A stretch of DNA of 64,000 nucleotides. Source: a virus. Shown here piece after piece: positions 1 to 64,000 of this stretch (position 1 is its first letter; each line of letters starts with the position of its first letter). The notes under the pieces were generated by a model. It saw nothing but the letters and a program-made list of their open reading frames with translations, made no database searches and was not told the origin of the DNA. Both the position numbers and the translations under genes were made by a program. The stretch lies in IMG/VR virus record IMGVR_UViG_3300018429_000060, positions 1 through 64,000 of that record. One strand, given 5' to 3'.

Positions 1-471
1 CTAACGGTTGTACCGCACCGGCCACGGCACCTCGTTGCGCATCGCATTGAGCAGGAATGGGTTCGGCGGCACACCCTTCACCTGCTTGGCGAACACCAGC
101 TGTCGTTTCCCCGGCGCCGGGTGCTTCTGCCCCTGCCGCAGCGGCCCCACCGACCGCGACGCCCGGAACACCAGGTACGAACCCTTCTTCGGCCGGATCG
201 GCCCCTTGCCCGCGTACACACCGGTGCCCTGGTGCTGCCACCACATGTGCCGGGGCATGAAGATGCGGCCGGTGACCGCGCGGGCAGTGATGACGACGTC
301 GGAGCGCATCCCCGCGCGGCCGACGCCGGTGTCGACCGGCGCGCCGGCGCGGGCCGCGACCAGGGTGCGGCCGGTGTAGCGGGTGACCAACCGCACGGCC
401 GGCCCGGCCGGGCTGTTCACGTACCAGGCGAGGTTGGCCTCGTTGATGGTGACGCGGAAGCGGGAGGGCAC
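1..471 (-). CDS. HK97 gp10-like tail completion / head-tail joining protein
   Basis: 156 aa, GTG start. The central segment 'AGAPVDTG' followed about 40 residues later by 'HMWWQHQGTG' matches the layout of the HK97-gp10 family, in which an Ala-Pro-x-x-Thr-Gly motif precedes a small beta barrel. Members sit at the head-tail junction or top of the tail tube. It is the last gene of a minus-strand operon, 15 bp after its upstream neighbour and opposite to the main structural genes that begin at 7460. The stop is at the window edge, so the gene is complete. Family assignment is by motif and length only; its exact place in the virion is inferred. Confidence 0.65.
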   Translation of the reverse strand: MPSRFRVTINEANLAWYVNSPAGPAVRLVTRYTGRTLVAARAGAPVDTGVGRAGMRSDVVITARAVTGRIFMPRHMWWQHQGTGVYAGKGPIRPKKGSYLVFRASRSVGPLRQGQKHPAPGKRQLVFAKQVKGVPPNPFLLNAMRNEVPWPVRYNR

Positions 472-486
472 GGCCGCCGTCGAGGG

Positions 487-798
487 CTAGTTGTGGACGG
501 CCGGGTCGGCGGACAGCGCCGCGCAGCAGGAGCCGTCGCGGCGCAGGGCTCGCATCACGACGCCGACGACCTCGCGGGGGGCGTTGACGATGACGCTCAC
601 CGTCATCGGCCGGCGGCGAAACACCGCGCGGAGCAGGTCCCACCGGTTGATGGTGATCGTGGTGTTGACGAAGGGGTCGGCGATCGGCTTCTCGAAGCCG
701 AGGGTGCGGTCCCCGAGGCGGGTGGTGACGTGGAACGGGCCGTCGTCGCCGACACGGCTGCTGCTGGGCGGGGTGAGTTGAGCTGTCATACCTCGCAT
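487..798 (-). CDS. small phage protein of unknown function
   Basis: 103 aa from the ATG at 798; a second ATG at 789 would give 100 aa and neither has a clear Shine-Dalgarno. I do not recognise the family. The middle ('FVNTTITINRWDLLRAVFRRRPMTVSVIVNA') alternates beta-strand-like and basic helical stretches. Its place directly before the gp10-like gene suggests a virion-associated role, which is inference. Confidence 0.5.
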   Translation of the reverse strand: MRGMTAQLTPPSSSRVGDDGPFHVTTRLGDRTLGFEKPIADPFVNTTITINRWDLLRAVFRRRPMTVSVIVNAPREVVGVVMRALRRDGSCCAALSADPAVHN

Positions 799-865
799 GA
801 TCGGTGCGCGGCCGCCGGTACGGCGGGCGGCGGGCGGGCGACCAGGCGGGATCCGGGGGCGAAGT

Positions 866-1207
866 TCACCCGGCCGGGCCGCCGTGGCGGGCGCCCCTGC
901 CGCTGCTGGTGGTGATGCAATGACGACCTCGGCGGCGGGCGGCGTAAGCCCCCCAGCGAGTGGTCCCCCAGCACGTCACGAGGTCCAAGTTCCCCCTTGG
1001 CCTCGTGGCCGGACCCGTCCACGCGGCCCGCTGCCGAGAACCCTCCCCCAGAGCCTCGCGGTAGGCGTGGGTGCGCCGGCAGTTGCAGCAGTCCACCAGC
1101 CGCGTCCCGCGCGTCGTGGTGGCCACGCCGCTGGGCCAGCGTCGGTGGCAGCGGCACGCGGGCAGCGTTCCCCGGCGGCCGACCCCGAGGTGGACCCGGC
1201 CGCTCAC
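866..1207 (-). CDS. small Cys-rich (putative zinc-binding) protein
   Basis: 113 aa from a GTG at 1207 that overlaps the stop of the upstream gene (GTGA). Residues about 23-50 contain 'CRCHRRW' and 'DCCNCRRTHAY', a CxC plus CCxC cluster that could bind zinc. The C-terminal half is basic and low in complexity. It is the third of three consecutive overlapping genes with Cys clusters on this strand. Function unknown. The overlap and the clustered cysteines are the main reasons to call it real. Confidence 0.5.
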   Translation of the reverse strand: MSGRVHLGVGRRGTLPACRCHRRWPSGVATTTRGTRLVDCCNCRRTHAYREALGEGSRQRAAWTGPATRPRGNLDLVTCWGTTRWGAYAARRRGRHCITTSSGRGARHGGPAG

Positions 1208-1431
1208 CCCGGTGCCGACAGCCGCTGACCCTGGGGTGGATCGCACGGCGCGGCCGGCGGGTGGGGCTGATGCGGCCCCAGCTGCGAGTCGCCGGTCGGC
1301 CAGTGACAGCAGCCGCAGTACCGGTGGGCGATGTCGTGCGGGTTCGGCGAGCAGCAGTGGCACACCGGACACCGGAACACCGGCGCGTCGGCAGCGCCGG
1401 TCGACCCCACGATGATCCCGGCGGTGATCAC
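1204..1431 (-). CDS. small zinc-ribbon-like protein
   Basis: 75 aa from a GTG at 1431 overlapping the previous stop (GTGA). It has two Cys knuckles, 'CPVCHCC' and 'YCGCCHW', separated by 15 residues containing two His, a classic zinc-ribbon arrangement. The N-terminus is a short hydrophobic stretch and the C-terminus is Pro/His rich. Translationally coupled to both neighbours. No specific family recognised. Confidence 0.55.
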   Translation of the reverse strand: MITAGIIVGSTGAADAPVFRCPVCHCCSPNPHDIAHRYCGCCHWPTGDSQLGPHQPHPPAAPCDPPQGQRLSAPG

Positions 1432-1688
1432 GGCAGCCCGGCGGCGGCCCGCGACAGCCGGTCCTGCTGCTGACGGTAGGCCGGATCGAGCTGCCGGCGG
1501 GTGCATTCGGTCTCGTCGTGGATGCCGCCGAACAGGTCCGGCTGTTGCTGCTCGACGGCTGACCACCCGCAGGACGCGCAGCCCAGCAGGACGACCTGGT
1601 CGCAGCTGCGCGACCGACAGGCCATCAGCGTGCCGCGGCGCACCTGCGGCGGTAGCACCGCCGCCGGCGTGGTGGTCGGCCTGGTCAC
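1428..1688 (-). CDS. small Cys-rich protein
   Basis: 86 aa, GTG start. It contains 'CRSRSC' and 'CASCGW' about 8 residues apart, then a charged helical tail ('DPAYRQQQDRLSRAAA'). This is consistent with a small zinc finger. The gene follows the PCMT-like methyltransferase by 68 bp and overlaps the next gene by 4 bp. Function unknown; a nucleic-acid or protein-binding accessory role is only inferred. Confidence 0.5.
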   Translation of the reverse strand: MTRPTTTPAAVLPPQVRRGTLMACRSRSCDQVVLLGCASCGWSAVEQQQPDLFGGIHDETECTRRQLDPAYRQQQDRLSRAAAGLP

Positions 1689-1755
1689 GCGCTCGACGGT
1701 ACGGCGCTGTCCGCAGCGGCGACCAGCGCGACGCCCCCGATCGGGGGCCTGGTGG

Positions 1756-2988
1756 TCAGAGCATCTGCAGGCCCGCGTGGACGCGCTGCAGCAGATCCAG
1801 CGTCACGTCCCCGAGGCCGGCGTCGGTGTGCAGCGACCAGCCCTGCGAGTGCCAGACCGTCTGTCCCGCGTGGGTGACCCGCAGCCCGAACTCGGTCGGC
1901 ACCGGATGCCCCAGCTCGCACCACAGCTGGTAGGCGGCCTCGACCACGGCCCACAGGTTGGTGGGGCCGGCATGGCGCACCAGGTGACCGGTGGCCGGGG
2001 TGGCGTCGTCGCCCAGGATCGCCTCGGCCCACGACCCGTCCGGGCCGATCACGGTAGCGATGGCACCGTCGGCGGTGGCGCTGTAGCCGCAGCGGCCGCC
2101 CTGCAGGTGCAGCTGGCAGAAGAACCCGAACGCCTGGTCGCGCAGCATCGCCGGCGACACCGCGGTGGTGAACTCGCCGTCCGCGGGCCGAGCACGCAAC
2201 CCGAGCTCGGCCGGGCGGCCCATGTTGCCGCCGCGGACCGCCAGCGCCGGGTAGCCCAGGAACACCCCGGACGCGTCACCGCGGTCGGTCACCGCCAGGC
2301 GGGCCAGGACACCGTGCGCCGCGGTGCCCAGATCGGCCACGATCAGCCCGCCGTGCACCACCTGCTGGACCCAGGCGTGAGGCAGCACCCCGGCGTGGTT
2401 GGTGGCGAGGACCCGGTCGAACGGAGCCTGCGCCGGCCAGCCCAGCTCCGGCTCGCCGCAGGCCAGCCGCGGCTGCCAGCCCAGGGCGGTCAGGCGGGCG
2501 TGCGCGGCCAGCAGCTGGGCCTCGTCGGTGTCGACGGAGAAGACGCCGGGGTCGCCGACGCGGTGGCACAGCAGCGCCGTGGTGTAGCCGGTGCCGGTGC
2601 CGACCTCCAGCACCCGAAGCCCGGTGCGCAGGTCGAGGTCCTGCAGCATCCGTGCCACCAGGCCCGGCCGCGGCGCGGTGCGGGTCACCGCCGGCGTCGA
2701 CGAGCCGCCGATGCCGGGGCCGAGCTGCACAGGCAGCTGCTCGTCGGCGTAGACCAGGTCCAGCCAGCGGCCGACGTGCTCCGGCCGGGAGCCGTCGAGG
2801 ACGCCCCAGTCGGCGCCGTTGACCCGCCGGAACACCTGCAGGGCGAAGAGGTGTCGCGGGACCAGCTGCAACGCCGTCCGCAGGTGCGGGTCGTCCATCA
2901 ACCCACGCTGGGCCAGGTGGTCGGCCAGGTCCGCGGCCCGTCGCCGCCACTGCGGCAACGGCACCTGCGGTGCGGCTCTGTCTCCCAT
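1756..2988 (-). CDS. PCMT-like SAM-dependent methyltransferase
   Basis: 410 aa. SAM-binding motif I is 'VLEVGTGTGY' near residue 125, followed by 'VFSVDTDEAQ' (motif II) and 'FDRVLATN', the pattern of protein-L-isoaspartate O-methyltransferases. The N-terminal ~110 residues include 'VPRHLF', which PCMT proteins carry before the catalytic fold, and the C-terminal ~170 residues form an extra domain typical of the longer actinobacterial relatives. These often sit next to XRE/TPR regulators, as here (4197). A protein or peptide substrate is likely but unproven. True repair enzymes are about half this length. Confidence 0.75.
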   Translation of the reverse strand: MGDRAAPQVPLPQWRRRAADLADHLAQRGLMDDPHLRTALQLVPRHLFALQVFRRVNGADWGVLDGSRPEHVGRWLDLVYADEQLPVQLGPGIGGSSTPAVTRTAPRPGLVARMLQDLDLRTGLRVLEVGTGTGYTTALLCHRVGDPGVFSVDTDEAQLLAAHARLTALGWQPRLACGEPELGWPAQAPFDRVLATNHAGVLPHAWVQQVVHGGLIVADLGTAAHGVLARLAVTDRGDASGVFLGYPALAVRGGNMGRPAELGLRARPADGEFTTAVSPAMLRDQAFGFFCQLHLQGGRCGYSATADGAIATVIGPDGSWAEAILGDDATPATGHLVRHAGPTNLWAVVEAAYQLWCELGHPVPTEFGLRVTHAGQTVWHSQGWSLHTDAGLGDVTLDLLQRVHAGLQML

Positions 2989-3001
2989 ACGGGAACCCCC
3001 T

Positions 3002-3319
3002 TCACATCAGTGGGACGGTGGCGAGCGCCCGGCCGGCGACCAACAGGGCGGCGACGTCGACGGGGTGCGGCTCGGTTCGGCTCTGCGCCGGCAGCAGGTC
3101 CTGCGCGGGCAGCACGTAGGGCCGCACCTCCATCGCCGGGCACGGCGGCTCGCACAGCAGGCAGCCGCAGTACACCCGCAGCAGCTGCACCTGACGGCCG
3201 TCGCCGGCGGTGAACCACTCCAGCTCCGGCCGCGTCCACGGGTGCTGGTCGAACATGCACAGCGAACACAGCGCCCGGTGGTCGGTGGCCGCGGCGTCGT
3301 CGACGAGGAGCAGGGTCAT
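3002..3319 (-). CDS. hypothetical Cys-rich protein
   Basis: 105 aa. It has 'CSLCMF' near residue 18 and 'YCGCLLCEPPCP' near residue 49, two Cys pairs that could bind one zinc. It overlaps the upstream gene by 4 bp (ATGA) and ends 13 bp before the methyltransferase start, so the three are probably co-transcribed. Function unknown. Confidence 0.55.
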   Translation of the reverse strand: MTLLLVDDAAATDHRALCSLCMFDQHPWTRPELEWFTAGDGRQVQLLRVYCGCLLCEPPCPAMEVRPYVLPAQDLLPAQSRTEPHPVDVAALLVAGRALATVPLM

Positions 3320-3681
3320 CGCCGGTCGACGGTGAACAGCGAGTCATGGAAGTCGGGGAGGTCGGCGGCGCCGGGCAGTTCGCGATGGTGGGCTCGCACC
3401 ACGGCGCAGGCGAAGTCCCAGCGCATCGTGTGCAGCGCGGGCGCCACGTGCGCCGGCCAGTCCAGCAGTTCGGCGTCGCGGTAGCTGCTCCGCGCGCAGG
3501 CGACCAGCCGCCGGGCGCGGAGGCCGTAGCCGGCGACCGGCGCGAGGGGGTTGCCGTGCCAGGCGAGCGCGCACGCCACCAGCAATGCCGCCGTGACGCC
3601 GTCGGGGAGGTCGTCGGGTTCATCGGATTCATCGGGCTCGACGGGCTCGGCTGGCTCGTCCGTCTCGGCCGCGGCGGTCAT
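3316..3681 (-). CDS. hypothetical protein
   Basis: 121 aa from the ATG at 3681, chosen because it overlaps the stop of the small gene upstream. The N-terminus is very acidic and Pro/Glu/Ser/Asp rich; the remainder is helical ('GVTAALLVACALAWHGNPLAPVAGYGLRARRLV'). No known family recognised. It belongs to the minus-strand operon running from 3833 to 1. Confidence 0.5.
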   Translation of the reverse strand: MTAAAETDEPAEPVEPDESDEPDDLPDGVTAALLVACALAWHGNPLAPVAGYGLRARRLVACARSSYRDAELLDWPAHVAPALHTMRWDFACAVVRAHHRELPGAADLPDFHDSLFTVDRR

Positions 3682-3833
3682 CGCGGCACAGCCGCGGCGG
3701 CACCGATCCTGTGGGGCCACCGGACGAACCCGTGCTGGCACTCGTAGGTACCCGGCAGGTCGGGCAGCAGCGACCAGGTGCCGCAGCAGTGGCCAGTGGG
3801 GTGGGTCCATCTCAGCGGCTGGCACTGGGTCAT
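3678..3833 (-). CDS. 51-aa Cys/His microprotein
   Basis: ATG at 3833, 51 codons ending in a TGA that overlaps the next ATG (ATGA). The product has 'HPTGHCCGTW' and 'YECQHGF', so C, CC and H residues that could bind a metal. It is the first recognisable gene of the minus-strand operon. The compact composition, the exact 4-bp overlap and the similarity in style to the other small Cys proteins of the operon support it despite its size. Confidence 0.45.
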   Translation of the reverse strand: MTQCQPLRWTHPTGHCCGTWSLLPDLPGTYECQHGFVRWPHRIGAAAAVPR

Positions 3834-4196
3834 CGCAGCGACGCGCATGGCGGTCGACTCCCTCGGACGGCGCCCCGCGTCGACAGACCGCTGATCCCCT
3901 GGAACGGGCTTCCCCGATCAGGGGGCGTCGACGAAGAAACCCGAACTCGCCACGGACCCGGCGGCACGCACTCCCTGTGTGCCGTCGACGCGGGGCACCC
4001 GGTGTCCGGGCCAGTTCTCGGCCCGAACGGTGCGAGCTGCGCGGGTGCGGCTCGCATGATCAGCTTCCGAGTCGGTGCCGCGCCAGGCCAGTCCCGCCGG
4101 TGCTCCTGCGAGGGGATACCCCGGTGGGATACCCCGCTCGGATGAGCACAGTGCGGCCGTATGATCACCCTGGGTTAAGCCGAAAGGGGGCAGCTC
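3834..4196. promoter_or_regulatory. divergent intergenic region upstream of the XRE regulator
   Basis: 363 bp with no convincing gene between the minus-strand operon and the XRE regulator. It holds two near-identical boxes, GGGGATACCCC at 4112-4122 and TGGGATACCCC at 4125-4135 (13-bp spacing), each a short palindrome around ATA. A TATGAT -10 lies at 4160-4165 and the Shine-Dalgarno GAAAGGGGG at 4182-4190 precedes the ATG at 4197. The boxes sit where a dimeric regulator could act on both directions. Autoregulation by the XRE protein is inference. Confidence 0.45.
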
Positions 4197-5573
4197 ATGG
4201 GCGGACCGCAGGGCCCAGAGCATGTGCCGGCCGAGTTCTGGACTCGTTCTGACGTGCGGGAGGCGCTGCCCCGCCGCGACATCGGCACCCTGTTTCTGTT
4301 GCTGGGCCGTTACACTGGGGCAAGTCAGACGTGGATCGGCAACCGGACCGGCATCCCTCAGAACAAGGTGTCGGGGATCGTGGCCGGTACGCGCCGGGTC
4401 GCCGCGATCGACGTTCTGGAGCGCATCGCCGACGGCCTTCACATGCCAGACGACGCGCGCCACCGGCTGGGTCTGGCGTCGCAGCAGCGGCGGCAGGTTG
4501 GGGACGCGGCTCAGGAGGACACCACGAAGCGGCGCGATCTACTCGCCCTCGGCGCGACCGTGATGGCCGCCCCGACGACCGTCCTCGGCCTGCTCGGCGA
4601 CTACGCGGCCGAGGCCCTGGACTTCACCCGTGCCAGCCTCATGTCCGCTGTCGGCGCCGGCACCCTGAGCCACCTGTCCGCGGCGATCGCCACCCTGGAC
4701 CGGGCCTGGGAAACCCCGGCCGCCCCGGCCGCCGAGACGTTCGCCGTGGTGCGCGACTACCGCCGACGCGTCGCCGAGTTCATCGCCGGCCGGCACACCC
4801 TCGCCGAGGGCCGCGAGCTGTACGTGCACGCCGGCTGGTTGTCGGAGTACCTGGCCTGGACCGCGCTGCAGCTGGGACAGCCGCGCGCCGCCGAGGCGTA
4901 CGCGATCGACAGCTACCTGCACGCCACCGAGGTCGGCCACCCGGCGTTGGCCGCGTGGGCCTGTCAGGCGCTGTCCTGCACCCAGCTCTACAGCGGTCAG
5001 CACGACAAGGCCATCGAGGCCGCCCGCCGGGGTATCGCCGCCGCCCCGGCCGGACATCCGTTGGCCGCGCAGCTCAACGCGCACGCCGCCCGGCTGCACG
5101 CCGTCCGCGGCGACCGCGACTCCAGCCTGGCGCTGCTGGGCACGGCGCAGCGCCTCGGCGAGGGCATCACCGGGCAGACGTCGCGGCCGTCCGGGGTCTC
5201 CGGCCAGGACCTCAACTGGCTCAACATGAGCCGCTACGTCACCACCGCCTACGTGTGGCTCGGTGACCCACGCAAGGCCCGCTGGCACGCCGAGACGACA
5301 CTGGCCCTGCACCAGAGCGGGCCGGTGCAGACGGTCAACGAGCAGATCACCCGCATCGACCTGGCCCTGGCCATGGTCGGCCTCGGCGAACCGGAGCGGG
5401 CCGCCGCGTACGGCACCGAGGCGTTGACCGCGTCCCGGTCCGCGCACCCCGTCGTCAGCCGCGCCGGCGACCTGAACAGCGCGTTGATGACCAGCTATCC
5501 GCAGCACCCCGATACGCGGGCGTTCGGTGAGTTGTTCACCGACACCCGTCGGCGGGTCGCCGAGGTCGCTTAA
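4197..5573 (+). CDS. XRE-family regulator with C-terminal TPR-like repeats
   Basis: 458 aa. Residues about 40-85 form an HTH ('SQTWIGNRTGIPQNKVSGIVAGTRRV'), followed by a long alpha-helical region with TPR-like pairs ('AYAIDSYLHATEVGHPALAAWACQALSCTQLYSGQHDKAIEAARRG'). This is the layout of the large actinobacterial HTH-TPR regulator family, common in Streptomyces and Micromonospora genomes and often found near PCMT-like methyltransferases. A good Shine-Dalgarno and -10 precede it. It is likely a DNA-binding switch that senses a peptide or small ligand. Whether it controls lysogeny or the minus-strand operon is not shown. Confidence 0.8.
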   Translation: MGGPQGPEHVPAEFWTRSDVREALPRRDIGTLFLLLGRYTGASQTWIGNRTGIPQNKVSGIVAGTRRVAAIDVLERIADGLHMPDDARHRLGLASQQRRQVGDAAQEDTTKRRDLLALGATVMAAPTTVLGLLGDYAAEALDFTRASLMSAVGAGTLSHLSAAIATLDRAWETPAAPAAETFAVVRDYRRRVAEFIAGRHTLAEGRELYVHAGWLSEYLAWTALQLGQPRAAEAYAIDSYLHATEVGHPALAAWACQALSCTQLYSGQHDKAIEAARRGIAAAPAGHPLAAQLNAHAARLHAVRGDRDSSLALLGTAQRLGEGITGQTSRPSGVSGQDLNWLNMSRYVTTAYVWLGDPRKARWHAETTLALHQSGPVQTVNEQITRIDLALAMVGLGEPERAAAYGTEALTASRSAHPVVSRAGDLNSALMTSYPQHPDTRAFGELFTDTRRRVAEVA

Positions 5574-5582
5574 CTACCTACC

Positions 5583-5595
5583 TGTGAACATCACA
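5583..5595. promoter_or_regulatory. 13-bp palindromic operator candidate (TGTGA-N3-TCACA)
   Basis: TGTGAACATCACA lies 80 bp upstream of the gene at 5675, just before a CATACT -10-like box (5608-5613). The same half-sites with the same 3-bp spacing recur at 28489-28501. It is likely a binding site for a dimeric repressor. Confidence 0.4.
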
Positions 5596-5674
5596 ATCGC
5601 GGGCAGCGGCATACTTGCCGGCGTCACCGTCCTGGTCGACGCCGAGCCTGCTGCGAAAGGCCGAGTCCGCGCCC

Positions 5675-6223
5675 ATGTCAGACCCCGACGAGCGCCGTGA
5701 GTTCGCCGGCCTGGAGTCCAGGATCGTCGACACCGACGAGATCGGCAGGCTCTGCGAGGCGGCGCTCGGCGCCGAGCTGGCCCGCAAACCCGACGTCACC
5801 GTCGCCATCCTGGACGGGATCAGGCAGGACCACGGCACGGCCGGGTGCGCCGTCGCCGCCGGCCGGCTCGCCTCCCTGGCCATCACCGGGATGCAGCACT
5901 CCTGCCACCCCCAGAGCCGCGTCCTGGTCAGCCTGGACCAGGCCCGACCGGACCCGCAGCTGGAGCACTACACCGCGCTCGTGTCGGAGATCCTGTCCGG
6001 CGCCCTGAACGGCAACGGTGTCCAGCTGACCGTTGCCCTGAACAACCTGAGCGACCTCGACCCGATCCCCGCGCTGGTGCTGCTGGTCAAGTGGGCGGCG
6101 CAGCGGATCGAGCTCATCGCGGCGCTGCAGGGCGACGCGTTCGACCGGTACGACGCGTGGCAGCGCGAGCGCGCCGAGGCCGCCGCGGCCGACGACGCGG
6201 CGCTAAACCACCCAGACCGGTAG
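5675..6223 (+). CDS. hypothetical protein
   Basis: 182 aa from the ATG at 5675 (start 'MSDPDERREF'); an upstream in-frame start at 5615 looks less likely because the added residues are low complexity. All-helical prediction, no Cys cluster, no signal peptide, and an acidic Ala-rich C-terminus. No family recognised. It follows the XRE regulator by 100 bp with its own probable promoter and palindrome. Confidence 0.55.
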   Translation: MSDPDERREFAGLESRIVDTDEIGRLCEAALGAELARKPDVTVAILDGIRQDHGTAGCAVAAGRLASLAITGMQHSCHPQSRVLVSLDQARPDPQLEHYTALVSEILSGALNGNGVQLTVALNNLSDLDPIPALVLLVKWAAQRIELIAALQGDAFDRYDAWQRERAEAAAADDAALNHPDR

Positions 6224-6298
6224 TTATCACAGAAGGACCGCCAGCTCACAGCCCGGACGTGACAGAGCGCTACCCCGCTGCTGCGTAGGGTCGCGGCT

Positions 6299-6745
6299 AT
6301 GGACGTGATCGCCGCAGTCATCGTGATCACCGGAGCAGCGGCCCGGCTCACCCGCCTGACCACCCGCGACAAGATCACCACCGATGCGAGGTCATGGCTA
6401 CACAACCTCCTGCTGTTCAACCGGGCCCAGCGCCGGGCCCGCGCCGCCGCCGAACCCATGCCACCGGCCCGGTCACCGCGCAGCGCACGAGTGCGGGTGT
6501 GGCTGCACACGCTGGTCATCTGCGACTGGTGCGTCGGCTTCTGGTGGTCAGCGGTCGTCGGCGCACTCGGCAAGATGTGGGTGTGGCAGCACGTCGAATG
6601 GGCCTTGATCGCCATGATCGTCGGCACCGCGGCCTACCTGGTGGGTTGGCTCGCCGAGCGTGAGCAGCCAGGACCGTCGGTCGTCGTGTCCCCGCAGTGC
6701 GAACCCGCCGCCGCCCGCGGGCACGGCGCACCACCGTCCACCTAG
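6299..6745 (+). CDS. DUF1360-like phage membrane protein
   Basis: 148 aa. An N-terminal hydrophobic helix ('VIAAVIVITGAAARLTRLTTRD') is followed by the family hallmark 'CDWCVGFWWSAVV' at about residues 78-90 and a final membrane helix ('WALIAMIVGTAAYLVGWLAE'). This Cys-x-x-Cys-x-Gly-Phe-Trp pattern with flanking membrane segments is typical of DUF1360 proteins, frequent in actinophages. Molecular role unknown. It would sit in the host inner membrane. Confidence 0.7.
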   Translation: MDVIAAVIVITGAAARLTRLTTRDKITTDARSWLHNLLLFNRAQRRARAAAEPMPPARSPRSARVRVWLHTLVICDWCVGFWWSAVVGALGKMWVWQHVEWALIAMIVGTAAYLVGWLAEREQPGPSVVVSPQCEPAAARGHGAPPST

Positions 6746-6869
6746 GCCGACCGACCCCAACGTCCGCAGCCCCCGAGCCTGCCAACCCATCGACACCGCG
6801 CCGACATCCCTGTAGCCACCGACCACCGCCCGGACCCCGCGCGGTCGATTGCCGAGGAAGCGCCAACCC

Positions 6870-7286
6870 GTGCCAGTCACCACCGATCAGCAGGCTGCCC
6901 ACGTACACCCACAACCACTCGCACCGTGGGTCGTGGCGTACGCCGAGATGGCCGTCCTGCACGTGCTCGACACCGTCGGCGGGCGCCTGCTGCGCCGCGC
7001 CGGCCGCTCTGTCCGCCACCACAGCAACCGACTCCGCGAGGTCGACCGACACCGCCGGCACACCGTGATCCCCGCCCAGGCCGACGCCCTCGATGAGCTG
7101 ATGCGCGACACCCTGCGGTTCTTCGACGCCACCGCACCGGCCATCACCGACGACACCACGGCGTCCTGCGTACGCCAGGCCATCACCACCTACCTCCGGG
7201 ACCTGATCACCGACGGCCGGGAGCACGACCGCAGCAACCTGCAGCGGATGATCGTCGGCGCCGGGTGCCTGCAGGCCGCCGCGTAA
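6870..7286 (+). CDS. hypothetical helical protein
   Basis: 138 aa from a GTG at 6870, preceded by GAGGAAG at 6853-6859; a TTG at 6849 is also in frame. Predicted mostly alpha-helical, with a basic middle ('RRAGRSVRHHSNRLREVDRHRR') and no recognised motif. It precedes the structural module by about 170 bp; that gap shows only a weak TACCCT -10-like box near 7390. Confidence 0.45.
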   Translation: MPVTTDQQAAHVHPQPLAPWVVAYAEMAVLHVLDTVGGRLLRRAGRSVRHHSNRLREVDRHRRHTVIPAQADALDELMRDTLRFFDATAPAITDDTTASCVRQAITTYLRDLITDGREHDRSNLQRMIVGAGCLQAAA

Positions 7287-7459
7287 GGGTGGCGCTGCGG
7301 CGCGGAAATACCACGGCTGCCGCGGCTGGCGCGGCGGCGTCGATGATGAAGCCGGACGAGCACGAGACGAGGGGCACTTCGGGCGTTACCCTGCTCAGCA
7401 ACTGACCGTGTCGACTGGCGCCGCGTGGCCGGACACCCCCCGAGTCGTGGTGGTGCACC

Positions 7460-9988
7460 GTGCCAGAGGACGAGCCGTGGCTGCCTGCCACCGCGCCGGC
7501 CGCCCTGGTCGCCGCCGAGCAGCGCATGATCGCGGCGGTCCGGGTGGCGTTTCGCACCTACCTCGGCGCCGTCCGCGCCGCGGTCCTGGACCACGACACC
7601 GAGGCGGTCAGCCTCGCGGTCAGTGAGCTCGCCACTGGTGTGGTGACCGCTGATGCCGACCCGGCCGAGCTGGCGCCGAACTTCGACGCCTGGCCGCCGG
7701 TGGCCGTGTGGACCGCGGCCGCTGCCGTGATGGTGCCGGTGTCGGCGGCAACGTGGGAGCAGGCGTTCACCGACACCCTCACCCCGGCGCAGGCGCTGGT
7801 GTTGTCCGGCAGCGACTACCTGGCCGAGCACCTGGCCGACACGACCACCCGCCTGACCAGCGCCACCTGGCCCGACGAGGTCTACAACGCGGTCCGCACG
7901 GTCGTCACCGAAGCCATCGTGGCCAACCGGACGCTGGCCCAGATCCGCGCCGACGTGGCGACGACGCTGGGGCTGTCCCGGTGGTCCAACCGGGCCATGG
8001 TGATCGCCCGCACCGAGGTGATGGCCGCCCACAACGGCGGCACCTGGCGGGCCGGCCTGGCCCGGCAGCAGGTGCTCGGCGAGACGCTGTTCAAGCACTG
8101 GCAGGCCACCTCGGACACCCGCACCCGGCTGGCGCACCGCGTCATCAACGGCGCCGTCGTCGCCGCTGATGAGCCGTTCCTGGTCGACGGCGTGGCCCTG
8201 AGCCGCCCGCATGACCCGCTCGCGCCCGCCGATCAGACCGTGCAGTGCCGCTGCACCCTCAACTGGCTCGACGAGGACGAGGCCGACGAGGCCCGCCGCC
8301 TGTACGCGCTGTACCTGCCCAACGTCACCGACAACGAGGGGAACCCCGTCGTGACCACAGCCACCCCCACCGCGCCGGCCGCGCCGGCGCCCGCTGCCCT
8401 GGCGCTCGCGGCGCCCGGCGTCACAGCAGCACCCGCTGCGTCGGCGGCCGCGCCGGCGGCGGACCCGGTGACCGCGGCCGCCGGCGACGGCCAGGCGCAG
8501 ACGCCGCTGTCGGGCTGGTGGGCCGGGCCGCTGCTCGCGCTGAACCACCGCACCGGCGACAGCGGCCCGGTGCCGCGGATGTTCGGCATCCCCGAGGACG
8601 GCATCTCCTCCACCGTGCACCCGTGGCTGTCCTGGCAGGAGGCGTCCGGGTTCGGCCACGAGGGCAAGGTCAGCATCGGCCGGCCCGAGGTGCTGTGGGT
8701 CGCCCCGCACCAGCTCGACGGCGTCGACGTCGAGCACCTGTGGGGGGCGGGCAGCTTCGACATGAGCGACCCGGTGGCCGTCGACGTCGCCCGCAAGGTC
8801 GCCGACGGGTTCGCCGGCACCGTCAGCGTCGACCCGGACTCCGCGCAGGTGGAGCTGCGCTGGCTCGACGCCGACGGCAAGGAGGTCGACGAGCCCGACG
8901 AGGACGACATCTGGGCGTTCCTGGAAGGCGAGGACATCGGCTGCGCCCCGGTCGACTTCTTCCACACGTGGCGTTTCGCCGGCACCACCCTGGTCCAGGA
9001 CCCGGCGTTCCACACCGGCTGGGTCCAGGTCACCGACACCCCACCGGCCGAGCTCGCCGGCGACAACGCCGTGTGGACCCGCGACGTCGCCGGCGCTGTC
9101 ACCGCCTCGGCCGCCGTGGCGCCGCCCACCGGGCAGGTCGGGTCGCAGCACTGGTGCGAACAGGTCGCGGCCGCGGTGCCGTGGGAGCCGCCGGCGGCGT
9201 TCTTCACCAACCCGCAGCTGACCGGCCCGACCAAGGTCACGGTGACCGGCGACGGCCGCGTCCACGGCCACGTCGCCCGCTGGGACACCCTGCACGAGAC
9301 CGTGCGGATCCCGCCGCCGCGGTGCCCGCTCGGCGGCACCTACGCGAAGTTCCACCGCCACCCGGTCACCACCGCCGACGGCCACACGGTGCTCACCGGG
9401 CCGCTGGCCACCGGCGGCCACGCCGACACCGACCCCAGGGTCAGCCTCACCACGGCGCAGGCGCACTACGACAACCCGCTGTTCGTCCTGGCCGACGTCG
9501 TCGCCGGCGAGGACGACCACGGCATCTGGGTATCCGGGGCGCTGCGGCCGGGGGTGTCGCCGTTCCAGGTGATGCTCGCCTACCGGTACTCGTTCAGCGG
9601 CGACTGGCGCGACCAGGCGATGATCGCCGCCTGCTCCTGCTCGGTGCCGGCGTACGAGCTGCGCCACGACCAGACGGTGGTCGCGCTGGCCGCGGCGGCG
9701 GGCCCGAACCGGCCCACGCTCGCCTCGCCCCGGCAGCGGTCGCGCCGCTACCGCGACGGCAGCCTCGCCGTGCTGGTGGCCAGCGGCATCATCCGCCCCT
9801 CAGCCGGTCGTCTCACCCGCGGTGGTCGCCCGCCGTCGGCGGCCGGGCCGACCGGCTGGGACCTGTACCGGGGGTTCCAGGCAGCGGCCGCGACCGATGG
9901 CCAGGTCCGCGCCGCTCTGGGGCGGGTGGTCGGCCAGCCCGCCGCCGTCGCAGCGGCCGCGGCCCGAATGTCCCGAGAGGCCGGCTGA
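7460..9988 (+). CDS. MuF-like minor head protein fused to capsid maturation protease
   Basis: 842 aa, GTG start. Residues about 130-275 carry the phage Mu F/SPP1 gp7 pattern: 'IARTEVMAAHNGG', then 'HWQATSDTRTRLAHRVING' and a closing 'QCRCTLNWLDE'. After an Ala/Pro-rich linker (about 300-345) the rest resembles actinophage capsid maturation proteases ('GHVARWDTLHETV', 'HGIWVSGALRPGVSPFQVMLAYRYSFSGDW'). Fusions of this kind occur in actinophage genomes. The product would enter the prohead with the portal and process capsid or scaffold. A portal gene would normally lie upstream, but none is seen before it. Confidence 0.75.
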   Translation: MPEDEPWLPATAPAALVAAEQRMIAAVRVAFRTYLGAVRAAVLDHDTEAVSLAVSELATGVVTADADPAELAPNFDAWPPVAVWTAAAAVMVPVSAATWEQAFTDTLTPAQALVLSGSDYLAEHLADTTTRLTSATWPDEVYNAVRTVVTEAIVANRTLAQIRADVATTLGLSRWSNRAMVIARTEVMAAHNGGTWRAGLARQQVLGETLFKHWQATSDTRTRLAHRVINGAVVAADEPFLVDGVALSRPHDPLAPADQTVQCRCTLNWLDEDEADEARRLYALYLPNVTDNEGNPVVTTATPTAPAAPAPAALALAAPGVTAAPAASAAAPAADPVTAAAGDGQAQTPLSGWWAGPLLALNHRTGDSGPVPRMFGIPEDGISSTVHPWLSWQEASGFGHEGKVSIGRPEVLWVAPHQLDGVDVEHLWGAGSFDMSDPVAVDVARKVADGFAGTVSVDPDSAQVELRWLDADGKEVDEPDEDDIWAFLEGEDIGCAPVDFFHTWRFAGTTLVQDPAFHTGWVQVTDTPPAELAGDNAVWTRDVAGAVTASAAVAPPTGQVGSQHWCEQVAAAVPWEPPAAFFTNPQLTGPTKVTVTGDGRVHGHVARWDTLHETVRIPPPRCPLGGTYAKFHRHPVTTADGHTVLTGPLATGGHADTDPRVSLTTAQAHYDNPLFVLADVVAGEDDHGIWVSGALRPGVSPFQVMLAYRYSFSGDWRDQAMIAACSCSVPAYELRHDQTVVALAAAAGPNRPTLASPRQRSRRYRDGSLAVLVASGIIRPSAGRLTRGGRPPSAAGPTGWDLYRGFQAAAATDGQVRAALGRVVGQPAAVAAAAARMSREAG

Positions 9989-9994
9989 ACCACC

Positions 9995-10243
9995 ATGTGT
10001 GGCTGTACCAGCACCACGACCATGCCCAGCTCCGACACCGCCGCCGGCTATCCGGCGGACCCCGCTCAGAAGTGGGAGGTCACCGCCCCCAACGGGGCAG
10101 TGACCGTCTACTACCACGAGTGGCAGGCCGCCCAGGCGATGTCGGTCACCGGCGGCACGATGCGGGAGATCGACGGCGCCGTTGCGGCCCCACCGGGTGA
10201 ACCCGACGCCGCGGATGCTGATCAAGGACCGGGCCGCCGCTAG
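9995..10243 (+). CDS. small DUF7196-like phage protein
   Basis: 82 aa. It opens with Met-Cys-Gly-Cys and carries 'WEVTAPNGAVTVYYHEWQAA' and 'GGTMREI', the plan of a small family found beside head genes in actinophages: an N-terminal Cys pair, a beta hairpin, then 'EAxA...GGT'. It starts 6 bp after the protease and precedes the capsid gene. Role unknown. Confidence 0.6.
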   Translation: MCGCTSTTTMPSSDTAAGYPADPAQKWEVTAPNGAVTVYYHEWQAAQAMSVTGGTMREIDGAVAAPPGEPDAADADQGPGRR

Positions 10244-10246
10244 CAT
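10241..10246 (+). promoter_or_regulatory. possible -10 box upstream of capsid gene
   Basis: TAGCAT matches the actinobacterial TANNNT -10 pattern and lies about 115 bp before the capsid start. No convincing -35 is visible. The 117-bp gap itself has no gene. Confidence 0.25.
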
Positions 10247-10360
10247 CCGGCGAAGGCGTCCCTGCGGCTTGACAGCCCTCGCGGAGATGCTGCCCAGCAT
10301 CGACTGGCGATCACCGTGGCCGGATGCACACACCCTCGCGTTGTGTGCCCGGAGGCCACG

Positions 10361-12736
10361 GTGGACCAGCTCAACGCCCTACTCGCCCTCGTCGCCGGAA
10401 TCACCAGTCCGCCCGGTGACGCCCGAGCCCAGGCCCTCGCCCTGCAGATGCGGGACACCCTCGGACCCGAGGTGGACCTGCGTGCTCTCGAAGCGGCCGC
10501 GGTCGCCCAGTTCGAGACCACCTACGCCGGCGGGCAGTATCCGCCCGCCGAGGCCGCGACCCTGCTGGCGCTCGACGATGTCACCGCCGCGGTGCGGCTG
10601 CTCGCCGGCGAACGCGACCAGGCGCAGCAGCAGATGGACGCCGCCGCAGCGCGGATGCAGCCCGCACCCGCGGCCGCGGCCCCCGTCGCCCCGGCCGCGC
10701 CGGCCGCTGCGGTGGCGCCCGCCGCCGGTGTTCCCGCGGCCGCACCGCCCGCCGCGCCCGCCGGCGTGCCGGCGGCCGCGCCCCAGACCACAACCACACC
10801 TGCGGGGGCGCCCGAGGCAGGACCGGGCCCCGGCGACGACACCGCAGGTGGTAGTGGAGACGGCGGCCAGGCGCCGCCGTCAGCGGACCCCGATAACCGG
10901 CCTGTCGGGGGTCCGCCCGTGGTGCCGGCGGTACCGGCAGCGGCCGCAGCCGCTCCGGTCCGCCGGCCCAGTACCGTCGCGCTGCTCACCGGCGGCGCAA
11001 CGGCCGGACCGCCGGCGCCGGCGCTGGTGGCGCCGTTGCGGACGTTCTCGATCACCGCGTCGGCCGAGGTCCCCGAGTTCCCGTTCGGGATGCAGCTGAC
11101 GCCCGCGCAGCTCGGCGACGCCGCGGTGGCGCGGTTCTCGTCGCTGCCGGTCGGCCAGCCGGCCACCGGTCCGATCAAGGCCAACGTCGCTCGCGTGCAC
11201 CGCCTCGTCGACGCGTCGATCACCCTCACCGGCGACCAGGGCGACACAGCGATCCTGGACCGGGTCGCCGACGAGCGCCGGCTGCCCGGCGGGTCGCTGC
11301 TCGCCGCGCAGCAGCTGGTCCTCACCGCCGCCGCGCAGGCCCCGAGCACCTACAACGACGTGTGGTGCACCCCGTCGGAGACGGACTACACCCTGTGCCC
11401 GTCGCTGGCCACCACCGACGGGATCGTCGACCTGCCCAGCGCCGGAATGCCCACCCGCGGCGGCCTGCGCTACCCGAAGTGGACCCAGTACCCCGAGCAG
11501 GCCGCCGACGCCGCCCGCAACGGCTGGCACGGCACCGCGATCACCTACCCGGAGCCGCCGGCCAACCCCGGCACCGGCCTGGACAACCCGGTCTACTTCC
11601 ACCGCGGGCCGGCCGACGTGCCACCGGGCACCGGCCTGGGCAACACCAAGAAGTGCATCTCCGGGCCGTGCGTGGAGTGGGCCGAGGTCCGCGCCTCGCT
11701 GGCCTACCTGTGCGTCGAGTCCGACATCCTGCGTGACCGCACGTTCCCCGAGGGCATCGCCCGGTTCAGCGACGACGTGCTGATCCACCATCAGCACTAC
11801 CTCAACGAGCTGTTCCTGACCTACATCCAGGCGCACTCCGACCCGATCCCCGACTTCTCGGTGCGCGCCGAGGGGCAGATCGGGTCGGTGTCGCTGACCG
11901 CCGTCGACCGGCTCGCGCTGCTGATCACCTGGTTCCGCAACCGGTACAAGATGGCCAGGGGCGCCACCCTCGAGGTGATCGCGCCGGAGTGGTTCCGGGA
12001 GTACCTGAAGCGCGACATCGAGAAGAAGCAGAACCGGCCCTACGGTGCGGTCACCGACGCCGAGATCGCCACCCTGTTCGCCCAGTACACGTCGCGGGTG
12101 CAGTGGGTGCGGGACTGGCAGGAGATGGGCGACGGCGCCCCGGTCGGCCCGCCCGGCGCGACCCGGATCATGCCGCCGGCGGCGTGGCCGGCGTCGGTGA
12201 AGCTGATGGCCTACCCCGCCGGCTCCTGGGTGAAGTCGCTGAACAACATTCTCAACCTGGGTGTGCAGTACGACTACACGCTGCTCAAGGAGAACCGCTA
12301 CTCGGCGATGTTCACCGAGGACCAGTGGATGCTCCTCAACCGGTGCAACCGCACGTTCGTGATCACCCTGACCGAGCTGTGCGCCAACGGTGCGGTCGGC
12401 CCGCAGCGCGACTCCTGCCCGCCGCCCCCGCCGCCGGCGCTGCTGTCCGGCCCGGAGCCGACCGAACCGACCGAGCCGGTCGGGCCGACCGGGGTGACCA
12501 CCGTCGAGCTGCAGCGCCGGCAGGTGCCGCCGCTGCAGACGGAGCCGGTCGGCACCCCGGCGCTCACCCCGGCCGACAGCGGCCCACCCACCCCGGCCCC
12601 GACCGACCCGACGCCGACGCCGGCGTCCGGCGCTGATGCCCCGGCCGGGAGCACCGCCGGAACCGCCCCCGTCGACGCCGACGGCGGGGGCGGCGAGGAC
12701 CCGGCCGCGACCACCAAGCCGCGGCGCCGCCCGTGA
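10361..12736 (+). CDS. major capsid protein with N-terminal scaffold-like region
   Basis: 791 aa from a GTG at 10361 with GGAGG at 10351-10355; an in-frame start at 10316 would add 15 unlikely residues. Residues about 1-110 are helical, then a long Ala/Pro-rich linker to about 230. The core (about 240-700) shows HK97-type capsid features: a conserved opening ('PEFPFGMQLTPAQLGDAAVARFSSLPVG'), 'VSLTAVDRLALLITWFRNRYKM' and 'TLEVIAPEWFREYLKRDI', and a late 'NNILNLGVQYDYTLLKENRYSAMFTEDQWMLLNRC'. The C-terminus is another Pro-rich tail. The N-terminal region probably acts as built-in scaffold and may be removed by the upstream protease, which is inference. Confidence 0.8.
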   Translation: MDQLNALLALVAGITSPPGDARAQALALQMRDTLGPEVDLRALEAAAVAQFETTYAGGQYPPAEAATLLALDDVTAAVRLLAGERDQAQQQMDAAAARMQPAPAAAAPVAPAAPAAAVAPAAGVPAAAPPAAPAGVPAAAPQTTTTPAGAPEAGPGPGDDTAGGSGDGGQAPPSADPDNRPVGGPPVVPAVPAAAAAAPVRRPSTVALLTGGATAGPPAPALVAPLRTFSITASAEVPEFPFGMQLTPAQLGDAAVARFSSLPVGQPATGPIKANVARVHRLVDASITLTGDQGDTAILDRVADERRLPGGSLLAAQQLVLTAAAQAPSTYNDVWCTPSETDYTLCPSLATTDGIVDLPSAGMPTRGGLRYPKWTQYPEQAADAARNGWHGTAITYPEPPANPGTGLDNPVYFHRGPADVPPGTGLGNTKKCISGPCVEWAEVRASLAYLCVESDILRDRTFPEGIARFSDDVLIHHQHYLNELFLTYIQAHSDPIPDFSVRAEGQIGSVSLTAVDRLALLITWFRNRYKMARGATLEVIAPEWFREYLKRDIEKKQNRPYGAVTDAEIATLFAQYTSRVQWVRDWQEMGDGAPVGPPGATRIMPPAAWPASVKLMAYPAGSWVKSLNNILNLGVQYDYTLLKENRYSAMFTEDQWMLLNRCNRTFVITLTELCANGAVGPQRDSCPPPPPPALLSGPEPTEPTEPVGPTGVTTVELQRRQVPPLQTEPVGTPALTPADSGPPTPAPTDPTPTPASGADAPAGSTAGTAPVDADGGGGEDPAATTKPRRRP

Positions 12737-12816
12737 CCATCCGCAACGCCCGCCGTCCCGGCCTCCCCGGCCGGGCGGCGGGCATCGGCACCCCGACCGG
12801 CTGAGGCGGACCCACC

Positions 12817-14241
12817 ATGGCCAACGCGTGGGGCGGCGGCGACCCGGTCGAGTCCACCGACCTCGACCCGTACGAGCTCAGCTGCGACTTCGTCGTGCAC
12901 CAGCCGCTGTCCATCACCCACATCCGGGTGTGGACCAGCGACGGTGAGGAGCCGTCGGTCAACCGCCGCGCCCGCGTCTGGTCGCCCGCCGGCGCCCAGC
13001 TGGGCATCGCCACGCTGCCGGACGACCTCCCCTCCGGCTGGACCGTCCACGCCCTGGACGCCCCGGTGGCCCGTGCCGCCGGGCAGGGGTTCGTCGCCAG
13101 CTTCAGCACCGGCGGCCGCTACGGCGCACTGCCCAACGCCCTGACCGCCCCGGTGGATTCCGCCGACGGCGCCGTCACCGCCCGCGCGGCCGCGACCGCA
13201 CCCAACGGCAACGGCAGCTTCGGCGCCCCAGGGGTGTTCCCCACCACGCCGTCGACGACGAACGCGTTCTACGGCATCGACGTCGTCTACGTCCTGGCCT
13301 CGGTCACCCCGGTGGTCATCCCCCGGCTCAACGTCGACCCGCCGGCCGCGGCGACACCGCACCGGTTCGGCCTGTTCACCGCGGCGACCGTGCTGGAGAA
13401 CGTGTCGCCGCACGCGCTCACCGGCATCGAGTACGAGGCGGTGTGCTCGACCCGCGTCGACGGCTACCCGGCGCCGTGCCGCCCCGGTGACGTCCTGAGC
13501 CGCACCAAGACACCGCAGCGGACCACCAGCATCGTCAACGCCACCCCGTTCGCCCTCTACGCCGCCGACTCCTGCGTGCTGGGCCGCGATCAGGCCCTCG
13601 CTCAGCGGCAGCTGCGGCAGCGGCTGGCCAACGGTGAGGAAACCGCCGTCGAGCGGATCGTGTTCAGCGGCGAGCTGGACCAGCTGCCGAACCTGCGCCG
13701 GCAGGCGCAGATCCTGCCCGGAGCGGCCCGCGGCCTCGACGAGGCCGTCGGCGAGCTGGAGCAGTGGCTGGCCACCACCTACGGCGGCGTCGGAGTGATC
13801 CACGCCCCGATGGCCGTGGCGAACCAGGCCCAACACCACGCCCTGCTCAGCGTCGCCGGGCCGCGCGCCCTGACGGTTCTCGGATCGGCGTGGGCGTTCG
13901 GCGCCGGCTACCTCGGCACCCCACCCGAGGACGCCCCCGGCCCGGACACCGGCGCGCTGTGGCTGTACGCGACACCGCCGCTGACCCTGCGCCGCTCGGC
14001 GGTCATCGAGCCGGCCGACTGGTCCAGCGGCGGGTTCGAGGCGGCCACCAACACCGGGTTCCTGCTGGCCGAACGCATGTACGTCGTGGACTGGCCCTGC
14101 GGTGTGGCCGCGGTGCAGACCACCCTCACCCGCCCCGGCTGGGTCACCCCCGGCGGCGCCGCCGTGGAGCTGAGTACCGATCCCCCGCCCGTCGACGGCG
14201 ACCCCGCCGTCGACGGTGACACCCGAGGAGGCCCCGGATGA
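12817..14241 (+). CDS. virion-associated protein with N-terminal DUF4082-like sandwich
   Basis: 474 aa. The first ~160 residues look like a DUF4082 beta-sandwich ('QPLSITHIRVWTSDGEE', 'RRARVWSPAGAQLG', 'ATLPDDLPSGWTVHAL', then 'FYGIDVVYV'). The C-terminal ~300 residues form a second domain with conserved hydrophobics ('GAGYLGTPPEDAPGPDTGALWLYATPPL') that I cannot name. Position right after the capsid and ATGA coupling to the next structural gene suggest a head decoration or head-completion role. DUF4082 modules are carbohydrate-binding-like in other contexts. Confidence 0.5.
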   Translation: MANAWGGGDPVESTDLDPYELSCDFVVHQPLSITHIRVWTSDGEEPSVNRRARVWSPAGAQLGIATLPDDLPSGWTVHALDAPVARAAGQGFVASFSTGGRYGALPNALTAPVDSADGAVTARAAATAPNGNGSFGAPGVFPTTPSTTNAFYGIDVVYVLASVTPVVIPRLNVDPPAAATPHRFGLFTAATVLENVSPHALTGIEYEAVCSTRVDGYPAPCRPGDVLSRTKTPQRTTSIVNATPFALYAADSCVLGRDQALAQRQLRQRLANGEETAVERIVFSGELDQLPNLRRQAQILPGAARGLDEAVGELEQWLATTYGGVGVIHAPMAVANQAQHHALLSVAGPRALTVLGSAWAFGAGYLGTPPEDAPGPDTGALWLYATPPLTLRRSAVIEPADWSSGGFEAATNTGFLLAERMYVVDWPCGVAAVQTTLTRPGWVTPGGAAVELSTDPPPVDGDPAVDGDTRGGPG

Positions 14242-15287
14242 CCGCACCAGCCCCGCCGGCCGCGTTGTGCGCCTCGTTCATCGGCGCCCGCGTGCTGCGC
14301 GTGACCCTCGTCGACGCCTGCGGCCGCCCCATCTGGGGACCGCGGTCGCAGGTGACCACCGAGGGATTCGTGTCCATCGAGATCGCCCCGGAGGTCGAGG
14401 AGGGCGACGCGATGAAGGTCAAGACCGCCGGTGGGGTGCTGTGCGTCAACGAACGCGGCGCCGACCAGGTGTCCTGGTACAACCTGACGATCGACTTCTG
14501 CCAGGTCGACCCGGACCTGTTCCTGATGATGCAGCGGACCTGGAAGCGGGTCACCGACGCCTCCCGGCAGACCACCACCGGGTGGCGGCAGGGCGAGAAG
14601 ATGTCCGACTCCCTCGGGTACGCGCTGGAGGTGTGGCCCAAGGCGTCCGGCAAGGGCGCCGGGCAGGCGTGTCTGCTCGGCGGCGGCGTCTCGGACCCGA
14701 CGCTGGTCCCCGGCGGCTACTTCGCCCTGCCGTGGGTCCTCGGTCTCGCACCGGAAGCGTTGACGCTGGAGAACGCGCCGACGTCGTTCAAGCAGAAAGG
14801 CCGCACCAAGCCCGGCAGCCTGTGGGGCCGCGGCCCGTACAACGTCACCCGCGACCTGGACGGTGACCCGGCGCGGCTGCTGGACCCGATCGACCCCGGC
14901 TTCTCGGTGCCGATCTGGACCCCGCCGTACATGACCTCCGGCGACCCGGACCACCTGCACGCCGAGATCGTCACCCTGGCCCCGCCGGTGCCGACCTGCG
15001 GCGCAGCGCCGGTGTGGAACCCCGACGCCGTCGTCCCGCTGCTGGCGGTGGCGCCCGGCGCGAACACCCGCACGGCGCAGCTGACGGTGACCAACTTCGC
15101 CCTGATCGGCAGCTCCGGGACGGTCAACTGGGGCGACGGCTCGATGGAGCCGATGCCGGGGTCCTCGGCCGGGGTGCTGTCCCACGCCTACCTGCCGGCG
15201 CACGACGGCACCGCGCAGACCATCACGTTCTACGCCGGCAACGGCCACGCCCCGGTCACCATCGCGTTCACCCCCGTGGCTCCGTAG
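14238..15287 (+). CDS. structural protein with C-terminal PKD domain
   Basis: 349 aa. The start overlaps the previous stop (ATGA). The body (1-250) is unrecognised and beta-rich. The last ~90 residues form a PKD-like Ig fold with the diagnostic 'VNWGDGSMEPM' followed by 'HAYLPAHDG'. It is the first of at least four consecutive genes carrying PKD domains. In virions such domains decorate the surface and may bind host glycans weakly; that role is inferred. Confidence 0.6.
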   Translation: MTAPAPPAALCASFIGARVLRVTLVDACGRPIWGPRSQVTTEGFVSIEIAPEVEEGDAMKVKTAGGVLCVNERGADQVSWYNLTIDFCQVDPDLFLMMQRTWKRVTDASRQTTTGWRQGEKMSDSLGYALEVWPKASGKGAGQACLLGGGVSDPTLVPGGYFALPWVLGLAPEALTLENAPTSFKQKGRTKPGSLWGRGPYNVTRDLDGDPARLLDPIDPGFSVPIWTPPYMTSGDPDHLHAEIVTLAPPVPTCGAAPVWNPDAVVPLLAVAPGANTRTAQLTVTNFALIGSSGTVNWGDGSMEPMPGSSAGVLSHAYLPAHDGTAQTITFYAGNGHAPVTIAFTPVAP

Positions 15288-15295
15288 CTCGACGA

Positions 15296-16300
15296 GTGAG
15301 CGACCCCTACAGCCGGCACCCCGCGCACACCCCCGCCGCCGCCGCGGCGGGGGTGTCGGCGTCACCGACCGCGGTGCCGCCGACCGGCGCCGCGTTGGTG
15401 GTGATCGACCCGGACGGCACCTGGGCGCTGGACGTACCCGGTGGGCCGTGCCGCACCTGGCCGGTGGCCCCCGCCTGCAGCTGCCTGCCGAACAACCCGG
15501 CCGAGTGGACCGCCGACCACCAGATCGCCGTCGAGACGGCCACCGAGATCCTGTGGGAGCTGACCGCCGGCCGCTACGGGCTGTGCCGCGAGACGGTGCG
15601 GCCCTGCCAGGAGCCGGCGCCGCAACAGTGCCCGCCGCGCGGCTGGCGCGGGGTGGGCGGCATGTACCCGGTGCTGGACGGCGGCCGGTGGACCAACGTG
15701 TCCTGCGGCTGCTCGCCGTCGGGGTGCAGCTGCTCGTCGGCCGCCGAGCTGGAGCTGCCCGGCCCGGTGCACACCGACCCGCCGGGCACCCTGCTGCCCC
15801 AGTACCCGATCCAGGTGTGGATGAACGGCGCCCAGCTCACCACCGGGTGGCGCCTCTACGACGGCAACCGGCTGATCCGCACCGACGGCGCCCCGTGGCC
15901 GATGTGCCAGCAGATGTGGCGGCCGCTGGTCGCCCCGGCCGGTGAGCCGGCCGCGGCCGCGGGCACGTTCGGGATCGTCTACTGGCGCGGCACCCCGGTG
16001 CCGGCCGGTGGCCGCCGCGCGGTGGCCCAGCTGGCGTGCGAGTTCTGGAAGGCGTGCCACGACAAGGACGGTTGCCGGATCCCGTCGCGGGTCGAGCTGG
16101 TGGAACGCGAGGGCGTCACCTACCGCATGATCGACAAGCAAGAGTTCCTGAAGCAGGGCCGCGTCGGCATCACCGAGATCGACCTCTGGCTCGCCGCGGT
16201 CAACCCGCGCAGCCGCCACAGCCCCTCGACCGTCTACTCCGTCGACGGCCCGGTGTGGCGCGTCGAGCGCACCACCGGCCGGTACGGCGGCCCGCCGTGA
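15296..16300 (+). CDS. head-to-tail connector-like protein
   Basis: 334 aa from the GTG at 15296, 8 bp after the previous stop. It is Cys-rich ('CSCLPNNPAEW', 'CGCSPSGCSCSS'). The N-terminal helix 'EWTADHQIAVETATEILWELTAGRYGLCRETVRPC' is like that of actinophage head-to-tail adaptor proteins, which begin with a helix that counts 'A..lLw.lTGrryG'. The C-terminal half ('FLKQGRVGITEIDLWLAAVNP') also matches that family. A connector role in joining head and tail is likely. Confidence 0.6.
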   Translation: MSDPYSRHPAHTPAAAAAGVSASPTAVPPTGAALVVIDPDGTWALDVPGGPCRTWPVAPACSCLPNNPAEWTADHQIAVETATEILWELTAGRYGLCRETVRPCQEPAPQQCPPRGWRGVGGMYPVLDGGRWTNVSCGCSPSGCSCSSAAELELPGPVHTDPPGTLLPQYPIQVWMNGAQLTTGWRLYDGNRLIRTDGAPWPMCQQMWRPLVAPAGEPAAAAGTFGIVYWRGTPVPAGGRRAVAQLACEFWKACHDKDGCRIPSRVELVEREGVTYRMIDKQEFLKQGRVGITEIDLWLAAVNPRSRHSPSTVYSVDGPVWRVERTTGRYGGPP

Positions 16301-16307
16301 TGCGCGC

Positions 16308-19300
16308 ATGACGCTGCCGCTGGTCCAGGACCAGGTGTTGTGGCCGCTGCTCACGGCGCTGCGTACCTCGGCCGCGGGCCAGTTCGGCCTCGTCCACCGC
16401 CCGGTGTGCGCGTTCGACGTGTACTGGTCCGACCATCCGATCCCGGCCGACCAGTGCGACTGCACCTGCGAGGACGAGGTGCCGGGCGGTCAGGGCGCGG
16501 CGTGGGTGCGGCTGGTCACCGCCACCAGCATCCTGGCGGCCAACACCACCGCCCGGCCGGTGCGGCAGCCGTGCGCCGGCGCCGACCTGCTGCTGACGAT
16601 CGAGGTCGGCGTGCACCGCTGCGCCCCGCTGCTGGACGGGACGAAGCCGCCCCACCAGCTGGCCGTCGATACGTACTCCGCTGGCATGGTCCAGGACGTT
16701 CTCGCGGTGCACCGGGCGTTCCTGTGCGCGCCGGCGCTGCGGGACCTCGACTGGCAGTTGAGCAGCCTCGGCCCCTCGGGGCCGCAGGGTGGCTGCGCCG
16801 CGGTGATCGGCACCGCGCAGGTGATCGTGTCCAACTGCTGCCCGATCGTGCTGACCGTCGGCTGGGTACCGGACCCGGACGTGCTGCTCGGTGTCCACGT
16901 CACGGGCGGTGGCTACGGCCGCCACGGCGCCCTGCTCGACTGGGGCGACGGCACCCCACCCGTGCCGATCGGCCCCACGGTCGCGCCGCTGCAGCACACC
17001 TACGCCGTGCCCGGTACCTACCAGGTGATCGTGGTCGACCGGCAGGAACCCACCGCGCGCACCACGGTCGCGATCACGGTCAAGGACCACGAGCCGATCG
17101 CGCACGTGTTCCTCGACTCGGAGGACGACTGGGCGGTGCTGCTGTGGCTCGACGAGCCCGACGACGGCACCGTGTACCTGGTCGACTGGGGCGACGGGTC
17201 GTCGCTGCAGCCGATGGCCGGGCAGCAGCTGGACCGGGTGCCGCCCAAGCCGCGAGTACCGCACCCCTACACCAAGCTCGGCCGCTACCCGATCACCGTC
17301 ACCGACACCCGCAGCCGCCGCGTCACCCACACCGGCGCCGAGGTCGGCGACCTCGGTGTCCTGCCCTCCTTCGACACCCCGGCGCGGCCGCGGCTGGAAG
17401 TGCTGTGGATGGCCACCGGCGCCACCTACCGCGTCGACGGGTTCATCACCGAGACCGGAGTGGTGCCGGCGTCCGGGCGGATCGTCATCGACACCGACGA
17501 GGACCTGCCCCCCGGCCAGCACAGCGTGGTCATCCGCGAGGAGATCAACGGGATCGTGCGGCGCGCCACCCGACGCTCCTACCTGATCCCGTCGCCGTGG
17601 GACTGGCGCCTCGGGGTGTGGACCACCTGGGGGCCGACCCCTGGGCAGCCGGGGATGCAGACGGTCAACCTGACCCCGCGCACCGCCCGCACCCCGTGCG
17701 CCATCGACTGGGGCGACGGCTCCCCCATCGAGACCATCCCGGCCGCCGGCACCGCCTCGCACAACTACCGGGTGCCGATCACCGGCGCCGGGGTGCGGCT
17801 GACCGTCACCGAGACCGTCACCGACGAGATCACCGACCCGCGCACCACCAGCCGCACCCTGGGCAGCCCCCGCTACGTCGGCACGCCGATGCTCAACGCC
17901 CGCCAGACCCGCGCGGTCGACCTGGACGTGGCCGGTCTGGACCACGACATCGACGACGACCGGTACGTCGTCTACTGGGGCGACGGCACCAGCGACTCCT
18001 TCGGCGCGCAGGGCCGCTGGTACCCGGCCAACCACCGCTACGCCAACGACGGCGTCTACACGATCACCGTCGACAGCCCCGGCATGGCCGCCCCGGTGAT
18101 CCGCACCGCCACTGTCATCAGCTACCCGGCGCCGGTGGTCACCATCGTCGAGGCCCGCAACCAGCAGGGCGAGCACCTGGACCCGGACCGGCTGACCGCG
18201 CAAGTCGCGATCGACAACCGCGCCGTCGGCGGCGACTGCCGGGTCGAGTTCGGCGACGGCTCCCCCGCCCACATCAGCGGCGAGCAGGACACCGTCACCC
18301 ACGCCTACCCCCGAGCGGGCCGGTACTGGGTGGTCGTGACCGCGCTGGCCGACACGACCGCGAAAGGACGCGCCTCCGTGTCCGTGCCATTCGGCCAGGA
18401 ACGCACCTTGATCTTCACCGTGACCGGGCACGGCTACACCGCCAGGGTCACGATCACCGGCAGCACCCCCGGCAAGACCGTGCAGGTGGTGTGGACCAGC
18501 GGCACCTCACCGCAGCCGGTGCCGCCGTCCGGGTTCGTCGAGCACACCTACCCGCCGATCGACGACATCTACAACGTCACCGTCTCCTACGACGACGAGT
18601 CCGAGAGCGTCGACGTCGCGGTGATCATCCCCTTCCCCGACGACACCGACACCGCCGGCGACGGCTCCGGGGGCGTGGGGTCGGAGCTGGAGCTGCGGCC
18701 GGTCGGCGGGCTCACCGACCGGCAGGACCCCTACCTGTGGTGGAACGTCGGCGCGCACGACCGGCAGCTCAAGGCACGGTGGCTGTTCGGCACCCAGCAG
18801 GTGATCATCTACTGGGGCGACGGCGCCATGGAGGTCATCGGCGTCGGCCAGGCCGTCACCCACGACTACGACCACCTCGGCGGCTACCTGCTACGGCTGC
18901 GCGAGATCGGCCCCGGCGCCTGGATCACCGCCGCCCAGGTGATCATCCGCGGGCAGCGGCCGCCGGCGCAGCTCACCGCGCACCCCGACGACCCGCGGAC
19001 GCTGCGGCTGCAGTTCGGTGACCTCGACGCCTCCGAGCTGATGCCCCGCTGGCGCGTGTTCTGGGCCTGGCCCGACCAGCACCACGACGACGTGTGGGCC
19101 CCCGCCGGTGGCCACGTCGACCATCCCGTCCCGGCGGGCAAGTACCTGCTGCATGTGCTCGACCTCGGGTCCAAGTGGTTCACCGAGATCGACACCGAGG
19201 TGCCGCCGGTCGACCCGGCCGTCACCCTCACCGCCACCGGCCGCGAGGTGCAGCTGAGCGTCGACCCCACCTCGGCCGGCGCCGAGCTGCGCGTCGACTG

Positions 19301-19451
19301 GGGCGACGGCTCCCTGCCGGAGCCGATCACCGGCGACACCGCCAGCCACACCTACCCGCCCGCCGACACCACGACGTTCGTGGTGCAGGTGTGGCACGTC
19401 GACGAGTCCAGTTCCGCCAGCCACGCGATCACCCTTGGAGAGCAGCCGTGA
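16308..19451 (+). CDS. giant multi-PKD virion protein
   Basis: 1047 aa. At least seven PKD/Ig-like repeats are marked by W/F-G-D-G motifs near residues 210, 293, 467, 557, 647, 835 and 998, most followed 10-25 residues later by 'H.Y' and a beta strand. The first ~180 residues are distinct and Cys-containing. No membrane segment. It is translationally coupled to the next PKD gene. It is probably a repeated-domain decoration or fibre, since PKD domains mediate protein and polysaccharide contacts. The number of repeats in one gene is unusual for a phage. Confidence 0.7.
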   Translation: MTLPLVQDQVLWPLLTALRTSAAGQFGLVHRPVCAFDVYWSDHPIPADQCDCTCEDEVPGGQGAAWVRLVTATSILAANTTARPVRQPCAGADLLLTIEVGVHRCAPLLDGTKPPHQLAVDTYSAGMVQDVLAVHRAFLCAPALRDLDWQLSSLGPSGPQGGCAAVIGTAQVIVSNCCPIVLTVGWVPDPDVLLGVHVTGGGYGRHGALLDWGDGTPPVPIGPTVAPLQHTYAVPGTYQVIVVDRQEPTARTTVAITVKDHEPIAHVFLDSEDDWAVLLWLDEPDDGTVYLVDWGDGSSLQPMAGQQLDRVPPKPRVPHPYTKLGRYPITVTDTRSRRVTHTGAEVGDLGVLPSFDTPARPRLEVLWMATGATYRVDGFITETGVVPASGRIVIDTDEDLPPGQHSVVIREEINGIVRRATRRSYLIPSPWDWRLGVWTTWGPTPGQPGMQTVNLTPRTARTPCAIDWGDGSPIETIPAAGTASHNYRVPITGAGVRLTVTETVTDEITDPRTTSRTLGSPRYVGTPMLNARQTRAVDLDVAGLDHDIDDDRYVVYWGDGTSDSFGAQGRWYPANHRYANDGVYTITVDSPGMAAPVIRTATVISYPAPVVTIVEARNQQGEHLDPDRLTAQVAIDNRAVGGDCRVEFGDGSPAHISGEQDTVTHAYPRAGRYWVVVTALADTTAKGRASVSVPFGQERTLIFTVTGHGYTARVTITGSTPGKTVQVVWTSGTSPQPVPPSGFVEHTYPPIDDIYNVTVSYDDESESVDVAVIIPFPDDTDTAGDGSGGVGSELELRPVGGLTDRQDPYLWWNVGAHDRQLKARWLFGTQQVIIYWGDGAMEVIGVGQAVTHDYDHLGGYLLRLREIGPGAWITAAQVIIRGQRPPAQLTAHPDDPRTLRLQFGDLDASELMPRWRVFWAWPDQHHDDVWAPAGGHVDHPVPAGKYLLHVLDLGSKWFTEIDTEVPPVDPAVTLTATGREVQLSVDPTSAGAELRVDWGDGSLPEPITGDTASHTYPPADTTTFVVQVWHVDESSSASHAITLGEQP

Positions 19452-20305
19452 GCAGAACCGCCACCCGCCCCGCCACCGACACCGATGCCGAGCCCGTCGA
19501 CGGCGCCCCGGACCCGGCCATCCCGCCGGCCGAGGACGCGGCGGCGCTGCGCTGGGTGCCGAAGGCGATCGCCGAGCTCGGCGTCGTCGCCGTGCCGACC
19601 AACGTCGTCGGCGAGTTCACCATGGACTGGGGCGACAGCAAGCGGACCGACAGCTCGGCCGGGGCACCCCCGGTCAGCCACGCCTACGCCAGCGCCGGCG
19701 CGTACACGGTGACCCTGACGCAGGGCGACGCGATCGTCGCCAAGACGCAGGTGGTCATCCGCGCCGGCAAGGGCCCGGCGGTCACCGCGGCGCCGGCCGC
19801 CGACAACCCGAACATCATCGAGCTGACCTTCGCCGACGACCCGGCCGAGATCGCCTCCCAGTACGCGATCACCTGGAACGTCGGCGGTGTCGCCGAGGTC
19901 GTGTTCGCGCCGAAGGGGACGGTGCTGTCCCACGGCTACACCGCCGGCGACCACGTGATCGTGGTCCGCGACCTCTACACCCGCCGCGCCGTCCGCCTGG
20001 AGGTCACCGTGGTCGACGCCACCTTCGATCCCGACTTCTCGGCCACGCAGGGCGAGAACACCATGACGGCGCTGGTCACGCTCACTGCGGTGGCCACCGT
20101 CAAGGACGTGCTCGTCGACTGGGGCGACGGTCAGCAGAGCACCGTGGCGGCGGCCGAGGTGGGCGGCAAAGCGACCCACGCCTACGCGGCCAACGACACC
20201 TACATCATCCAGGTCGTCTACGCCGACGGCTCCACCGACGGCTCCGCGCGCACCGTGACGATCCCGTTCCCGGCCCGCGACGGCCGGGGCAGCAACCGGC
20301 CATGA
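19448..20305 (+). CDS. PKD-repeat virion protein
   Basis: 285 aa from a GTG at 19448 overlapping the previous stop. Two clear PKD motifs ('MDWGDSKRTD', with K replacing the usual fourth-position G, and 'VDWGDGQQST'), each followed by 'HAYA'. A third degenerate Ig-like unit lies between. Same architecture and likely partnership as the flanking genes. It overlaps the next start by ATGA. Confidence 0.65.
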   Translation: MSRTATRPATDTDAEPVDGAPDPAIPPAEDAAALRWVPKAIAELGVVAVPTNVVGEFTMDWGDSKRTDSSAGAPPVSHAYASAGAYTVTLTQGDAIVAKTQVVIRAGKGPAVTAAPAADNPNIIELTFADDPAEIASQYAITWNVGGVAEVVFAPKGTVLSHGYTAGDHVIVVRDLYTRRAVRLEVTVVDATFDPDFSATQGENTMTALVTLTAVATVKDVLVDWGDGQQSTVAAAEVGGKATHAYAANDTYIIQVVYADGSTDGSARTVTIPFPARDGRGSNRP

Positions 20306-22728
20306 CCAAACCGGTCAGCCGGCTGGAGTGGTTCCCGGATCCGGTCACCACGCTCGCGGTCCGCGCGGGCTGGTTCGGCGCGGGCTGGCACTACACGCTG
20401 TTCTGGGGTGACGGCAGCAGCCAGCGGGTGCTGCACACCCAGCCGCCGGTCCGCCACCGCTACCCGGCCGCCGACACCTACACCCTGACCGCGGTCAGCG
20501 AGATCACCCAGGTGCAGGTGTCCACCCGGATCACCGTGCGGCCGCAGCGGACACCGCAGGTGAGCGCCGACCACCTCGGCGGCGGCCGGGTGCGGCTGAC
20601 CATCGTGGGCGGCTGGCGCGGTGACGTGCTGCACCGCGTCGACTGGGGCGACGGCATCCCGGCGCAGGAGTACTCCGGCACCCAGCTCACCCCCGAACAC
20701 CAGTACCCGGCCGGGATCGAGAACCCCACGGTGCTGGTGCAGGACGTGCCGGCGCGGCGCGCGGTCACCCTGGTGGTGCCGATCGACCCGTCCGAGCCGC
20801 CGCCGACCGACGCCCGGTTCGGCTGGCACGTCACCCGCCTCTGGGACGACCGGCCGGGGTCGCCCGGCAACATCGAACGCGCCGACGGGGTCGTCCTCGG
20901 CGCCGGCGTGCCGGCCGGCGCCGTCGTCGGCCTGTCCTACATCGGCGGTAGTGACGTCTACGCCACCGCCGACCGGCACGGCCACGTCACCTTCCCCCAG
21001 ATCACCTGGATCGCCGGCTCCCGCCAGTTCATGCCGCCGTTTCGCAGCGCCCGGATCTGGTACCCCGACCGGCTGCACTGGCCCACGGTGCAGCTGCCCT
21101 GCCTGGTCCGCCGCGACGAGGTCCAGGACGTCGTCCCGGTCTACACCATCGACCCCGGCGGCGACCCCATGGTGCTCACGATCGGGGTGGCCAACCCCCA
21201 GGCCGGCACCTACCGGGTGCTGTGGGGCGACGGCACCGCGCAGCAGGACGTCGTCTGCGACGGCCGCGCGTTGCGGGCCAGCCACCGCTACCGCAGCGGC
21301 GCGCGGGTGATCATCACCGTCACCGACCCGGACGGCAACAGCGGCGAGCGGGTCGTCGCCGCCCCGGAGATCGGCGGCCCGTGGTGGGGGCCGGACGCGC
21401 TGGGCAAGCCCCGGCTCAAGGTCGGCGTCCGCGACCTCGCCGGCGGCGACTGGTTCACCCCGCTGTCGGTCGACTGGGGCTGGGACGGCCAGTCGGCCCG
21501 CTTCTGGGGCCACCCCACCGCCCCCGACGGCAAGCAGAACGCGCTCGAGGAGTGGTACCCGAACGACCTGCGCGGCCAGGACGTGACCGTGTGCGTGTCG
21601 GCGCCGCTGCGCCCGGCGCTGATCGTCACCCGCCGCATCCCGCCGGCCGGATCCCGAAACCACGTCCAGCCCGATCCGCCGGGCTCGACCGGAAAGTCGA
21701 TCAACAAAGGAGAATCCGTGTCACAGACCCATCCGCCCACCCTGGCCGCCGAGGGCTACGTCACCCCCGGCGGCAGCGCCGGCATCCAGCTGCAGCACCT
21801 GTGGACCTGGGTGCAGGACGTCCGGTTCAAGTCCGCGGCGTTCGTCGGCGGCCTCAGCTCGACCTACACCGCGACCCTCACCGACCACGACATCCTCGGC
21901 CGGGTCGCCCGCGCCGAGGTGCAGCTGGCCGAGGTCGACCCCGGCGAGTACGAGGTCGTCGCCGTGGCCAACGACGGCGCGTTCGAGATGAAGCACCGGC
22001 TGATCGTCGAGGCCGTCCACGCCGGCACGATCATCGCCACGCTCACCCCGCTCGACGACCAGGGCAAGGTCGACCTGCGCGTCGAGCCGATCAGCCGCAA
22101 CGCCGCGTGGGCCGACGCCAGCACCCCGGCCAACCAGGGCGACGGCGAGGACTGGTTCGGGCTGGTCTTCCAGCGGCCCTCCGACACCGCCCACGCCACC
22201 CTGATCATCGCGGGGGTGAAGCCCGGCACCTACCCGATCGCGGTGCGTCAGCGGTTCCACGGCGGCAAGACCATCGTCGTCAACGGCACGGTGACCGTGC
22301 CCGCGGACCCGACCAAGCCGGCCAAGGGCGAGCTGCCGCTGGTCTACACGCACCCCGTCGACACCAACAAGCTCGGCAACGGCTCCTCGGTCGAGCACGT
22401 CATCGACTTCGGCGACGAGCACGACCAGGCCAACGCCCGCTACGGCGTCGCCGTCGAGCTGGTCGTCACCGGCCCCAACGGGCAGAAGCCCGACCTGCCG
22501 GCGGATGTCCGGGCGGCGCTGCGCGACCTGCGGCCGCTGACCGTGGCCCGCGCCACCGACCACGTCACCCTCTACGGAGGGAACCCCGATGTGTTGCGGG
22601 GCAACAAGAACTTCAAGATCAAGTTGGTGGTGACCATCACCCCGGTGCCCACCCCGGCCGGCTACTCCGAGGACGACGACCCGACCGCCCCGGACCACGC
22701 CGCCGAGCTGGCCACGAGCACCGCATGA
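20302..22728 (+). CDS. PKD protein continuous with a second (tail-tube-like?) domain
   Basis: 808 aa. Residues 1-472 contain three PKD motifs ('LFWGDGSSQR', 'VDWGDGIPAQ', 'VLWGDGTAQQ'). Residues 473-808 are a different beta-rich domain ('GYVTPGGSAGIQLQHLW...'). No stop codon separates the two parts, yet a strong internal Shine-Dalgarno and GTG (21706-21720) precede the second part. The gene may give both a long form and a 336-residue short form. The position late in the virion cassette suggests a tail tube or tail decoration subunit with an N-terminal PKD extension. This is inference, as I do not recognise the second domain. Confidence 0.55.
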   Translation: MTKPVSRLEWFPDPVTTLAVRAGWFGAGWHYTLFWGDGSSQRVLHTQPPVRHRYPAADTYTLTAVSEITQVQVSTRITVRPQRTPQVSADHLGGGRVRLTIVGGWRGDVLHRVDWGDGIPAQEYSGTQLTPEHQYPAGIENPTVLVQDVPARRAVTLVVPIDPSEPPPTDARFGWHVTRLWDDRPGSPGNIERADGVVLGAGVPAGAVVGLSYIGGSDVYATADRHGHVTFPQITWIAGSRQFMPPFRSARIWYPDRLHWPTVQLPCLVRRDEVQDVVPVYTIDPGGDPMVLTIGVANPQAGTYRVLWGDGTAQQDVVCDGRALRASHRYRSGARVIITVTDPDGNSGERVVAAPEIGGPWWGPDALGKPRLKVGVRDLAGGDWFTPLSVDWGWDGQSARFWGHPTAPDGKQNALEEWYPNDLRGQDVTVCVSAPLRPALIVTRRIPPAGSRNHVQPDPPGSTGKSINKGESVSQTHPPTLAAEGYVTPGGSAGIQLQHLWTWVQDVRFKSAAFVGGLSSTYTATLTDHDILGRVARAEVQLAEVDPGEYEVVAVANDGAFEMKHRLIVEAVHAGTIIATLTPLDDQGKVDLRVEPISRNAAWADASTPANQGDGEDWFGLVFQRPSDTAHATLIIAGVKPGTYPIAVRQRFHGGKTIVVNGTVTVPADPTKPAKGELPLVYTHPVDTNKLGNGSSVEHVIDFGDEHDQANARYGVAVELVVTGPNGQKPDLPADVRAALRDLRPLTVARATDHVTLYGGNPDVLRGNKNFKIKLVVTITPVPTPAGYSEDDDPTAPDHAAELATSTA
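21706..21720 (+). promoter_or_regulatory. internal Shine-Dalgarno and GTG start inside the PKD gene
   Basis: AAAGGAG (21706-21712), 5-nt spacer, then GTG at 21718, in frame with the surrounding gene. It would produce residues 473-808 alone ('SQTHPPTLAAEGYVTPGG' after the initiator). The spacing is ideal, and the sequence just upstream ('GSTGKSINKGES') has linker composition. Confidence 0.6.
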
Positions 22729-23498
22729 GCACACCGTCCGCATCCGCGGCGCTGCGCCGCGCCACCGCCGGCCCCGGCCGCTACATCCTGGAGGTGGCGC
22801 TGGCCAACACCGGCCAGGTCGAGCTCACCACCTGGCAGGCCACCCTCACCCTCCCCGACGGCGCCGGCATGGTCGCCAAGGCCAACGCCGCCGTCGACAA
22901 CACCAGCGCACCGCACGCCTACACGGTCACCCCGACCGGCCTCGGCCCCCTCGCTCCGGGGCAGCGGCAGGTCGTCGCGGTCGAGGTGTACGGCACGGGC
23001 CGGGCGCCGGTGGCGGCCCAGTTCACTGCCCAGGCCGACAAGGTGAAGGTCAAGGCCGCGGTGGCGGTGATGGCGGTGCTCATCGACGGCCAGTCGTGCA
23101 AGGCCGACGAGTGCACCTGGCCCGGCTCCACCACCATCGACAAGGGTGTCTCCGGTATCGAGATCGAGATCGGCACCGGCAGCGGCGCCGGCGGCGGCCT
23201 CGGCCTCGGCGGCGGCGGCGGTGGCGGCGCCCAGACCAACTTCAAGGTCCTCATGGAGTGGACCAACGACGCCGGCGGCGGTGGTGGCGCCGGCGGCGGC
23301 GGCGGGGTGTCCATCGGCGGCGCGGAGGCCCCGGTGCAGCAGTGGGTCGACGCCGGCGAGCAGGCCCAGAAGCAGCACCAGGGCAACCAGGGCGGGCAGG
23401 ACGGGTCGCAGTACAACAAGGACCCGTTCGCCGAGCTCGGCGCGAAGATCGACCAGCTGGGCGACCGCGTGGTGGCGCTGGAATCGAAGGCCGCCTGA
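22725..23498 (+). CDS. virion protein with Gly-rich linker and C-terminal coiled coil
   Basis: 257 aa, ATGA overlap with the previous gene. Residues 1-120 form a beta-sandwich resembling 'conserved repeat' or Ig-like folds ('YILEVALANTGQVELTTWQATLTLPDG'). There are two glycine-rich stretches (about 145-170 and 182-198), and the final ~40 residues are a predicted coiled coil ('FAELGAKIDQLGDRVVALESKAA'). This adhesin-like or fibre-like architecture, flexible linker plus oligomerising tail, fits a tail or decoration fibre. Confidence 0.5.
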   Translation: MSTPSASAALRRATAGPGRYILEVALANTGQVELTTWQATLTLPDGAGMVAKANAAVDNTSAPHAYTVTPTGLGPLAPGQRQVVAVEVYGTGRAPVAAQFTAQADKVKVKAAVAVMAVLIDGQSCKADECTWPGSTTIDKGVSGIEIEIGTGSGAGGGLGLGGGGGGGAQTNFKVLMEWTNDAGGGGGAGGGGGVSIGGAEAPVQQWVDAGEQAQKQHQGNQGGQDGSQYNKDPFAELGAKIDQLGDRVVALESKAA

Positions 23499-24046
23499 TG
23501 GGGCCGCAGAGGACCACCGCGTTCGCCGACTGGGTCACCGACCCCACCGCCGCCCCGGCGGCCGCGGCCGCGCCGACCCCCGGCGGCGGGATGGGCGGCG
23601 GCCAGACCGGCAGCACGCCACCCTGGCAGGACTGGGCCGGCGGCGGCATCGGCGGCGACTCCGGGTCACCACTGCCGGTCGTGGTGCGCTGCCCGATCTC
23701 CTACGACGCCGCGGCCGCGCAGGTCACCCTCCCGTCGGCGCAGAAGCCCGGCTACAGCGTCACGGCGTTCGTGGGCATCGACGGTGGCTTCACCGGCGCC
23801 GACCTGCCCACCGCGGTCAACGCCCGACTGCTCGACGACACCACCGTGCTCGTCAAGCTCACCGGCGCCGGCGCCACCTCCCACGGGCCCGAATACACCC
23901 CGGCGCCCACACCGGGGCAGAAGCGCACGGCGGTGCCGGTGCCGCCCGGCAAGCCCTACGTCGCCGTGGTGGTGTTCCCGGCGGCCGGCGGCATGGGCGG
24001 CGGCCAGCCCATCACCAAGCCGGGCATGGAAGGCGGTCAGCCGTGA
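23498..24046 (+). CDS. small Gly/Pro-rich virion protein
   Basis: 182 aa; the ATG at 23498 shares an A with the previous stop (TGATG). Gly-Met-Gly-Gly-Gly repeats occur at both ends ('GGGMGGGQTG', 'GGMGGGQP') around a ~110-residue Ig-like beta domain ('VVVRCPISYDAAAAQVTLPS'). No known family. Composition matches the Gly-rich neighbour. Likely virion-associated. Confidence 0.45.
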   Translation: MGPQRTTAFADWVTDPTAAPAAAAAPTPGGGMGGGQTGSTPPWQDWAGGGIGGDSGSPLPVVVRCPISYDAAAAQVTLPSAQKPGYSVTAFVGIDGGFTGADLPTAVNARLLDDTTVLVKLTGAGATSHGPEYTPAPTPGQKRTAVPVPPGKPYVAVVVFPAAGGMGGGQPITKPGMEGGQP

Positions 24047-25356
24047 CCGACCCCGACACCGACCAGCACCGGGGCGGCTGTAGCCGCGGCTACACCGTGG
24101 TCACCGCCGCGGTGGACGACCTGCACGCCACGGTCCGGCGGATCGAGGACCTGCTGCGGCAGGGCCCGCCGACCCGGCGGACACTGCGGCCACCCGTGGA
24201 CGGCATCTACGCCCACAACAAGGGCGGCGGCTGGTGGTTCCTCACCTGGCACCAGGTGCCCGGCGCCACCGGCTACGAGCAGGACCATCCCGACACCGGC
24301 GTCGGCCCGACCCACGGCCCGTCGACCACCATCTTCGCCGTCGCCAGCGGCGACCAGCGGGTGATCCGCGTGCGGACGGTCAGCGACGGCCACAACTCCC
24401 CGTGGGTGAAGTACACCCTGTGGTGGGACGGCCGGCTGACCTACGAGATCGAGGGTGGAGATCCGCCGCCGCCGGCCGACCCGGCCGTGCCGGTGCTCGA
24501 CCGGGTGACCGCCGGGCACACCTCGATCGCCGCCTGGTGGACCTCGTTCGACGTCACGCAGTGGGAGACCAGGCTGGTCGACGCCGACGGCGAGCAGCTG
24601 CAGGGGCACAACGTCACCCAGACCAACGCGGTGTTCAACGAGCTGCGGCCGTCCACCACCTACGGCCTGGCGGTCCGCGCGGTCGACGTCGACACCGGCC
24701 GCCGATCCGACTGGACCGACACCAGGTGGAAGACCACCCTCGCGGAAGGGGAGGTGCCGCGCCCCGACCGGCCGACCGGGTTGTTCGCTCACTGCATCGC
24801 CGACACCACGGCGAAGGTCGAGTGGGACCAGCACACCCAGGTGGACGCGTGGGAGGTGTGGATCGGCGACGACCGCGACGCCGGCGCGATCGCGACGTCC
24901 ACCCCGCTGGTGAAGCTGCTCGGCCTGCAGCCCGACACCGAGTACACGGTCCACGTGGTCGCCGTCGTCGGCGGCGAACCCGGCGACGCCGACTACGCCG
25001 AGTCGGAACCGGCCAGTCACACGTTCCGCACGCGGGCGACGATGCTGCCGCCCGACGAGGACCCACCGGGTGACATCGGCGCCGATCTGCCGGCACCGCA
25101 GGAGCTGATGGTGCGGGCGTCGTCGTCGACGACGGTGGAGGCGGTATGGCGCGACGCCCGCCCCGACACCGGGCAGGGCAACTTCTACGTGGCCACCTGC
25201 AACGGGCGTGACCTGGTGCGGGTCGACGGCAGCGGCATCACCTTCACCGACCTGCCACCGGACGAGCCGGTGACGGTGTCGGTGTACGGGGTGATGGGGA
25301 AGAAGCTGACCGGCGTCGCCACCAAGGGCACGACCATGAAGGGAGCCGGCTGGTGA
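24043..25356 (+). CDS. fibronectin type III virion protein
   Basis: 437 aa from a GTG at 24043 (GTGA overlap). After a short helix there are about four beta-sandwich repeats. Two are good FN3 domains, around residues 145-235 ('VLDRVTAGHTSIAAWWTS...LRPSTTYGLAVRAVD') and 240-330 ('PTGLFAHCIADTTAKVEWDQ...LQPDTEYTVHVVAV'), with the conserved W and 'LxPxTxY'. FN3 domains are common on phage tails, where they may aid weak surface binding. It is coupled to the LPMO gene that follows. Confidence 0.7.
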   Translation: MTDPDTDQHRGGCSRGYTVVTAAVDDLHATVRRIEDLLRQGPPTRRTLRPPVDGIYAHNKGGGWWFLTWHQVPGATGYEQDHPDTGVGPTHGPSTTIFAVASGDQRVIRVRTVSDGHNSPWVKYTLWWDGRLTYEIEGGDPPPPADPAVPVLDRVTAGHTSIAAWWTSFDVTQWETRLVDADGEQLQGHNVTQTNAVFNELRPSTTYGLAVRAVDVDTGRRSDWTDTRWKTTLAEGEVPRPDRPTGLFAHCIADTTAKVEWDQHTQVDAWEVWIGDDRDAGAIATSTPLVKLLGLQPDTEYTVHVVAVVGGEPGDADYAESEPASHTFRTRATMLPPDEDPPGDIGADLPAPQELMVRASSSTTVEAVWRDARPDTGQGNFYVATCNGRDLVRVDGSGITFTDLPPDEPVTVSVYGVMGKKLTGVATKGTTMKGAGW

Positions 25357-25973
25357 CCACGACCGAGAAGCCCCGCGTCGAGCGGATCATCATGCCGGGC
25401 TGGATCCGGCACGGCTACGGCACCAACCCGAACTCGCGGGCCTACTGGTGCGCGGAGAACCACGCCGGCTGCGGCCCCATCGAGTCCGAGCCGCAGAGCG
25501 TGGAAGCCCCCAAGGGGTTCCCCCGGTCGGGACCACCGGACGGGCAGCTCGCCTCCGGTGGCCACGTCCGGTTCGGCAGCCTGGACAAGGTCACCGCCCC
25601 GGACGGATCACCCTGGCCGGCGACCACCCTCACCGTCGGCGCACGAGTGCGGATGCGGTGGTGGCTCACCGCGGTGCACAAGACCGAGTCGTGGGAGTAC
25701 TGGATCACCCGCGACGGGTGGGACCGCACCCAACCGCTGACACGGGCCCAGCTGGAACCGGCGCCGTTCAGCCGCATCACCTGGCCGTGCCCCGACGGCG
25801 GCTGGACCTGCCGACTGCCGGCCGAGGACGTGCACCACTGGATCTGGCTGCCTCCGGGCAAGGAAGGCGAGCACGTCATCTACGGCATCTGGAACGTCGG
25901 CGACACCGGCAACGCCTTCTACACCACCATGGACGTCCGCATCGTCCACCCCGCGGCGGCTCCCGCCCGGTAA
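25353..25973 (+). CDS. AA10-family lytic polysaccharide monooxygenase (chitin-binding type 4)
   Basis: 206 aa. From His20 the protein aligns along its whole length with bacterial chitin-active LPMOs such as CBP21: 'HGYGTNPNSRAYWC', 'EPQSVEAPKGFP..GPPDGQLAS', 'WWLTAVHKTESWEYWIT', 'WDRTQPLTRAQLE' and 'NAFYTTMDV'. The copper histidine-brace residues His20 and His109 and the axial Phe189 are all present. AA10 enzymes oxidatively cleave chitin or cellulose. The odd point is the N-terminus: 19 residues ('MTTTEKPRVERIIMPGWIR') with no signal peptide precede His20, which must be N-terminal to bind copper. Either a protease exposes it or it works only as a chitin-binding domain. Its place between FN3 protein and endolysin suggests a virion part. 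Confidence 0.85.
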   Translation: MTTTEKPRVERIIMPGWIRHGYGTNPNSRAYWCAENHAGCGPIESEPQSVEAPKGFPRSGPPDGQLASGGHVRFGSLDKVTAPDGSPWPATTLTVGARVRMRWWLTAVHKTESWEYWITRDGWDRTQPLTRAQLEPAPFSRITWPCPDGGWTCRLPAEDVHHWIWLPPGKEGEHVIYGIWNVGDTGNAFYTTMDVRIVHPAAAPAR

Positions 25974-26032
25974 ACCCGCGAACACCGGCCCGGTGACCAC
26001 TGCGTGGCACCGGGCCGGGTTGGGAGAGCGAC

Positions 26033-27376
26033 ATGCGTACCGTGGATCCGCAGTCGGTCGCGTTCCGCGAGGCCACCCCGGCCGACCTCGAACCCGGCAC
26101 CTGGGAAGACCTGGTCCACCGCGGCCTGGTCCTGCCAGCCCCCACCGGCGAGCCGCTACGCCTGCCCGACGACTGGGAACCCGATCGGTGGGACGCCGCA
26201 CGCACCGTCGCCAAGACCCGCGAGCAGGCCGCGGCGGCCGCCGCGGCGCGCGGCGACGACCCCACCGCCTACGGCGCACTCGCCCAGCAGCTGGATCAGC
26301 TGGCCGCGGCCGCCGCCGGCGGACTGTGGGTGCCGTGGCTTGTCGACGCCGCGCGCCTCACCGGCTACCCGGTGTTCGTCGAGCCAGGGTGGAACGGCCG
26401 CGGCAACGGCGGCCTGCGGCTGCTCGAGGTCGTGGTCGGCCACCACACCGCCACCCCGGACAGCGTCGCCGGCGACTACCCCTCGCTGCGAGTGGTGCGC
26501 GACGGCCGGGCGGGCCTGCGCGGGCTGCTGTCCCAGCTCGGCATCGGCCGCTCCGGCGCGATCTACGTCCTGGGCAACGGTCTCGCCTACCACGCCGGCG
26601 TGTCCGCCTACGCCGGCTACTACGACCTCAACGACGAGGCCCTGGGCATCGAGGCCGAGGACTCCGGCGACGGCACCTGGACGGCGGCGCAGCTGGACTG
26701 CTACCCGCGCCTGGTGGCGTCGCTGCTGTTCTACATGCGCCGCGGCGCCGAGCGGTACTGCTCGCACCGCACCTGCGCCCTGCCCGCCGGGCGCAAACCC
26801 GACCCCGCCGGCATCGCCGACGCGTGGATGCACACCCGTGTGCGGCACCTGCTCGGCGACCCCACCCACCGCATCCCGAGAGGCAACAGCATGACCAGTG
26901 CCGAGCAGATCGCCGACGCCGTCTTGAACCGTACGTTCGTCCGGCACGGTCCCAACATCCCGCACGCCGGGCAGCCCACCAACCTCGGGGCGATCGTCGC
27001 GTGGCTGGACGCCATGGTGGTCAATGGGCCGTGGGCTTACCCCGGCGCGCAGCAGCTGCTCGTCGACGTTGCCGCCACCCGTGTCCTGGTGACCACCCTG
27101 GCCGGTCGCGACCCGCAGCTGCCGCTGGACGCCGAGCAACTGGCGGCGCTGCTCAACACCAACATCGACCAGGAAGCGGCCGCCCTCGGTGACCGGCTGA
27201 CCGCCCAGATGGTCGCAGCCCAGGCCGCGCTGGCCGCTCAACTGACCCAATACCTGGACTCGATCCAGGATCGGTTCCTGCAGATCGTGCAGGCCGACAA
27301 CCAGGACCAGGCCCGCGCGTTCTTCGACCAGCTTCGGGCGATGATCCCGCCGCCCGCGCACCAGCTCACCGCGTAA
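26033..27376 (+). CDS. endolysin, N-acetylmuramoyl-L-alanine amidase (Amidase_2/PGRP fold)
   Basis: 447 aa with GGGAGAG before the ATG. The catalytic domain spans about residues 120-285. 'EVVVGHHTAT' supplies the first zinc His, then 'YHAGVS', 'GIEAEDSGDGTW' and 'SHRTCALPAGRKPDP', which holds the second His and Lys-containing loop of type-2 amidases. It cleaves the bond between MurNAc and L-Ala in peptidoglycan for lysis. The C-terminal 160 residues are helical and probably bind the wall or oligomerise. An internal start at 26891 would express that part alone. No signal peptide, so a holin is expected, but none was recognised. Confidence 0.8.
   Translation: MRTVDPQSVAFREATPADLEPGTWEDLVHRGLVLPAPTGEPLRLPDDWEPDRWDAARTVAKTREQAAAAAAARGDDPTAYGALAQQLDQLAAAAAGGLWVPWLVDAARLTGYPVFVEPGWNGRGNGGLRLLEVVVGHHTATPDSVAGDYPSLRVVRDGRAGLRGLLSQLGIGRSGAIYVLGNGLAYHAGVSAYAGYYDLNDEALGIEAEDSGDGTWTAAQLDCYPRLVASLLFYMRRGAERYCSHRTCALPAGRKPDPAGIADAWMHTRVRHLLGDPTHRIPRGNSMTSAEQIADAVLNRTFVRHGPNIPHAGQPTNLGAIVAWLDAMVVNGPWAYPGAQQLLVDVAATRVLVTTLAGRDPQLPLDAEQLAALLNTNIDQEAAALGDRLTAQMVAAQAALAAQLTQYLDSIQDRFLQIVQADNQDQARAFFDQLRAMIPPPAHQLTA
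26878..26893 (+). promoter_or_regulatory. internal Shine-Dalgarno and ATG start inside the endolysin gene
   Basis: GAGAGG (26878-26883), 7-nt spacer, ATG at 26891, in frame at residue 287 ('MTSAEQIADAVLNRTF'), exactly at the junction between the amidase domain and the C-terminal region. Some endolysins are known to use a secondary start to make free C-terminal subunits that join the full-length enzyme. Confidence 0.5.
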
Positions 27377-27387
27377 CCCGGATGGCT

Positions 27388-27418
27388 GGTTGCTGTCATC
27401 GGGCCGGTGACAGCAACC
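27388..27418 (+). terminator. hairpin after the lysis gene
   Basis: Perfect 11-bp stem GGTTGCTGTCA / TGACAGCAACC with a 9-nt loop, 12 bp after the endolysin stop. No T-run follows, as is common in high-GC actinobacteria. Confidence 0.65.
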
Positions 27419-27566
27419 AACCCGTCCTCCCGTGAACCTCCAGCAGCTGGCCCCCCTCTCGTCGTCGTGGCCCGGCGCCGCCGGGTACCGCTGGCGGCCC
27501 GACGCCTGAACGACGATGTCCGGCTGTGGCATACTGCTGATCGCCGAGGCGGTGGCCAAGGAAGTG

Positions 27567-27602
27567 AACCCGACTCTTCTCCGGACGGTGATGGGTCGGG
27601 TT
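27567..27602. terminator. possible second hairpin between convergent genes
   Basis: AACCCGAC / GTCGGGTT (8 bp, 20-nt loop) within the 301-bp gap 27377-27677 that separates the endolysin from the convergent minus-strand genes. Apart from the two hairpins the gap shows no gene. Confidence 0.35.
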
Positions 27603-27677
27603 TCGCGCCTTCAGTTGTGTTGCAGTGCAGTTTGTGCTTGGGCTCGGCGGTGCGGGGCCGGGCAGGGAGACCCCCTT

Positions 27678-27911
27678 CTAGCGGCCTCGCACCGCGTCCG
27701 CGCCGTCCGGCGCGAGAAGCACCTCCTGGGCCAGCAGCCGCGCCCCCAGCTCGCACAGCCGCCGATCCGGCTCCACCAGCACCGCCCGGCGACCCTGCAG
27801 CTTCGCCACCAGCCCGGTGGCGCACAGCCCGGCCAGCACCTCCCCCGGCTCCCCCAGATACAGCGTCACCAGGTCGTCGGCGTAGAACGGCCGCGGCCGC
27901 CGGCTGCTCAC
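27678..27911 (-). CDS. small hypothetical protein (wHTH-like)
   Basis: 77 aa from a GTG at 27911 that overlaps the upstream stop (GTGA). After a basic start ('SSRRPRPFYADDLVTLYLGEPGEVLAGLCATGLVAKLQGRRAVLV') the helix-turn-helix-strand spacing suggests a winged helix, but no family is recognised. Translationally coupled to its upstream neighbour. Confidence 0.5.
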   Translation of the reverse strand: MSSRRPRPFYADDLVTLYLGEPGEVLAGLCATGLVAKLQGRRAVLVEPDRRLCELGARLLAQEVLLAPDGADAVRGR

Positions 27912-28423
27912 GTGGCCACGACGGCGGCGTCCGGTCGCACCGCGAGCGCGTGCCCGTCCGGCCACCAGCCGCACAGCCCGGTGCCGCAGAACACGCCGCC
28001 ATGCTCCGGGCACCCGGCCCGATACCGGTGCACCGCGGCCACCAGCGAGGGATGCGCCGGCCGGGCCAGGCTGAACGACGCGTGCACCGCGCCCTCGCCG
28101 CCGTTCCACAAGCGCCTCACCAGCACGCCCAGGCTCTCGATCGCGGCCGCGATCTCGGCCATCTCGTCCCGTCCTTCCAGCGGGTTCTCGCACCGGTAGG
28201 TCCGGCCCGTGCCGATCCAGCGCTGCCCCACGACCTCGACGGAGATGACCGGCAGGTCAGCCCACCCGGCCGGCGCCGCCCGGTAGCGCCGGGCCGCCAC
28301 CACCGGCTGCAACCCGGCGCCGTGGTGCTGCAGGATCGCTCCGACGGGCTGCTCCACCTCGTACAACCACCGCAGACCCGCCGCCAGCACCGCCAGTCGA
28401 CCCTGATCAGCCATGTCACGCAT
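27908..28423 (-). CDS. hypothetical protein
   Basis: 171 aa. It contains the paired residues 'CPEHGGVFCGTGLCGW' near the C-terminus, possibly metal binding, and a helical N-terminal half. No family recognised. It is divergent from the gene at 28536, with a palindromic operator candidate between them. Confidence 0.5.
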   Translation of the reverse strand: MRDMADQGRLAVLAAGLRWLYEVEQPVGAILQHHGAGLQPVVAARRYRAAPAGWADLPVISVEVVGQRWIGTGRTYRCENPLEGRDEMAEIAAAIESLGVLVRRLWNGGEGAVHASFSLARPAHPSLVAAVHRYRAGCPEHGGVFCGTGLCGWWPDGHALAVRPDAAVVAT

Positions 28424-28488
28424 CGTCGTGCTCTGGTGGCTCCTCGTGCCGGATCAACATGCCACCCCGGAAGATCCACACCGCGAAG

Positions 28489-28501
28489 TGTGATAATCAC
28501 A
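28489..28501. promoter_or_regulatory. 13-bp palindromic operator candidate overlapping a -10
   Basis: TGTGATAATCACA is a perfect palindrome around one base and contains GATAAT, a near-consensus -10. It shares TGTGA-N3-TCACA with 5583-5595. It lies between divergent genes at 28423 and 28536. Confidence 0.45.
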
Positions 28502-28535
28502 AGTAGACAGGGTTCGTTGACGGGGAAGAGACGCC

Positions 28536-29078
28536 ATGCCCAGCAGCACGGGCGACAGCACAACCGACACCGATGACGAGAACGACGACCACGACGCGCG
28601 GCCGCCCAGCCCAGGGCGTCTCTACGTTCTCGCGCACCCCCACCATGTGCACGCCGTCCAGCTCACCGCCGACGCCGACTGGTCAGCGGCGGCCCAGTGG
28701 TGCAACGGGCACCTCATCGAACGCGGCGACGCGCGGATGGTGGTCTTCCGGGACCACCGCTGCCAGGAGGTGTCGGCCCTGCTGGGCGACTGGATCGTCG
28801 AGAGCGACACGGGGTACTTCGTCCTGCCCGATCAGACCTTCACCATCCACTACGGCACCGGCGGTCTCGAGCTGGACGCCCGGCGCCTGACCGAACTGGG
28901 GCAGGTGGTGCACAAGCTGATGGACGCCCACAGTCGCGCCGAGGAGCCGCTGCGGCCGGTGCGGACCTGGGTTCAGCTCACCGACAGCGAGCGAGCCCTG
29001 GCCATCGTCGTCGCCGAGACGCTGTACCGGCTCGGCGCGGTCACCACCCGCATCCAGAACGCCGGCGGCGCCGCATGA
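28536..29078 (+). CDS. small phage protein of the 'VxAVQ...GDWIV' family
   Basis: 180 aa. The core 'HVHAVQLTADADWSAAAQWCNG' ... 'LLGDWIVESDTGYFVLPDQTF' follows the pattern of a widespread small phage protein ('KPVxVEAxQ..aW....GD.ii.g..GE.Y.c.p..F'). Function unknown. The N-terminus is Asp-rich and disordered, and the C-terminal ~60 residues are helical. The start overlaps no other gene. It is followed by a coupled membrane protein. Confidence 0.6.
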   Translation: MPSSTGDSTTDTDDENDDHDARPPSPGRLYVLAHPHHVHAVQLTADADWSAAAQWCNGHLIERGDARMVVFRDHRCQEVSALLGDWIVESDTGYFVLPDQTFTIHYGTGGLELDARRLTELGQVVHKLMDAHSRAEEPLRPVRTWVQLTDSERALAIVVAETLYRLGAVTTRIQNAGGAA

Positions 29079-29524
29079 CCGCGTCCCCGCGCCGACTCAC
29101 CTGGTCGGTCATCGCCGTGTTCGTCATGGCCACCCTCGGCGTCGGCCTCGGTGCCCTGCTCCCCGCCGAGCCACCACCGCCACGCGGACCGTCGGCGTTC
29201 GACCCCGGCGCCGTGCGACCCTCGCCGTCGACGCTGTTCGTCGTCGACCCCGAGCTCGTCGACCCCCAGGCCGACACGTGGGTCGTGGTGATCCGCGACC
29301 ACCGCGGCGTCGAGGTGTTCCGCGACGGCACCCACTACCCCGCGGCGGACGGCCTCATCGTCACCTGGCTGTCCAACGCCGACCAGCTGTGGGTGCTGTC
29401 CGGGCGCAGCACGGTGGAACGCATCACCCGCGGGCCCACCGGCTGGGCCAAGGTGCTCGTCCCCCCGGTCGAGCGGCACACCGTGCCACGCGAGATAGCC
29501 CGGCACCTGCCCGTGTTCGGCTAA
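29075..29524 (+). CDS. membrane-anchored hypothetical protein
   Basis: 149 aa from the ATG at 29075 (ATGA overlap). A short basic N-terminus ('MTASPRRLTW') precedes one membrane helix (residues 10-29, 'SVIAVFVMATLGVGLGALL'), then a Pro-rich stalk and an extracellular beta-rich domain. Topology is that of a type II anchored protein. A spanin or superinfection-exclusion role is conceivable but not supported by any motif. Confidence 0.55.
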   Translation: MTASPRRLTWSVIAVFVMATLGVGLGALLPAEPPPPRGPSAFDPGAVRPSPSTLFVVDPELVDPQADTWVVVIRDHRGVEVFRDGTHYPAADGLIVTWLSNADQLWVLSGRSTVERITRGPTGWAKVLVPPVERHTVPREIARHLPVFG

Positions 29525-30228
29525 CCGTCGACGGGAGCGACGTCGGGCACGGCCCCCGGCGGCCGCGGCGGCCGACACTCCCCCAGCATGGCCACCAAGG
29601 TCAGCGCCGCCGACGTGTCCATCCCGACCACCGTCACCAGGTGCCGCCGGTAGCCCTCGTCCAGGGCGACGGTCGTCGCCGAGTGCAGCACGTCCATCGC
29701 GTGCTTCTCGGCCTCGGCCGGCGTCCAGCGCCACCACTCGGCCTGGCCCCGCACCTGGCAGTGCAGGTACGGGGCGCCGGTGAACTCGCAGATCCCCGGC
29801 CGCAGCTGCAGCAGGCCCAGCGCGTCGACGTCCAGCGGCGCCCGGTCCGATCGCAGCGACCGCACCTGCTCCCCCACCTGCGGCACCGTCGAGCCGCCGG
29901 CGTCGACCAGCTGCAGCGCCACCGCAACGTCGAACTCGGCACGAGCCACGGCGTCGACCACCGCCACGGCGTACGCGATCGCTTGCGCGCGAGTGAACGC
30001 GGCCAGCAGGTCGTCGGTGTAGGCGATCGACACGTGGAACACCCCGTCGATCGACCGGTCGGAGCGCACCACGATGGCCGCCAGCTCGCCGTCCGCGCTG
30101 CCGGAGCTGGTGCGGTCAGCAGTTAACGCCATGTCGGGCAGTGTCGCAGCCGTCGATGGTTGCACGGTCGGGTGACCGGCCGTGCTGTCCGTACCGCGCG
30201 GCCGTCGTCCGGCGATAGAGATCATCAC
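29521..30228 (-). CDS. hypothetical protein
   Basis: 235 aa; an internal ATG at 30132 ('MALTADRTSS') may be the true start and would give 203 aa. Acidic, helical, with a central 'TGAPYLHCQVRGQAEWWRWTPAEAEKHAMDVLHSAT'. No family recognised. It overlaps the convergent gene end by 4 bp and is divergent from the gene at 30280. Confidence 0.5.
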   Translation of the reverse strand: MMISIAGRRPRGTDSTAGHPTVQPSTAATLPDMALTADRTSSGSADGELAAIVVRSDRSIDGVFHVSIAYTDDLLAAFTRAQAIAYAVAVVDAVARAEFDVAVALQLVDAGGSTVPQVGEQVRSLRSDRAPLDVDALGLLQLRPGICEFTGAPYLHCQVRGQAEWWRWTPAEAEKHAMDVLHSATTVALDEGYRRHLVTVVGMDTSAALTLVAMLGECRPPRPPGAVPDVAPVDG

Positions 30229-30279
30229 CTACCGTGTCACACCGGTCAGGGGGCTGACCCGTGAAAGGACAATCCCAGC
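30229..30279 (+). promoter_or_regulatory. promoter with palindromic leader (shared with 46250-46284)
   Basis: A TACCGT -10-like box near 30231 is followed about 5 bp later by ACCGGTCAGGGGGCTGACC (30241-30259), a 6-bp inverted repeat GGTCAG/CTGACC. An AAAGGA Shine-Dalgarno (30263-30268) and the GTG at 30280 follow. The same 19 bp with the same surroundings occur at 46265-46283. Confidence 0.5.
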
Positions 30280-30813
30280 GTGAGTGACCGGCCCTTCGTG
30301 CCTGGCCCCTGGTTCGCACAACCGGTGTCGACCGCGTCGACGTCGGTGCAGTCGCCACCGGCGGCCGCGCCACCGGGCCCGCCGGCGGATGCCCTGGTGG
30401 CCGCGCTGGTGGCCACGGCGCCCGTCGCGCCGACGGCCGCCGCTGTATGGGAACCACCCGCAGTCATCGTCCCGGCCCCGGCCGCGGTGATCTGGAGGCG
30501 CCCGGCGCCGGTCCCAGTGAGACGGATCCAACGCCGGCCGCGGGCAGGAAAGGAAGCTCGCTGGATGGTGCTGTACCGAGAACTGCAGACCGTTGCGACC
30601 GGCGACGTGTTCACCTGGGATCGAATGATCGAGTTACTGAAACTCACCGAGCGGATCTTGCTGTGGCAGGCGTTTGACCGCGCCAAGCGGGAACTCGCGA
30701 TGGTGCAGGGGCGAGGGTGCATCTTGGTCTATGGCGTCGGCTACCGGGTCGTCTCCACCGTCCAACAGGCAGCTCCGGCACAGCCGTACCAGCAGCCTCC
30801 CGCGCCCCTGTAA
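30280..30813 (+). CDS. winged-helix-like DNA-binding protein
   Basis: 177 aa, GTG start. A Pro/Ala-rich N-terminal half (1-75) is followed by a basic patch ('RRIQRRPRAGKEARW') and a predicted helix-helix-wing unit ending 'RGCILVYGVGYRVV', which looks like the wing of OmpR-type winged helices. It could be a regulator or replication accessory factor. Its own promoter with a palindromic leader suggests independent control. Confidence 0.5.
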   Translation: MSDRPFVPGPWFAQPVSTASTSVQSPPAAAPPGPPADALVAALVATAPVAPTAAAVWEPPAVIVPAPAAVIWRRPAPVPVRRIQRRPRAGKEARWMVLYRELQTVATGDVFTWDRMIELLKLTERILLWQAFDRAKRELAMVQGRGCILVYGVGYRVVSTVQQAAPAQPYQQPPAPL

Positions 30814-30893
30814 GGGACCGTCAGGGAGCCATGGCGGCGCGAGGGGTCGGGCGGACAACCTCGCCGAGAAGGTGCCTGCCCCCAGTCCGCCAG

Positions 30894-31370
30894 CTACGTG
30901 GCCGCTGCCGAGTCCGGTTCGGGCCGCCGCGGCACCGGGATCCCCCGCGCCGCCAGATAGGCGATCAACGCATCCTCGACGACATCCTGGATGTCGACGT
31001 CATGTTCAGCGGCGTAGAGCCGTACCGCCTGGCGCGCGACCCGCGTCATGTTGCAGTTGAACGCCACCATGTCCATGTCGGTGACTGTCGCCGCCGCGGT
31101 CCCTCCCCGGCGCCGGCGGCTCCTCGTCACCGGCGGCGCCAACGTCCCCGCGGTCCCCGTCGCTGTGCCCGAGGGACGAACACCCGCCGTGCGGGCGGTG
31201 CGCGGCCTGGTGGCCGGCTGAGCCGCCGGTACGGGCGGCTCGGCGGTGGCCGGCTCAGCCGGAGCCAGAGCCGGTGCGGGCGCGGGAGCTACCGCGGCCA
31301 CCGCCGCGGGGGCTGTCGGGTCCGCCGGGTGGGTCGACGCGAGTGGGCTGACCCGACGCGGTGCGCTCAT
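30894..31370 (-). CDS. small ParB-like (ribbon-helix-helix) partition partner
   Basis: 158 aa from the ATG at 31370, overlapping the parA stop (ATGA). The first ~105 residues are disordered and basic/Ala-Pro rich. The C-terminal ~50 ('VAFNCNMTRVARQAVRLYAAEHDVDIQDVVEDALIAYLAARG') have the strand-helix-helix pattern of RHH DNA-binding dimers. Small RHH proteins encoded just after ParA are the centromere-binding partners of type Ib partition systems. Assigned from context and fold pattern; no sequence family match is claimed. Confidence 0.6.
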   Translation of the reverse strand: MSAPRRVSPLASTHPADPTAPAAVAAVAPAPAPALAPAEPATAEPPVPAAQPATRPRTARTAGVRPSGTATGTAGTLAPPVTRSRRRRGGTAAATVTDMDMVAFNCNMTRVARQAVRLYAAEHDVDIQDVVEDALIAYLAARGIPVPRRPEPDSAAAT

Positions 31371-32203
31371 CCTGCCCGTACCTCCTCGTGCTGGTCCGCC
31401 AGCAGGCGGCCGACGAACCGGCCGTACACCTCGGCCAAGATCCGCAGCTTCGAGTCCGGCGACTGGTCCAGCGCCACCTGCGTGTTGACCGCCGTCTTGA
31501 TCCCATTCCACAGCGGGATGACGTCGGTGTGGTCGTCGGCCGACGCCCACACCGACGCCTCCGGGAAGTGCTGCTGAATCTCACCCAGGTTCAGCTTCTC
31601 CTCCTTGGTGCCTCTCCACCGCGAGATCACCACGCCGGCCCACCGCAGGCTGGGGTTGCTGTACCTCTGCACCTTCGTGATGGTCTCGCGGAGCAGGACC
31701 AGTCCGGCCGCACTCCACCGGTCTGCCTCCATGACGACCAGGACCGAGGTGTTGTCCGTGGCCGCCAGGGCATTGACCAGCAGCTGGCCCAACGCCGGGG
31801 CGTTGTCGACCAGCACCAGGTCGTACTGGTCGATCACCGGTTGCAGCGCCTCCCGCAGCCGGAACTCACGGCCCGACATGGACGCACTGATCATCTGCTC
31901 GACGTGCGCCAGGGCGCCGCTGTTGGTGACCGGGGCGAGATCCACGCCGGGCCAAATCGACTCCACGATGACCTCACGTAACGGGATCGCTCCGTTCGGG
32001 TTCAGCGCGTCAGCGACCGAGATCGTCCCCGGAGCAAGTGGCTCCGTCGCCAGCGCGTCGGTGGTGTTGCCCTGCGGGTCGAGGTCGATGACCAGCACCC
32101 TCAGCTTCTTCACCACCGCCGCACGTGCCAGGTGGACGACAGTCGTCGACTTGCCCACGCCGCCCTTCTGCATGGCGACCACCACAACACGAGCGTGTCT
32201 CAT
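31367..32203 (-). CDS. parA: ParA-family partition ATPase
   Basis: 278 aa from the ATG at 32203 with GGGGAG upstream. The deviant Walker A 'QKGGVGKSTTVVHLA' lies near residue 11, followed by 'VLVIDLDPQGN' (A') and 'YDLVLVDNAPAL' (Walker B), all hallmarks of the ParA/Soj/MinD group. The protein lacks the N-terminal HTH of type Ia ParA, so it fits type Ib. ParA forms dynamic patterns on the nucleoid to segregate low-copy replicons. Its presence argues for plasmid-like maintenance of this element. It is co-transcribed with the RHH gene, and iteron-like boxes lie directly upstream. Confidence 0.9.
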   Translation of the reverse strand: MRHARVVVVAMQKGGVGKSTTVVHLARAAVVKKLRVLVIDLDPQGNTTDALATEPLAPGTISVADALNPNGAIPLREVIVESIWPGVDLAPVTNSGALAHVEQMISASMSGREFRLREALQPVIDQYDLVLVDNAPALGQLLVNALAATDNTSVLVVMEADRWSAAGLVLLRETITKVQRYSNPSLRWAGVVISRWRGTKEEKLNLGEIQQHFPEASVWASADDHTDVIPLWNGIKTAVNTQVALDQSPDSKLRILAEVYGRFVGRLLADQHEEVRAG

Positions 32204-32254
32204 CGGAGTCCGCTCCCCTTTCCTGCTCCAGCTCAAACCCCAGCACGCGCAATC

Positions 32255-32500
32255 CTGCATCAGCGCGTCAGCTCCAACGCGTCGACACGCGGAACCACGA
32301 CCACGCACACACGCCAACACCTGGACACGCAGTAGCGCGTCACCGCAGAAGCGCCTCAAGGCACCAGCGCGTCAGCAACAACACGCTGAACGGCCGACAC
32401 GCATCTACCCTGTCCCGCTACCGCACTGTCACGCGTGCACGCTTGAGCAGTGTAGCGGCTTACTTCTGACCCGCTGTCAGGCGTCAACACTGACGCGTAA
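32255..32500. repeat. iteron-like boxes upstream of parA (candidate centromere)
   Basis: AGCGCGTCA occurs at 32262, 32334 and 32366, with variants AGCGCCTCA (32350), AACGCGTCG (32276) and AGGCGTCA (32479) and the inverted TGACGCG at 32491. The trio 32334/32350/32366 has an exact 16-bp period. The region also carries many ACACGC motifs. Tandem boxes just upstream of a type Ib parA are the usual centromere and autoregulatory operator. No gene is seen in 32204-32900. Confidence 0.55.
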
Positions 32501-32900
32501 ATCTGGCTAATGCAGGTCAGAGGCCAATTTGTGCCACCCAGGGGAGAGGCTGCCACCGAGCAACCACCCACCCAGCTCGGCCTCGGCAACAGCGCAGCTG
32601 CCCCTTGACGTCCTACCTGACCGCCACCGGGGACCAGAGCCACGATAGGGTGGCACCACCGGTGCAGCGGCCGCCCCCCGATGCCTTCCGAGCCGGCCCG
32701 GTCGTAGAGCACCCCCCGTACATACGCTATTTACGGACGTGCCAGGCTGACCCCGTGCCCCCTTCGTCCAGGCGCTTTTCAGGACCTCGACCCGGCCCTG
32801 CCCAGGCTCGCCGGCGCAGCCGCCACGCGGCCCGGCTCAGCTATACGTAGACATTGAGCATGTGAAGCTAGACTAGCCGTGACCTGGGAGGCTACGGCTG

Positions 32901-34058
32901 ATGAGCGACGACGACACGAACAACCGCCCAGACGCCGGGGGGCTGCCCGGTGAGGTGATCGACGCGGTGGTGGCGCGGGCGGGTTCTGCCCGGACACGGC
33001 GGCTTGTGGACGGTGTGGAGGCGGATTCGACGCGGGCCGGGCGGGTTCGGTACTGGGGCCTGTTCGAGCGGTTCTGTGGCGACTACGGCGGCCGTGGACC
33101 GGACGGCGAGCGGTTGCGCGGGTTGACGGCGTTGCCGGCCGCGCCGGACACGGTGACGGAGTTCGTCGGGTACCTGGCGCACCGTGGGTATGCGCCGGCG
33201 ACGATTCAGGCGTGCCTGTCGATCGTGCGGGCGAAGCATCGGATAGCGGGGGAGCCGGTGCCGGACGGCGTGCAGGCGGCGGCCGCGGTCCGCGGTTACG
33301 AGGCCGAGCTGCGTGCCGCCGGGTGGCGACCGAAGCGGTCCGCGCCGGCGCGGACGCGACAGCTGCAGCAGCTGGTGGAGGTCTGCGACCCCATGACGGC
33401 CCAGGGTTTGCGGGATCGGGCGATGGTGCTGCTGGGGTACTCGATCGCGGGCACCAGAACGGCGTTGGCCGCGATGGATATGACCGACCTGACCCCGCTC
33501 GACGCCCGGCAGCACGAGGTGCGGGTCTTTCGTGGCGAGCGACGTGAGCGACGGTTGGTGCCGGTTCCGCACTGGGGGACGCCGGCGCGTGGTCGCTGCG
33601 GTGATCCGCTGTGCCCGCTGTGCGCGACCTTCGCCTGGATCGGGCGCCTGAACGAGGGTGGCGTGCGGCGGGGCGCGTTGTTCCGGCCGGTGGACCGGTC
33701 GGGCAACATCGCCGGGATCCGCGCGGTGGCCGGCGGACATGACGAGCGGCTGAGTGTGACCGCAGTGAACCTGATCCTGCGACGGTTGCGGCGGCGGGCC
33801 GAGCTGCCGGAGAACGTCACCCCGCACTCGCTGCGGGCCGGGTTCGCGGTCGAGTCGATCGAGCGCGGCGTCGACGAGCGGGACGTGCGTCGCCACGGTG
33901 GGTGGGTGGCGCACTCGACGGCGTTCACGGTTTACACGCGGGGGCTGCTCGACCAGGAGGCCGCGGGGCCGGGCCGGCGTGCCGCTGCGGTGGCCCGGCC
34001 GAACCCGCTGTTGACGATCGCCCGCGACTTGAGGTCGAGCGGGCCGCAGGACGGGTGA
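32901..34058 (+). CDS. tyrosine recombinase / phage integrase
   Basis: 385 aa, ATG start with a nearby GGGAGG. The N-terminal SAM-like core-binding domain (about 25-125) has 'RYWGLFERFCGDY' and 'TVTEFVGYLAHRGYAPATIQACLSIVRAKH'. The catalytic domain shows the first Arg in 'GTRTALAAMDMTDL', the box 'HSLRAGFAVE', then 'HGGWVAHSTAFTVYTRG' containing the H/G-H and final Tyr. An atypical insert, 'GRCGDPLCPLCATF', is Cys-rich. It could integrate the element or resolve its multimers. No attachment site could be identified; the only inverted repeat nearby is TACGGG-N6-CCCGTA at 34270-34287. Confidence 0.85.
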   Translation: MSDDDTNNRPDAGGLPGEVIDAVVARAGSARTRRLVDGVEADSTRAGRVRYWGLFERFCGDYGGRGPDGERLRGLTALPAAPDTVTEFVGYLAHRGYAPATIQACLSIVRAKHRIAGEPVPDGVQAAAAVRGYEAELRAAGWRPKRSAPARTRQLQQLVEVCDPMTAQGLRDRAMVLLGYSIAGTRTALAAMDMTDLTPLDARQHEVRVFRGERRERRLVPVPHWGTPARGRCGDPLCPLCATFAWIGRLNEGGVRRGALFRPVDRSGNIAGIRAVAGGHDERLSVTAVNLILRRLRRRAELPENVTPHSLRAGFAVESIERGVDERDVRRHGGWVAHSTAFTVYTRGLLDQEAAGPGRRAAAVARPNPLLTIARDLRSSGPQDG

Positions 34059-34449
34059 CGCGATTCGCGGTACGCGGTACCGCCGACCGGCGGCACTTTC
34101 GGCCCTGAGACGGCCTGTGCGGAGTTCGGCGGTGGCATCACCCTCGGCGACCGGTGTTGGTGCGGCAGCGGCTGACTGAGGGACCGGGGGGAGTGGTTCC
34201 GCCAATGATCGTCCAGCGGTGTCGGCCGGGGGCGGTGGCTGGTGGACAGCCCGCTCGCGCGCACGCGCGTACGGGACGTAACCCGTAGCACTCAGGTTGA
34301 GCCGATCACTTCAGCACGTACGGATCCCAGCGCCAGGTTTCGGTCCGCCGGGGGGCGGGGGGCGGCGGTTCGCCCCCCGCTTTGTTGATCTTCGGCTGTG
34401 GATGTTCGTAGTTGGTGTTTTGCCGTTGGTCTTCTTCTTACTACCCGCT

Positions 34450-34521
34450 CCGTACGTCTGTACTCCAGACGTCTGTACTCCAGACGTCTGTACTCCAGAC
34501 GTCTGGAGTACAGACGTACGG
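34450..34521. repeat. tandem and inverted 15-mer palindromic cluster
   Basis: Three tandem copies of GTCTGTACTCCAGAC (34456, 34471, 34486) are followed by its exact reverse complement (34501-34515), the whole framed by CCGTAC and GTACGG. Each unit is itself an inverted repeat (GTCTG/CAGAC). It lies in the otherwise gene-free stretch 34059-34828 between the recombinase and the winged-helix replication-type gene, so an origin, iteron or operator function is plausible. Confidence 0.7.
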
Positions 34522-34601
34522 AGATCAGTCCTGACCTGCGGTTATCATCGGTCTTCGACTGCACTCCGTACGTGCGGAGACCAGTGCTGACCTGCGGTTA
34601 T
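34519..34601. repeat. 27-bp direct repeat pair
   Basis: Two copies (34519-34545 and 34575-34601) differ at two positions; both end in CTGACCTGCGGTTAT. The first copy abuts the 15-mer cluster. Directly repeated boxes next to a palindromic cluster and a rep-like gene are typical of plasmid replication origins. Confidence 0.55.
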
Positions 34602-34828
34602 AGGGCGTGGGTTGTGCTTCGAAGTGTAGCTATCCGGCGGCACCGGGCAGGCTCGCCGGCGGGGGAGGAAGATGCGTGCCGCGAATGCATCGAGGTCGGC
34701 ATCGGCGCCGGGCGCGGTCCCCGGTCACGGCGAGCGGGCGCGCCAGGAGGCCGGATCCGTCGAGGTCAGCGCCCCCCTGTCCTGACTGTGGCAGGGAGCC
34801 AGGTCAGCTCAGCGGATCGGCACGACGA

Positions 34829-35374
34829 TCAGTGCGTGTCGTGCTCGTCGAGCGGCAGCATGTCCGCCGGGTCTTCCTGCCTGCCAGCAGCCCGACGTCG
34901 ACGAGCAGGGCGGTCAGTGGCAGCGCCGGTCTGTGCGGTGACCGATTTGGGCGGTGCGAAGGTGGCGGTCGGGGTTTTCCGGGGCGACCGGGGCTGCCGT
35001 GGCCGATAGGTGCGTTTGTCCTCGGGGACTGGGAGCGGTTGGAGTTTGAAGTCCATGCCGGTGACCTGTCCCCGACGGTTGCGGGTGTACTCGCGGCAGA
35101 GGTATCCGGCCCGCTCGAGCTCGTACAGCAGGTCCTCGGCGGCGTGCACGCCGCAGCCGCCGGCGTCGGCGATGTCCTGCGCCGAGGTCATCCAGCCGTC
35201 GTCGTTGCTGTTCATCCAGGACCAGGCCCACCGGGCCGCGGGGGACAGGCTGGTGTCACGGATCAGTGCGTTCGGTGATGCGGTCCAGCCGTCGGCTTTG
35301 AACGCCTCGACGTCCTTGGTGATGCGTGCGCGTCGACGGGTCACTGCTGAACCAGCAAGGTGACTGTGTGACAC
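34829..35374 (-). CDS. winged-helix replication-initiator-like protein
   Basis: 181 aa. The segment 'LSPAARWAWSWMNSNDDGWMTSAQDIADAGGCGVHAAEDLLYELERAGYLCREY' (about residues 43-96) reads as a winged helix similar to the N-terminal domains of phage and plasmid replication proteins ('ls..Ar.l...l.s...gw..s...la...g.....v...l.eLe.aGyl.r'). The C-terminal half is basic and disordered. Adjacent palindromic repeats and an operator-like inverted repeat at its start support a role in replication or its control. It has no helicase or primase motif, so it would need host or other phage functions. Confidence 0.6.
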   Translation of the reverse strand: MSHSHLAGSAVTRRRARITKDVEAFKADGWTASPNALIRDTSLSPAARWAWSWMNSNDDGWMTSAQDIADAGGCGVHAAEDLLYELERAGYLCREYTRNRRGQVTGMDFKLQPLPVPEDKRTYRPRQPRSPRKTPTATFAPPKSVTAQTGAATDRPARRRRAAGRQEDPADMLPLDEHDTH

Positions 35375-35878
35375 AGGATGATCACGTTGTGACGTCCTCC
35401 GAGTGGGGCGTCATACGTGATCGAAGTCCTGGGGTGTCCCCGTTTCCATACAGAGGGGGCACCCGTTAGACTGGGAGACGGTACGACGCAAGGCTTCTTC
35501 GTGGTTGCCGGGCTCGTATTCAGTTGGTTCCGTCGTTCGTCCCGGCCGGGGAGAACGACGGTTGAGCTAGAAGGGACCGGGTCCGGTCCCACGCGACGAG
35601 CCCTCGGCGGTCCCCGATGGGCTCGTTTCGCGTTTCTGGCTCTGTTGTGCGTGTGATCCTAAACCTGTCGGCGGTCACCCTTACGGACCTACCCCACTGT
35701 CGGGGGGTCGCGGCTGGTCCGGCACAGGTTGGCCGGATGGCTGCTCCAGCAAGGGCACACCGGGCCTTCGCCGCTGGTGAGGCGTCGCTGGCCGCCCGTG
35801 ACGGTGCGTAGACCGGCTTGTCTCATGAGGGGGACAGGGGCTGTCACCCCGTCGGCGACCGGTGGTCGCGGCGTGGAT
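35375..35878. promoter_or_regulatory. gene-poor region with inverted-repeat operator
   Basis: Just upstream of the winged-helix gene lies an imperfect inverted repeat, GATCACGT-TG-TGACG (35380-35394) facing CGTCA-T-ACGTGATC (35409-35422), well placed to control its promoter. The rest of the 504 bp shows short ORFs on both strands with no motif, and I accept none of them. Confidence 0.45.
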
Positions 35879-36751
35879 CTAGCCTCGGGTGCCGCTGGTG
35901 TCGGTCAGCGTGTTGAACCCGGCGCGCAGTCGGGTGCCGATCGCCACGGCCTCTCGGACGATCGGGTCCGGCGATGACGCCGCCGGGCCGTCCTCCCGGA
36001 GCAGGAACATCGCGTAGGCCACCGTGCCCGCCGACGTGCGGGTCGGCCGCGACGTCATCGCTTCGCCGGCGCCGTCGATGGCCTCAATCAGGAGCCGCCG
36101 CTGCTGCTCGTCGTCGACCAGGGCGGCCAGGTGCTCGCGGTGGTCAACCAGGACCTCGGCCACCCGCAGCAGCTGCGGATGGTGCTCGACAAGCCAGCGG
36201 TCAACCCGGCCGGCGTGCTCGGTCTCGGCGGCGGTGGGCGGGTGTTCGCCGCCGCGGCGCCACCGGGTGGTCAGCAGCTTCCGCCGGTTCCACACCGCCT
36301 GGCGGGACCAGAGGCCGAGCCAGCGGCCGAACAGGCTCGGCAGGGCGTGCACCTCGTGGCCGGTGTCCAGCACAGCCAGCTCGTGGCGCTGCAGGGCCTG
36401 GTCGGCCTGCTGGCGTAGGTACCGGACCAGCAGGGCCCGGTCGGGCAGCTCGGCGCGGCGGACCTCGTCGGGTACCCGACGGTGCTGGTGCAGGTAGTGC
36501 ACCACCGTGGTGACGTCGTCCTCGTCGACGACCGTGCGGGGGTAGTAGTCCAGGTCCGGGTCGTGTGCGGTGCTGCGGAGCCGGCGGATGCGGTCGGCCG
36601 CGCACTGGGCGTCGCTGTCGGACACCGCCGGCACGAGCTCGGTGAGGCGCCGGCGGACCCGGCCGCGGCCGCGGTCCGGTGTGCGGGGCTGCCTCAGCGA
36701 GGTCATGTCAGTCAGCATCCCACTCACCATCGTGTGGTGTGGGTGGCCCAC
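35879..36751 (-). CDS. hypothetical helical protein
   Basis: 290 aa; an internal ATG at 36706 ('MTSLRQPRT') could be the true start. Highly charged, nearly all alpha-helical ('LLVRYLRQQADQALQRHELAVLD', 'VDRWLVEHHPQLLRVAEVLVDHREHLAALVDDEQQRRLL'), no Cys, no membrane segment. No family recognised. It lies alone between the plasmid-like core and the tape measure gene. Confidence 0.5.
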   Translation of the reverse strand: MGHPHHTMVSGMLTDMTSLRQPRTPDRGRGRVRRRLTELVPAVSDSDAQCAADRIRRLRSTAHDPDLDYYPRTVVDEDDVTTVVHYLHQHRRVPDEVRRAELPDRALLVRYLRQQADQALQRHELAVLDTGHEVHALPSLFGRWLGLWSRQAVWNRRKLLTTRWRRGGEHPPTAAETEHAGRVDRWLVEHHPQLLRVAEVLVDHREHLAALVDDEQQRRLLIEAIDGAGEAMTSRPTRTSAGTVAYAMFLLREDGPAASSPDPIVREAVAIGTRLRAGFNTLTDTSGTRG

Positions 36752-36819
36752 TCCTACCCCAAGGCGGTGACGGGTCGCGGCAGTCCGTGTCCGTCGACGG
36801 TGCTGTGGTTAGCGTGATC

Positions 36820-36945
36820 GACGGGGATGGAGGATCCCGCCTCCACCTAGAACCCGACCGTTGCACGGAGCGCCCAGCGAGCCGCGCAACACCCTCACCG
36901 GCCGCCGTTGGCCGGAACGGTGAGGCGGTTCCCTCCATCCCCGTC
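36820..36945. repeat. 14-bp inverted repeat, 98-bp spacing
   Basis: GACGGGGATGGAGG (36820-36833) and its exact complement CCTCCATCCCCGTC (36932-36945). Located in the 374-bp gap before the tape measure gene. It may be an extended transcript structure or a remnant of an insertion. Confidence 0.5.
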
Positions 36946-36960
36946 CTTCCAGATGGTTCG

Positions 36961-37013
36961 CGTCACCCTGGCCGGGCACCGACTCCTCAATCCCTCAGCC
37001 GGCCAGGGTGACG
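36961..37013. terminator. 15-bp perfect hairpin upstream of the tape measure gene
   Basis: CGTCACCCTGGCCGG (36961-36975) and CCGGCCAGGGTGACG (36999-37013) with a 23-nt loop. It could terminate transcription entering the tail operon or act as an operator, about 110 bp before the tape measure start. Confidence 0.45.
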
Positions 37014-37125
37014 TGGCCGCTGGACCCCCGCGGCCGTTGATCACCGCGGCTATGCTCTGGCCAGGCACAGCACAGCCGACTGGCGCACCGGGGCCGGGCA
37101 CACCCAGCAGAGGTGTGACCCCCGG

Positions 37126-40100
37126 ATGGCAGTCGAAGGCGGCCCGATCGCGCAAGCCGCGGCCGAGCTCGTCATGGACGTCTCCTCGTTCGGGCCCGAC
37201 GTCAAGCGCAAGGTCACCGCCGCGGCGGCGGCCGCGGGCAAGGACTTCGACCGTGAGCTGATCAAGGCCACCCAGCGCACCGGCGGTGTGGTCGGCAACG
37301 GCATCTGGACCAAGGTCGAGGACGGCGCCGGCCGCGGCGGTGTCCGCGCCGGGCAGGAGTTCGACCGGGGGGTGCGGGCGGCGACCCGCCGCACCGGCAC
37401 CCAGCTGGGCCGGTCCGGCACCCAGGCCGGGTTCTCCTGGGGCAACGCGTTCAAGACAGCGCTGGCGCTGGTGCTCACCGGTGCGCTGCTGCGTGGGGTG
37501 TTCGCGCCGCTGGAGGCGGTCGGCAAGGGCCTCGGGCTGGCCACCGTCGGCGCCGGCGCCGCGGCCGCCGCGGCGGGGCTGCTGCAGATCGTCGCGGCCG
37601 CCGCGCCGGCCACCGGGGTGCTGCTGCTGATCCCGGCGCTGGCGGTGGCGGCCGGCGCCGGGCTGCTCACCCTGCGGGTGGCCCTGTCCGGGATGGGGGA
37701 GGCGTTCTCGGCTGCCCTGTCCGGTGACCCCCGCAAGTTCGCCGAGGCGATCGAGTCGCTGTCGCCGGCGGCGCGGTTGGTGGCGCAGGAGTTCCAGCGG
37801 CTGGTGCCGGAGCTGCACGACATCCGTGACGCGACCCAGGAGGCGTTCTTCGGGCCGTTGCAGGGGCGGCTGACGGCGATCGCCGCCACCCTGCTGGGTC
37901 CGGTCCGGTCCGGCATGGTCGGCGTCTCGGCGGCCAGCGCCCAGGTGGCGCTCGGCCTCGGTGACATCGCGGCCCAGGCGCCCACCACGGCGCTGGTCGC
38001 CGGCGGCTTCGACCTGGCCCGCCTGGCGGTGGCGGCGCTGCTGCCCGGTGTGCTGGCGATCGTGCTCGGGGTCCGTGACCTCGGGGTGGTGGCGCTGCCG
38101 CTGCTGTCGCAGATGTCGGCGGCCACCGGTGGTGTCGCCGTCCAGTTCGGGCAGTGGCTGTCCGCGATCGCCGCGTCCGGTCAGGCGGTCACCTGGATCC
38201 AGCAGGCGCTGGCCACGCTGGCCCAGTTCGGGCAGCTGCTGCTGCAGGTCGGCGGCATCATCGGGGCCGTCCTGGGCGCCGCCCAGACCTCCGGCGCCGG
38301 TGCCCTGGTGACGCTGACGGAGCTGCTGCACAGCGTCAACGCGTTCCTGTCCGGCACCGCCGGGCAGACCGCGCTGGTCAGCATCTTCACCTCGTTGAGC
38401 CAGGTCGGTGCCGCCCTGTCGCCGGTGCTGACCGCGCTGCTGGTGCAGCTCGGCCTGATCGCCCCGTTCGCCGCCCAGATCGCCGTCGCGCTCGGCCCCG
38501 GACTGGCCTCCGCGGTCGGCTCTCTCGGGCAGGCCCTGGTTGGTCTGGGGCCCGGTTTCGTGGCCATCGCGGCCGGGCTGAGCCAAGGGTTGATCGCCGC
38601 CGGCCCCGGCATCATCGCTCTCGCCGGGGCGCTCGGGATGCTGCTCGGGTCGGTGGGTCCGCTGCTGCCCCAGCTCGGGCTGCTGGTCGGGTTGGTCGCC
38701 GGCGTGCTCGGTCAGGCGCTGGTCAGCGTCACCCCCGCGCTGATCGCCGTCGCCGGGGTGGTGCTGCGGCTGCTCACCGCGGTGGCGCCGCTGATTCCCG
38801 TGCTGGGCCAGCTGGTCGCCGTGGTGGCGGTCGCGCTCGTGCAGGCCCTCGATGCGCTGCTCCCGGCGATCGAGCCGATCGTCGCCGGACTCGTCTCCGG
38901 GCTCGCCCCCGTCCTTCCCGAACTCGCCCGCGCCTTCGCCGGCCTGGTGGCCGCCGTGGCGCCGCTGCTACCGCCGCTCGGTGCGCTGATCGGGTTCGTG
39001 CTACGCCTGGCCGGCATCGCCCTGGCCTTCCAGTTCAAGGGCCTGGCCGACGCGTTCGAGCTGATCGCGGCCGTGATCGGCCCCGTCGTCGCCGGCATCT
39101 CCCGGTTCGTGTCCTACCTGGGGTCGCTGGACTTCGGGGCGATCGCCGCCGGCATCGGCGGTGCGTTCGCCGGCGCCGGCGCCGCGATCCTCGGCTTCTT
39201 CCGCGGCCTGCCCGGCCAGGTCGGGCGGGCGCTGCTCGGCCTCGGCCGCGCCACCGGCAGCGCCTTCACCAGCGCCGGTCAGGCCATCCAGGACTTCCTC
39301 ACCAGCCTGCCGGGGATGCTCCTGCGCGGGCTCGCCGGCCTGGGGCGGCTCTGGTTCACCCTGTTCACCAGCGCGCTGCAGCTGGGGCTGCAGGCCATCG
39401 GCATCGGCATCGCGTTGATCATCCAGGCGTTCATCGTGCTGCCGGGGCTGATCGGCCGCGGCCTGGTGGCGCTGCCCGGCGTCATCGCCGGCGCCTTCGC
39501 CGCCGCGTGGCGGCTCGCCGTCGACGCCACCACCGCGGCGGTCGCCGCGATCGTGGCGTGGCTGGCCGGGCTGGGCCGTGACGTCGGGTCGATCCTGTCC
39601 GCGCTGCCCGGCCAGGTCGGCGGGTTCTTCCGCGACGCGTTCGCCTCCGGCAAGGCGTGGGTGCTGGACGGGGTGACCGTCATCGTCGGCTACGTCTCGA
39701 CCCTGCCGGGGCGCATCGGCGGGTTCCTGTCCGGGCTGCCCGGCCAGATCGGCGCGATCTTCCGCAACGCGTTCGCCTCCGGCAAGCAGTGGGCGCTGGA
39801 CGGGGTCAACACCATCGTCGGCTACATCGCCGGCCTCCCCGGCCGCATCGGCGCCTTCGCCGGGCAGATGTTCGACGCCGGCGCCCGGCTGGGGAGCCGC
39901 CTGCTCGACGGGCTGCGTCAGCTCGGGTCGTTCGTGTCCGGGCTGGGGCGGGCGTTGCTGAACTACGTCATCGACGGCATCAACCGCGGCATCAGCTCGG
40001 CCTGGAAGCTGCCCGGTGCGCCGCCGCAGATCCCCCGCATGGCCAAGGGCGCCATCGTCGACAAGGCCACCCTCGCCCTGCTCGGTGAGGCCGGCCGCGA

Positions 40101-40326
40101 GGTGGTCATCCCGCTGACCAAGCCGGCGCGGGCGGTGCAGCTGGCCGCCGACTCGGGCCTGCTCGACCTGCTCATCCGCCAGGGCGCGCTGCGGCCCCGC
40201 GGCGGCGACGGCGCCGTGCAGCAGGTCGTGATCAACGCCCCGATCACGGTGCAGGCGCCGTACTCCGACCCCGAGCTGGTCGCCCTGGCCACCGTCGACC
40301 GGCTGCTGCGTGAGGCGGAACTGTGA
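37126..40326 (+). CDS. tape measure protein
   Basis: 1066 aa, the longest gene of the window. N-terminus 'AAAELVMDVSSFGPDVKRKVTAAAAAAGKDF' is typical of actinophage tape measures, followed by very long hydrophobic Ala/Gly/Leu/Val-rich helices (about 110-600) and Gly-Leu-Pro-Gly repeats ('FLSGLPGQIGAIFRNAFASGKQWALDGVNTIVGYIAGLPGRIG'). The end, 'MAKGAIVDKATLALLGEAGREVVIPL', is the conserved tape-measure C-terminal motif. By the usual ~1.5 A per residue ruler, the tail would be about 150 nm. It sits at the head of the second tail operon. Confidence 0.9.
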   Translation: MAVEGGPIAQAAAELVMDVSSFGPDVKRKVTAAAAAAGKDFDRELIKATQRTGGVVGNGIWTKVEDGAGRGGVRAGQEFDRGVRAATRRTGTQLGRSGTQAGFSWGNAFKTALALVLTGALLRGVFAPLEAVGKGLGLATVGAGAAAAAAGLLQIVAAAAPATGVLLLIPALAVAAGAGLLTLRVALSGMGEAFSAALSGDPRKFAEAIESLSPAARLVAQEFQRLVPELHDIRDATQEAFFGPLQGRLTAIAATLLGPVRSGMVGVSAASAQVALGLGDIAAQAPTTALVAGGFDLARLAVAALLPGVLAIVLGVRDLGVVALPLLSQMSAATGGVAVQFGQWLSAIAASGQAVTWIQQALATLAQFGQLLLQVGGIIGAVLGAAQTSGAGALVTLTELLHSVNAFLSGTAGQTALVSIFTSLSQVGAALSPVLTALLVQLGLIAPFAAQIAVALGPGLASAVGSLGQALVGLGPGFVAIAAGLSQGLIAAGPGIIALAGALGMLLGSVGPLLPQLGLLVGLVAGVLGQALVSVTPALIAVAGVVLRLLTAVAPLIPVLGQLVAVVAVALVQALDALLPAIEPIVAGLVSGLAPVLPELARAFAGLVAAVAPLLPPLGALIGFVLRLAGIALAFQFKGLADAFELIAAVIGPVVAGISRFVSYLGSLDFGAIAAGIGGAFAGAGAAILGFFRGLPGQVGRALLGLGRATGSAFTSAGQAIQDFLTSLPGMLLRGLAGLGRLWFTLFTSALQLGLQAIGIGIALIIQAFIVLPGLIGRGLVALPGVIAGAFAAAWRLAVDATTAAVAAIVAWLAGLGRDVGSILSALPGQVGGFFRDAFASGKAWVLDGVTVIVGYVSTLPGRIGGFLSGLPGQIGAIFRNAFASGKQWALDGVNTIVGYIAGLPGRIGAFAGQMFDAGARLGSRLLDGLRQLGSFVSGLGRALLNYVIDGINRGISSAWKLPGAPPQIPRMAKGAIVDKATLALLGEAGREVVIPLTKPARAVQLAADSGLLDLLIRQGALRPRGGDGAVQQVVINAPITVQAPYSDPELVALATVDRLLREAEL

Positions 40327-40350
40327 CCCCGCGCAGTGTGAGGAGCGGTC

Positions 40351-41628
40351 ATGTATGACCACTGGCTGACCCTCGGCGGTGTCGAGCTCGTCAACTCCAC
40401 CCGCGCCGCCCAGTACGCCGGCGCCCTCGGGATCACCGTGGTGCGGTGCGCCGGCTGCCGCGACATCACCCGCGCCCTGCGCGACGCCCCGTATACGCTG
40501 CCCGGCGACCCGGACAACCCCGCACCCTGGTACGACCCGTCGCTGCCCGAGTCGGCCGGGTTCGCCGGCCTGGTCGGGGTGGAGTTCGAGGGCCTGTCCC
40601 GCGGCACCGGCGGCCGCCAGACGGTGCCGCTGCTCGGCGCCGGCTCCGCGATCGGCGGGCTGCGCCGCGGCGCTCGGGAGGTGCTGGTCAAGGCGCTCAT
40701 GCTGGCCACCACCGACGCCGCCATGTCCTACGGCACCGCCTGGCTGGCGTCGGCGCTGCGCGGGTCGATCTGCCAGACGTCCTGCGTCGCCGACGAGCTG
40801 TGCGTGTTCGCCTACTGCCCCAGCTGCGCCTCCCCGCCGCCGGACCCGCCGGCCTACGACTCGTGCGGGGACGCGGCGCTGCGCACCGTGCTGGACACCG
40901 GGCTGCTCGCCGGCCCGACACCCACCCGCACCCTCACCGTCGGCGGGGGCGTCCTCACCGAGGTCGAGTTCTCGCTGGTGTGCGGGCAGCCGTTCCTGTG
41001 GCGGCAGCCGCGGTACGTGACCGGAACCGGCCAACCCGGTGTGTCGCCGGCGCCGCCGATCGGCCCCGGTGAGGGCTGCGTGGAGAGCATCGACTGCGCC
41101 CACGACCCGCTGTGTCTGCCGCTGCCGCCGCCGATCCGGCCGCCGGCGCCGCCCAACCCGTGTTTCCCCGGACCGCCGCCGGTGGGCGACACCCGCCGCA
41201 CCATCGTGACCGTGCCGCCGGGGCTGCTGCCGCAGTGGTTCGAGAACGTGCCGATCCTGGAGATCCGCACCGGGTCGCTGGCCCTGCGGCGGGTCACGAT
41301 CCGCTTCTACTCCAACCCGGCGCTCTATGAGTGCGCCGAGTACGTCGACCCGTGCACCGCCTGCGCCGAGATCAACATCCCGTACCTGCCGCGCGGGGTG
41401 GTGTTCCGCCTGGACGGGCGGCTGGAGCGGGCGACGGTCGACTGCCCCGGCGGCCCCGGCCTCGACGTCGCCGACGTCGAGGTGTTCGGCCCCGGCGGCG
41501 GCCTGTTCGAGTGGCCCATCTTCGAGTGCAACACGTCGCTGTGCATCGAGGTCGTCGTGCAGCAGTCCACCGCGGCGCCGGACTCGCGCATCGACCTGTG
41601 GATGGCCGCCCGAGAGGACGCCGCCTGA
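40351..41628 (+). CDS. minor tail protein
   Basis: 425 aa, starting 25 bp after the tape measure. It begins 'MYDHWLTLGGVELVNSTRAAQYAGALG', a beta-hairpin start often seen in distal tail proteins of actinophages. Several Cys pairs ('VRCAGCRDI', 'CQTSC', 'YCPSC', 'CTAC') and a Pro-rich linker (about 245-285) follow. Position and size fit a distal tail / baseplate-ring protein. It shares a TGATG junction with the next gene. Confidence 0.65.
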   Translation: MYDHWLTLGGVELVNSTRAAQYAGALGITVVRCAGCRDITRALRDAPYTLPGDPDNPAPWYDPSLPESAGFAGLVGVEFEGLSRGTGGRQTVPLLGAGSAIGGLRRGAREVLVKALMLATTDAAMSYGTAWLASALRGSICQTSCVADELCVFAYCPSCASPPPDPPAYDSCGDAALRTVLDTGLLAGPTPTRTLTVGGGVLTEVEFSLVCGQPFLWRQPRYVTGTGQPGVSPAPPIGPGEGCVESIDCAHDPLCLPLPPPIRPPAPPNPCFPGPPPVGDTRRTIVTVPPGLLPQWFENVPILEIRTGSLALRRVTIRFYSNPALYECAEYVDPCTACAEINIPYLPRGVVFRLDGRLERATVDCPGGPGLDVADVEVFGPGGGLFEWPIFECNTSLCIEVVVQQSTAAPDSRIDLWMAAREDAA

Positions 41629-42758
41629 TGCTCGGCTGCGCCCAGAACTACGCCGCGGCGATCCACGAACGCGGCGGCCGCCGCCGCGTGGTGACCCTGT
41701 CCGGGATCACCCGCATCGGGTGGGAACGCAAACTCGACGACTTCTCCGACGCCACCGTGGTGCTGGCCAAAGCGAAGGCCAGTCGCGCCTGTCTGCGCAG
41801 CCTGGGGCCGATCGAGCCGTGGCAGCACGAGGTGTCGCTCTACCGCGACGGGCAGCGGGTGTGGGAGGGGCCGCTGTTCGACTTCGAGGAGAGCCGGGCC
41901 TCCATCACCCTCACCGCCCGCGATCCGCTGGCCTGGCTCACCCGCCGCGCCCTGCACACCGTGGCGCCGGCCGGGCCGGTCAACGCCGCCGCCTACGCCG
42001 ACACCGTCATCCGCGACGCGTTGGGCTACGCCGGGCAGGACCCGAACCTGATCCCGTTCTTGCAGATCACCACGACCAACTCGCCCACCACCCAGCGGGA
42101 GACGCAGCCGTTGACCGTCACCGCCGGCGCCGAGCTGGCCGAGATCGCCAAGGCCGGCCTGGACTACTTCGCCATCGGCCGCAGCATCCACGTGCTGCCC
42201 GACCGGGTCGACTACACGGTGCGGCCCTACCGGCTGCGCGAGGAGCACTTCCTGGCCGACCTCACCGTGCGCAAGGTCGGCTCCGAGGCCGCCACCAAGG
42301 CGTACGTGGTGGGCACCGGGGAGACCGGCGCCGCCCCGGTCGGTGAGTTCGGGGGCCCAGCGGCCGGCTACGGCCTGATCGAGAACGTGTCCACCAGCCA
42401 GAACACCTCCGACCTGGGGGTGCTCGCCGGGATCGGCGCCAAGGTCGTCGGCTACGGCAACCCGGTGCCCTACACGGTGCTCGTGCCCACCGGCAGCCAA
42501 CTGTCGCCGCGCGCCCCGATCGGCATCCCGGACCTCGTCCCCGGCCGGTACATCCAGGTGGCCATCGCCAACTACGCGGTTCCGGTGCTCGCGCTGATGA
42601 AGCTCAACCAGGTCGGTTGTTCCTGGACCCCGGACACTCCCGAGCAGGTCAGCGTGGCGTTGATCCCCAAGGACGTGTTCGACCTGCCGCCGGCCGAGCT
42701 CGCCGAGCTCGTCGCCGCCGACCACGCCCGCGGCGGTGTGCTGGCCGGTGCGCGGTGA
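41628..42758 (+). CDS. minor tail / baseplate hub-like protein
   Basis: 376 aa from the ATG at 41628 (TGATG junction). 'VVTLSGITRIGWERKLDDFSDATVVL' followed by 'VWEGPLFDFEESRASITLTARDPLAWLTRR' fits the ReqiPepy6 gp37-like / hub family of siphovirus tails, which open with a beta domain and continue with an Ala-Asp-Pro-x-x-W element. Likely at the tail tip next to the distal tail protein. Confidence 0.65.
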   Translation: MLGCAQNYAAAIHERGGRRRVVTLSGITRIGWERKLDDFSDATVVLAKAKASRACLRSLGPIEPWQHEVSLYRDGQRVWEGPLFDFEESRASITLTARDPLAWLTRRALHTVAPAGPVNAAAYADTVIRDALGYAGQDPNLIPFLQITTTNSPTTQRETQPLTVTAGAELAEIAKAGLDYFAIGRSIHVLPDRVDYTVRPYRLREEHFLADLTVRKVGSEAATKAYVVGTGETGAAPVGEFGGPAAGYGLIENVSTSQNTSDLGVLAGIGAKVVGYGNPVPYTVLVPTGSQLSPRAPIGIPDLVPGRYIQVAIANYAVPVLALMKLNQVGCSWTPDTPEQVSVALIPKDVFDLPPAELAELVAADHARGGVLAGAR

Positions 42759-43009
42759 TCAAGAGCAGTCCCAACGCGAGCCTGGGCCAGTACGCGGTGC
42801 GTGACCGGCTGCGGGCCCACGCCCGCGCCGCCCAGCCCGCCGGCGCCCGCGCCCCGGCCGCCCCATACGGCGCGGCGCCGCCGGCGGTGGTGGTGATCGG
42901 CGACTACCGGCTCGACGTCGACCCCGACACCGGCGCGCTGATCGCCGTGCACCAACCCACCGGCCACACCCAGACCCTGTTCGCACCACCGTGGGGAGAC
43001 CCGACATGA
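42755..43009 (+). CDS. small tail-module protein
   Basis: 84 aa from a GTG at 42755 (GTGA overlap). A basic helical N-terminus and a C-terminal beta hairpin, 'VVVIGDYRLDVDPDTGALIAVHQPTGHTQTLF'. No family recognised. Location between two tail genes suggests a tail role. Confidence 0.5.
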   Translation: MIKSSPNASLGQYAVRDRLRAHARAAQPAGARAPAAPYGAAPPAVVVIGDYRLDVDPDTGALIAVHQPTGHTQTLFAPPWGDPT

Positions 43010-43049
43010 CGACCCTCGCTCCAGCGCCGACCGCGGGAGGGCGGCGGTA

Positions 43050-44951
43050 ATGGGCCGCTGCGGATGCGCCTCCGGCTGCGGCTGCCGCCACCAGGGCCGC
43101 AACGGCGTCATCACCTCGGGCACCGGCTCGGTCGACTCGCCGATCATCGTCGAGCTGGCCAACCCGATGGACACCATCGGCTGCAACGTCATCATGGACT
43201 GCGTCGGGTCACACCTCGGTGCCGGAATGCGCTACGACCCGGTCACCCACCGCGTCGCGGCGCGGCTGTCCACCGACGGCGGCAACACCCTGGAGTTCGG
43301 CACCGACAACGGCCTGTTCACCGGCGGCGCCGGCGGCGCCGGCGGCTTCGCCACCGTCCAGTCGCTCGTCGACGCCACCGAACCGGTCGTCGGCAGCGTC
43401 TACGGCGCCGGCTACACGCAGTACCCCGAGGGGCGGCTGGAGAGCTACGAGCAGGCCATGGCCATCGAGCTGCCGCTGATCCAGGTGCCGGTGCGCCGCT
43501 CCGCGGACCGGCGGCTGTGGGCGGTGCACTACCGCAACCTGGGGTTCTACAACTGGCGCTACGCCGGCCTCATCACCGACGGGTTCGACCAGAAGATGGG
43601 CCGCCACGTGTGGCTCACCCCCGGCGGTGAACCGACCATCAACCCGGCCACCAGCGAGAAGGGCTTCACCGCCCTGGCCGGGTACATGGGCTACGGCACC
43701 CAGGACTCCTACGGGCTGGCCACCGTCGCCGACGTCGCCCGCGTCGTGCAGCGCCGCGCGGTGCTGCTGCTGGACGTCCTCGACATCGGCCTCGGTCCCG
43801 CCGACACCCCCGCGCCGAGCCTCACCTACAGCGCGCTGCGGACGCTGATCCGCCGCATGGGACTGACCGCGTCGGCGATCGTGTGCTCGGAGTGGCCGCT
43901 GTCGGCCACCCCGGCCGAACGCGCGGAGATCCGCGCCGGGCTGCTCGCGCTGCTGTCCGACGGGGTGGCCATCGGCCTGCGGATCATGACCGCGGCGACG
44001 GCCGCGGCGATGACCCCGGCGGCCATGGTCGCCGACGGCTACACCTGGGTGATCGTGCACTACGCGCTGGCCGACACGAACCCGGCGACGGTGAAGGCGT
44101 ACAAGGACGCCGGGCTGCACGTGCTGCTCACCCCAGGGCACCGGCAGTGGCAGTACGAGCTGATGCGCGACGCCACCACGTTCGGCCCCGGCGGGCTGAA
44201 GGGCATCCTCTGCTCCGACCCGCTGTACTGCGCCGGCGAGCAGTTCGCCCACGTGGTGCGGCGGCCGTTCGTCGACTGGTTCTGGGGCACCCCGGACTAC
44301 GGCCGCCACGCGGCCTGGTCCGACGACATCCCCGGCGCGCACGCCCGGTACCGCGGCTACACCAACAGCGGCGAGGGCGGCACCCTCTCGCTGGACGGCA
44401 ACATCCTGCTGCCGGGCGATGATCCCTCGTACCGCACCACCGGCTACTACCTGCTCGCCGGAGAGCTCAACCCGATCGCCTGGCCCCAGTACGACCTGGA
44501 GGTCGGGTTCGTCTGGCAGGCGCTGACCACCGACCGGACCCGGTGGATCGCGGTCTGGTTCGGCTCCCCGAACGACCGCGACCTGCGCGAGTGGACGTTG
44601 GCGACCACTCACACCAAGGGCTACAACCTGCAGCTGACCCAGACCGGCCAATTCGTGCTGGAACGCTACGACGGCGTGGTGGGCGCCGACCCGCCCTACC
44701 AGTCGGTGCTGGTGTGGGAGTCCGGGTGGGGCACCGTCACCCCCGGCGTGCAGTACCGGATCAAGATCCGGGTCCGCGGCGACCGCATCATCGTCGGCCC
44801 CGCGTCGGAGACGAGCTCCGGGCCGGGCACCCGCGCCCTGATGGACACCACGTGGCGCGGTCCCTACCTCTACTTCGGCCGGCATTTCTTCCACAACGCG
44901 GACTCGGTCCGTATCCGCTGGGTGCAACCGGTCATCACCGAGGTCCCGTGA
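43050..44951 (+). CDS. tail protein with degenerate GDPD-like TIM barrel
   Basis: 633 aa. A Cys-rich N-terminus ('MGRCGCASGCGC') precedes a region (about 165-400) resembling a glycerophosphodiester phosphodiesterase barrel: 'AVLLLDVLDIG', 'WVIVHYALADTNPATVKAYKDAGLHVLLTPGHR' and 'GLKGILCSDPLYC', the last like the C-terminal 'G.isD.P' strand. The N-terminal 'HRG' catalytic box is not found, so activity is doubtful. The C-terminal ~200 residues are a beta-sandwich like carbohydrate-binding modules. Likely a receptor-binding or teichoic-acid-interacting tail protein, by context. Confidence 0.55.
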   Translation: MGRCGCASGCGCRHQGRNGVITSGTGSVDSPIIVELANPMDTIGCNVIMDCVGSHLGAGMRYDPVTHRVAARLSTDGGNTLEFGTDNGLFTGGAGGAGGFATVQSLVDATEPVVGSVYGAGYTQYPEGRLESYEQAMAIELPLIQVPVRRSADRRLWAVHYRNLGFYNWRYAGLITDGFDQKMGRHVWLTPGGEPTINPATSEKGFTALAGYMGYGTQDSYGLATVADVARVVQRRAVLLLDVLDIGLGPADTPAPSLTYSALRTLIRRMGLTASAIVCSEWPLSATPAERAEIRAGLLALLSDGVAIGLRIMTAATAAAMTPAAMVADGYTWVIVHYALADTNPATVKAYKDAGLHVLLTPGHRQWQYELMRDATTFGPGGLKGILCSDPLYCAGEQFAHVVRRPFVDWFWGTPDYGRHAAWSDDIPGAHARYRGYTNSGEGGTLSLDGNILLPGDDPSYRTTGYYLLAGELNPIAWPQYDLEVGFVWQALTTDRTRWIAVWFGSPNDRDLREWTLATTHTKGYNLQLTQTGQFVLERYDGVVGADPPYQSVLVWESGWGTVTPGVQYRIKIRVRGDRIIVGPASETSSGPGTRALMDTTWRGPYLYFGRHFFHNADSVRIRWVQPVITEVP

Positions 44952-45790
44952 TCCCCGTTCGGAAGGTGACTACCCCCGTGACCCCTCCTGCAACGCGCCG
45001 CCGCGCCAAGACCACCCCGGCGGCGCCGCCGCCGGCCGCGCCGGCGCCGGGTGCCGCCTTGCTGGCCACCATCGCCGGCACCTGGAACCCCGGCGGCGTG
45101 CCGGCGCTCACCGCGCTGACCTATCCCGGCGCCCAGCGCGACGCCACCACCGCGGTGCAGGGCGTGCTAGGCGTCGCCGACTCCCTCATCGACTTCTACC
45201 TGGTGGCCACCCGCCACCCCGGCGGGCCGGTCTACCGCACGCTGTGGCGGCTGCTCGCCAGCTCGTCCGGCCCGACGCTGCGGATCGGCCCGGCCCAGAC
45301 GCACCCCTCGCAGCTGTTCCTGTGGTTGACCCTGCGGCCGCTGGGCGAACAGCTGCAGATGGTCGGCGACCTGGCTATGCCGGACATGCCCTACCGCGGT
45401 GTCCTCGCCGAGCTGGTGCCGGCGCTGCTGCTGCGCCACTACTGGGGTCCGGCCGCCCGGCAGATCACCGTCGGCGGTCTCGGCACCGGCACCTTCACCC
45501 CGCAGACGCTCGGCTGGCGCGACCGGTTCAGCCCCGACGTCGACGTCACCGTTCCCTACGAGCAGCCCGACCTCGCCATGTACTGGTTCGCCCAGCCGCC
45601 GGCGAGCCCACCGCCGGCGTTGTGGCTGGTCACCACCGACGCCGAGCCGGTCGGGTGGAAGGTGTCCTACTGCGTCGAACGGCCCGAGCAGCCGGCCGCC
45701 GAGCGGTGGGACGACCCGGCGCAGCCGGTGCCGCAATTCGACCCGTTGGTGTGGCCCGCAGGGCCGGATCCGAGCCACCCCGGCCCCTAA
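44948..45790 (+). CDS. tail-module protein
   Basis: 280 aa from a GTG at 44948 overlapping the previous stop; another GTG at 44978 with GGAAGG at 44961-44966 is also possible. Basic, Pro/Ala-rich N-terminus, then a mixed domain ('GTFTPQTLGWRDRFSPDVDVTVPYEQPDLAMYWF'). No family recognised. Last plus-strand gene of the tail operon. Confidence 0.5.
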   Translation: MIPVRKVTTPVTPPATRRRAKTTPAAPPPAAPAPGAALLATIAGTWNPGGVPALTALTYPGAQRDATTAVQGVLGVADSLIDFYLVATRHPGGPVYRTLWRLLASSSGPTLRIGPAQTHPSQLFLWLTLRPLGEQLQMVGDLAMPDMPYRGVLAELVPALLLRHYWGPAARQITVGGLGTGTFTPQTLGWRDRFSPDVDVTVPYEQPDLAMYWFAQPPASPPPALWLVTTDAEPVGWKVSYCVERPEQPAAERWDDPAQPVPQFDPLVWPAGPDPSHPGP

Positions 45791-45801
45791 CATCGGCAGG
45801 C

Positions 45802-46245
45802 GTGTGCGACGACCCGCGCTGCTCCGCGCACCTGCAGACACCGGCGCAGCGCCTGGCGCAGCTGGCCATGCAGATCGGCCGGTCCGGCTGGGCACTGGTG
45901 GGCAACCTGCCCAGTCCCGAGCACCCGGCCGGGTACGCCTACACCGTCGGGATGACCCCGCGTGGCCTGCCGGAGCTGCTGATGGACGGCGACCCCGAGC
46001 ACGTGCGGACGCCGCTGGGCGACCTGGTCGACGCCCTGCTGCTCACCCCGGACGCGTTCGTCGACGGCAACCACGTCCGGGTCATCACCCCTGGCGGTGA
46101 TCCGTTCACCGTGCGGCTGGCCGGCCCCACCGAGGCCCTGACCCGCCGGGCCTGCCTGGCGGTCGAGCTCTACGCCTCGCGGCACACGCTCCGGGTGATG
46201 GAGGTCGCGACGGCGATGGTGGCCCTCCCCAACACCGCCGGTTGA
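45802..46245 (+). CDS. DUF4262 family protein
   Basis: 147 aa from a GTG at 45802. The family pattern is clear: 'GWALVGNLPSPEHPAGYAYTVGMTPRGLPELLMDG' then 'VRVITPGGDPFTV'. DUF4262 proteins are small, of unknown function, and widespread in actinobacteria, their plasmids and phages. 11 bp after the previous gene. Confidence 0.7.
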   Translation: MCDDPRCSAHLQTPAQRLAQLAMQIGRSGWALVGNLPSPEHPAGYAYTVGMTPRGLPELLMDGDPEHVRTPLGDLVDALLLTPDAFVDGNHVRVITPGGDPFTVRLAGPTEALTRRACLAVELYASRHTLRVMEVATAMVALPNTAG

Positions 46246-46249
46246 TCAC

Positions 46250-46284
46250 CGACTATCGTCGGGAACCGGTCAGGGGGCTGACCG
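46250..46284 (+). promoter_or_regulatory. promoter with palindromic leader (second copy)
   Basis: A TATCGT -10-like box (46254-46259) precedes ACCGGTCAGGGGGCTGACC (46265-46283), then GGAGG and the GTG at 46294. Its 19-bp core is identical to the element at 30241-30259. Confidence 0.5.
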
Positions 46285-46293
46285 GAGGACTTC

Positions 46294-46749
46294 GTGAGTT
46301 CGCCCTGCCCGCCGGCGCCCGCTGCAGCGGGCCCGCCGGTGGTGGTGCTGTCTGGTTGCACCCGCGAGGCCGCGCTGGTGGCTCGCATCGCCGCCGCCGT
46401 CGACCACGCCGGAGCCCGGCTGCGACTGCCTGACAGCCCCGACCTACCCGAGGACCCGACCTCGGAGGACCTCATCGCCGCCCGCCGGGTCCGCAGCCGT
46501 CGGCAGATGGACGCCATCGCCGACCCGGCGACGATCGCCGTGGTGGTGGCCAACACCGCTCAGGACGGCCGGCCGAACCACGTCGAGCCGAGCGCGCTGG
46601 CCGAGATCGCCGTCGCGTTCGCCCACCGCGTGCCGGTGTTCCTGCTGCACGGGCTGCCGCTGCCCTACCTCGACGAGCTCACCGCCTGGGACGTCGTCTG
46701 CTTGCACGCCGACCTCGACCGGCTGGGCGCCTTGCTCACCGCCGCGTAA
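46294..46749 (+). CDS. nucleoside 2-deoxyribosyltransferase-like protein
   Basis: 151 aa. A Rossmann-like start ('PPVVVLSGCTREAALVARIAAAVDHAG') is followed by 'TIAVVVANTAQDGRPNHVEPSALAEIAVAFAHRVPVFLLHGLP', where 'Ala-Glu-Ile-Ala-x-Ala' with the preceding Asn/Asp match the nucleoside deoxyribosyltransferase / DUF4406-type fold (catalytic Glu in E-I-x-x-A). In phages such proteins are linked to nucleotide metabolism. Activity is not certain because the family is broad. It has its own promoter with a palindromic leader. Confidence 0.55.
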   Translation: MSSPCPPAPAAAGPPVVVLSGCTREAALVARIAAAVDHAGARLRLPDSPDLPEDPTSEDLIAARRVRSRRQMDAIADPATIAVVVANTAQDGRPNHVEPSALAEIAVAFAHRVPVFLLHGLPLPYLDELTAWDVVCLHADLDRLGALLTAA

Positions 46750-46769
46750 CCAGCCGAAAGGAACCCATC

Positions 46770-47006
46770 GTGGACGCCATCAAGAAGGGCCAACGGGTCA
46801 CCGGCACGGCTCGCGACAAGCTGGCCGCCGACCTCAAGAAGAAGTACGAGAAGGGCGCATCCGTGCGGGCGCTGGCCGACAGCCTCGGCCGCTCCTACGG
46901 CTTCGTGCACCGGATTCTGGCCGAGACCGACGTGACGATGCGGGGCCGCGGTGGCGCCACCCGCACGCGGAAGCCGGCCCGCCCCCACCAGCAGGTGTCC
47001 GCGTGA
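46770..47006 (+). CDS. helix-turn-helix DNA-binding protein
   Basis: 78 aa. 'LAADLKKKYEKGASVRALADSLGRSYGFVHRILAETDVTMRGRGG' is a well-known actinobacterial HTH family (about residues 18-62) with a recognition helix 'SYGFVHRIL'. The GAAAGGAACC Shine-Dalgarno is good. Likely a small regulator; the target is unknown. It overlaps the next gene by ATGA-type coupling. Confidence 0.75.
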   Translation: MDAIKKGQRVTGTARDKLAADLKKKYEKGASVRALADSLGRSYGFVHRILAETDVTMRGRGGATRTRKPARPHQQVSA

Positions 47007-48037
47007 CCGAACTGCCCGTGGCGTTGCTCAACATCCGCGACGGCTGCCGGGTGTCGTTCGGCGCCTACGACTTCAGTCCGCTGCGGCGGGTGTTCGCCGA
47101 CGTGGCCACCCCACCGGCCATCCTGGCGGTCAACGAGGCCAAGGACTGGGGCCTGCACGGCAAACGCGGGTTGCGGCTGGCCGTCGCGGAGCTGCGCCGC
47201 ATCTTCGACGTGCCCTATGTGGGGGAGGTGGGGGTCTCACCGCGCGGTCCGGCCGCCCCGGCGCTGGTCTACGACCCGTGCCAGGTGCACGTCGACTTCT
47301 GGGGCGACCCGAGCCGCACCCTCGACCAGGACGGCTGCCCGCGGTGCGACCCGCCGCGGCCGGCGCTGGTCTATGACCCGCGGCGGGTGCACCTCGACGT
47401 CTGGGGCGAGCGGGGCCTGACCGTCGCCCACGACAAGCACAACCTGGCGCTGTGCCACACCGTCGACGGGCAGCCGTTCGCGGTCCTCGTCGACCACTGG
47501 AGCCCGTTCGACGGCAACGATCGGCTGGCGCGGGCCAAGATCATCACCACCTACGGCCTGTGGGACCAGCCGCTGCTGTTGGCCGGTGACCTGAACGGCA
47601 CAGCGTCCGGGCCGCACTGGCCGACCCGCGACTGGCTGGCGTGTCCGTACCAGCTGCGCCACGCCAAGGGTGTGCAGGCCGCCGACAGCAGCTGGTCGGC
47701 CGACACCAGGGCGGTGGATCAGCTCATCGGCCGGTGGAACCCCGGCATCCGGCGCCGCGACGAGGGCGCCGGGTTCCATGCGGTGCCGGAGCTCGCGCTG
47801 GCCCAGGGCATGGCGGACGCCGAGGCGATGTGCCCCACCAGCGACGTCGGCGAGTACCGGGGCGGCGAGCTGGTCATCGACCTGATGCTGCTGAACCAGG
47901 CGTGGGTCGACGGCGGCGGACTGGTGCCGGGCACCTTCCGGGTGCACCGGCCGCCGCCGGGGTGCGTGTTCCCGGACAGCTGGTTCTTCGACCACTGGCT
48001 GACCACCGCCACGCTGTTGCTGCGCCGTCGCCGGTAG
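47003..48037 (+). CDS. endonuclease/exonuclease/phosphatase-fold protein
   Basis: 344 aa, GTG start with GTGA coupling. EEP hallmarks: 'AILAVNEAKDW' (metal Glu), 'LLAGDLNGT' (Asp-x-Asn) and the terminal 'FFDHWLTTATLLL' (Asp-His). The family includes DNases and phosphodiesterases. An internal repeat is visible: 'PALVYDPCQVHVDFWGD' and 'PALVYDPRRVHLDVWGE' lie about 41 residues apart, an unusual partial duplication near the substrate side. Substrate unknown. Confidence 0.7.
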   Translation: MTELPVALLNIRDGCRVSFGAYDFSPLRRVFADVATPPAILAVNEAKDWGLHGKRGLRLAVAELRRIFDVPYVGEVGVSPRGPAAPALVYDPCQVHVDFWGDPSRTLDQDGCPRCDPPRPALVYDPRRVHLDVWGERGLTVAHDKHNLALCHTVDGQPFAVLVDHWSPFDGNDRLARAKIITTYGLWDQPLLLAGDLNGTASGPHWPTRDWLACPYQLRHAKGVQAADSSWSADTRAVDQLIGRWNPGIRRRDEGAGFHAVPELALAQGMADAEAMCPTSDVGEYRGGELVIDLMLLNQAWVDGGGLVPGTFRVHRPPPGCVFPDSWFFDHWLTTATLLLRRRR

Positions 48038-48044
48038 GTAGGTC

Positions 48045-48653
48045 TCAGCCGCCGCGGCCGCGGCGGCCGAGGGCGGCCATGGCGGCCAGGAACGAGGACT
48101 CCTCCAGCTCGTCGGTCCACGTCGGTGGCACGGCGTCGCGGCGGTTGCCGCTGACCGTGAGGTGCGGCGCCGGCTGCCACAGCTCGGCGTCGAGGCGGGC
48201 GAAGTCGCCCTTCTCCACGCACATCGACCGCCGCCACGCGTACACCGCGGCGAGCAGCCGCCCGATCGGCAGCCCGAGCGGGTCCAGGCCCGACGTGGTG
48301 GCGCACCAGCCGTCGAACACCATCCAGTTGCTGTAGGCGCCGCCGGCCAGCCGCGCCGCGGTGTGGAAGTCGACCCCGCAGGCATGGGTCAGGACCTGCT
48401 CGGCGACCGCTTCGAGGTCGTCGAGGTCGAACGCGTCGTCCGGGTCACCCAGGCGCCGGGTCAGCCGGCGGGAGCCGTCGCCGGCGAGCAGCTGCGGCAC
48501 GATCCGCAGCCACGACCACGGCCGCTCGTACACCAGCGCCTCCAGCCAGACCCGACTGTCCAGCAGCGGCAGCGTGAACTCGTCGTCGTCGAGCGTGAAA
48601 CACAGCGGGAACGTCGCCGGTGGACCGTGGTGGGCCAGCGCCAGGTTAGGCAC
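48045..48653 (-). CDS. tail-assembly-chaperone-like protein (second gene)
   Basis: 202 aa, GTG start, overlapping the upstream gene by 8 bp. 'FTLDDDEFTLPLLDSRVWLEALVYERPWSWLRIVPQLLAGD' and a C-terminal helical part ('LLAAVYAWRRSMCVEKGDFARLDAELW') resemble the second tail chaperone of actinophages. These normally precede the tape measure and are made by frameshift. Here they are on the other strand, downstream. Assignment by pattern and pairing only. Confidence 0.45.
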   Translation of the reverse strand: MPNLALAHHGPPATFPLCFTLDDDEFTLPLLDSRVWLEALVYERPWSWLRIVPQLLAGDGSRRLTRRLGDPDDAFDLDDLEAVAEQVLTHACGVDFHTAARLAGGAYSNWMVFDGWCATTSGLDPLGLPIGRLLAAVYAWRRSMCVEKGDFARLDAELWQPAPHLTVSGNRRDAVPPTWTDELEESSFLAAMAALGRRGRGG

Positions 48654-49353
48654 GGCCGCCGGTGCGGGCCGCCGCGCGCCGCTCGGCCCGGTTGGCCGGC
48701 CCCGGCAGCCAGGTCTGGGCGAGCTGGGTGACGAACTCCGCGACGTGCTCCAGATCCAGCTCGTCGTGCTGGGACCGCATCCGGTGCGAGATGACCAGCG
48801 CGTCGGCCGGCTCCAACGCCGAGTCCAGGAACAGACCGATCGCGGCCGCCTGCTGGCCCAGGTTCGCGCCGACGGCGAGGCTGGCCGCGGCGAACAGCAA
48901 CACGATGTCCTTCGGTGGGTGCGCCACGAACCGCACCTCGAGGTCGTCGTGCACCACGGTGATCGACTCGCCGGCCGGCGGCCGCCCCTGGACGGGTTCG
49001 ACGATCACCGGCTCCGGCTGGCCGTCGTCGGGCCAGTTGGTCCACCGGTCGGCCAGGCCGCCGATCAGCAGCAGCGTCTCGTCCAGGGCGACCGGGTCGG
49101 CCCGGTCGATGATCCGCTCGAAGTAGCGGTGGCGCTGCACCGGATCCAGCACGCTGTTGACGAACTGCATGATCGCCTCGGCGCGGTCGGCGTCGCCGAC
49201 CCCACCGGCCGCGACCACCTGCGCGAAGTACAGAGTGGCGTCCTTGGGCCGCTGCAGCGTCCACTCGTCGCCGCAGAACACCACCGGCACCGGATGGTGC
49301 ACGCGGGTCCGCGCGGGCGTGGTGAAGGTCAGGGTGGTGGTGGCGTTGCTCAC
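48646..49353 (-). CDS. duplicated tail-assembly-chaperone-like protein
   Basis: 235 aa from the GTG at 49353 (an upstream in-frame start at 49392 is less likely, as GAAGGGCCCC precedes 49353). It contains two similar halves: 'VVFCGDEWTLQRPKDATLYFAQVVAAG...' and 'VVHDDLEVRFVAHPPKDIVLLFAAASLA...', each ending in a helix with 'FxxxLADRW' or 'FVTQLAQTWLP'. The pattern of a short beta strand, Pro, then three helices fits tail assembly chaperones (gpG-like). The tandem duplication is unusual. Confidence 0.5.
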   Translation of the reverse strand: MSNATTTLTFTTPARTRVHHPVPVVFCGDEWTLQRPKDATLYFAQVVAAGGVGDADRAEAIMQFVNSVLDPVQRHRYFERIIDRADPVALDETLLLIGGLADRWTNWPDDGQPEPVIVEPVQGRPPAGESITVVHDDLEVRFVAHPPKDIVLLFAAASLAVGANLGQQAAAIGLFLDSALEPADALVISHRMRSQHDELDLEHVAEFVTQLAQTWLPGPANRAERRAAARTGGRA

Positions 49354-49392
49354 CGGCGGGGCCCTTCTCGGGTGCCGCGCCACCACGATCAC

Positions 49393-49694
49393 GGGGCAGG
49401 CGCAGGCGCGAACACGGGGGTTGCGCCGGCGGCCACTGCGCGCCAGTCCCGGACCTCGCCGAATGCTAGCCGCCAGCGGCCCGCCGCAGCGGGCCCCGAC
49501 GCGGTGGCCACCTGCCCCAATACCCCACCGAGCGGTCAGTAATCATGATATGATTACTAAGTAATACCGCTTTGTGTCAGAGAAAAAGACCAGCCCGCCT
49601 ACCGCCGAGGCGGCCTGCGGGCTGATCACCAGTTGAGAAGTCTCCCCGCCCATCCCGGCCCGCAGGGCCAGTCCAAGTGAAAGGAACCTCTCGG
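49393..49694. promoter_or_regulatory. divergent control region at start of early module
   Basis: 302 bp without a gene. It contains GTAATCAT-GAT-ATGATTAC (49539-49557), a perfect 8-bp-arm palindrome enclosing TATGAT (49549-49554), a near-consensus -10, and then a hairpin AGCCCGC/GCGGGCT with an inner CCGCC/GGCGG stem (49592-49623) in the presumed leader. CATGATATGATTAC recurs at 54727-54740. Confidence 0.5.
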
Positions 49695-50204
49695 ATGCGA
49701 CTCTACTCCCCGGCCCGCCTGGTCGTCGACGCCACCAGCTGCCCCGGCGGCGGCCACCCCGGCGCCCGCGACCCCGTCCAGTCCATCACCGGCGCCGGGC
49801 GACTGTTCGGCCGCTGCCGGCACTGCCGCGAGCTGCACCGCATCGTCTTCAAGGGCGGCGCCGCCGGACCGATCGTGCAGCACTTCGAGCCGTACCGGCT
49901 GATCCTGCACCCGGCCGACGGCGACCGGTCGGCGACCCTGGACCCGGTCCACCCGACCGGCCTGGACCCCCTCGGGGTCGGCCTGGTCGCCGCGATCGCC
50001 TGGCACGACCCCGAGGCGGACCGCATCCGCGCCACCTGGCACGGCGGCCCGCGGCACCGGTCCACCACCCACGCCCTGGCGCCGCGGCTGCTCGATCAGG
50101 CGCGCCCGCACCTCACCTTCACCCAGCAGCACACCCGCGACGGCGACGTGGTCGAGCTGGTCCTGGCCGGCGCCGCCTGGGAGCTGCCGCAGTGGACGCC
50201 GTGA
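49695..50204 (+). CDS. small protein with Cys pairs
   Basis: 169 aa from the ATG at 49695, preceded by GAAAGGAACC; the earlier GTG at 49677 is less likely. N-terminal 'CPGGGHPG' and 'FGRCRHCREL' suggest zinc binding (about residues 16-45), followed by a mixed domain ('YRLILHPADGDRSATLDPVHPTG'). No family recognised. First gene of the early module. Confidence 0.5.
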   Translation: MRLYSPARLVVDATSCPGGGHPGARDPVQSITGAGRLFGRCRHCRELHRIVFKGGAAGPIVQHFEPYRLILHPADGDRSATLDPVHPTGLDPLGVGLVAAIAWHDPEADRIRATWHGGPRHRSTTHALAPRLLDQARPHLTFTQQHTRDGDVVELVLAGAAWELPQWTP

Positions 50205-50232
50205 CGCGCCGGCCCGCGCGGTGTCCTCGGCC

Positions 50233-50430
50233 ATGACCGGCCCGGCACCGGCGGCCGCGTTCGTCATCGAGCCGTTGACCGCCGGTAGGCCGATCACCTG
50301 GATCACCCCCGACCACCGCCGCGGCGCGGTGTACGTGCGGTGGATCAAGCCCGCCCGCAAGCCGCTGCGGACGGGCCCGCACCAGACCGACGACGACCTC
50401 ACCCGAAGCCGCCACCGCACCCCACGCTGA
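50233..50430 (+). CDS. small basic hypothetical protein
   Basis: 65 aa from the ATG at 50233 (a GTG at 50221 would add 4 residues). 'FVIEPLTAGRPITWITPDHRRGAVYVRWIKPARKPLRTG' suggests a small beta-rich, basic, possibly nucleic-acid-binding protein. No Shine-Dalgarno of note. Modest support. Confidence 0.35.
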   Translation: MTGPAPAAAFVIEPLTAGRPITWITPDHRRGAVYVRWIKPARKPLRTGPHQTDDDLTRSRHRTPR

Positions 50431-50452
50431 GTGCGTTTCCGCAGGTCAACAC

Positions 50453-50481
50453 TTGTATTTGCGAGCGCAAACGCATAAGAT
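50453..50481 (+). promoter_or_regulatory. promoter with palindromic operator for the Sak4-like operon
   Basis: TTGTAT (-35, 50453-50458), a 17-bp spacer, and TAAGAT (-10, 50476-50481). The spacer contains TTTGCG-AG-CGCAAA (50458-50471), a perfect palindrome placed exactly where a repressor would block the polymerase. GAAGGAG and the ATG at 50568 follow. Confidence 0.6.
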
Positions 50482-50567
50482 TGATCATGAAGAAATAGCA
50501 CAGCCCCACCCGGCGCGCCTGGAAGCAAAACCGGATGGAGCTGCCCGAACACCCGAAGGAGTCCTGT

Positions 50568-51794
50568 ATGTCAGCCTACGCCGGCACGCCCCAGTTGACG
50601 CGCCCGCTGCAGCCCTACCCCCTGGTCACCGACACCCCCACCGGCGACGTGGAGCCCCCGTTCATCCTCGTCGAGGGCGCCGAGAAGTCGGGCAAGTCGT
50701 GGGAGGTCGCCAAGTTCACCGGCGACCCGCGCATCCTCTACACCTGGTGGATCGAGTGGGGCGAGAAGCCCTGCGCCAAGGAGTACGGCGCCATCCCCGG
50801 TGCCCGCTACGAGGTCGTGCGCCACGACGGCTCGTTCTGGTCGGTGCTGTCGCTGGTCGAGCAGATCACCGAGCTGGCCCGCGCCATGATCACCACCGAG
50901 GCCGCGCCGATGATCGTCATCGACACCATGTCCGGCGAGTGGCGCTCCCTGAAGGACCTCGCGCACCGGCGCACCATGGCCTCGCCCAGTGTGCTGCGCA
51001 AGATCGAGCGCAACCCGGCCGCCGTGGCTGATGCCCACACGATCCACAGCAACACGTGGAACGACGTCATCGACCTGCACTACGAGCTGGTCCGGTTGCT
51101 GCAGGGGTTCCCCGGCGTGGCCGTGATGATCTCCCGCGGTAAGGAGGTCACCGCGTTCGACGACGCCGGCCGCCCGGTCCCCGGCGAGAAGACCTACCGG
51201 GTCGAGGGCCAGAAGGATCTCGCCTTCGACGCGTCGGCCTGGGTGCGGATGTCGCGCGACGGCAACCACAGCGTCGTCGCCGCCCGCTCGGCGCGGGCGC
51301 CACGTCGTCCCAACGCCACCCAGCCCGGCGAGTACCGCGGCCTGGGGTGGCTGGTGTTCGACAAGCTGCAGTACCAGCCGCGGCCTTGGACGCCGCCGCC
51401 CGCTGCTCCCGTGCAGCCCACCGGCCCGGCCCGGCCCCCGGCGGCGTCGCCGCAGGAGCCGCGCACCGTCGGCGGTCGCCAGATGGTCGTGCACGACTGG
51501 GCCGCCGAGCTGGAGCGGGTCAACGGCACCGAGAACCTGCGCGAGCGCTACGACCGCCTCACCGAGCTGTGGTCGGCCGCCAGCCTGGCCAACGCCGGCC
51601 AGCCCATCCGCGACGAGATCGCCGCCGCCGGCCGCGTCGCCGCGGCCGAGCTGGGCATTCCACCCAAGGAGCCCGGCGCCGCCGCACCGGCTGACACCCC
51701 GGACCCCACCCCGGACACCACCGAGGCCACCGCACCGGCCACCGCACCGGCCGCCGCGGCGACCACCGAGCCGCCGAGCGAGGTGTCGTCATGA
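50568..51794 (+). CDS. Sak4-like RecA-family ATPase (single-strand annealing / recombination)
   Basis: 408 aa from the ATG at 50568 with GAAGGAG. Walker A 'EGAEKSGKSWEVA' near residue 33 and Walker B 'PMIVIDTMSGEW' are set in a RecA/RAD51-core sized region (about 20-235), and 'VEGQKDLAFDASAWVRM' resembles the end of the core in phage Sak4-like ATPases. The C-terminal half is Pro/Ala-rich with one helical unit. In phages this family supports recombination-dependent replication together with an SSB. No SSB was recognised. ATGA coupling to ardC-like gene. Confidence 0.75.
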   Translation: MSAYAGTPQLTRPLQPYPLVTDTPTGDVEPPFILVEGAEKSGKSWEVAKFTGDPRILYTWWIEWGEKPCAKEYGAIPGARYEVVRHDGSFWSVLSLVEQITELARAMITTEAAPMIVIDTMSGEWRSLKDLAHRRTMASPSVLRKIERNPAAVADAHTIHSNTWNDVIDLHYELVRLLQGFPGVAVMISRGKEVTAFDDAGRPVPGEKTYRVEGQKDLAFDASAWVRMSRDGNHSVVAARSARAPRRPNATQPGEYRGLGWLVFDKLQYQPRPWTPPPAAPVQPTGPARPPAASPQEPRTVGGRQMVVHDWAAELERVNGTENLRERYDRLTELWSAASLANAGQPIRDEIAAAGRVAAAELGIPPKEPGAAAPADTPDPTPDTTEATAPATAPAAAATTEPPSEVSS

Positions 51795-52600
51795 CCGCCG
51801 CCACCACCCGGCGGCCGCGTCGCAGCCGCTACAGCGAGGCCGAGCAGGCCGAACGGGCCGCCCACGACGCCCACGTCAGCGCCGTGGCCGACCAGGTGCT
51901 GACCGACCCGGCGGCGGTGGCCCAGCTCATCCGCCAGCTCGGCGGCTCCTGCACCTCGCCGCGTGTGCTGCGCTACAGCCTGCGCAACCAGATCCTGGTG
52001 CACACCCAGGCCCGCGACCGCGGCATCGCGCTGGTCGACGTCGACTCGGTGCGCGGTTGGCGCCAACGCGGCCGCGGTGTGCGCCGCGGCGAGCGGGGCC
52101 TGCGCATCGTCGCGCCCATGGGCACCGACGCCGCCGCCGACACCCCCGAGGGTGCCGAGGCCCAGCCCGCCGACCCCGTTGCCGAGAGCACCGGTCGGCC
52201 GCTATTCCGCATGGTCAGCGTGTTCGACATCTCCCAGACCGACGGCGCCGACAACGCCGCCGACAACGCCGCCGGCAACGCCGGCGGCCCCGAGGAGCTG
52301 ACCGGGCACGCGGCCACCACCGCCGACGTCGGCGCGGCCGCGCAGCTGCCCGGCGACATCCACCACACCGCGCTGACCGAGGAGATCACCCGCCGCGAGT
52401 ACCGCATCGTCTGGTCCGTCCGCGACCCCGCCGACCCGGTCACCCCGCTCGACGTCCGGGTGGACCACACCGCGCGGATCGTCGACCTGCCGCACGAGCT
52501 GCTGCTCGGCCCCGACACCGACCGCGCCGCCGGGCTGAGCGTCGGCATGGCGCAGATCCTCACCCACCGCCCCACCGCCACCGGGGCAGGTGCGCGATGA
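51791..52600 (+). CDS. ArdC N-terminal domain protein (antirestriction-like)
   Basis: 269 aa, ATGA coupling. 'YSLRNQILVHTQARDRGIALVDVDSVRGWRQRGRGVRRGERGLRIVAPM' followed by 'RMVSVFDISQT' is the ArdC N-terminal ssDNA-binding domain (DUF1738). The metalloprotease domain of full ArdC is absent, and the rest is an acidic Ala-rich linker plus a short domain. ArdC proteins of plasmids protect incoming DNA from host restriction. This shorter version is common in actinobacterial plasmids and phages next to DUF3560 genes, as here. Confidence 0.75.
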   Translation: MTAATTRRPRRSRYSEAEQAERAAHDAHVSAVADQVLTDPAAVAQLIRQLGGSCTSPRVLRYSLRNQILVHTQARDRGIALVDVDSVRGWRQRGRGVRRGERGLRIVAPMGTDAAADTPEGAEAQPADPVAESTGRPLFRMVSVFDISQTDGADNAADNAAGNAGGPEELTGHAATTADVGAAAQLPGDIHHTALTEEITRREYRIVWSVRDPADPVTPLDVRVDHTARIVDLPHELLLGPDTDRAAGLSVGMAQILTHRPTATGAGAR

Positions 52601-53589
52601 CGATCACCATCACCCACACCTACGCCGAGGGCACCCTGCTCGACGGCACCACCAAGCCCGACTTCGCCAAGGGCACCGGCCCGCGGCAGGTGCTCGACAC
52701 CTACGCGTGGCGGTGGGGCCACAGCATCGGCTGCTGGTACCAGCGCAACAGCCGCGACCGGCCGGCGTACACGTACCGCATCGAGCGGACCGCCGAGCAG
52801 CTGCGCGAGCTGGGGTTCACCGTCGAGGTGAGCATCGACAACGAGCCGCGGCCGATGTCCGACCAGGAGGCGGCCCGCGCCGACCGCATGGACGGCCGCG
52901 CGGCGGCCCTGCACGACAAGGCCGACCGCCGGGCCAGCGCCGCCGCCGGGCGGCAGGCCGCGGCCGATCAGATCGCCAACAGCATCCCGTTCGGGCAGCC
53001 GATCCTCGTCGGACACCACTCCGAGCGGCGCCACCGCCGCGACCTGGACCGGATGCACACCAACCAGGGCAAGGCGCTGCAGCTCGGCCGCGAGGCCGAC
53101 CAGGCCGCCGCCGGCGCGGCCTCGGCCGAACGGCACATGCAGCACCGCTACAACCCGGTCACCGTGGCCAACCGCATCCACGAGCTGCAGGCCGAGCTGC
53201 GGCGCTACGAGCGGGAGATGGGACCGGAGGCCAGCGAGGCGACGGTGGCGCACTACGAGCCGCTGCGCGCCGACGCCGCTACCCGGCTGCAGCACTGGCA
53301 GCAGGTCCGCGCCGAGCAGATCGCCTCCGGTGAGGTCGTCGAGTACGGACCGGACAACGTCCACGTCGGCGACTGGGTCGGTGGCTGGGGTTCCGGCTGG
53401 TACGAGGTGGCCAAGGTCAACCGCGCCACCGTCACCTGCAACACCCAACGCTCGGCCATGCCGCCCTACCAGTGGCTGACCAACAAGGTGCCCTACCGCC
53501 GGATCACCGGGCTGCGCACCGCGCAGGACATGGCCACCCGCCGCGCCGCCACGACCGACCCCGCCGAGGCGGGGGGTGAGCGGTCGTGA
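52597..53589 (+). CDS. DUF3560 family protein
   Basis: 330 aa from the ATG at 52597 overlapping the previous stop. The family pattern is clear: 'HTYAEGTLLDGTTKPDFAKG', 'WRWGHSIGCWYQRNSRDR', then coiled-coil-like Ala/Arg-rich helices and 'IPFGQPILVGHHSERRHRRDLDRM'. The function of DUF3560 is not known. It is a typical partner of ArdC genes on actinobacterial mobile elements. The C-terminal ~90 residues are a separate beta domain ('VHVGDWVGGWGSGWYEVAKVN'). Confidence 0.8.
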   Translation: MTITITHTYAEGTLLDGTTKPDFAKGTGPRQVLDTYAWRWGHSIGCWYQRNSRDRPAYTYRIERTAEQLRELGFTVEVSIDNEPRPMSDQEAARADRMDGRAAALHDKADRRASAAAGRQAAADQIANSIPFGQPILVGHHSERRHRRDLDRMHTNQGKALQLGREADQAAAGAASAERHMQHRYNPVTVANRIHELQAELRRYEREMGPEASEATVAHYEPLRADAATRLQHWQQVRAEQIASGEVVEYGPDNVHVGDWVGGWGSGWYEVAKVNRATVTCNTQRSAMPPYQWLTNKVPYRRITGLRTAQDMATRRAATTDPAEAGGERS

Positions 53590-53882
53590 GCTGGGACGAC
53601 CTGTGGCCCGAGCGCGACGGCCTGGCCTGGGACGGGTCGTGGTCGCCCGGCCTGCTGCCCCGCGGTGAGTCGCCGCCGACGGTCGACCTGGTGTGGCACG
53701 AGCACCAGTGCCCGGACGGCACGCGGGTGGTGTGCGCGTCGCAGTGGATCGCGATGACCCAAACCACCCTCGACCGGTGGTACGTCGGCGAGTACCACAT
53801 CGCGACGTCCTCGCGGGTGCAGGAGAACACCGTGCCGCCCGACTTCGGCTGGGTCGACCAGCAGGCCAGCGTCGCCTCATGA
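53586..53882 (+). CDS. small hypothetical protein
   Basis: 98 aa, GTG start with GTGA coupling to DUF3560. Trp-rich ('MSWDDLWPERDGLAWDGSW') with a beta-rich middle. No family recognised. Followed by a strong hairpin. Confidence 0.55.
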   Translation: MSWDDLWPERDGLAWDGSWSPGLLPRGESPPTVDLVWHEHQCPDGTRVVCASQWIAMTQTTLDRWYVGEYHIATSSRVQENTVPPDFGWVDQQASVAS

Positions 53883-53889
53883 GCGGTCA

Positions 53890-53929
53890 GGGGTGGCGCC
53901 GGCCGGGTCGCCGACGGCGGCGCCACCCC
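53890..53929 (+). terminator. hairpin terminator after DUF3560 operon
   Basis: Perfect 11-bp stem GGGGTGGCGCC / GGCGCCACCCC with an 18-nt loop. Confidence 0.6.
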
Positions 53930-53978
53930 TTCACGATCCCCCGCCGGCGAGAGCCGCGAACCAGAGGAGGTTCCCGCA

Positions 53979-54656
53979 ATGACCACCGCCCCGGACACCT
54001 GTCAGGTCGGAGACCCTGACCCGACCCCGGACATCGCCCCACTGCACGGGATGTGCGGCGCCGAGGACCAGGACTGGACCTGCACCCGGTACGCCGGCCA
54101 CGCCGGCAGCCAGCACGTCGCCGGCTGCCTCGGCGTGGTGCGCCACGTCTGGCCCTGGGCGCCCGGTTGGCACCGCGGCCGCGCCCGGATCAGCGCCCGC
54201 AGCGACGGTGGCGTCACCGTCCTGTGCCCCCTCGGCCACCTCGTCACCGCCGCCGCCCCCGGCCACTGGGCCGGCAGCGACCTGGCCGCGCGCATTGGTT
54301 TCGGCTGGGACGTCGAGTGCACCGGAGCCACCAGCCCACCCCCAACCCCTGTGAGCATCACCCGAGAGGAGAACCCCATGTCCACCGGCATCAGGTGGTC
54401 CGACTTCAGCGACGCCCAGCGCGCCGAGCTGACCACCTACCTCGAGACCGACCCCCGCGGCAAGGCCGTCGCCGACTACGCCGGCGACGACCCCGAGTTC
54501 CGGCTGTGGCTGCTGCGCGTCGACGCGGCCTGCGGCAAGCGCCTTCAGCTGTCGATGTTCGACCTGGCCGACTTCTGCTGGCGCGACGAGTACGACGCCG
54601 ACGCGGCGCCCCGTGAGGCGCTGTCCGCCGCGATCGCCGCGGAAGGACTCGGCTGA
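53979..54656 (+). CDS. Cys/His-containing protein fused in frame to a second small domain
   Basis: 225 aa. Residues 1-125 contain 'GMCGAEDQDWTCTRYAGHAGSQHVAGC', a zinc-type pattern, and 'VLCPLGHLV'. Residues 134-225 ('MSTGIRWSDFSDAQRAELTTYLE...') form an acidic helical domain. The junction carries a complete internal Shine-Dalgarno and ATG (54364-54380), as if two genes had lost the stop between them. It may yield two products. Neither part is of known family. Confidence 0.5.
   Translation: MTTAPDTCQVGDPDPTPDIAPLHGMCGAEDQDWTCTRYAGHAGSQHVAGCLGVVRHVWPWAPGWHRGRARISARSDGGVTVLCPLGHLVTAAAPGHWAGSDLAARIGFGWDVECTGATSPPPTPVSITREENPMSTGIRWSDFSDAQRAELTTYLETDPRGKAVADYAGDDPEFRLWLLRVDAACGKRLQLSMFDLADFCWRDEYDADAAPREALSAAIAAEGLG
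54364..54380 (+). promoter_or_regulatory. internal Shine-Dalgarno and ATG in frame
   Basis: GAGAGGAGA (54364-54372) and ATG at 54378, in frame with the enclosing gene at residue 134. Would make a 92-aa product. Confidence 0.55.
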
Positions 54657-54726
54657 TGACCACCCACCTCCACGGGTTCGCGGACACCCGACCGAGGGTG
54701 ACTTCAACCCCAAACCGAGACGTGCG

Positions 54727-54740
54727 CATGATATGATTAC
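54727..54740 (+). promoter_or_regulatory. promoter box CATGATATGATTAC (second copy)
   Basis: Identical to 14 bp of the palindrome at 49539-49557 and again containing TATGAT (54732-54737). GGAAAGGACC and the TTG start at 54780 follow. Confidence 0.45.
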
Positions 54741-54779
54741 CTCAATATACCTTTACGCTGTGCTCGGAAAGGACCTCCG

Positions 54780-55217
54780 TTGACCTTCGCCACCTGCACA
54801 TACACCGAATACGATCCGGCCACCATGGGTGGCCTGCCTGTGAGGACCACGGTCGGCAACGTCCGATTCAAGCTGCGGTACCCGCTGGAGCACAAGATGC
54901 CGGCGATCTACCCCGCCCGCACGATCCTGAAGCTCCCGCAGCCGGACTTCACCATCGCCTACCTGGCCGCGCTGACCACCTACGGCGTCGACGGCATCCG
55001 CCGCGACGCCGCGGCCATCAGGGCCGCCGCCGGCGTCGACGAGTCCACCCGCCTGGTGGCCCTGTGCTTCGACAGGTTGGGTGTTCCGGGGAAGCCGGCG
55101 TGGTGTCACCGGACCCTGTTCGCCCGCTGGTGGACCGAGCAGACCGGTGAGGAGGTCCCCGAGTACGGCGCCGTGCTCACCCCCGAGATCCGCGCCGATC
55201 AGCACGACCTGTTCTGA
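54780..55217 (+). CDS. DUF488-like protein
   Basis: 145 aa with a TTG start preceded by GGAAAGGACC. 'TRLVALCFDRLGVPGKPAWCHRTLFARWWTEQTGEEVPEYG' matches the C-terminal part of DUF488 proteins ('L.LlCfe....CHR..la.w......vpE'). Function unknown, and related genes occur in many phages. It has its own promoter upstream and a strong hairpin downstream. Confidence 0.6.
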   Translation: MTFATCTYTEYDPATMGGLPVRTTVGNVRFKLRYPLEHKMPAIYPARTILKLPQPDFTIAYLAALTTYGVDGIRRDAAAIRAAAGVDESTRLVALCFDRLGVPGKPAWCHRTLFARWWTEQTGEEVPEYGAVLTPEIRADQHDLF

Positions 55218-55222
55218 CCTCC

Positions 55223-55260
55223 GTCGGCCAGGCCGGCGGTTCGCCGCCGGCGCCGCCGAC
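55223..55260 (+). terminator. strong hairpin with TTCG tetraloop
   Basis: GCCGGCGG-TTCG-CCGCCGGC (55232-55251) extended by outer pairs GTCGGC/GCCGAC (55223-55228 / 55255-55260), 5 bp after the stop. Confidence 0.7.
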
Positions 55261-55307
55261 AAAGCGCGACCCATCACGGCCAATCAATGCCCCCAATTCT
55301 TTGGTGA

Positions 55308-55340
55308 AACTGGCATTCAGAAGTGCGGCGGATTAGGATA
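55308..55340 (+). promoter_or_regulatory. early promoter copy 1 (AACTGGC-N17-ATTAGGATA)
   Basis: AACTGGC at 55308-55314, 17 bp, ATTAGGATA at 55332-55340 (-10 TAGGAT), then TTGGTATCAC. It is one of four copies with identical spacing; drives the gene at 55415. Confidence 0.65.
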
Positions 55341-55414
55341 TTGGTATCACCATCCAGTATCAACCAAAACCAGTTGAGAACCCTATTCCACCCCGGCAAT
55401 CCTCGAGAGAATGT

Positions 55415-55909
55415 GTGCCAATGCCTGCCACTGCACTACACGCCCGACTCGACGCGCTGTTGCGCACCGAATCGCAGATGAGCGCGAGACTCCACCAGAT
55501 GGACGCCGGCGAGGACGCGGCCGCGCAGGCCAAGGCCGCCGCGCTGGCGGACCGCGCGGAGTTGCACGCCGAGATCGTCACCATCGTGCACCAGCTCGAC
55601 GCGCTGCTGCGCACCGCCTGCGTGGCCCCGCCGGCGGCGTGGGTACCTCAGTTCCCGTCGCCGACGAGTGAGGTCGTCGTCCTGCACGTCCCGCTGGTCG
55701 GGTACGACGCCAAGCTGTTCCTCGCCGGCGTGCGGGCCAGCCAGATCGACCTGACGGTCGTCGACCTGACGAGCCGCTGGACCCACGCCGAGTGGACCGA
55801 GCAGCGCGCCAGGGCTCTGGTCGACAGGTCACCAGCGGCGGCCGCGGCGATCGAGGATTGGTTCGCTCTGGCGGGCGGGCACCTGCACCCCGACCCCGCT
55901 GAATCCTGA
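55415..55909 (+). CDS. hypothetical protein with N-terminal coiled coil
   Basis: 164 aa from the GTG at 55415 (an ATG at 55421 is equally possible). Residues 8-65 form a Leu/Ala coiled coil ('LHARLDALLRTESQMSARLHQMDAGEDAAAQAKAAALADRAELHAEIVTIVHQLDALLRT'), the rest an alpha/beta domain. No family recognised. Single-gene transcription unit between promoter copy 1 and the hairpin at 55933. Confidence 0.5.
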   Translation: MPMPATALHARLDALLRTESQMSARLHQMDAGEDAAAQAKAAALADRAELHAEIVTIVHQLDALLRTACVAPPAAWVPQFPSPTSEVVVLHVPLVGYDAKLFLAGVRASQIDLTVVDLTSRWTHAEWTEQRARALVDRSPAAAAAIEDWFALAGGHLHPDPAES

Positions 55910-55932
55910 CCCAACGCAATTGCAATTGCCCT

Positions 55933-55981
55933 GAATAGGGCCGGATAAGCCACTCATTAACTGGCTAATCCGGCCCTATTC
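55933..55981 (+). terminator. long hairpin overlapping the next promoter
   Basis: Arms 55933-55951 and 55963-55981 pair over 19 bp with one mismatch (outer part GAATAGGGCCGGAT / ATCCGGCCCTATTC). The right arm lies in the spacer of promoter copy 2. Confidence 0.65.
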
Positions 55982-55991
55982 CATTAGGATT
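55959..55991 (+). promoter_or_regulatory. early promoter copy 2 (AACTGGC-N17-ATTAGGATT)
   Basis: AACTGGC 55959-55965, 17 bp, ATTAGGATT 55983-55991. Drives the gene at 56048. Overlap with the upstream terminator suggests a compact terminator-promoter cassette. Confidence 0.65.
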
Positions 55992-56047
55992 AGGACATAG
56001 CCCGAATTGATCCCCCTATTCATTGTGCGCGAATTGAGGTATGCGTC

Positions 56048-56365
56048 ATGGACGTTCTGATCGGCCTGTTCTTCATCTTTGTGGTGCCGGCCATCACTTA
56101 CTGGCGTGGGCGGCGCAGCGGCTACCGCCGCCACGCCGCGCAAACCGCCGCGGCGCCGGCCCCCGACGGCACGCTGTGGTGCCAGTGCGGCGGCACCCTC
56201 GCCCACCACAGCCCGGCCACCGGCCGCTGTGCCCACGTCGTGTACGTCGCCGGGCCCGCCGGCCCCGAACAGCGGGCGTGCACCTGCCAGTGGTTCGTCG
56301 ACCGCGCCGACCCGTACTCGCCGCCGCCGCCGGCCTACTCCCCGCCCTTCCCGCCCGCCGCCTGA
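56048..56365 (+). CDS. small membrane protein with Cys cluster
   Basis: 105 aa. One N-terminal membrane helix ('MDVLIGLFFIFVVPAITYW'), a basic stop-transfer ('RGRRSGYRRH'), then a cytoplasmic part with 'WCQCGG', 'HH', 'CAH' and 'CTCQW' that could bind zinc, and a Pro-rich tail. Function unknown. Confidence 0.55.
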   Translation: MDVLIGLFFIFVVPAITYWRGRRSGYRRHAAQTAAAPAPDGTLWCQCGGTLAHHSPATGRCAHVVYVAGPAGPEQRACTCQWFVDRADPYSPPPPAYSPPFPPAA

Positions 56366-56408
56366 CCCCCGAACGACCCCGACAGACCCGACGAGGAGAC
56401 CCACCGCC

Positions 56409-56918
56409 ATGACCCGGATCTACGCCCGGCTGCGCATTCTCAGCGGCCCCGACCTCGACGGCGTGCTGGTCGGCCACAGCGGCCGCGCCGCGTTCGAGAC
56501 CGTTGTCCGCGCCCGGCGCGGCCTCACCACGTCCATGATCACGCCGGTGCTCACGCGGTTCTCCCGCGTGTACGTGGCGCAGGTGGGCGGCAACAAGGCC
56601 GACAACACCGTCGACCTCGCCCTGGAGGCCGGCGGCTACCGCCGGCTCACCCTGCAGGACCTGACCCTCGGCTACCAGCCGCGGGTGCCCCTGTCGCGCC
56701 TGGACAAGACGCTCGCCGCGATCGCCGAGGACTACCCGGTCGGCAGCCCCACCCGGCAGCTCGCCGACGCGCTCGGCGAGGTGCTGGACCTGTGGGCGCT
56801 GCACCGCCGCGAGGGCACCGCCGCGGTTCCGCTGCAGCAGATCGACCAGGTCATCGGCGACCGGCTGCGGCCGCTGTTCCCCGCCTGGTCGCCCGACGAC
56901 GAGCCGGGGGGACCGTGA
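56409..56918 (+). CDS. hypothetical protein
   Basis: 169 aa from the ATG at 56409 with GAGGAGACC. The N-terminal ~80 residues are beta-rich and basic; the C-terminal helix region ends 'IDQVIGDRLRPLFPAWSPDDEPGGP'. No family recognised. TGATG junction with the next gene. Confidence 0.5.
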   Translation: MTRIYARLRILSGPDLDGVLVGHSGRAAFETVVRARRGLTTSMITPVLTRFSRVYVAQVGGNKADNTVDLALEAGGYRRLTLQDLTLGYQPRVPLSRLDKTLAAIAEDYPVGSPTRQLADALGEVLDLWALHRREGTAAVPLQQIDQVIGDRLRPLFPAWSPDDEPGGP

Positions 56919-57700
56919 TGGAGGTCGACGAGATGACGTGCGCCCACTGCGGCCGCGTCGGCACCCGCGCGTTCGTGCCGCTGCTGCCCGGCAGCAGCTC
57001 CACCTACGGACCCTGGCGGTGTCGCTGGGAGCCGGCCTGTATGCGGCGGTGGCAGGCCACGACCGCAGCCCTGGCGCCGGCACCGGCCCCCGTGGATCTG
57101 GACGCGCCCGCCCCACCCGCTGATCCCACCTGGGCGCCTGCGCCTGGCATTCCGTTGGAGGTTCCCGTGACCGATCGCGTACCCGACGCGCTCCCCCCGC
57201 ACATCATGACGGCCGCGCAGCGCTGCCACAGCCGGCTCCTGGACCACGGCTGCGACTTCGGCCTGCTGCTGACCGGCATCGCCACCTGGCAGGTGCGCTA
57301 CCTGCTGCCGGCCGCCACGGCCATCAGCATCAACTGGGACGAGCAGGTGCAGCTGCTGGCCGTGCACGCCGGCGACCGCACCCTGTGGCACGTCGACACC
57401 GATCCCGAGGAGCCCCCCGAGGGCGTGCCCGACAGCACGTGGACGGCGGCGCTCGACCGCATCGAGTGGATCCTGCACGACGCGCTGGACAGTGCAGGGC
57501 CCCACGACCTCGGCTGGCGCCCCCACACCCACGCCGACGGGTGGGAGCTGGAGCTGGCCGTGCACCCCGCCGGCGTGGACGTCCGCGCCGCGGATCTCGC
57601 CGCGCTCGACGAGCTCGCCGCCGCCACCGGCGGCTGGCACCGCCCCCCCGGCCCTGCGCCTGAACCGGCCGCGCCGGGCAGCACCAACACCACCAGTTGA
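56918..57700 (+). CDS. zinc-finger domain fused in frame to a second domain
   Basis: 260 aa. Residues 1-50 are a zinc-knuckle type domain ('CAHCGRVG', 'RCRWEPAC'), then a Pro/Ala linker and, from residue 84, a separate alpha/beta domain ('VTDRVPDALPPHIMTAAQRCHSRLLDHGCDF...'). The junction again holds an internal GGAGG and GTG in frame (57157-57169). Neither domain is of known function. Confidence 0.5.
   Translation: MEVDEMTCAHCGRVGTRAFVPLLPGSSSTYGPWRCRWEPACMRRWQATTAALAPAPAPVDLDAPAPPADPTWAPAPGIPLEVPVTDRVPDALPPHIMTAAQRCHSRLLDHGCDFGLLLTGIATWQVRYLLPAATAISINWDEQVQLLAVHAGDRTLWHVDTDPEEPPEGVPDSTWTAALDRIEWILHDALDSAGPHDLGWRPHTHADGWELELAVHPAGVDVRAADLAALDELAAATGGWHRPPGPAPEPAAPGSTNTTS
57157..57169 (+). 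promoter_or_regulatory. internal Shine-Dalgarno and GTG in frame
   Basis: GGAGG (57157-57161), 5-nt spacer, GTG at 57167, in frame at residue 84 of the enclosing gene, exactly at the linker end. Confidence 0.55.
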
Positions 57701-57709
57701 GGAGCCCTC

Positions 57710-58588
57710 ATGTCCACCACGACCGTCCGCCGTGGTCGCCGCGCTGCGGTGACCGACGACCGCGTCCGCGAGATCCTGCGCACCGTCCAGATCACCGGCC
57801 TGCACCTCGCCCTGCCGGACCAGCTCGACCCGCGCGAGTACACCGCCGTCAACACGATCCTCACCGCTCTGGGCGGCCGCTGGCATTCCCGGCAGCGCGT
57901 CCACGTGTTCACCGTCGACCCGGCGCCGGCGCTGGCCGCCTACCTCGCCGGCAGCGCCGCGCCACGGCCACCGCAGCCGCCGCGCACCACCGAGGGCTAC
58001 GTGCCGACCCCACCCGCGCTGGCCGCCGAGATCCTGCGCCTGCACACCGACATCGGCGACCTCGACCCGGCCACCGGGGACCAGCTGCGGGTGCTGGAGC
58101 CGTCGGCCGGCGACGGCGTCTTCGTCCACGCCATCCTCGGCGTCGCACCGCGGCCGGTCGCGATCGAGGTGTTGGCGATCGAGCCCAACCCGGAGCGCGC
58201 CCGCCTGATCTGCCGCGACCGGCCGGACCCGAGGGTGACCGTCCTGATCGGCACCCTGGAGCAGTTCTGCCAGGCCCGCCGGACGCGTCTGGCCCACGAC
58301 GGCCCGCAGGGCAGCGAGCTGCGCCAGTTCGACCTGGTGGTGATGAACCCGCCGTTCGCCGTCCCCGGCCGGTCCAGTCTGTGGATCGACCACCTCACCC
58401 TCGCCTGGGACCTGCTCGCGCCGGGCGGGACGATGGTGGCGATCGTGCCCGAGTCGCTGGACTATCGCCGCGACCGCCGCCACGACGAGATCCGCGACCT
58501 CATCGAGAGCCACGGCGCGCACCGGCCGCTGGCCCCCGGCGCGTTCACCTCGGTCCACGCCAGGGTGGCGTGGGCCGAGAAGCCCTGA
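57710..58588 (+). CDS. N6/N4 DNA methyltransferase-like protein
   Basis: 292 aa, ATG with TGAGGAG. The SAM motif 'LRVLEPSAGDGVF' (about residue 125) and the catalytic 'VMNPPF' (N/D-P-P-Y/F, about residue 213) identify a class I N6-adenine or N4-cytosine DNA methyltransferase. No partner restriction enzyme or target-recognition domain is visible. The N-terminal ~100 residues are a separate helical domain. With ArdC and DUF3560 nearby, modification of the element's own DNA against host restriction is likely. Confidence 0.75.
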   Translation: MSTTTVRRGRRAAVTDDRVREILRTVQITGLHLALPDQLDPREYTAVNTILTALGGRWHSRQRVHVFTVDPAPALAAYLAGSAAPRPPQPPRTTEGYVPTPPALAAEILRLHTDIGDLDPATGDQLRVLEPSAGDGVFVHAILGVAPRPVAIEVLAIEPNPERARLICRDRPDPRVTVLIGTLEQFCQARRTRLAHDGPQGSELRQFDLVVMNPPFAVPGRSSLWIDHLTLAWDLLAPGGTMVAIVPESLDYRRDRRHDEIRDLIESHGAHRPLAPGAFTSVHARVAWAEKP

Positions 58589-58660
58589 CCCTCTCCCCCG
58601 CGCACCGCCGGAATAGCGCGCAAAACAATTGCGAAAATTGACCCCATAAATGGGTTCATT

Positions 58661-58693
58661 AACTGGCTATTGGCGCGCCATTGGATTATGATA
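58661..58693 (+). promoter_or_regulatory. early promoter copy 3 (AACTGGC-N17-ATTATGATA)
   Basis: AACTGGC 58661-58667, 17 bp, ATTATGATA 58685-58693, then TTGGTATCAG as in copy 1. Drives the small genes from 58738. TGGCGCGCCA (58671-58680) is a 10-bp palindrome within the spacer. Confidence 0.65.
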
Positions 58694-58737
58694 TTGGTAT
58701 CAGATAACGAGCAATAAGACATAGAACGGGAGATGTC

Positions 58738-58923
58738 ATGTACGAGGTTGAGGAGCCCGAGCACTGCGAGGTCTGCGGCCACTTTCACCGTGAGCCGGTC
58801 TGTTCCCCGGAGGCTCCTCTGTTCGCTCCCGGCGAGTCGTGCGGCTCGTACCTCTGCTGCCAGCCCGGCGGGTTCGGCGAGGGTCACCGGCCCGGCCGGT
58901 CGTACCTGCGCTACCAGCCCTGA
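58738..58923 (+). CDS. small Cys-rich protein
   Basis: 61 aa. 'CEVCGHFHREPVC', then 'CGSYLCC' near the middle: two Cys pairs with His, zinc-ribbon-like. First of four short genes after promoter copy 3. Function unknown. Confidence 0.5.
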   Translation: MYEVEEPEHCEVCGHFHREPVCSPEAPLFAPGESCGSYLCCQPGGFGEGHRPGRSYLRYQP

Positions 58924-58941
58924 CCCCCACGAAAGGACGTC

Positions 58942-59112
58942 ATGCACTCCTCCTGCGACCGGGCGCCCATGGCGGGGCGGGAGCCCCGCACCCCGATCTG
59001 CTGCCTCACCCACGACCGCGCCAACTACCGGCGGCGCTCCCGGCGCCGCCAGGGCCGTGAGACCCGTCGCCTGGGCGACGCGGCGATCGCCGCCCGCTCC
59101 GCCGCCCGCTGA
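58942..59112 (+). CDS. 56-aa basic Cys-containing protein
   Basis: ATG at 58942 with GAAAGGACG at the right distance; 56 codons to TGA. It holds 'CC' with a nearby His ('PICCLTHDRANYRRRSRRRQG') and a very basic tail. Small but with a proper Shine-Dalgarno and tight spacing to its neighbours. Possibly nucleic-acid binding. Confidence 0.45.
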   Translation: MHSSCDRAPMAGREPRTPICCLTHDRANYRRRSRRRQGRETRRLGDAAIAARSAAR

Positions 59113-59148
59113 CCCCCCCGTCGACCAACCCCGGAAGGAGCCCCCGAC

Positions 59149-59337
59149 ATGCGCAACGCCCGCGGCCGCGGTGGTTGGCACCCCGACGCCCCGATGATCA
59201 CCAGCAAGCGGACGCTCGACCCCAACCCCAGCGCCGTGAAGCGCATCTCGTCCGCGCTCACCCGCAAGCGGCGCGCGGCCGACAGCCGCGCGGCCCGCCG
59301 TGCCCGCGTCCACCTCACCCGCGCCCACCAGGGCTGA
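59149..59337 (+). CDS. 62-aa basic protein
   Basis: ATG with CGGAAGGAG. Arg/Lys/Ala rich ('KRISSALTRKRRAADSRAARRARVHL'), likely nucleic-acid binding. 36 bp from its neighbour upstream. No family recognised. Confidence 0.5.
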   Translation: MRNARGRGGWHPDAPMITSKRTLDPNPSAVKRISSALTRKRRAADSRAARRARVHLTRAHQG

Positions 59338-59363
59338 CCGCTCCAGCGAAAGGAGTCCCCATC

Positions 59364-59696
59364 ATGTCCACCCCGATCACCCCGGCGGCCGCGCCGGCGG
59401 CCGCGAGGCTGCTGAGCGGCCCCGAGGTGATGGCCCTCGCCGCGATCATCGCCGCGGCCCAGACCGGCGAGACGGTGGCGCGAGTGGACGCTGCGGAGCC
59501 CCGCGCGGGCGTGACCCGCGGCACCGCCCGCAGCGTCGGCGACCTCAACGGCGTGTTCCTCGCCGCCCACGCCGACGTGCGCGACTCCTACCTACGGGTC
59601 ACCACCGACCACGGCTGGGACGTGTTCTGGCCCGTCGCCGAGCTGGCCGCCGAGTACGTGACCGGCGAGTTCGTGATCCGCCCGGCCGCGGTCTGA
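59364..59696 (+). CDS. hypothetical protein
   Basis: 110 aa from the ATG at 59364 with GAAAGGAG. Ala-rich N-terminal helix, then a beta-rich part ('SYLRVTTDHGWDVFWPVAELAAEYVTGEFVI'). No family recognised. Last of this transcription unit, followed by a hairpin. Confidence 0.5.
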   Translation: MSTPITPAAAPAAARLLSGPEVMALAAIIAAAQTGETVARVDAAEPRAGVTRGTARSVGDLNGVFLAAHADVRDSYLRVTTDHGWDVFWPVAELAAEYVTGEFVIRPAAV

Positions 59697-59719
59697 ACCA
59701 CCCCCGCGAAGCGCGAATG

Positions 59720-59765
59720 GGGCGCCATCAATTGTGAGTGGTACCACACACAATTAATGGCGCCC
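59720..59765 (+). terminator. 17-bp hairpin terminator
   Basis: Arms 59720-59736 and 59749-59765 (GGGCGCCATCAATTGTG / CACAATTAATGGCGCCC, one wobble) with a 12-nt loop, 24 bp after the stop. Confidence 0.7.
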
Positions 59766-59777
59766 AATTCCCTTTAT

Positions 59778-59810
59778 AACTGGCATTCACAAGGGCGGTC
59801 AATTAGGATA
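59778..59810 (+). promoter_or_regulatory. early promoter copy 4 (AACTGGC-N17-ATTAGGATA)
   Basis: AACTGGC 59778-59784, 17 bp, ATTAGGATA 59802-59810. The first 12 bp (AACTGGCATTCA) equal copy 1. Drives the gene at 59855. Confidence 0.65.
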
Positions 59811-59854
59811 ATGGTGTTAGCAAAAACCACCAAAGAATTGTGAGGAATAGGGCC

Positions 59855-60256
59855 ATGGGCGTAGCACTGTCGGTCGAGGACATCACCGTGCAGGACCTGG
59901 ACCGCGCCGACATCGCCGAGGAGTACGCCATGCTCGACGAGTGCGGCGACCTGCCGACCGACGAGGCCAGGACCTACTTCACCCACTACGGGCACCGGGT
60001 CTCCATCAACCTGGTCGACGCGGCCGGCGAGCACGTCACGCTGGACGCCGACGCGGCCGGGTTGGCCGCGGTGGCCACCGTCGAGGCCGAGGTCAACGCC
60101 GCGCTCGTCGCCGCCGGCGCCGCCAGCGCCGAGCTGGGCTGGGGGTTCTCGGCCTACGCCTTCTGCTCGTGCCCGTGCTCGCCCGGCTTCATCGTCCAGG
60201 GCACCGGCACGCAGAAGACCGCGACCGTGCGGCTGCGGGTCACGCAGTCCGCCTGA
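59855..60256 (+). CDS. hypothetical protein with C-terminal Cys cluster
   Basis: 133 aa from the ATG at 59855 (TGAGGAATAGG ahead; a GTG at 59840 is in frame). An acidic N-terminal half and 'AYAFCSCPCSPGFIVQG' near the end. No family recognised. Single gene between promoter copy 4 and the hairpin at 60261. Confidence 0.5.
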   Translation: MGVALSVEDITVQDLDRADIAEEYAMLDECGDLPTDEARTYFTHYGHRVSINLVDAAGEHVTLDADAAGLAAVATVEAEVNAALVAAGAASAELGWGFSAYAFCSCPCSPGFIVQGTGTQKTATVRLRVTQSA

Positions 60257-60260
60257 ACCG

Positions 60261-60297
60261 ATGCCAGGGGGTGAGGCGCCGCCTCACCCCCTGGCAT
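60261..60297 (+). terminator. perfect 17-bp hairpin terminator
   Basis: ATGCCAGGGGGTGAGGC / GCCTCACCCCCTGGCAT with a 3-nt loop (60278-60280). It starts 5 bp after the stop. Confidence 0.75.
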
Positions 60298-60332
60298 TCC
60301 GCCGCCCCCAACCCCAGCAGAGGAGCACCCCC

Positions 60333-60644
60333 ATGCCCACCCTGACCGACCCCGCCGCGGGCGCCGAACTCGTCGACTTCGCCGACCCCGACACCTGCCC
60401 CGTCGACCCCACCGACACCGACCCCGCCTACCTCGCCTTCCTCGCCGAGCTGGTCGCCGACGACCAGCGCGCCGCCGCCCGCCGCGGCACCCCCGCCCCG
60501 CGTTCCTGGGGCGACCGGCTCAGCGCCACCGACTACTTCTGCCCCACCTGCTGGTACGCCGGCCTCGGCGACGGCAGCCACAGCGACACCCACCCGCCCT
60601 GCGACCCGCCCGGCACCGTCCGCGGCCCCTACGACCCCCGGTGA
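60333..60644 (+). CDS. small Cys-containing protein
   Basis: 103 aa from the ATG at 60333 with GAGGAG. An acidic Asp/Pro/Thr-rich start and a C-terminal 'FCPTCWYAG' plus 'THPPC', one probable zinc site. GTGA coupling to the next gene. Confidence 0.5.
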   Translation: MPTLTDPAAGAELVDFADPDTCPVDPTDTDPAYLAFLAELVADDQRAAARRGTPAPRSWGDRLSATDYFCPTCWYAGLGDGSHSDTHPPCDPPGTVRGPYDPR

Positions 60645-60952
60645 CCGCCATGACCACCCCGCCCACCCCGCCCACCGAGGTGACCTACGACGTGACCGTC
60701 GTCATCAGCGTCGACTGCGCGAACGGTCCGCTCGCCGCGGCGTTCCGCGGCTGGGACCAGATCACGGCCCTCCAGGCGCCCGTCGTCACCGTCGTGCACC
60801 GCCACCCAGCCGGCGGCGAGCCCACCGAGGTCGACTTCGAGCACTACGACCGCACCTCCGACCCCAGCTGGAGCCACTACGAGGCCACCGGCGAATTCCT
60901 TACGCGACCCGACGACGATGACGAACCCGCAGAGGCTGGAGACCACCCATGA
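60641..60952 (+). CDS. hypothetical protein
   Basis: 103 aa, GTG start (ATG at 60650 also possible). Beta-strand-rich ('VTYDVTVVISVDC', 'PVVTVVHRHPAGGEPTEVDFEHYD'), acidic C-terminus. Overlaps both neighbours by 4 bp, so it belongs to one translationally coupled trio. No family recognised. Confidence 0.5.
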   Translation: MTAMTTPPTPPTEVTYDVTVVISVDCANGPLAAAFRGWDQITALQAPVVTVVHRHPAGGEPTEVDFEHYDRTSDPSWSHYEATGEFLTRPDDDDEPAEAGDHP

Positions 60953-61443
60953 CCACCCCGACCATCCCGGCCGTCGACCCGGCCGCCCCGACGGCCGCTC
61001 AGGCCCTGCTCCCGGCGTCCGTGGCGCTGCCGACCCACGCCGCCGTCCGCGTCGCCGAGCTGCGCACCCTGCTCCAGCACATCCGCCTGGCCCAGCTCAC
61101 CACCGCCGGCGCCGTCGAGCGCTACGTGATCCAGCTGGCCGCGGACCTGGAGTCGACCATCGTCGTGCCGCTGCCCGTGGTGGTGCGCGTCGACGCCGAG
61201 AACGGCCAGGCCACCCTCATCTGCCCCCACCCGCGCTGCGGCGCCGTCGGCTCCATCCACGAGGAGGACCGCGCCGGCCGCTGGAACACCGCCCACGAGG
61301 CCGAGGCAACCCCGGACGGCCGGCTGCGCTGGATCCAGTGGGGCCTGGGCGACAGCAACGGTTTCGAGCACGAGCGCCACTTCTGCGACAGGTGTCTGCG
61401 CCCGGTCACCATCGACGAGACCGTCGAGCACGGCTACCTCTGA
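60949..61443 (+). CDS. zinc-ribbon protein
   Basis: 164 aa, ATGA coupling. 'CPHPRCGAVGSIHEED' and 'HFCDRCLRPV' about 47 residues apart give a four-Cys zinc ribbon with a central Trp-rich insert. N-terminal half helical. Function unknown. Last gene before the Cas12m unit. Confidence 0.55.
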   Translation: MTTPTIPAVDPAAPTAAQALLPASVALPTHAAVRVAELRTLLQHIRLAQLTTAGAVERYVIQLAADLESTIVVPLPVVVRVDAENGQATLICPHPRCGAVGSIHEEDRAGRWNTAHEAEATPDGRLRWIQWGLGDSNGFEHERHFCDRCLRPVTIDETVEHGYL

Positions 61444-61452
61444 CAGCGCGAA

Positions 61453-61488
61453 GCCCGGAGTCCCACGACAACGCGGGCGCATCCGGGC
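61453..61488 (+). terminator. short hairpin upstream of cas12m
   Basis: GCCCGGA (61453-61459) pairs with TCCGGGC (61482-61488), 22-nt loop. The 216 bp between the zinc-ribbon stop and the Cas12m start otherwise hold only weak -10-like boxes (TAGCAC near 61531 and TTACCG near 61573). Confidence 0.4.
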
Positions 61489-61659
61489 CTCTTCGGCCGA
61501 CTCCGCGGAACGGCCTACTGGCGAGAACGCTAGCACCGAGCCACCGACGTCACCAACCCATAACCGTGCGTTACCGTGGCCGCGCGGTGGCGGCGTTTCG
61601 ACAGGAGCCTGCCAGCTCCGCACCACAACCCGACCAGCGCGAAAGGGGCTCCCACCGGC

Positions 61660-63528
61660 ATGGCTGTCGTCGTCCACGTCTACGGGGTTCCGCCGGTCCT
61701 GCACGGCGAGCGGGTCCGGCTGCCCGCCGAGGTCGACGAGCAGCTGTCCTTGGCGCACTGCCTGCGCGAAGACCTCGTCACGCTGGAGCACCAGCGGCAG
61801 GACGCGGTCACCGCCGTCTGGTCCAGCTACCCGCAGATCGCCGCGATCGAAACCCAGCTCACGGCCGCCGAGACCGAGCTCACCGACCGTTCCGCGGCCG
61901 CGGCCGCGGAACGGTCCGCGGCCCGCAAGAAGGGTCCGACCGAGTCCTCCGAGGCGGTGCGTCAGCTCAAAGCCCGCATCAAGGACCTGCGCAGCCAGCG
62001 CCGCACCGCCATCGCCGACGCCCACCCGACCGCCACACCGCGGCTCACCGCGATCGCCGACGCCCACCGCGCGGCCATCAAGGCCCTCTACGCCGACTAC
62101 AGCCAGGGCCGCGGCCTGTACTGGGCCACCTACAACGACGTCGTTGCCCATCACCAGGTCGCCACCAAGAGGGTCGCGGCCGAACGCAAAGCCGGCCGCC
62201 CCGCCAACATTCGGCATCACCGCTACGACGGCTCCGGCAGCATCACCGTGCAGCTCCAACGCCAGACCGGCGCACCGCCCCGGCTGCCGGCCACCATCGC
62301 CGACGAGCAGAACGGCCCCTGGCGCAACGTCCTGTACCTGACACCCTGGGTCGACCCCGACACCTGGGCCACCCTGGCGCGGGCCGAGCAGCGCCGCCGC
62401 CGCCTCGGCGTCGTTCGCCTCGACCTCGGCAACAAGCGCCACCTCAGCATCCCGGTGCTGGTCCACCGCATGTTGCCGGCGGACGCCGACATCACCAGCG
62501 CCCGGCTCGTCGTCCGCCGCGTCGCCGGCCACCGCAAGATCGAGCTGCACGTCACCGCCAGGATCAAGGATCCGGTGACCCGCTCCGGCGGGCCGGCCGT
62601 CGCCTTGCACCTCGGCTGGCGCCGCGAGGACGGCGGCGCCGTGCGCGTCGCCACCTGGCGCAGCACCGCCCCTGTCCACGTGCCGGACGACCTCAACGAC
62701 CTGGTGCACGCCGACACCGACCACACCGGCACCATCTCCCTGCCCGCGCGCTGGTGGCACCGGGTGTCCACCCAGCCCGAGATGGCGGCCCGACGCGCCA
62801 CCTCGCTCAACGACATCCGAGACCAGCTCGTCGCAGCCCTGACCGACAACCCACTCACGATCACCGCAGACGACGAGGACGCTCAGCCGGTCCCGACCGC
62901 CGCGGCGGTCGCGACGTGGCGTTCACCGGCCCGGTTCGCCCACCTCGCACGCACCTGGGCCACCGACTGCCCCGCAGGCCACCAGGCCACCGCCGCCGCC
63001 CTGGAAAACTGGCGACGCAGCGACCGCCGGCTCTGGGAACAGCAGGCGCACGGCACAGCCAATACCCTCGCGGCCCGCGCCGATGCCTACCGACGGACGA
63101 TGTCCTGGCTACTGACCGGCGCCAGCCGACTGGTCCTGGACAACACGGCCATCGCCGACCTGGCCCGCCGCGCCGATCCCGCGACAGAGCCCACCCTGCC
63201 CACCGCGGTCACCGACCGGGTGGCCCACCAACGCATCGGCGCCTCACCCGGCCAACTCCGCAGCATCGCCACCACCACAGCGAACTCCTACGGCGTGGCC
63301 GTCGCCGTCATGCCCCACACGGGCATCACCCGCACCCACTACCGATGCGGACACCTCAATCCAGCCGACGACCGCTACTCGGCCGCCCGGATCGTCACCT
63401 GCGACGGCTGCGGTCAGCACTACGACCAGGAATCATCCGCAACCCTCATGCTGCTCGCCGCGAGCGGCGACGTGGCAGCACCCGGCAGCGCCACCGCTCG
63501 CAACCCCGACACCAGCGCACACGCGTAG
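61660..63528 (+). CDS. cas12m: Cas12m CRISPR effector (type V-M, formerly V-U1/C2c4)
   Basis: 622 aa from the ATG at 61660 with GAAAGGGG. Features recalled from mycobacterial Cas12m are present in order: N-terminal 'LAHCLREDLVTL' and 'WSSYPQI' (31-60), a helical recognition part, 'RHHRYDGSGSITVQLQRQ' (185-202), and RuvC-I 'VALHLGWR' with His317 in place of the usual Asp, as in other Cas12m. RuvC-II is 'LVLDNTAIADL' with Asp494, and the final zinc ribbon and RuvC-III are 'RCGHLNPADDRY..CDGCGQHYDQ' with C563, C581, C584 and Asp589. Cas12m is known to process its crRNA and to bind target DNA, blocking transcription without cutting it. The adjacent CRISPR array, the size (about 600 aa) and the motifs separate it from transposon TnpB. 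A 32-bp perfect palindrome lies within it at 61885-61916. Confidence 0.92.
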   Translation: MAVVVHVYGVPPVLHGERVRLPAEVDEQLSLAHCLREDLVTLEHQRQDAVTAVWSSYPQIAAIETQLTAAETELTDRSAAAAAERSAARKKGPTESSEAVRQLKARIKDLRSQRRTAIADAHPTATPRLTAIADAHRAAIKALYADYSQGRGLYWATYNDVVAHHQVATKRVAAERKAGRPANIRHHRYDGSGSITVQLQRQTGAPPRLPATIADEQNGPWRNVLYLTPWVDPDTWATLARAEQRRRRLGVVRLDLGNKRHLSIPVLVHRMLPADADITSARLVVRRVAGHRKIELHVTARIKDPVTRSGGPAVALHLGWRREDGGAVRVATWRSTAPVHVPDDLNDLVHADTDHTGTISLPARWWHRVSTQPEMAARRATSLNDIRDQLVAALTDNPLTITADDEDAQPVPTAAAVATWRSPARFAHLARTWATDCPAGHQATAAALENWRRSDRRLWEQQAHGTANTLAARADAYRRTMSWLLTGASRLVLDNTAIADLARRADPATEPTLPTAVTDRVAHQRIGASPGQLRSIATTTANSYGVAVAVMPHTGITRTHYRCGHLNPADDRYSAARIVTCDGCGQHYDQESSATLMLLAASGDVAAPGSATARNPDTSAHA

Positions 63529-63634
63529 GCTCTCCCCCCAGCCAGCACCGACGCACCTTGAAACCTGAACCTCTAGACCAGCGCTCGCGATGATCTCCAT
63601 GTGGCCTGGTCAATCGCGTCTCGTACAGCGAGCT

Positions 63635-64000
63635 GTCGCAACGCCTGCGTCGGGGCCTCGTGCCGACGACGAGTCGATCTGGCGGGAGGCTTGTCGACTC
63701 CCGGAGCTGTCGCAACGCCTGCGTCGGGGCCTCGTGCCGACGACCTCTGCACAAGCGCCGGGACGTGCTCGACACGACCTGGTCGCAACGCCTGCGTCGG
63801 GGCCTCGTGCCGACGACCTCTGCACAAGCGCCGGGACGTGCTCGACACGACCTGGTCGCAACGCCTGCGTCGGGGCGTCGTGCCGACGACGATGCGCCCA
63901 CAGCCTGGTCGCACCGCCTGTGTCGGGGCGTCGTGCCGACGACTATGCCCCTTCGTGTGGCGGTGCTGTGGTGGCCGAGTGGTCGCACCGCCTGCGTGGG
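63635..64000 (+). CRISPR. CRISPR array of the Cas12m system (runs off the window)
   Basis: 36-bp repeats start at 63635, 63709, 63782, 63855, 63908 and 63982 (last one cut by the window end). The consensus begins GTCGCAACGCCTGCGTCGG and ends GTGCCGACGAC. Repeats 1-3 are identical; 4, 5 and 6 carry growing numbers of changes. Within each repeat CGTCGG pairs with CCGACG (9-nt loop), giving a stem near the 3' end as in type V crRNAs, so transcription is plus strand, in line with cas12m. Spacers are 38, 37, 37, 17 and 38 bp; spacers 2 and 3 are identical. The 106 bp before repeat 1 (63529-63634) would be the leader. No cas1, cas2 or cas4 lies within the window. Confidence 0.93.

Follow-up and report, generated by a model that had tools for sequence, protein, structure and literature searches.

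Established LPMO chemistry requires the first histidine to stand at the N-terminus of the protein. The known phage depolymerases and lysins are, to our knowledge, all hydrolases, lyases or transglycosylases. The AA10 protein LpmP (SCO2833 in Streptomyces coelicolor; SLI_3182/LPMO10E in S. lividans) is reported to bind peptidoglycan strongly and chitin weakly, to degrade peptidoglycan only with copper and, likewise only with copper, to raise the speed of lysozyme more than twofold (PMC9040799). AA10 has been listed among the viral auxiliary CAZymes of one virome (PMC9602057), and the LPMO described in a paper on deep-sea Pseudomonas lies in the bacterial genome, not in a phage (PMC11788074). 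No report of a virion LPMO was found in the literature searched, a body of work with subscription papers mostly outside its coverage. In the present study, we analysed an AA10 gene in the first 64 kb (64,000 nucleotides; 72.6% G+C) of a 91,306-bp IMG/VR virus record, a stretch referred to below as the window; the remaining 27 kb of the record were read as well.

The phage and its chain of overlapping tail genes

Matches to PHROGs placed a portal/MuF protein, a major head protein, a major tail protein, a tape measure protein and an endolysin on one contig (Table 1), as in a tailed actinophage, and together with the 91,306-bp virus record they upheld the phage origin assumed in the original prediction. 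By tblastn, the head protein had relatives in 838 records of isolate phages, of which nearly all infect actinobacteria, and, at 24–30% identity, in seven actinobacterial plasmids. The integrase, the ParA-like protein and these plasmid relatives suggest a phage-plasmid or temperate lifestyle. The ParA-like and integrase genes sit between the tail modules, and the tape measure gene lies approximately 20 kb from the major tail protein gene, across the decoration operon, endolysin, ParA and integrase (14238–45000), whereas in Gordonia phage Halo3 the two genes are within 4 kb. The protein encoded after the major head gene (12817–14241) has a DUF4082 domain (8.7e-17) at its N-terminus, and the part joined to this domain is conserved in phages (phrog_779). 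The equivalent position in Halo3 is annotated as a major capsid pentamer protein, and the capsid of the window phage may bear an extra (DUF4082) domain. Upstream of the head genes, a methyltransferase (1756–2988, minus strand) matches phrog_13505 (4.4e-70).

The AA10 gene is the last of a seven-gene chain (16308–25973) joined by overlaps of 1–4 nt, which encodes in order two PKD proteins, a PKD-like protein, two proteins without profile matches, an FN3 protein and the AA10 protein. The stop codon of the FN3 gene overlaps the AA10 start codon by 4 nt (GTGA), and the amidase endolysin gene starts 59 nt downstream of the AA10 gene.

In two related phages, the head protein was 56–57% identical by tblastn. 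The related phages share the portal, head, DUF4082 and tail protein genes as well as the beginning of the first PKD gene, after which they diverge. In the relative G012 (L116/L117, reverse complement), the major tail protein (15357–17393) has PKD repeats, recognised by WGDG motifs, and, as read from the sequence, an FN3 domain at its C-terminus; a nearby gene encodes an endolysin with 41% identity to that of the window phage. Domains that are part of the major tail protein in G012 are thus encoded by separate genes in the window phage. The tail protein of another relative, L009, showed a weak PKD match. We infer that PKD/FN3 domains are, in this lineage, components of the tail surface. Because the major tail protein of G012 incorporates PKD and FN3 domains, the PKD/FN3 neighbours of the AA10 gene are, by analogy, plausibly virion-surface proteins. 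This is the chief, though indirect, ground for regarding the AA10 protein itself as a probable virion protein, an association strengthened by the seven-gene overlap chain that it shares with the PKD/FN3 genes. The original prediction had proposed a search of related phage genomes for the same gene; AA10 was absent from the four records searched (L009, L010, L111 and L112), all of which are fragments, and given this absence the protein may be dispensable.

Table 1 Features of the window phage and its AA10 locus
Feature	Position	Strand	Evidence or remark
Portal/MuF	from 7460		PHROGs
Major head protein	10316..12736	+	phrog_777, 6.1e-90
Major tail protein	14238..15287	+	phrog_792, 2.8e-58
PKD-repeat protein, 1047 aa, first of overlapping chain	16308..19451	+	Pfam PKD 7.5e-19; phrog_810
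PKD protein, 4-nt overlap with preceding gene	19448..20305	+	Pfam PKD_4 5.5e-8
PKD-like protein, 808 aa, 4-nt overlap	20302..22728	+	sub-threshold PKD match; WGDG motifs
Protein of overlapping chain	22725..23498	+	no profile match; overlap
Protein of overlapping chain	23498..24046	+	no profile match; overlap
FN3-repeat protein	24043..25356	+	Pfam fn3 5.6e-15; weak PHROG tail-protein matches
Ribosome-binding site GGGAG, 7 nt upstream of GTG start	25341..25345	+	sequence
AA10/LPMO_10 protein, 206 aa, GTG start	25353..25973	+	Pfam, Foldseek
19-residue N-terminal extension MTTTEKPRVERIIMPGWIR, Arg just before His20	25353..25409	+	hydropathy; AF2 pLDDT ~50 (residues 1–20)
His20 codon (His1 of mature AA10s, first copper-brace ligand)	25410..25412	+	invariant in 80 bacterial homologues
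His109 codon (CBP21 His114, second copper-brace His)	25677..25679	+	alignment
Insert RITWPCPDGGWTCR, residues 141–154, with Cys146/Cys153 and Trp144/Trp151	25773..25814	+	alignment
Phe189 codon (CBP21 Phe187, axial position)	25917..25919	+	alignment
Endolysin, N-acetylmuramoyl-L-alanine amidase	26033..27376	+	Pfam Amidase_2 1.1e-11; phrog_880 endolysin 4.3e-27
ParA-like partition protein	31367-32359	-	
Integrase	32901-34058	+	
Tape measure protein	37126..40326	+	phrog_305, 1.1e-45

The AA10 protein and its internal histidine

Residues 20–195 of the phage protein matched the Pfam LPMO_10 profile over its full length (1–183 of 183) with a score of 140 bits (cut-off, 23 bits; E 1.9e-40), and the protein aligned with the mature AA10 structures 5ftz and CBP21 from their residue 1. 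This combination excludes chance, and by both sequence and fold the protein belongs to the AA10 family. None of the PHROGs families covers it. The GTG start, and with it the 19-residue extension, is well supported by the 4-nt overlap with the FN3 stop codon and by the GGGAG site. An alternative start at ATG 25392 (Met14) was rejected: its upstream site is weaker, and it would still lie six residues ahead of His20.

The AlphaFold2 model, built from 38 aligned sequences, had a mean pLDDT of 89.7, with low confidence for the first ~20 residues. Structure prediction had been suggested as a check, and the model indeed has the AA10 fold, its Foldseek comparison with 5ftz giving an E value of 9.5e-22, an rmsd of 1.2 and TM scores of 0.80 (query) and 0.95 (target). 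The same structure, which we take to be LPMO10E of S. lividans, was the best sequence match among solved structures (8.1e-40), followed by CBP21. As to orthology with LpmP, the top PDB match in both structure and sequence is therefore the S. lividans AA10; in the tree, the phage protein falls among actinobacterial AA10s with no firm place, on an end branch of 1.73 compared with a median of 0.08.

His20, His109 and Phe189 align with His28, His114 and Phe187 of CBP21, and the second-sphere residues E51, A107, D184 and N187 are also retained. Among 80 bacterial homologues, which are actinobacterial AA10 relatives from a motif scan of bacterial genomes, 45 alignment columns are invariant; the phage protein keeps 41 of these, including His20, His109, Phe189, Glu51, Asp184 and Asn187. 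That the copper site and so many invariant columns were kept despite the very long branch suggests selection on the site. The remaining four columns carry the changes C67A, F101M, V179I and C192T, and the joint change of C67 and C192 suggests the loss of one disulfide. At the chitin-face position of CBP21 Tyr54, where 81 of 83 homologues have Trp or Tyr, the phage protein has Ser45 and so lacks the surface aromatic of chitin-active AA10s. The insert at residues 141–154 is missing from the bacterial AA10 rows shown in the alignment, and the protein contains 13 Trp, one of them within the extension, compared with 3–7 in the homologues.

In all 80 of the closest bacterial homologues (42–51% identity), a signal peptide ends exactly at His1. 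The phage protein instead carries the 19-residue extension, which has no hydrophobic core, its maximum 10-aa Kyte-Doolittle value being 0.87 as against 1.5–3.0 in the homologues. No start codon puts His at position 1 or 2, and the codon ahead of His20 is CGG (Arg). Because His20 is internal in the primary translation product, the protein as encoded would have no catalytic copper brace, and it could be an active LPMO only after a cleavage. Since the extension is predicted to be disordered and Arg directly precedes His20, a trypsin-like cut would expose the histidine. The original prediction had described an end-to-end match with AA10s, both copper histidines and the axial Phe, a position between an FN3 protein and the endolysin, and 19 residues without a signal peptide ahead of His20, and each of these features was confirmed.

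AA10 genes in other phage and viral records

Phage-linked AA10 is not unprecedented. A pattern search of IMG/VR, which detects near motifs only, found five loci with AA10 (L004–L008). Both L004 and L005 carry leaders and were rejected as leaderless AA10s, and L008, a fragment, breaks off within the AA10 domain. The other two, L006 and L007, encode leaderless AA10s with a 7–11-residue non-signal extension in lambdoid (pro)phages. In L007 (L103 in G004; 879–3037, minus strand), the AA10 (MNKPEAKPQLK-HGR...) directly adjoins a GH18 chitinase that likewise lacks a leader and contains fn3 and CBM5_12 domains; the pair is positioned after tail tip and fibre genes of a Pseudomonas-type lambdoid prophage, whose tail tip protein is closest to those of Pseudomonas phages. 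In L006 (L102 in G003; 2735–3409, minus strand), the AA10 (MSNITPF-HGH...) follows the tail genes. These two proteins resemble that of the window phage in their short non-signal extension and their position after tail tip/fibre genes. However, they belong to a distant subfamily (34–38% identity) and to Gram-negative-type phages, and the AA10 of L007 differs further in standing beside a GH18 chitinase. The residue before the histidine is Lys in L007, Phe in L006 and Arg in the window phage, and trimming after an Arg or Lys before His is thus a lead drawn from three sequences.

Single-protein scans of viral and genome contigs found no near relative, and no annotated isolate phage carries an AA10 of this kind. 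Eight isolate-phage tblastn matches in INPHARED, six labelled Listeria and two Enterococcus (OR848133, OR846781, OR848159, OR846774, OR848810, OR846937, OR846591 and OR846602), were discounted as being probably of bacterial origin; of these, the five examined are UNVERIFIED wastewater contigs, and the AA10 genes of all five encode signal peptides. A BFVD match, A0A0K1Y848 (898 aa), has an AA10-like domain with 28% identity; it did not appear when the isolate phages were searched by tblastn at relaxed settings. Neither the IMG/VR near-motif search nor the isolate phages yielded a second leaderless AA10 inside an actinophage tail-decoration operon.

Possible roles and comparison with known systems

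We tentatively read the phage protein as one that, like LpmP, assists in penetrating or lysing the wall and would be active only once its extension has been trimmed. Such a wall-targeting accessory is the most likely explanation, and a non-catalytic adhesin is a close second. The LpmP-like role is favoured because the S. lividans AA10 is the best structure match, the chitin-face aromatic has been lost and the endolysin gene follows closely. The original prediction had named chitin in soil or the surface polysaccharides of the host as targets. Ser45 at the Tyr54 position weakens the chitin part of this claim. Given that the closest solved structure is a S. lividans AA10 and that LpmP is reported to prefer peptidoglycan to chitin (PMC9040799), host-wall peptidoglycan or hyphal glycan is, by analogy, at least as likely a target as environmental chitin.

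The proposed scenario is as follows. An actinophage would have captured an actinobacterial AA10 gene, shed the part encoding the signal peptide and placed the gene next to the endolysin gene, at the end of a tail-decoration operon with coupled translation. Its product would be made in the cytoplasm with the other late proteins and, like LpmP, may act on a host-wall polymer containing beta-1,4-linked GlcNAc, either peptidoglycan or a hyphal surface glycan. The protein would bind the wall, and removal of the 19-residue extension after Arg19 would make His20 N-terminal; the trimmed protein would then bind copper and nick the glycan, which would ease the passage of the particle or of the amidase. 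Presence in the virion, a wall substrate, trimming and copper chemistry are all what we infer for this protein.

It is also possible, with somewhat lower probability, that the protein is a non-catalytic AA10-fold tail module whose internal histidine blocks full copper chemistry and which acts, like its PKD/FN3 neighbours, as an adhesin to peptidoglycan, chitin or a surface glycan. The 19 residues ahead of His20 contain no recognisable processing signal, the operon partners are binding- or decoration-type domains, the many Trp residues and the Trp/Cys insert suggest a new binding face, and the two lambdoid (pro)phages also have AA10s with short non-signal extensions. However, the copper-site and second-sphere residues, needless for a pure binder, are all kept on a very long branch, and the classic chitin-binding aromatic is lost. 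On the sequence evidence, the survival of the copper residues argues for catalysis, and the missing N-terminal His argues against it.

An auxiliary enzyme released at lysis, independent of secretion and acting off the particle on environmental chitin (or fungal/insect cuticle) for the benefit of surviving lysogens, seems unlikely. The Pseudomonas-type prophage, with its leaderless AA10 paired with a leaderless GH18/CBM5_12 chitinase after tail genes, would suit such a role, as would the listing of AA10 as a viral auxiliary CAZyme in a virome (PMC9602057) and the integrase and ParA, which suggest a temperate or plasmid-like phage; in the window phage, however, no chitinase was seen beside the AA10 gene, the gene is translationally coupled to tail-type genes and the chitin-face aromatic is replaced by Ser. 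It is very improbable that the gene is a decaying or passenger copy without function, for although it is absent from the four related, fragmentary records and its end branch is long, the frame is intact, the ribosome site is strong, a 4-nt overlap couples the gene to the one before it, 41 of the 45 invariant columns are kept and the model is well folded. That host DNA or an assembly chimera was taken for phage is hardly credible and largely refuted, since, although such errors occur and the eight tblastn matches in the isolate collection look bacterial (five examined), the gene belongs to a phage operon of overlapping genes, is flanked on either side by phage genes and has no leader.

Returning to the wall-targeting accessory, its boldest form would be a tail-borne copper monooxygenase, proteolytically matured, that oxidatively cuts host peptidoglycan or surface glycan at entry and was recruited independently at least twice; this form is doubtful. 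If it is true, wall penetration would gain a new kind of chemistry, that of a copper-dependent oxidative enzyme placed on the tail or in the lysis cassette; the protein would illustrate in nature how an AA10 can mature without signal peptidase, and phage entry would be tied to the proposed role of LPMOs in actinobacterial wall remodelling.

Among known systems, entomopoxvirus fusolin and baculovirus GP37 are also virus-encoded proteins of LPMO-like fold (Foldseek E ~1e-8 to 1e-6), but these insect-virus proteins share only 10–19% identity with the phage protein and have no tie to a phage tail operon. CBP21, the chitin-active AA10 of Serratia marcescens, aligns end to end with the phage protein, which keeps the equivalents of His28, His114 and Phe187 as well as those of Glu60, Ala112, Asp182 and Asn185, but has Ser45 in place of the chitin-binding Tyr54 and lacks the secretion signal. 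With Streptomyces LpmP/LPMO10E (closest solved structure, 5FTZ from S. lividans), it shares the AA10 fold, the copper-brace residues, the axial Phe and the C33/C40 pair. Unlike the Streptomyces homologues, whose signal peptide ends at His1, it has a non-signal extension, and it further differs from them in lacking the second Cys pair (A67/T192), in the replacement of Trp by Ser on the binding face and in carrying the Trp/Cys insert. A wall-acting role alongside a hydrolase has been reported for LpmP/LPMO10E (PMC9040799), and the phage AA10 adjoining an amidase fits the same partnership.
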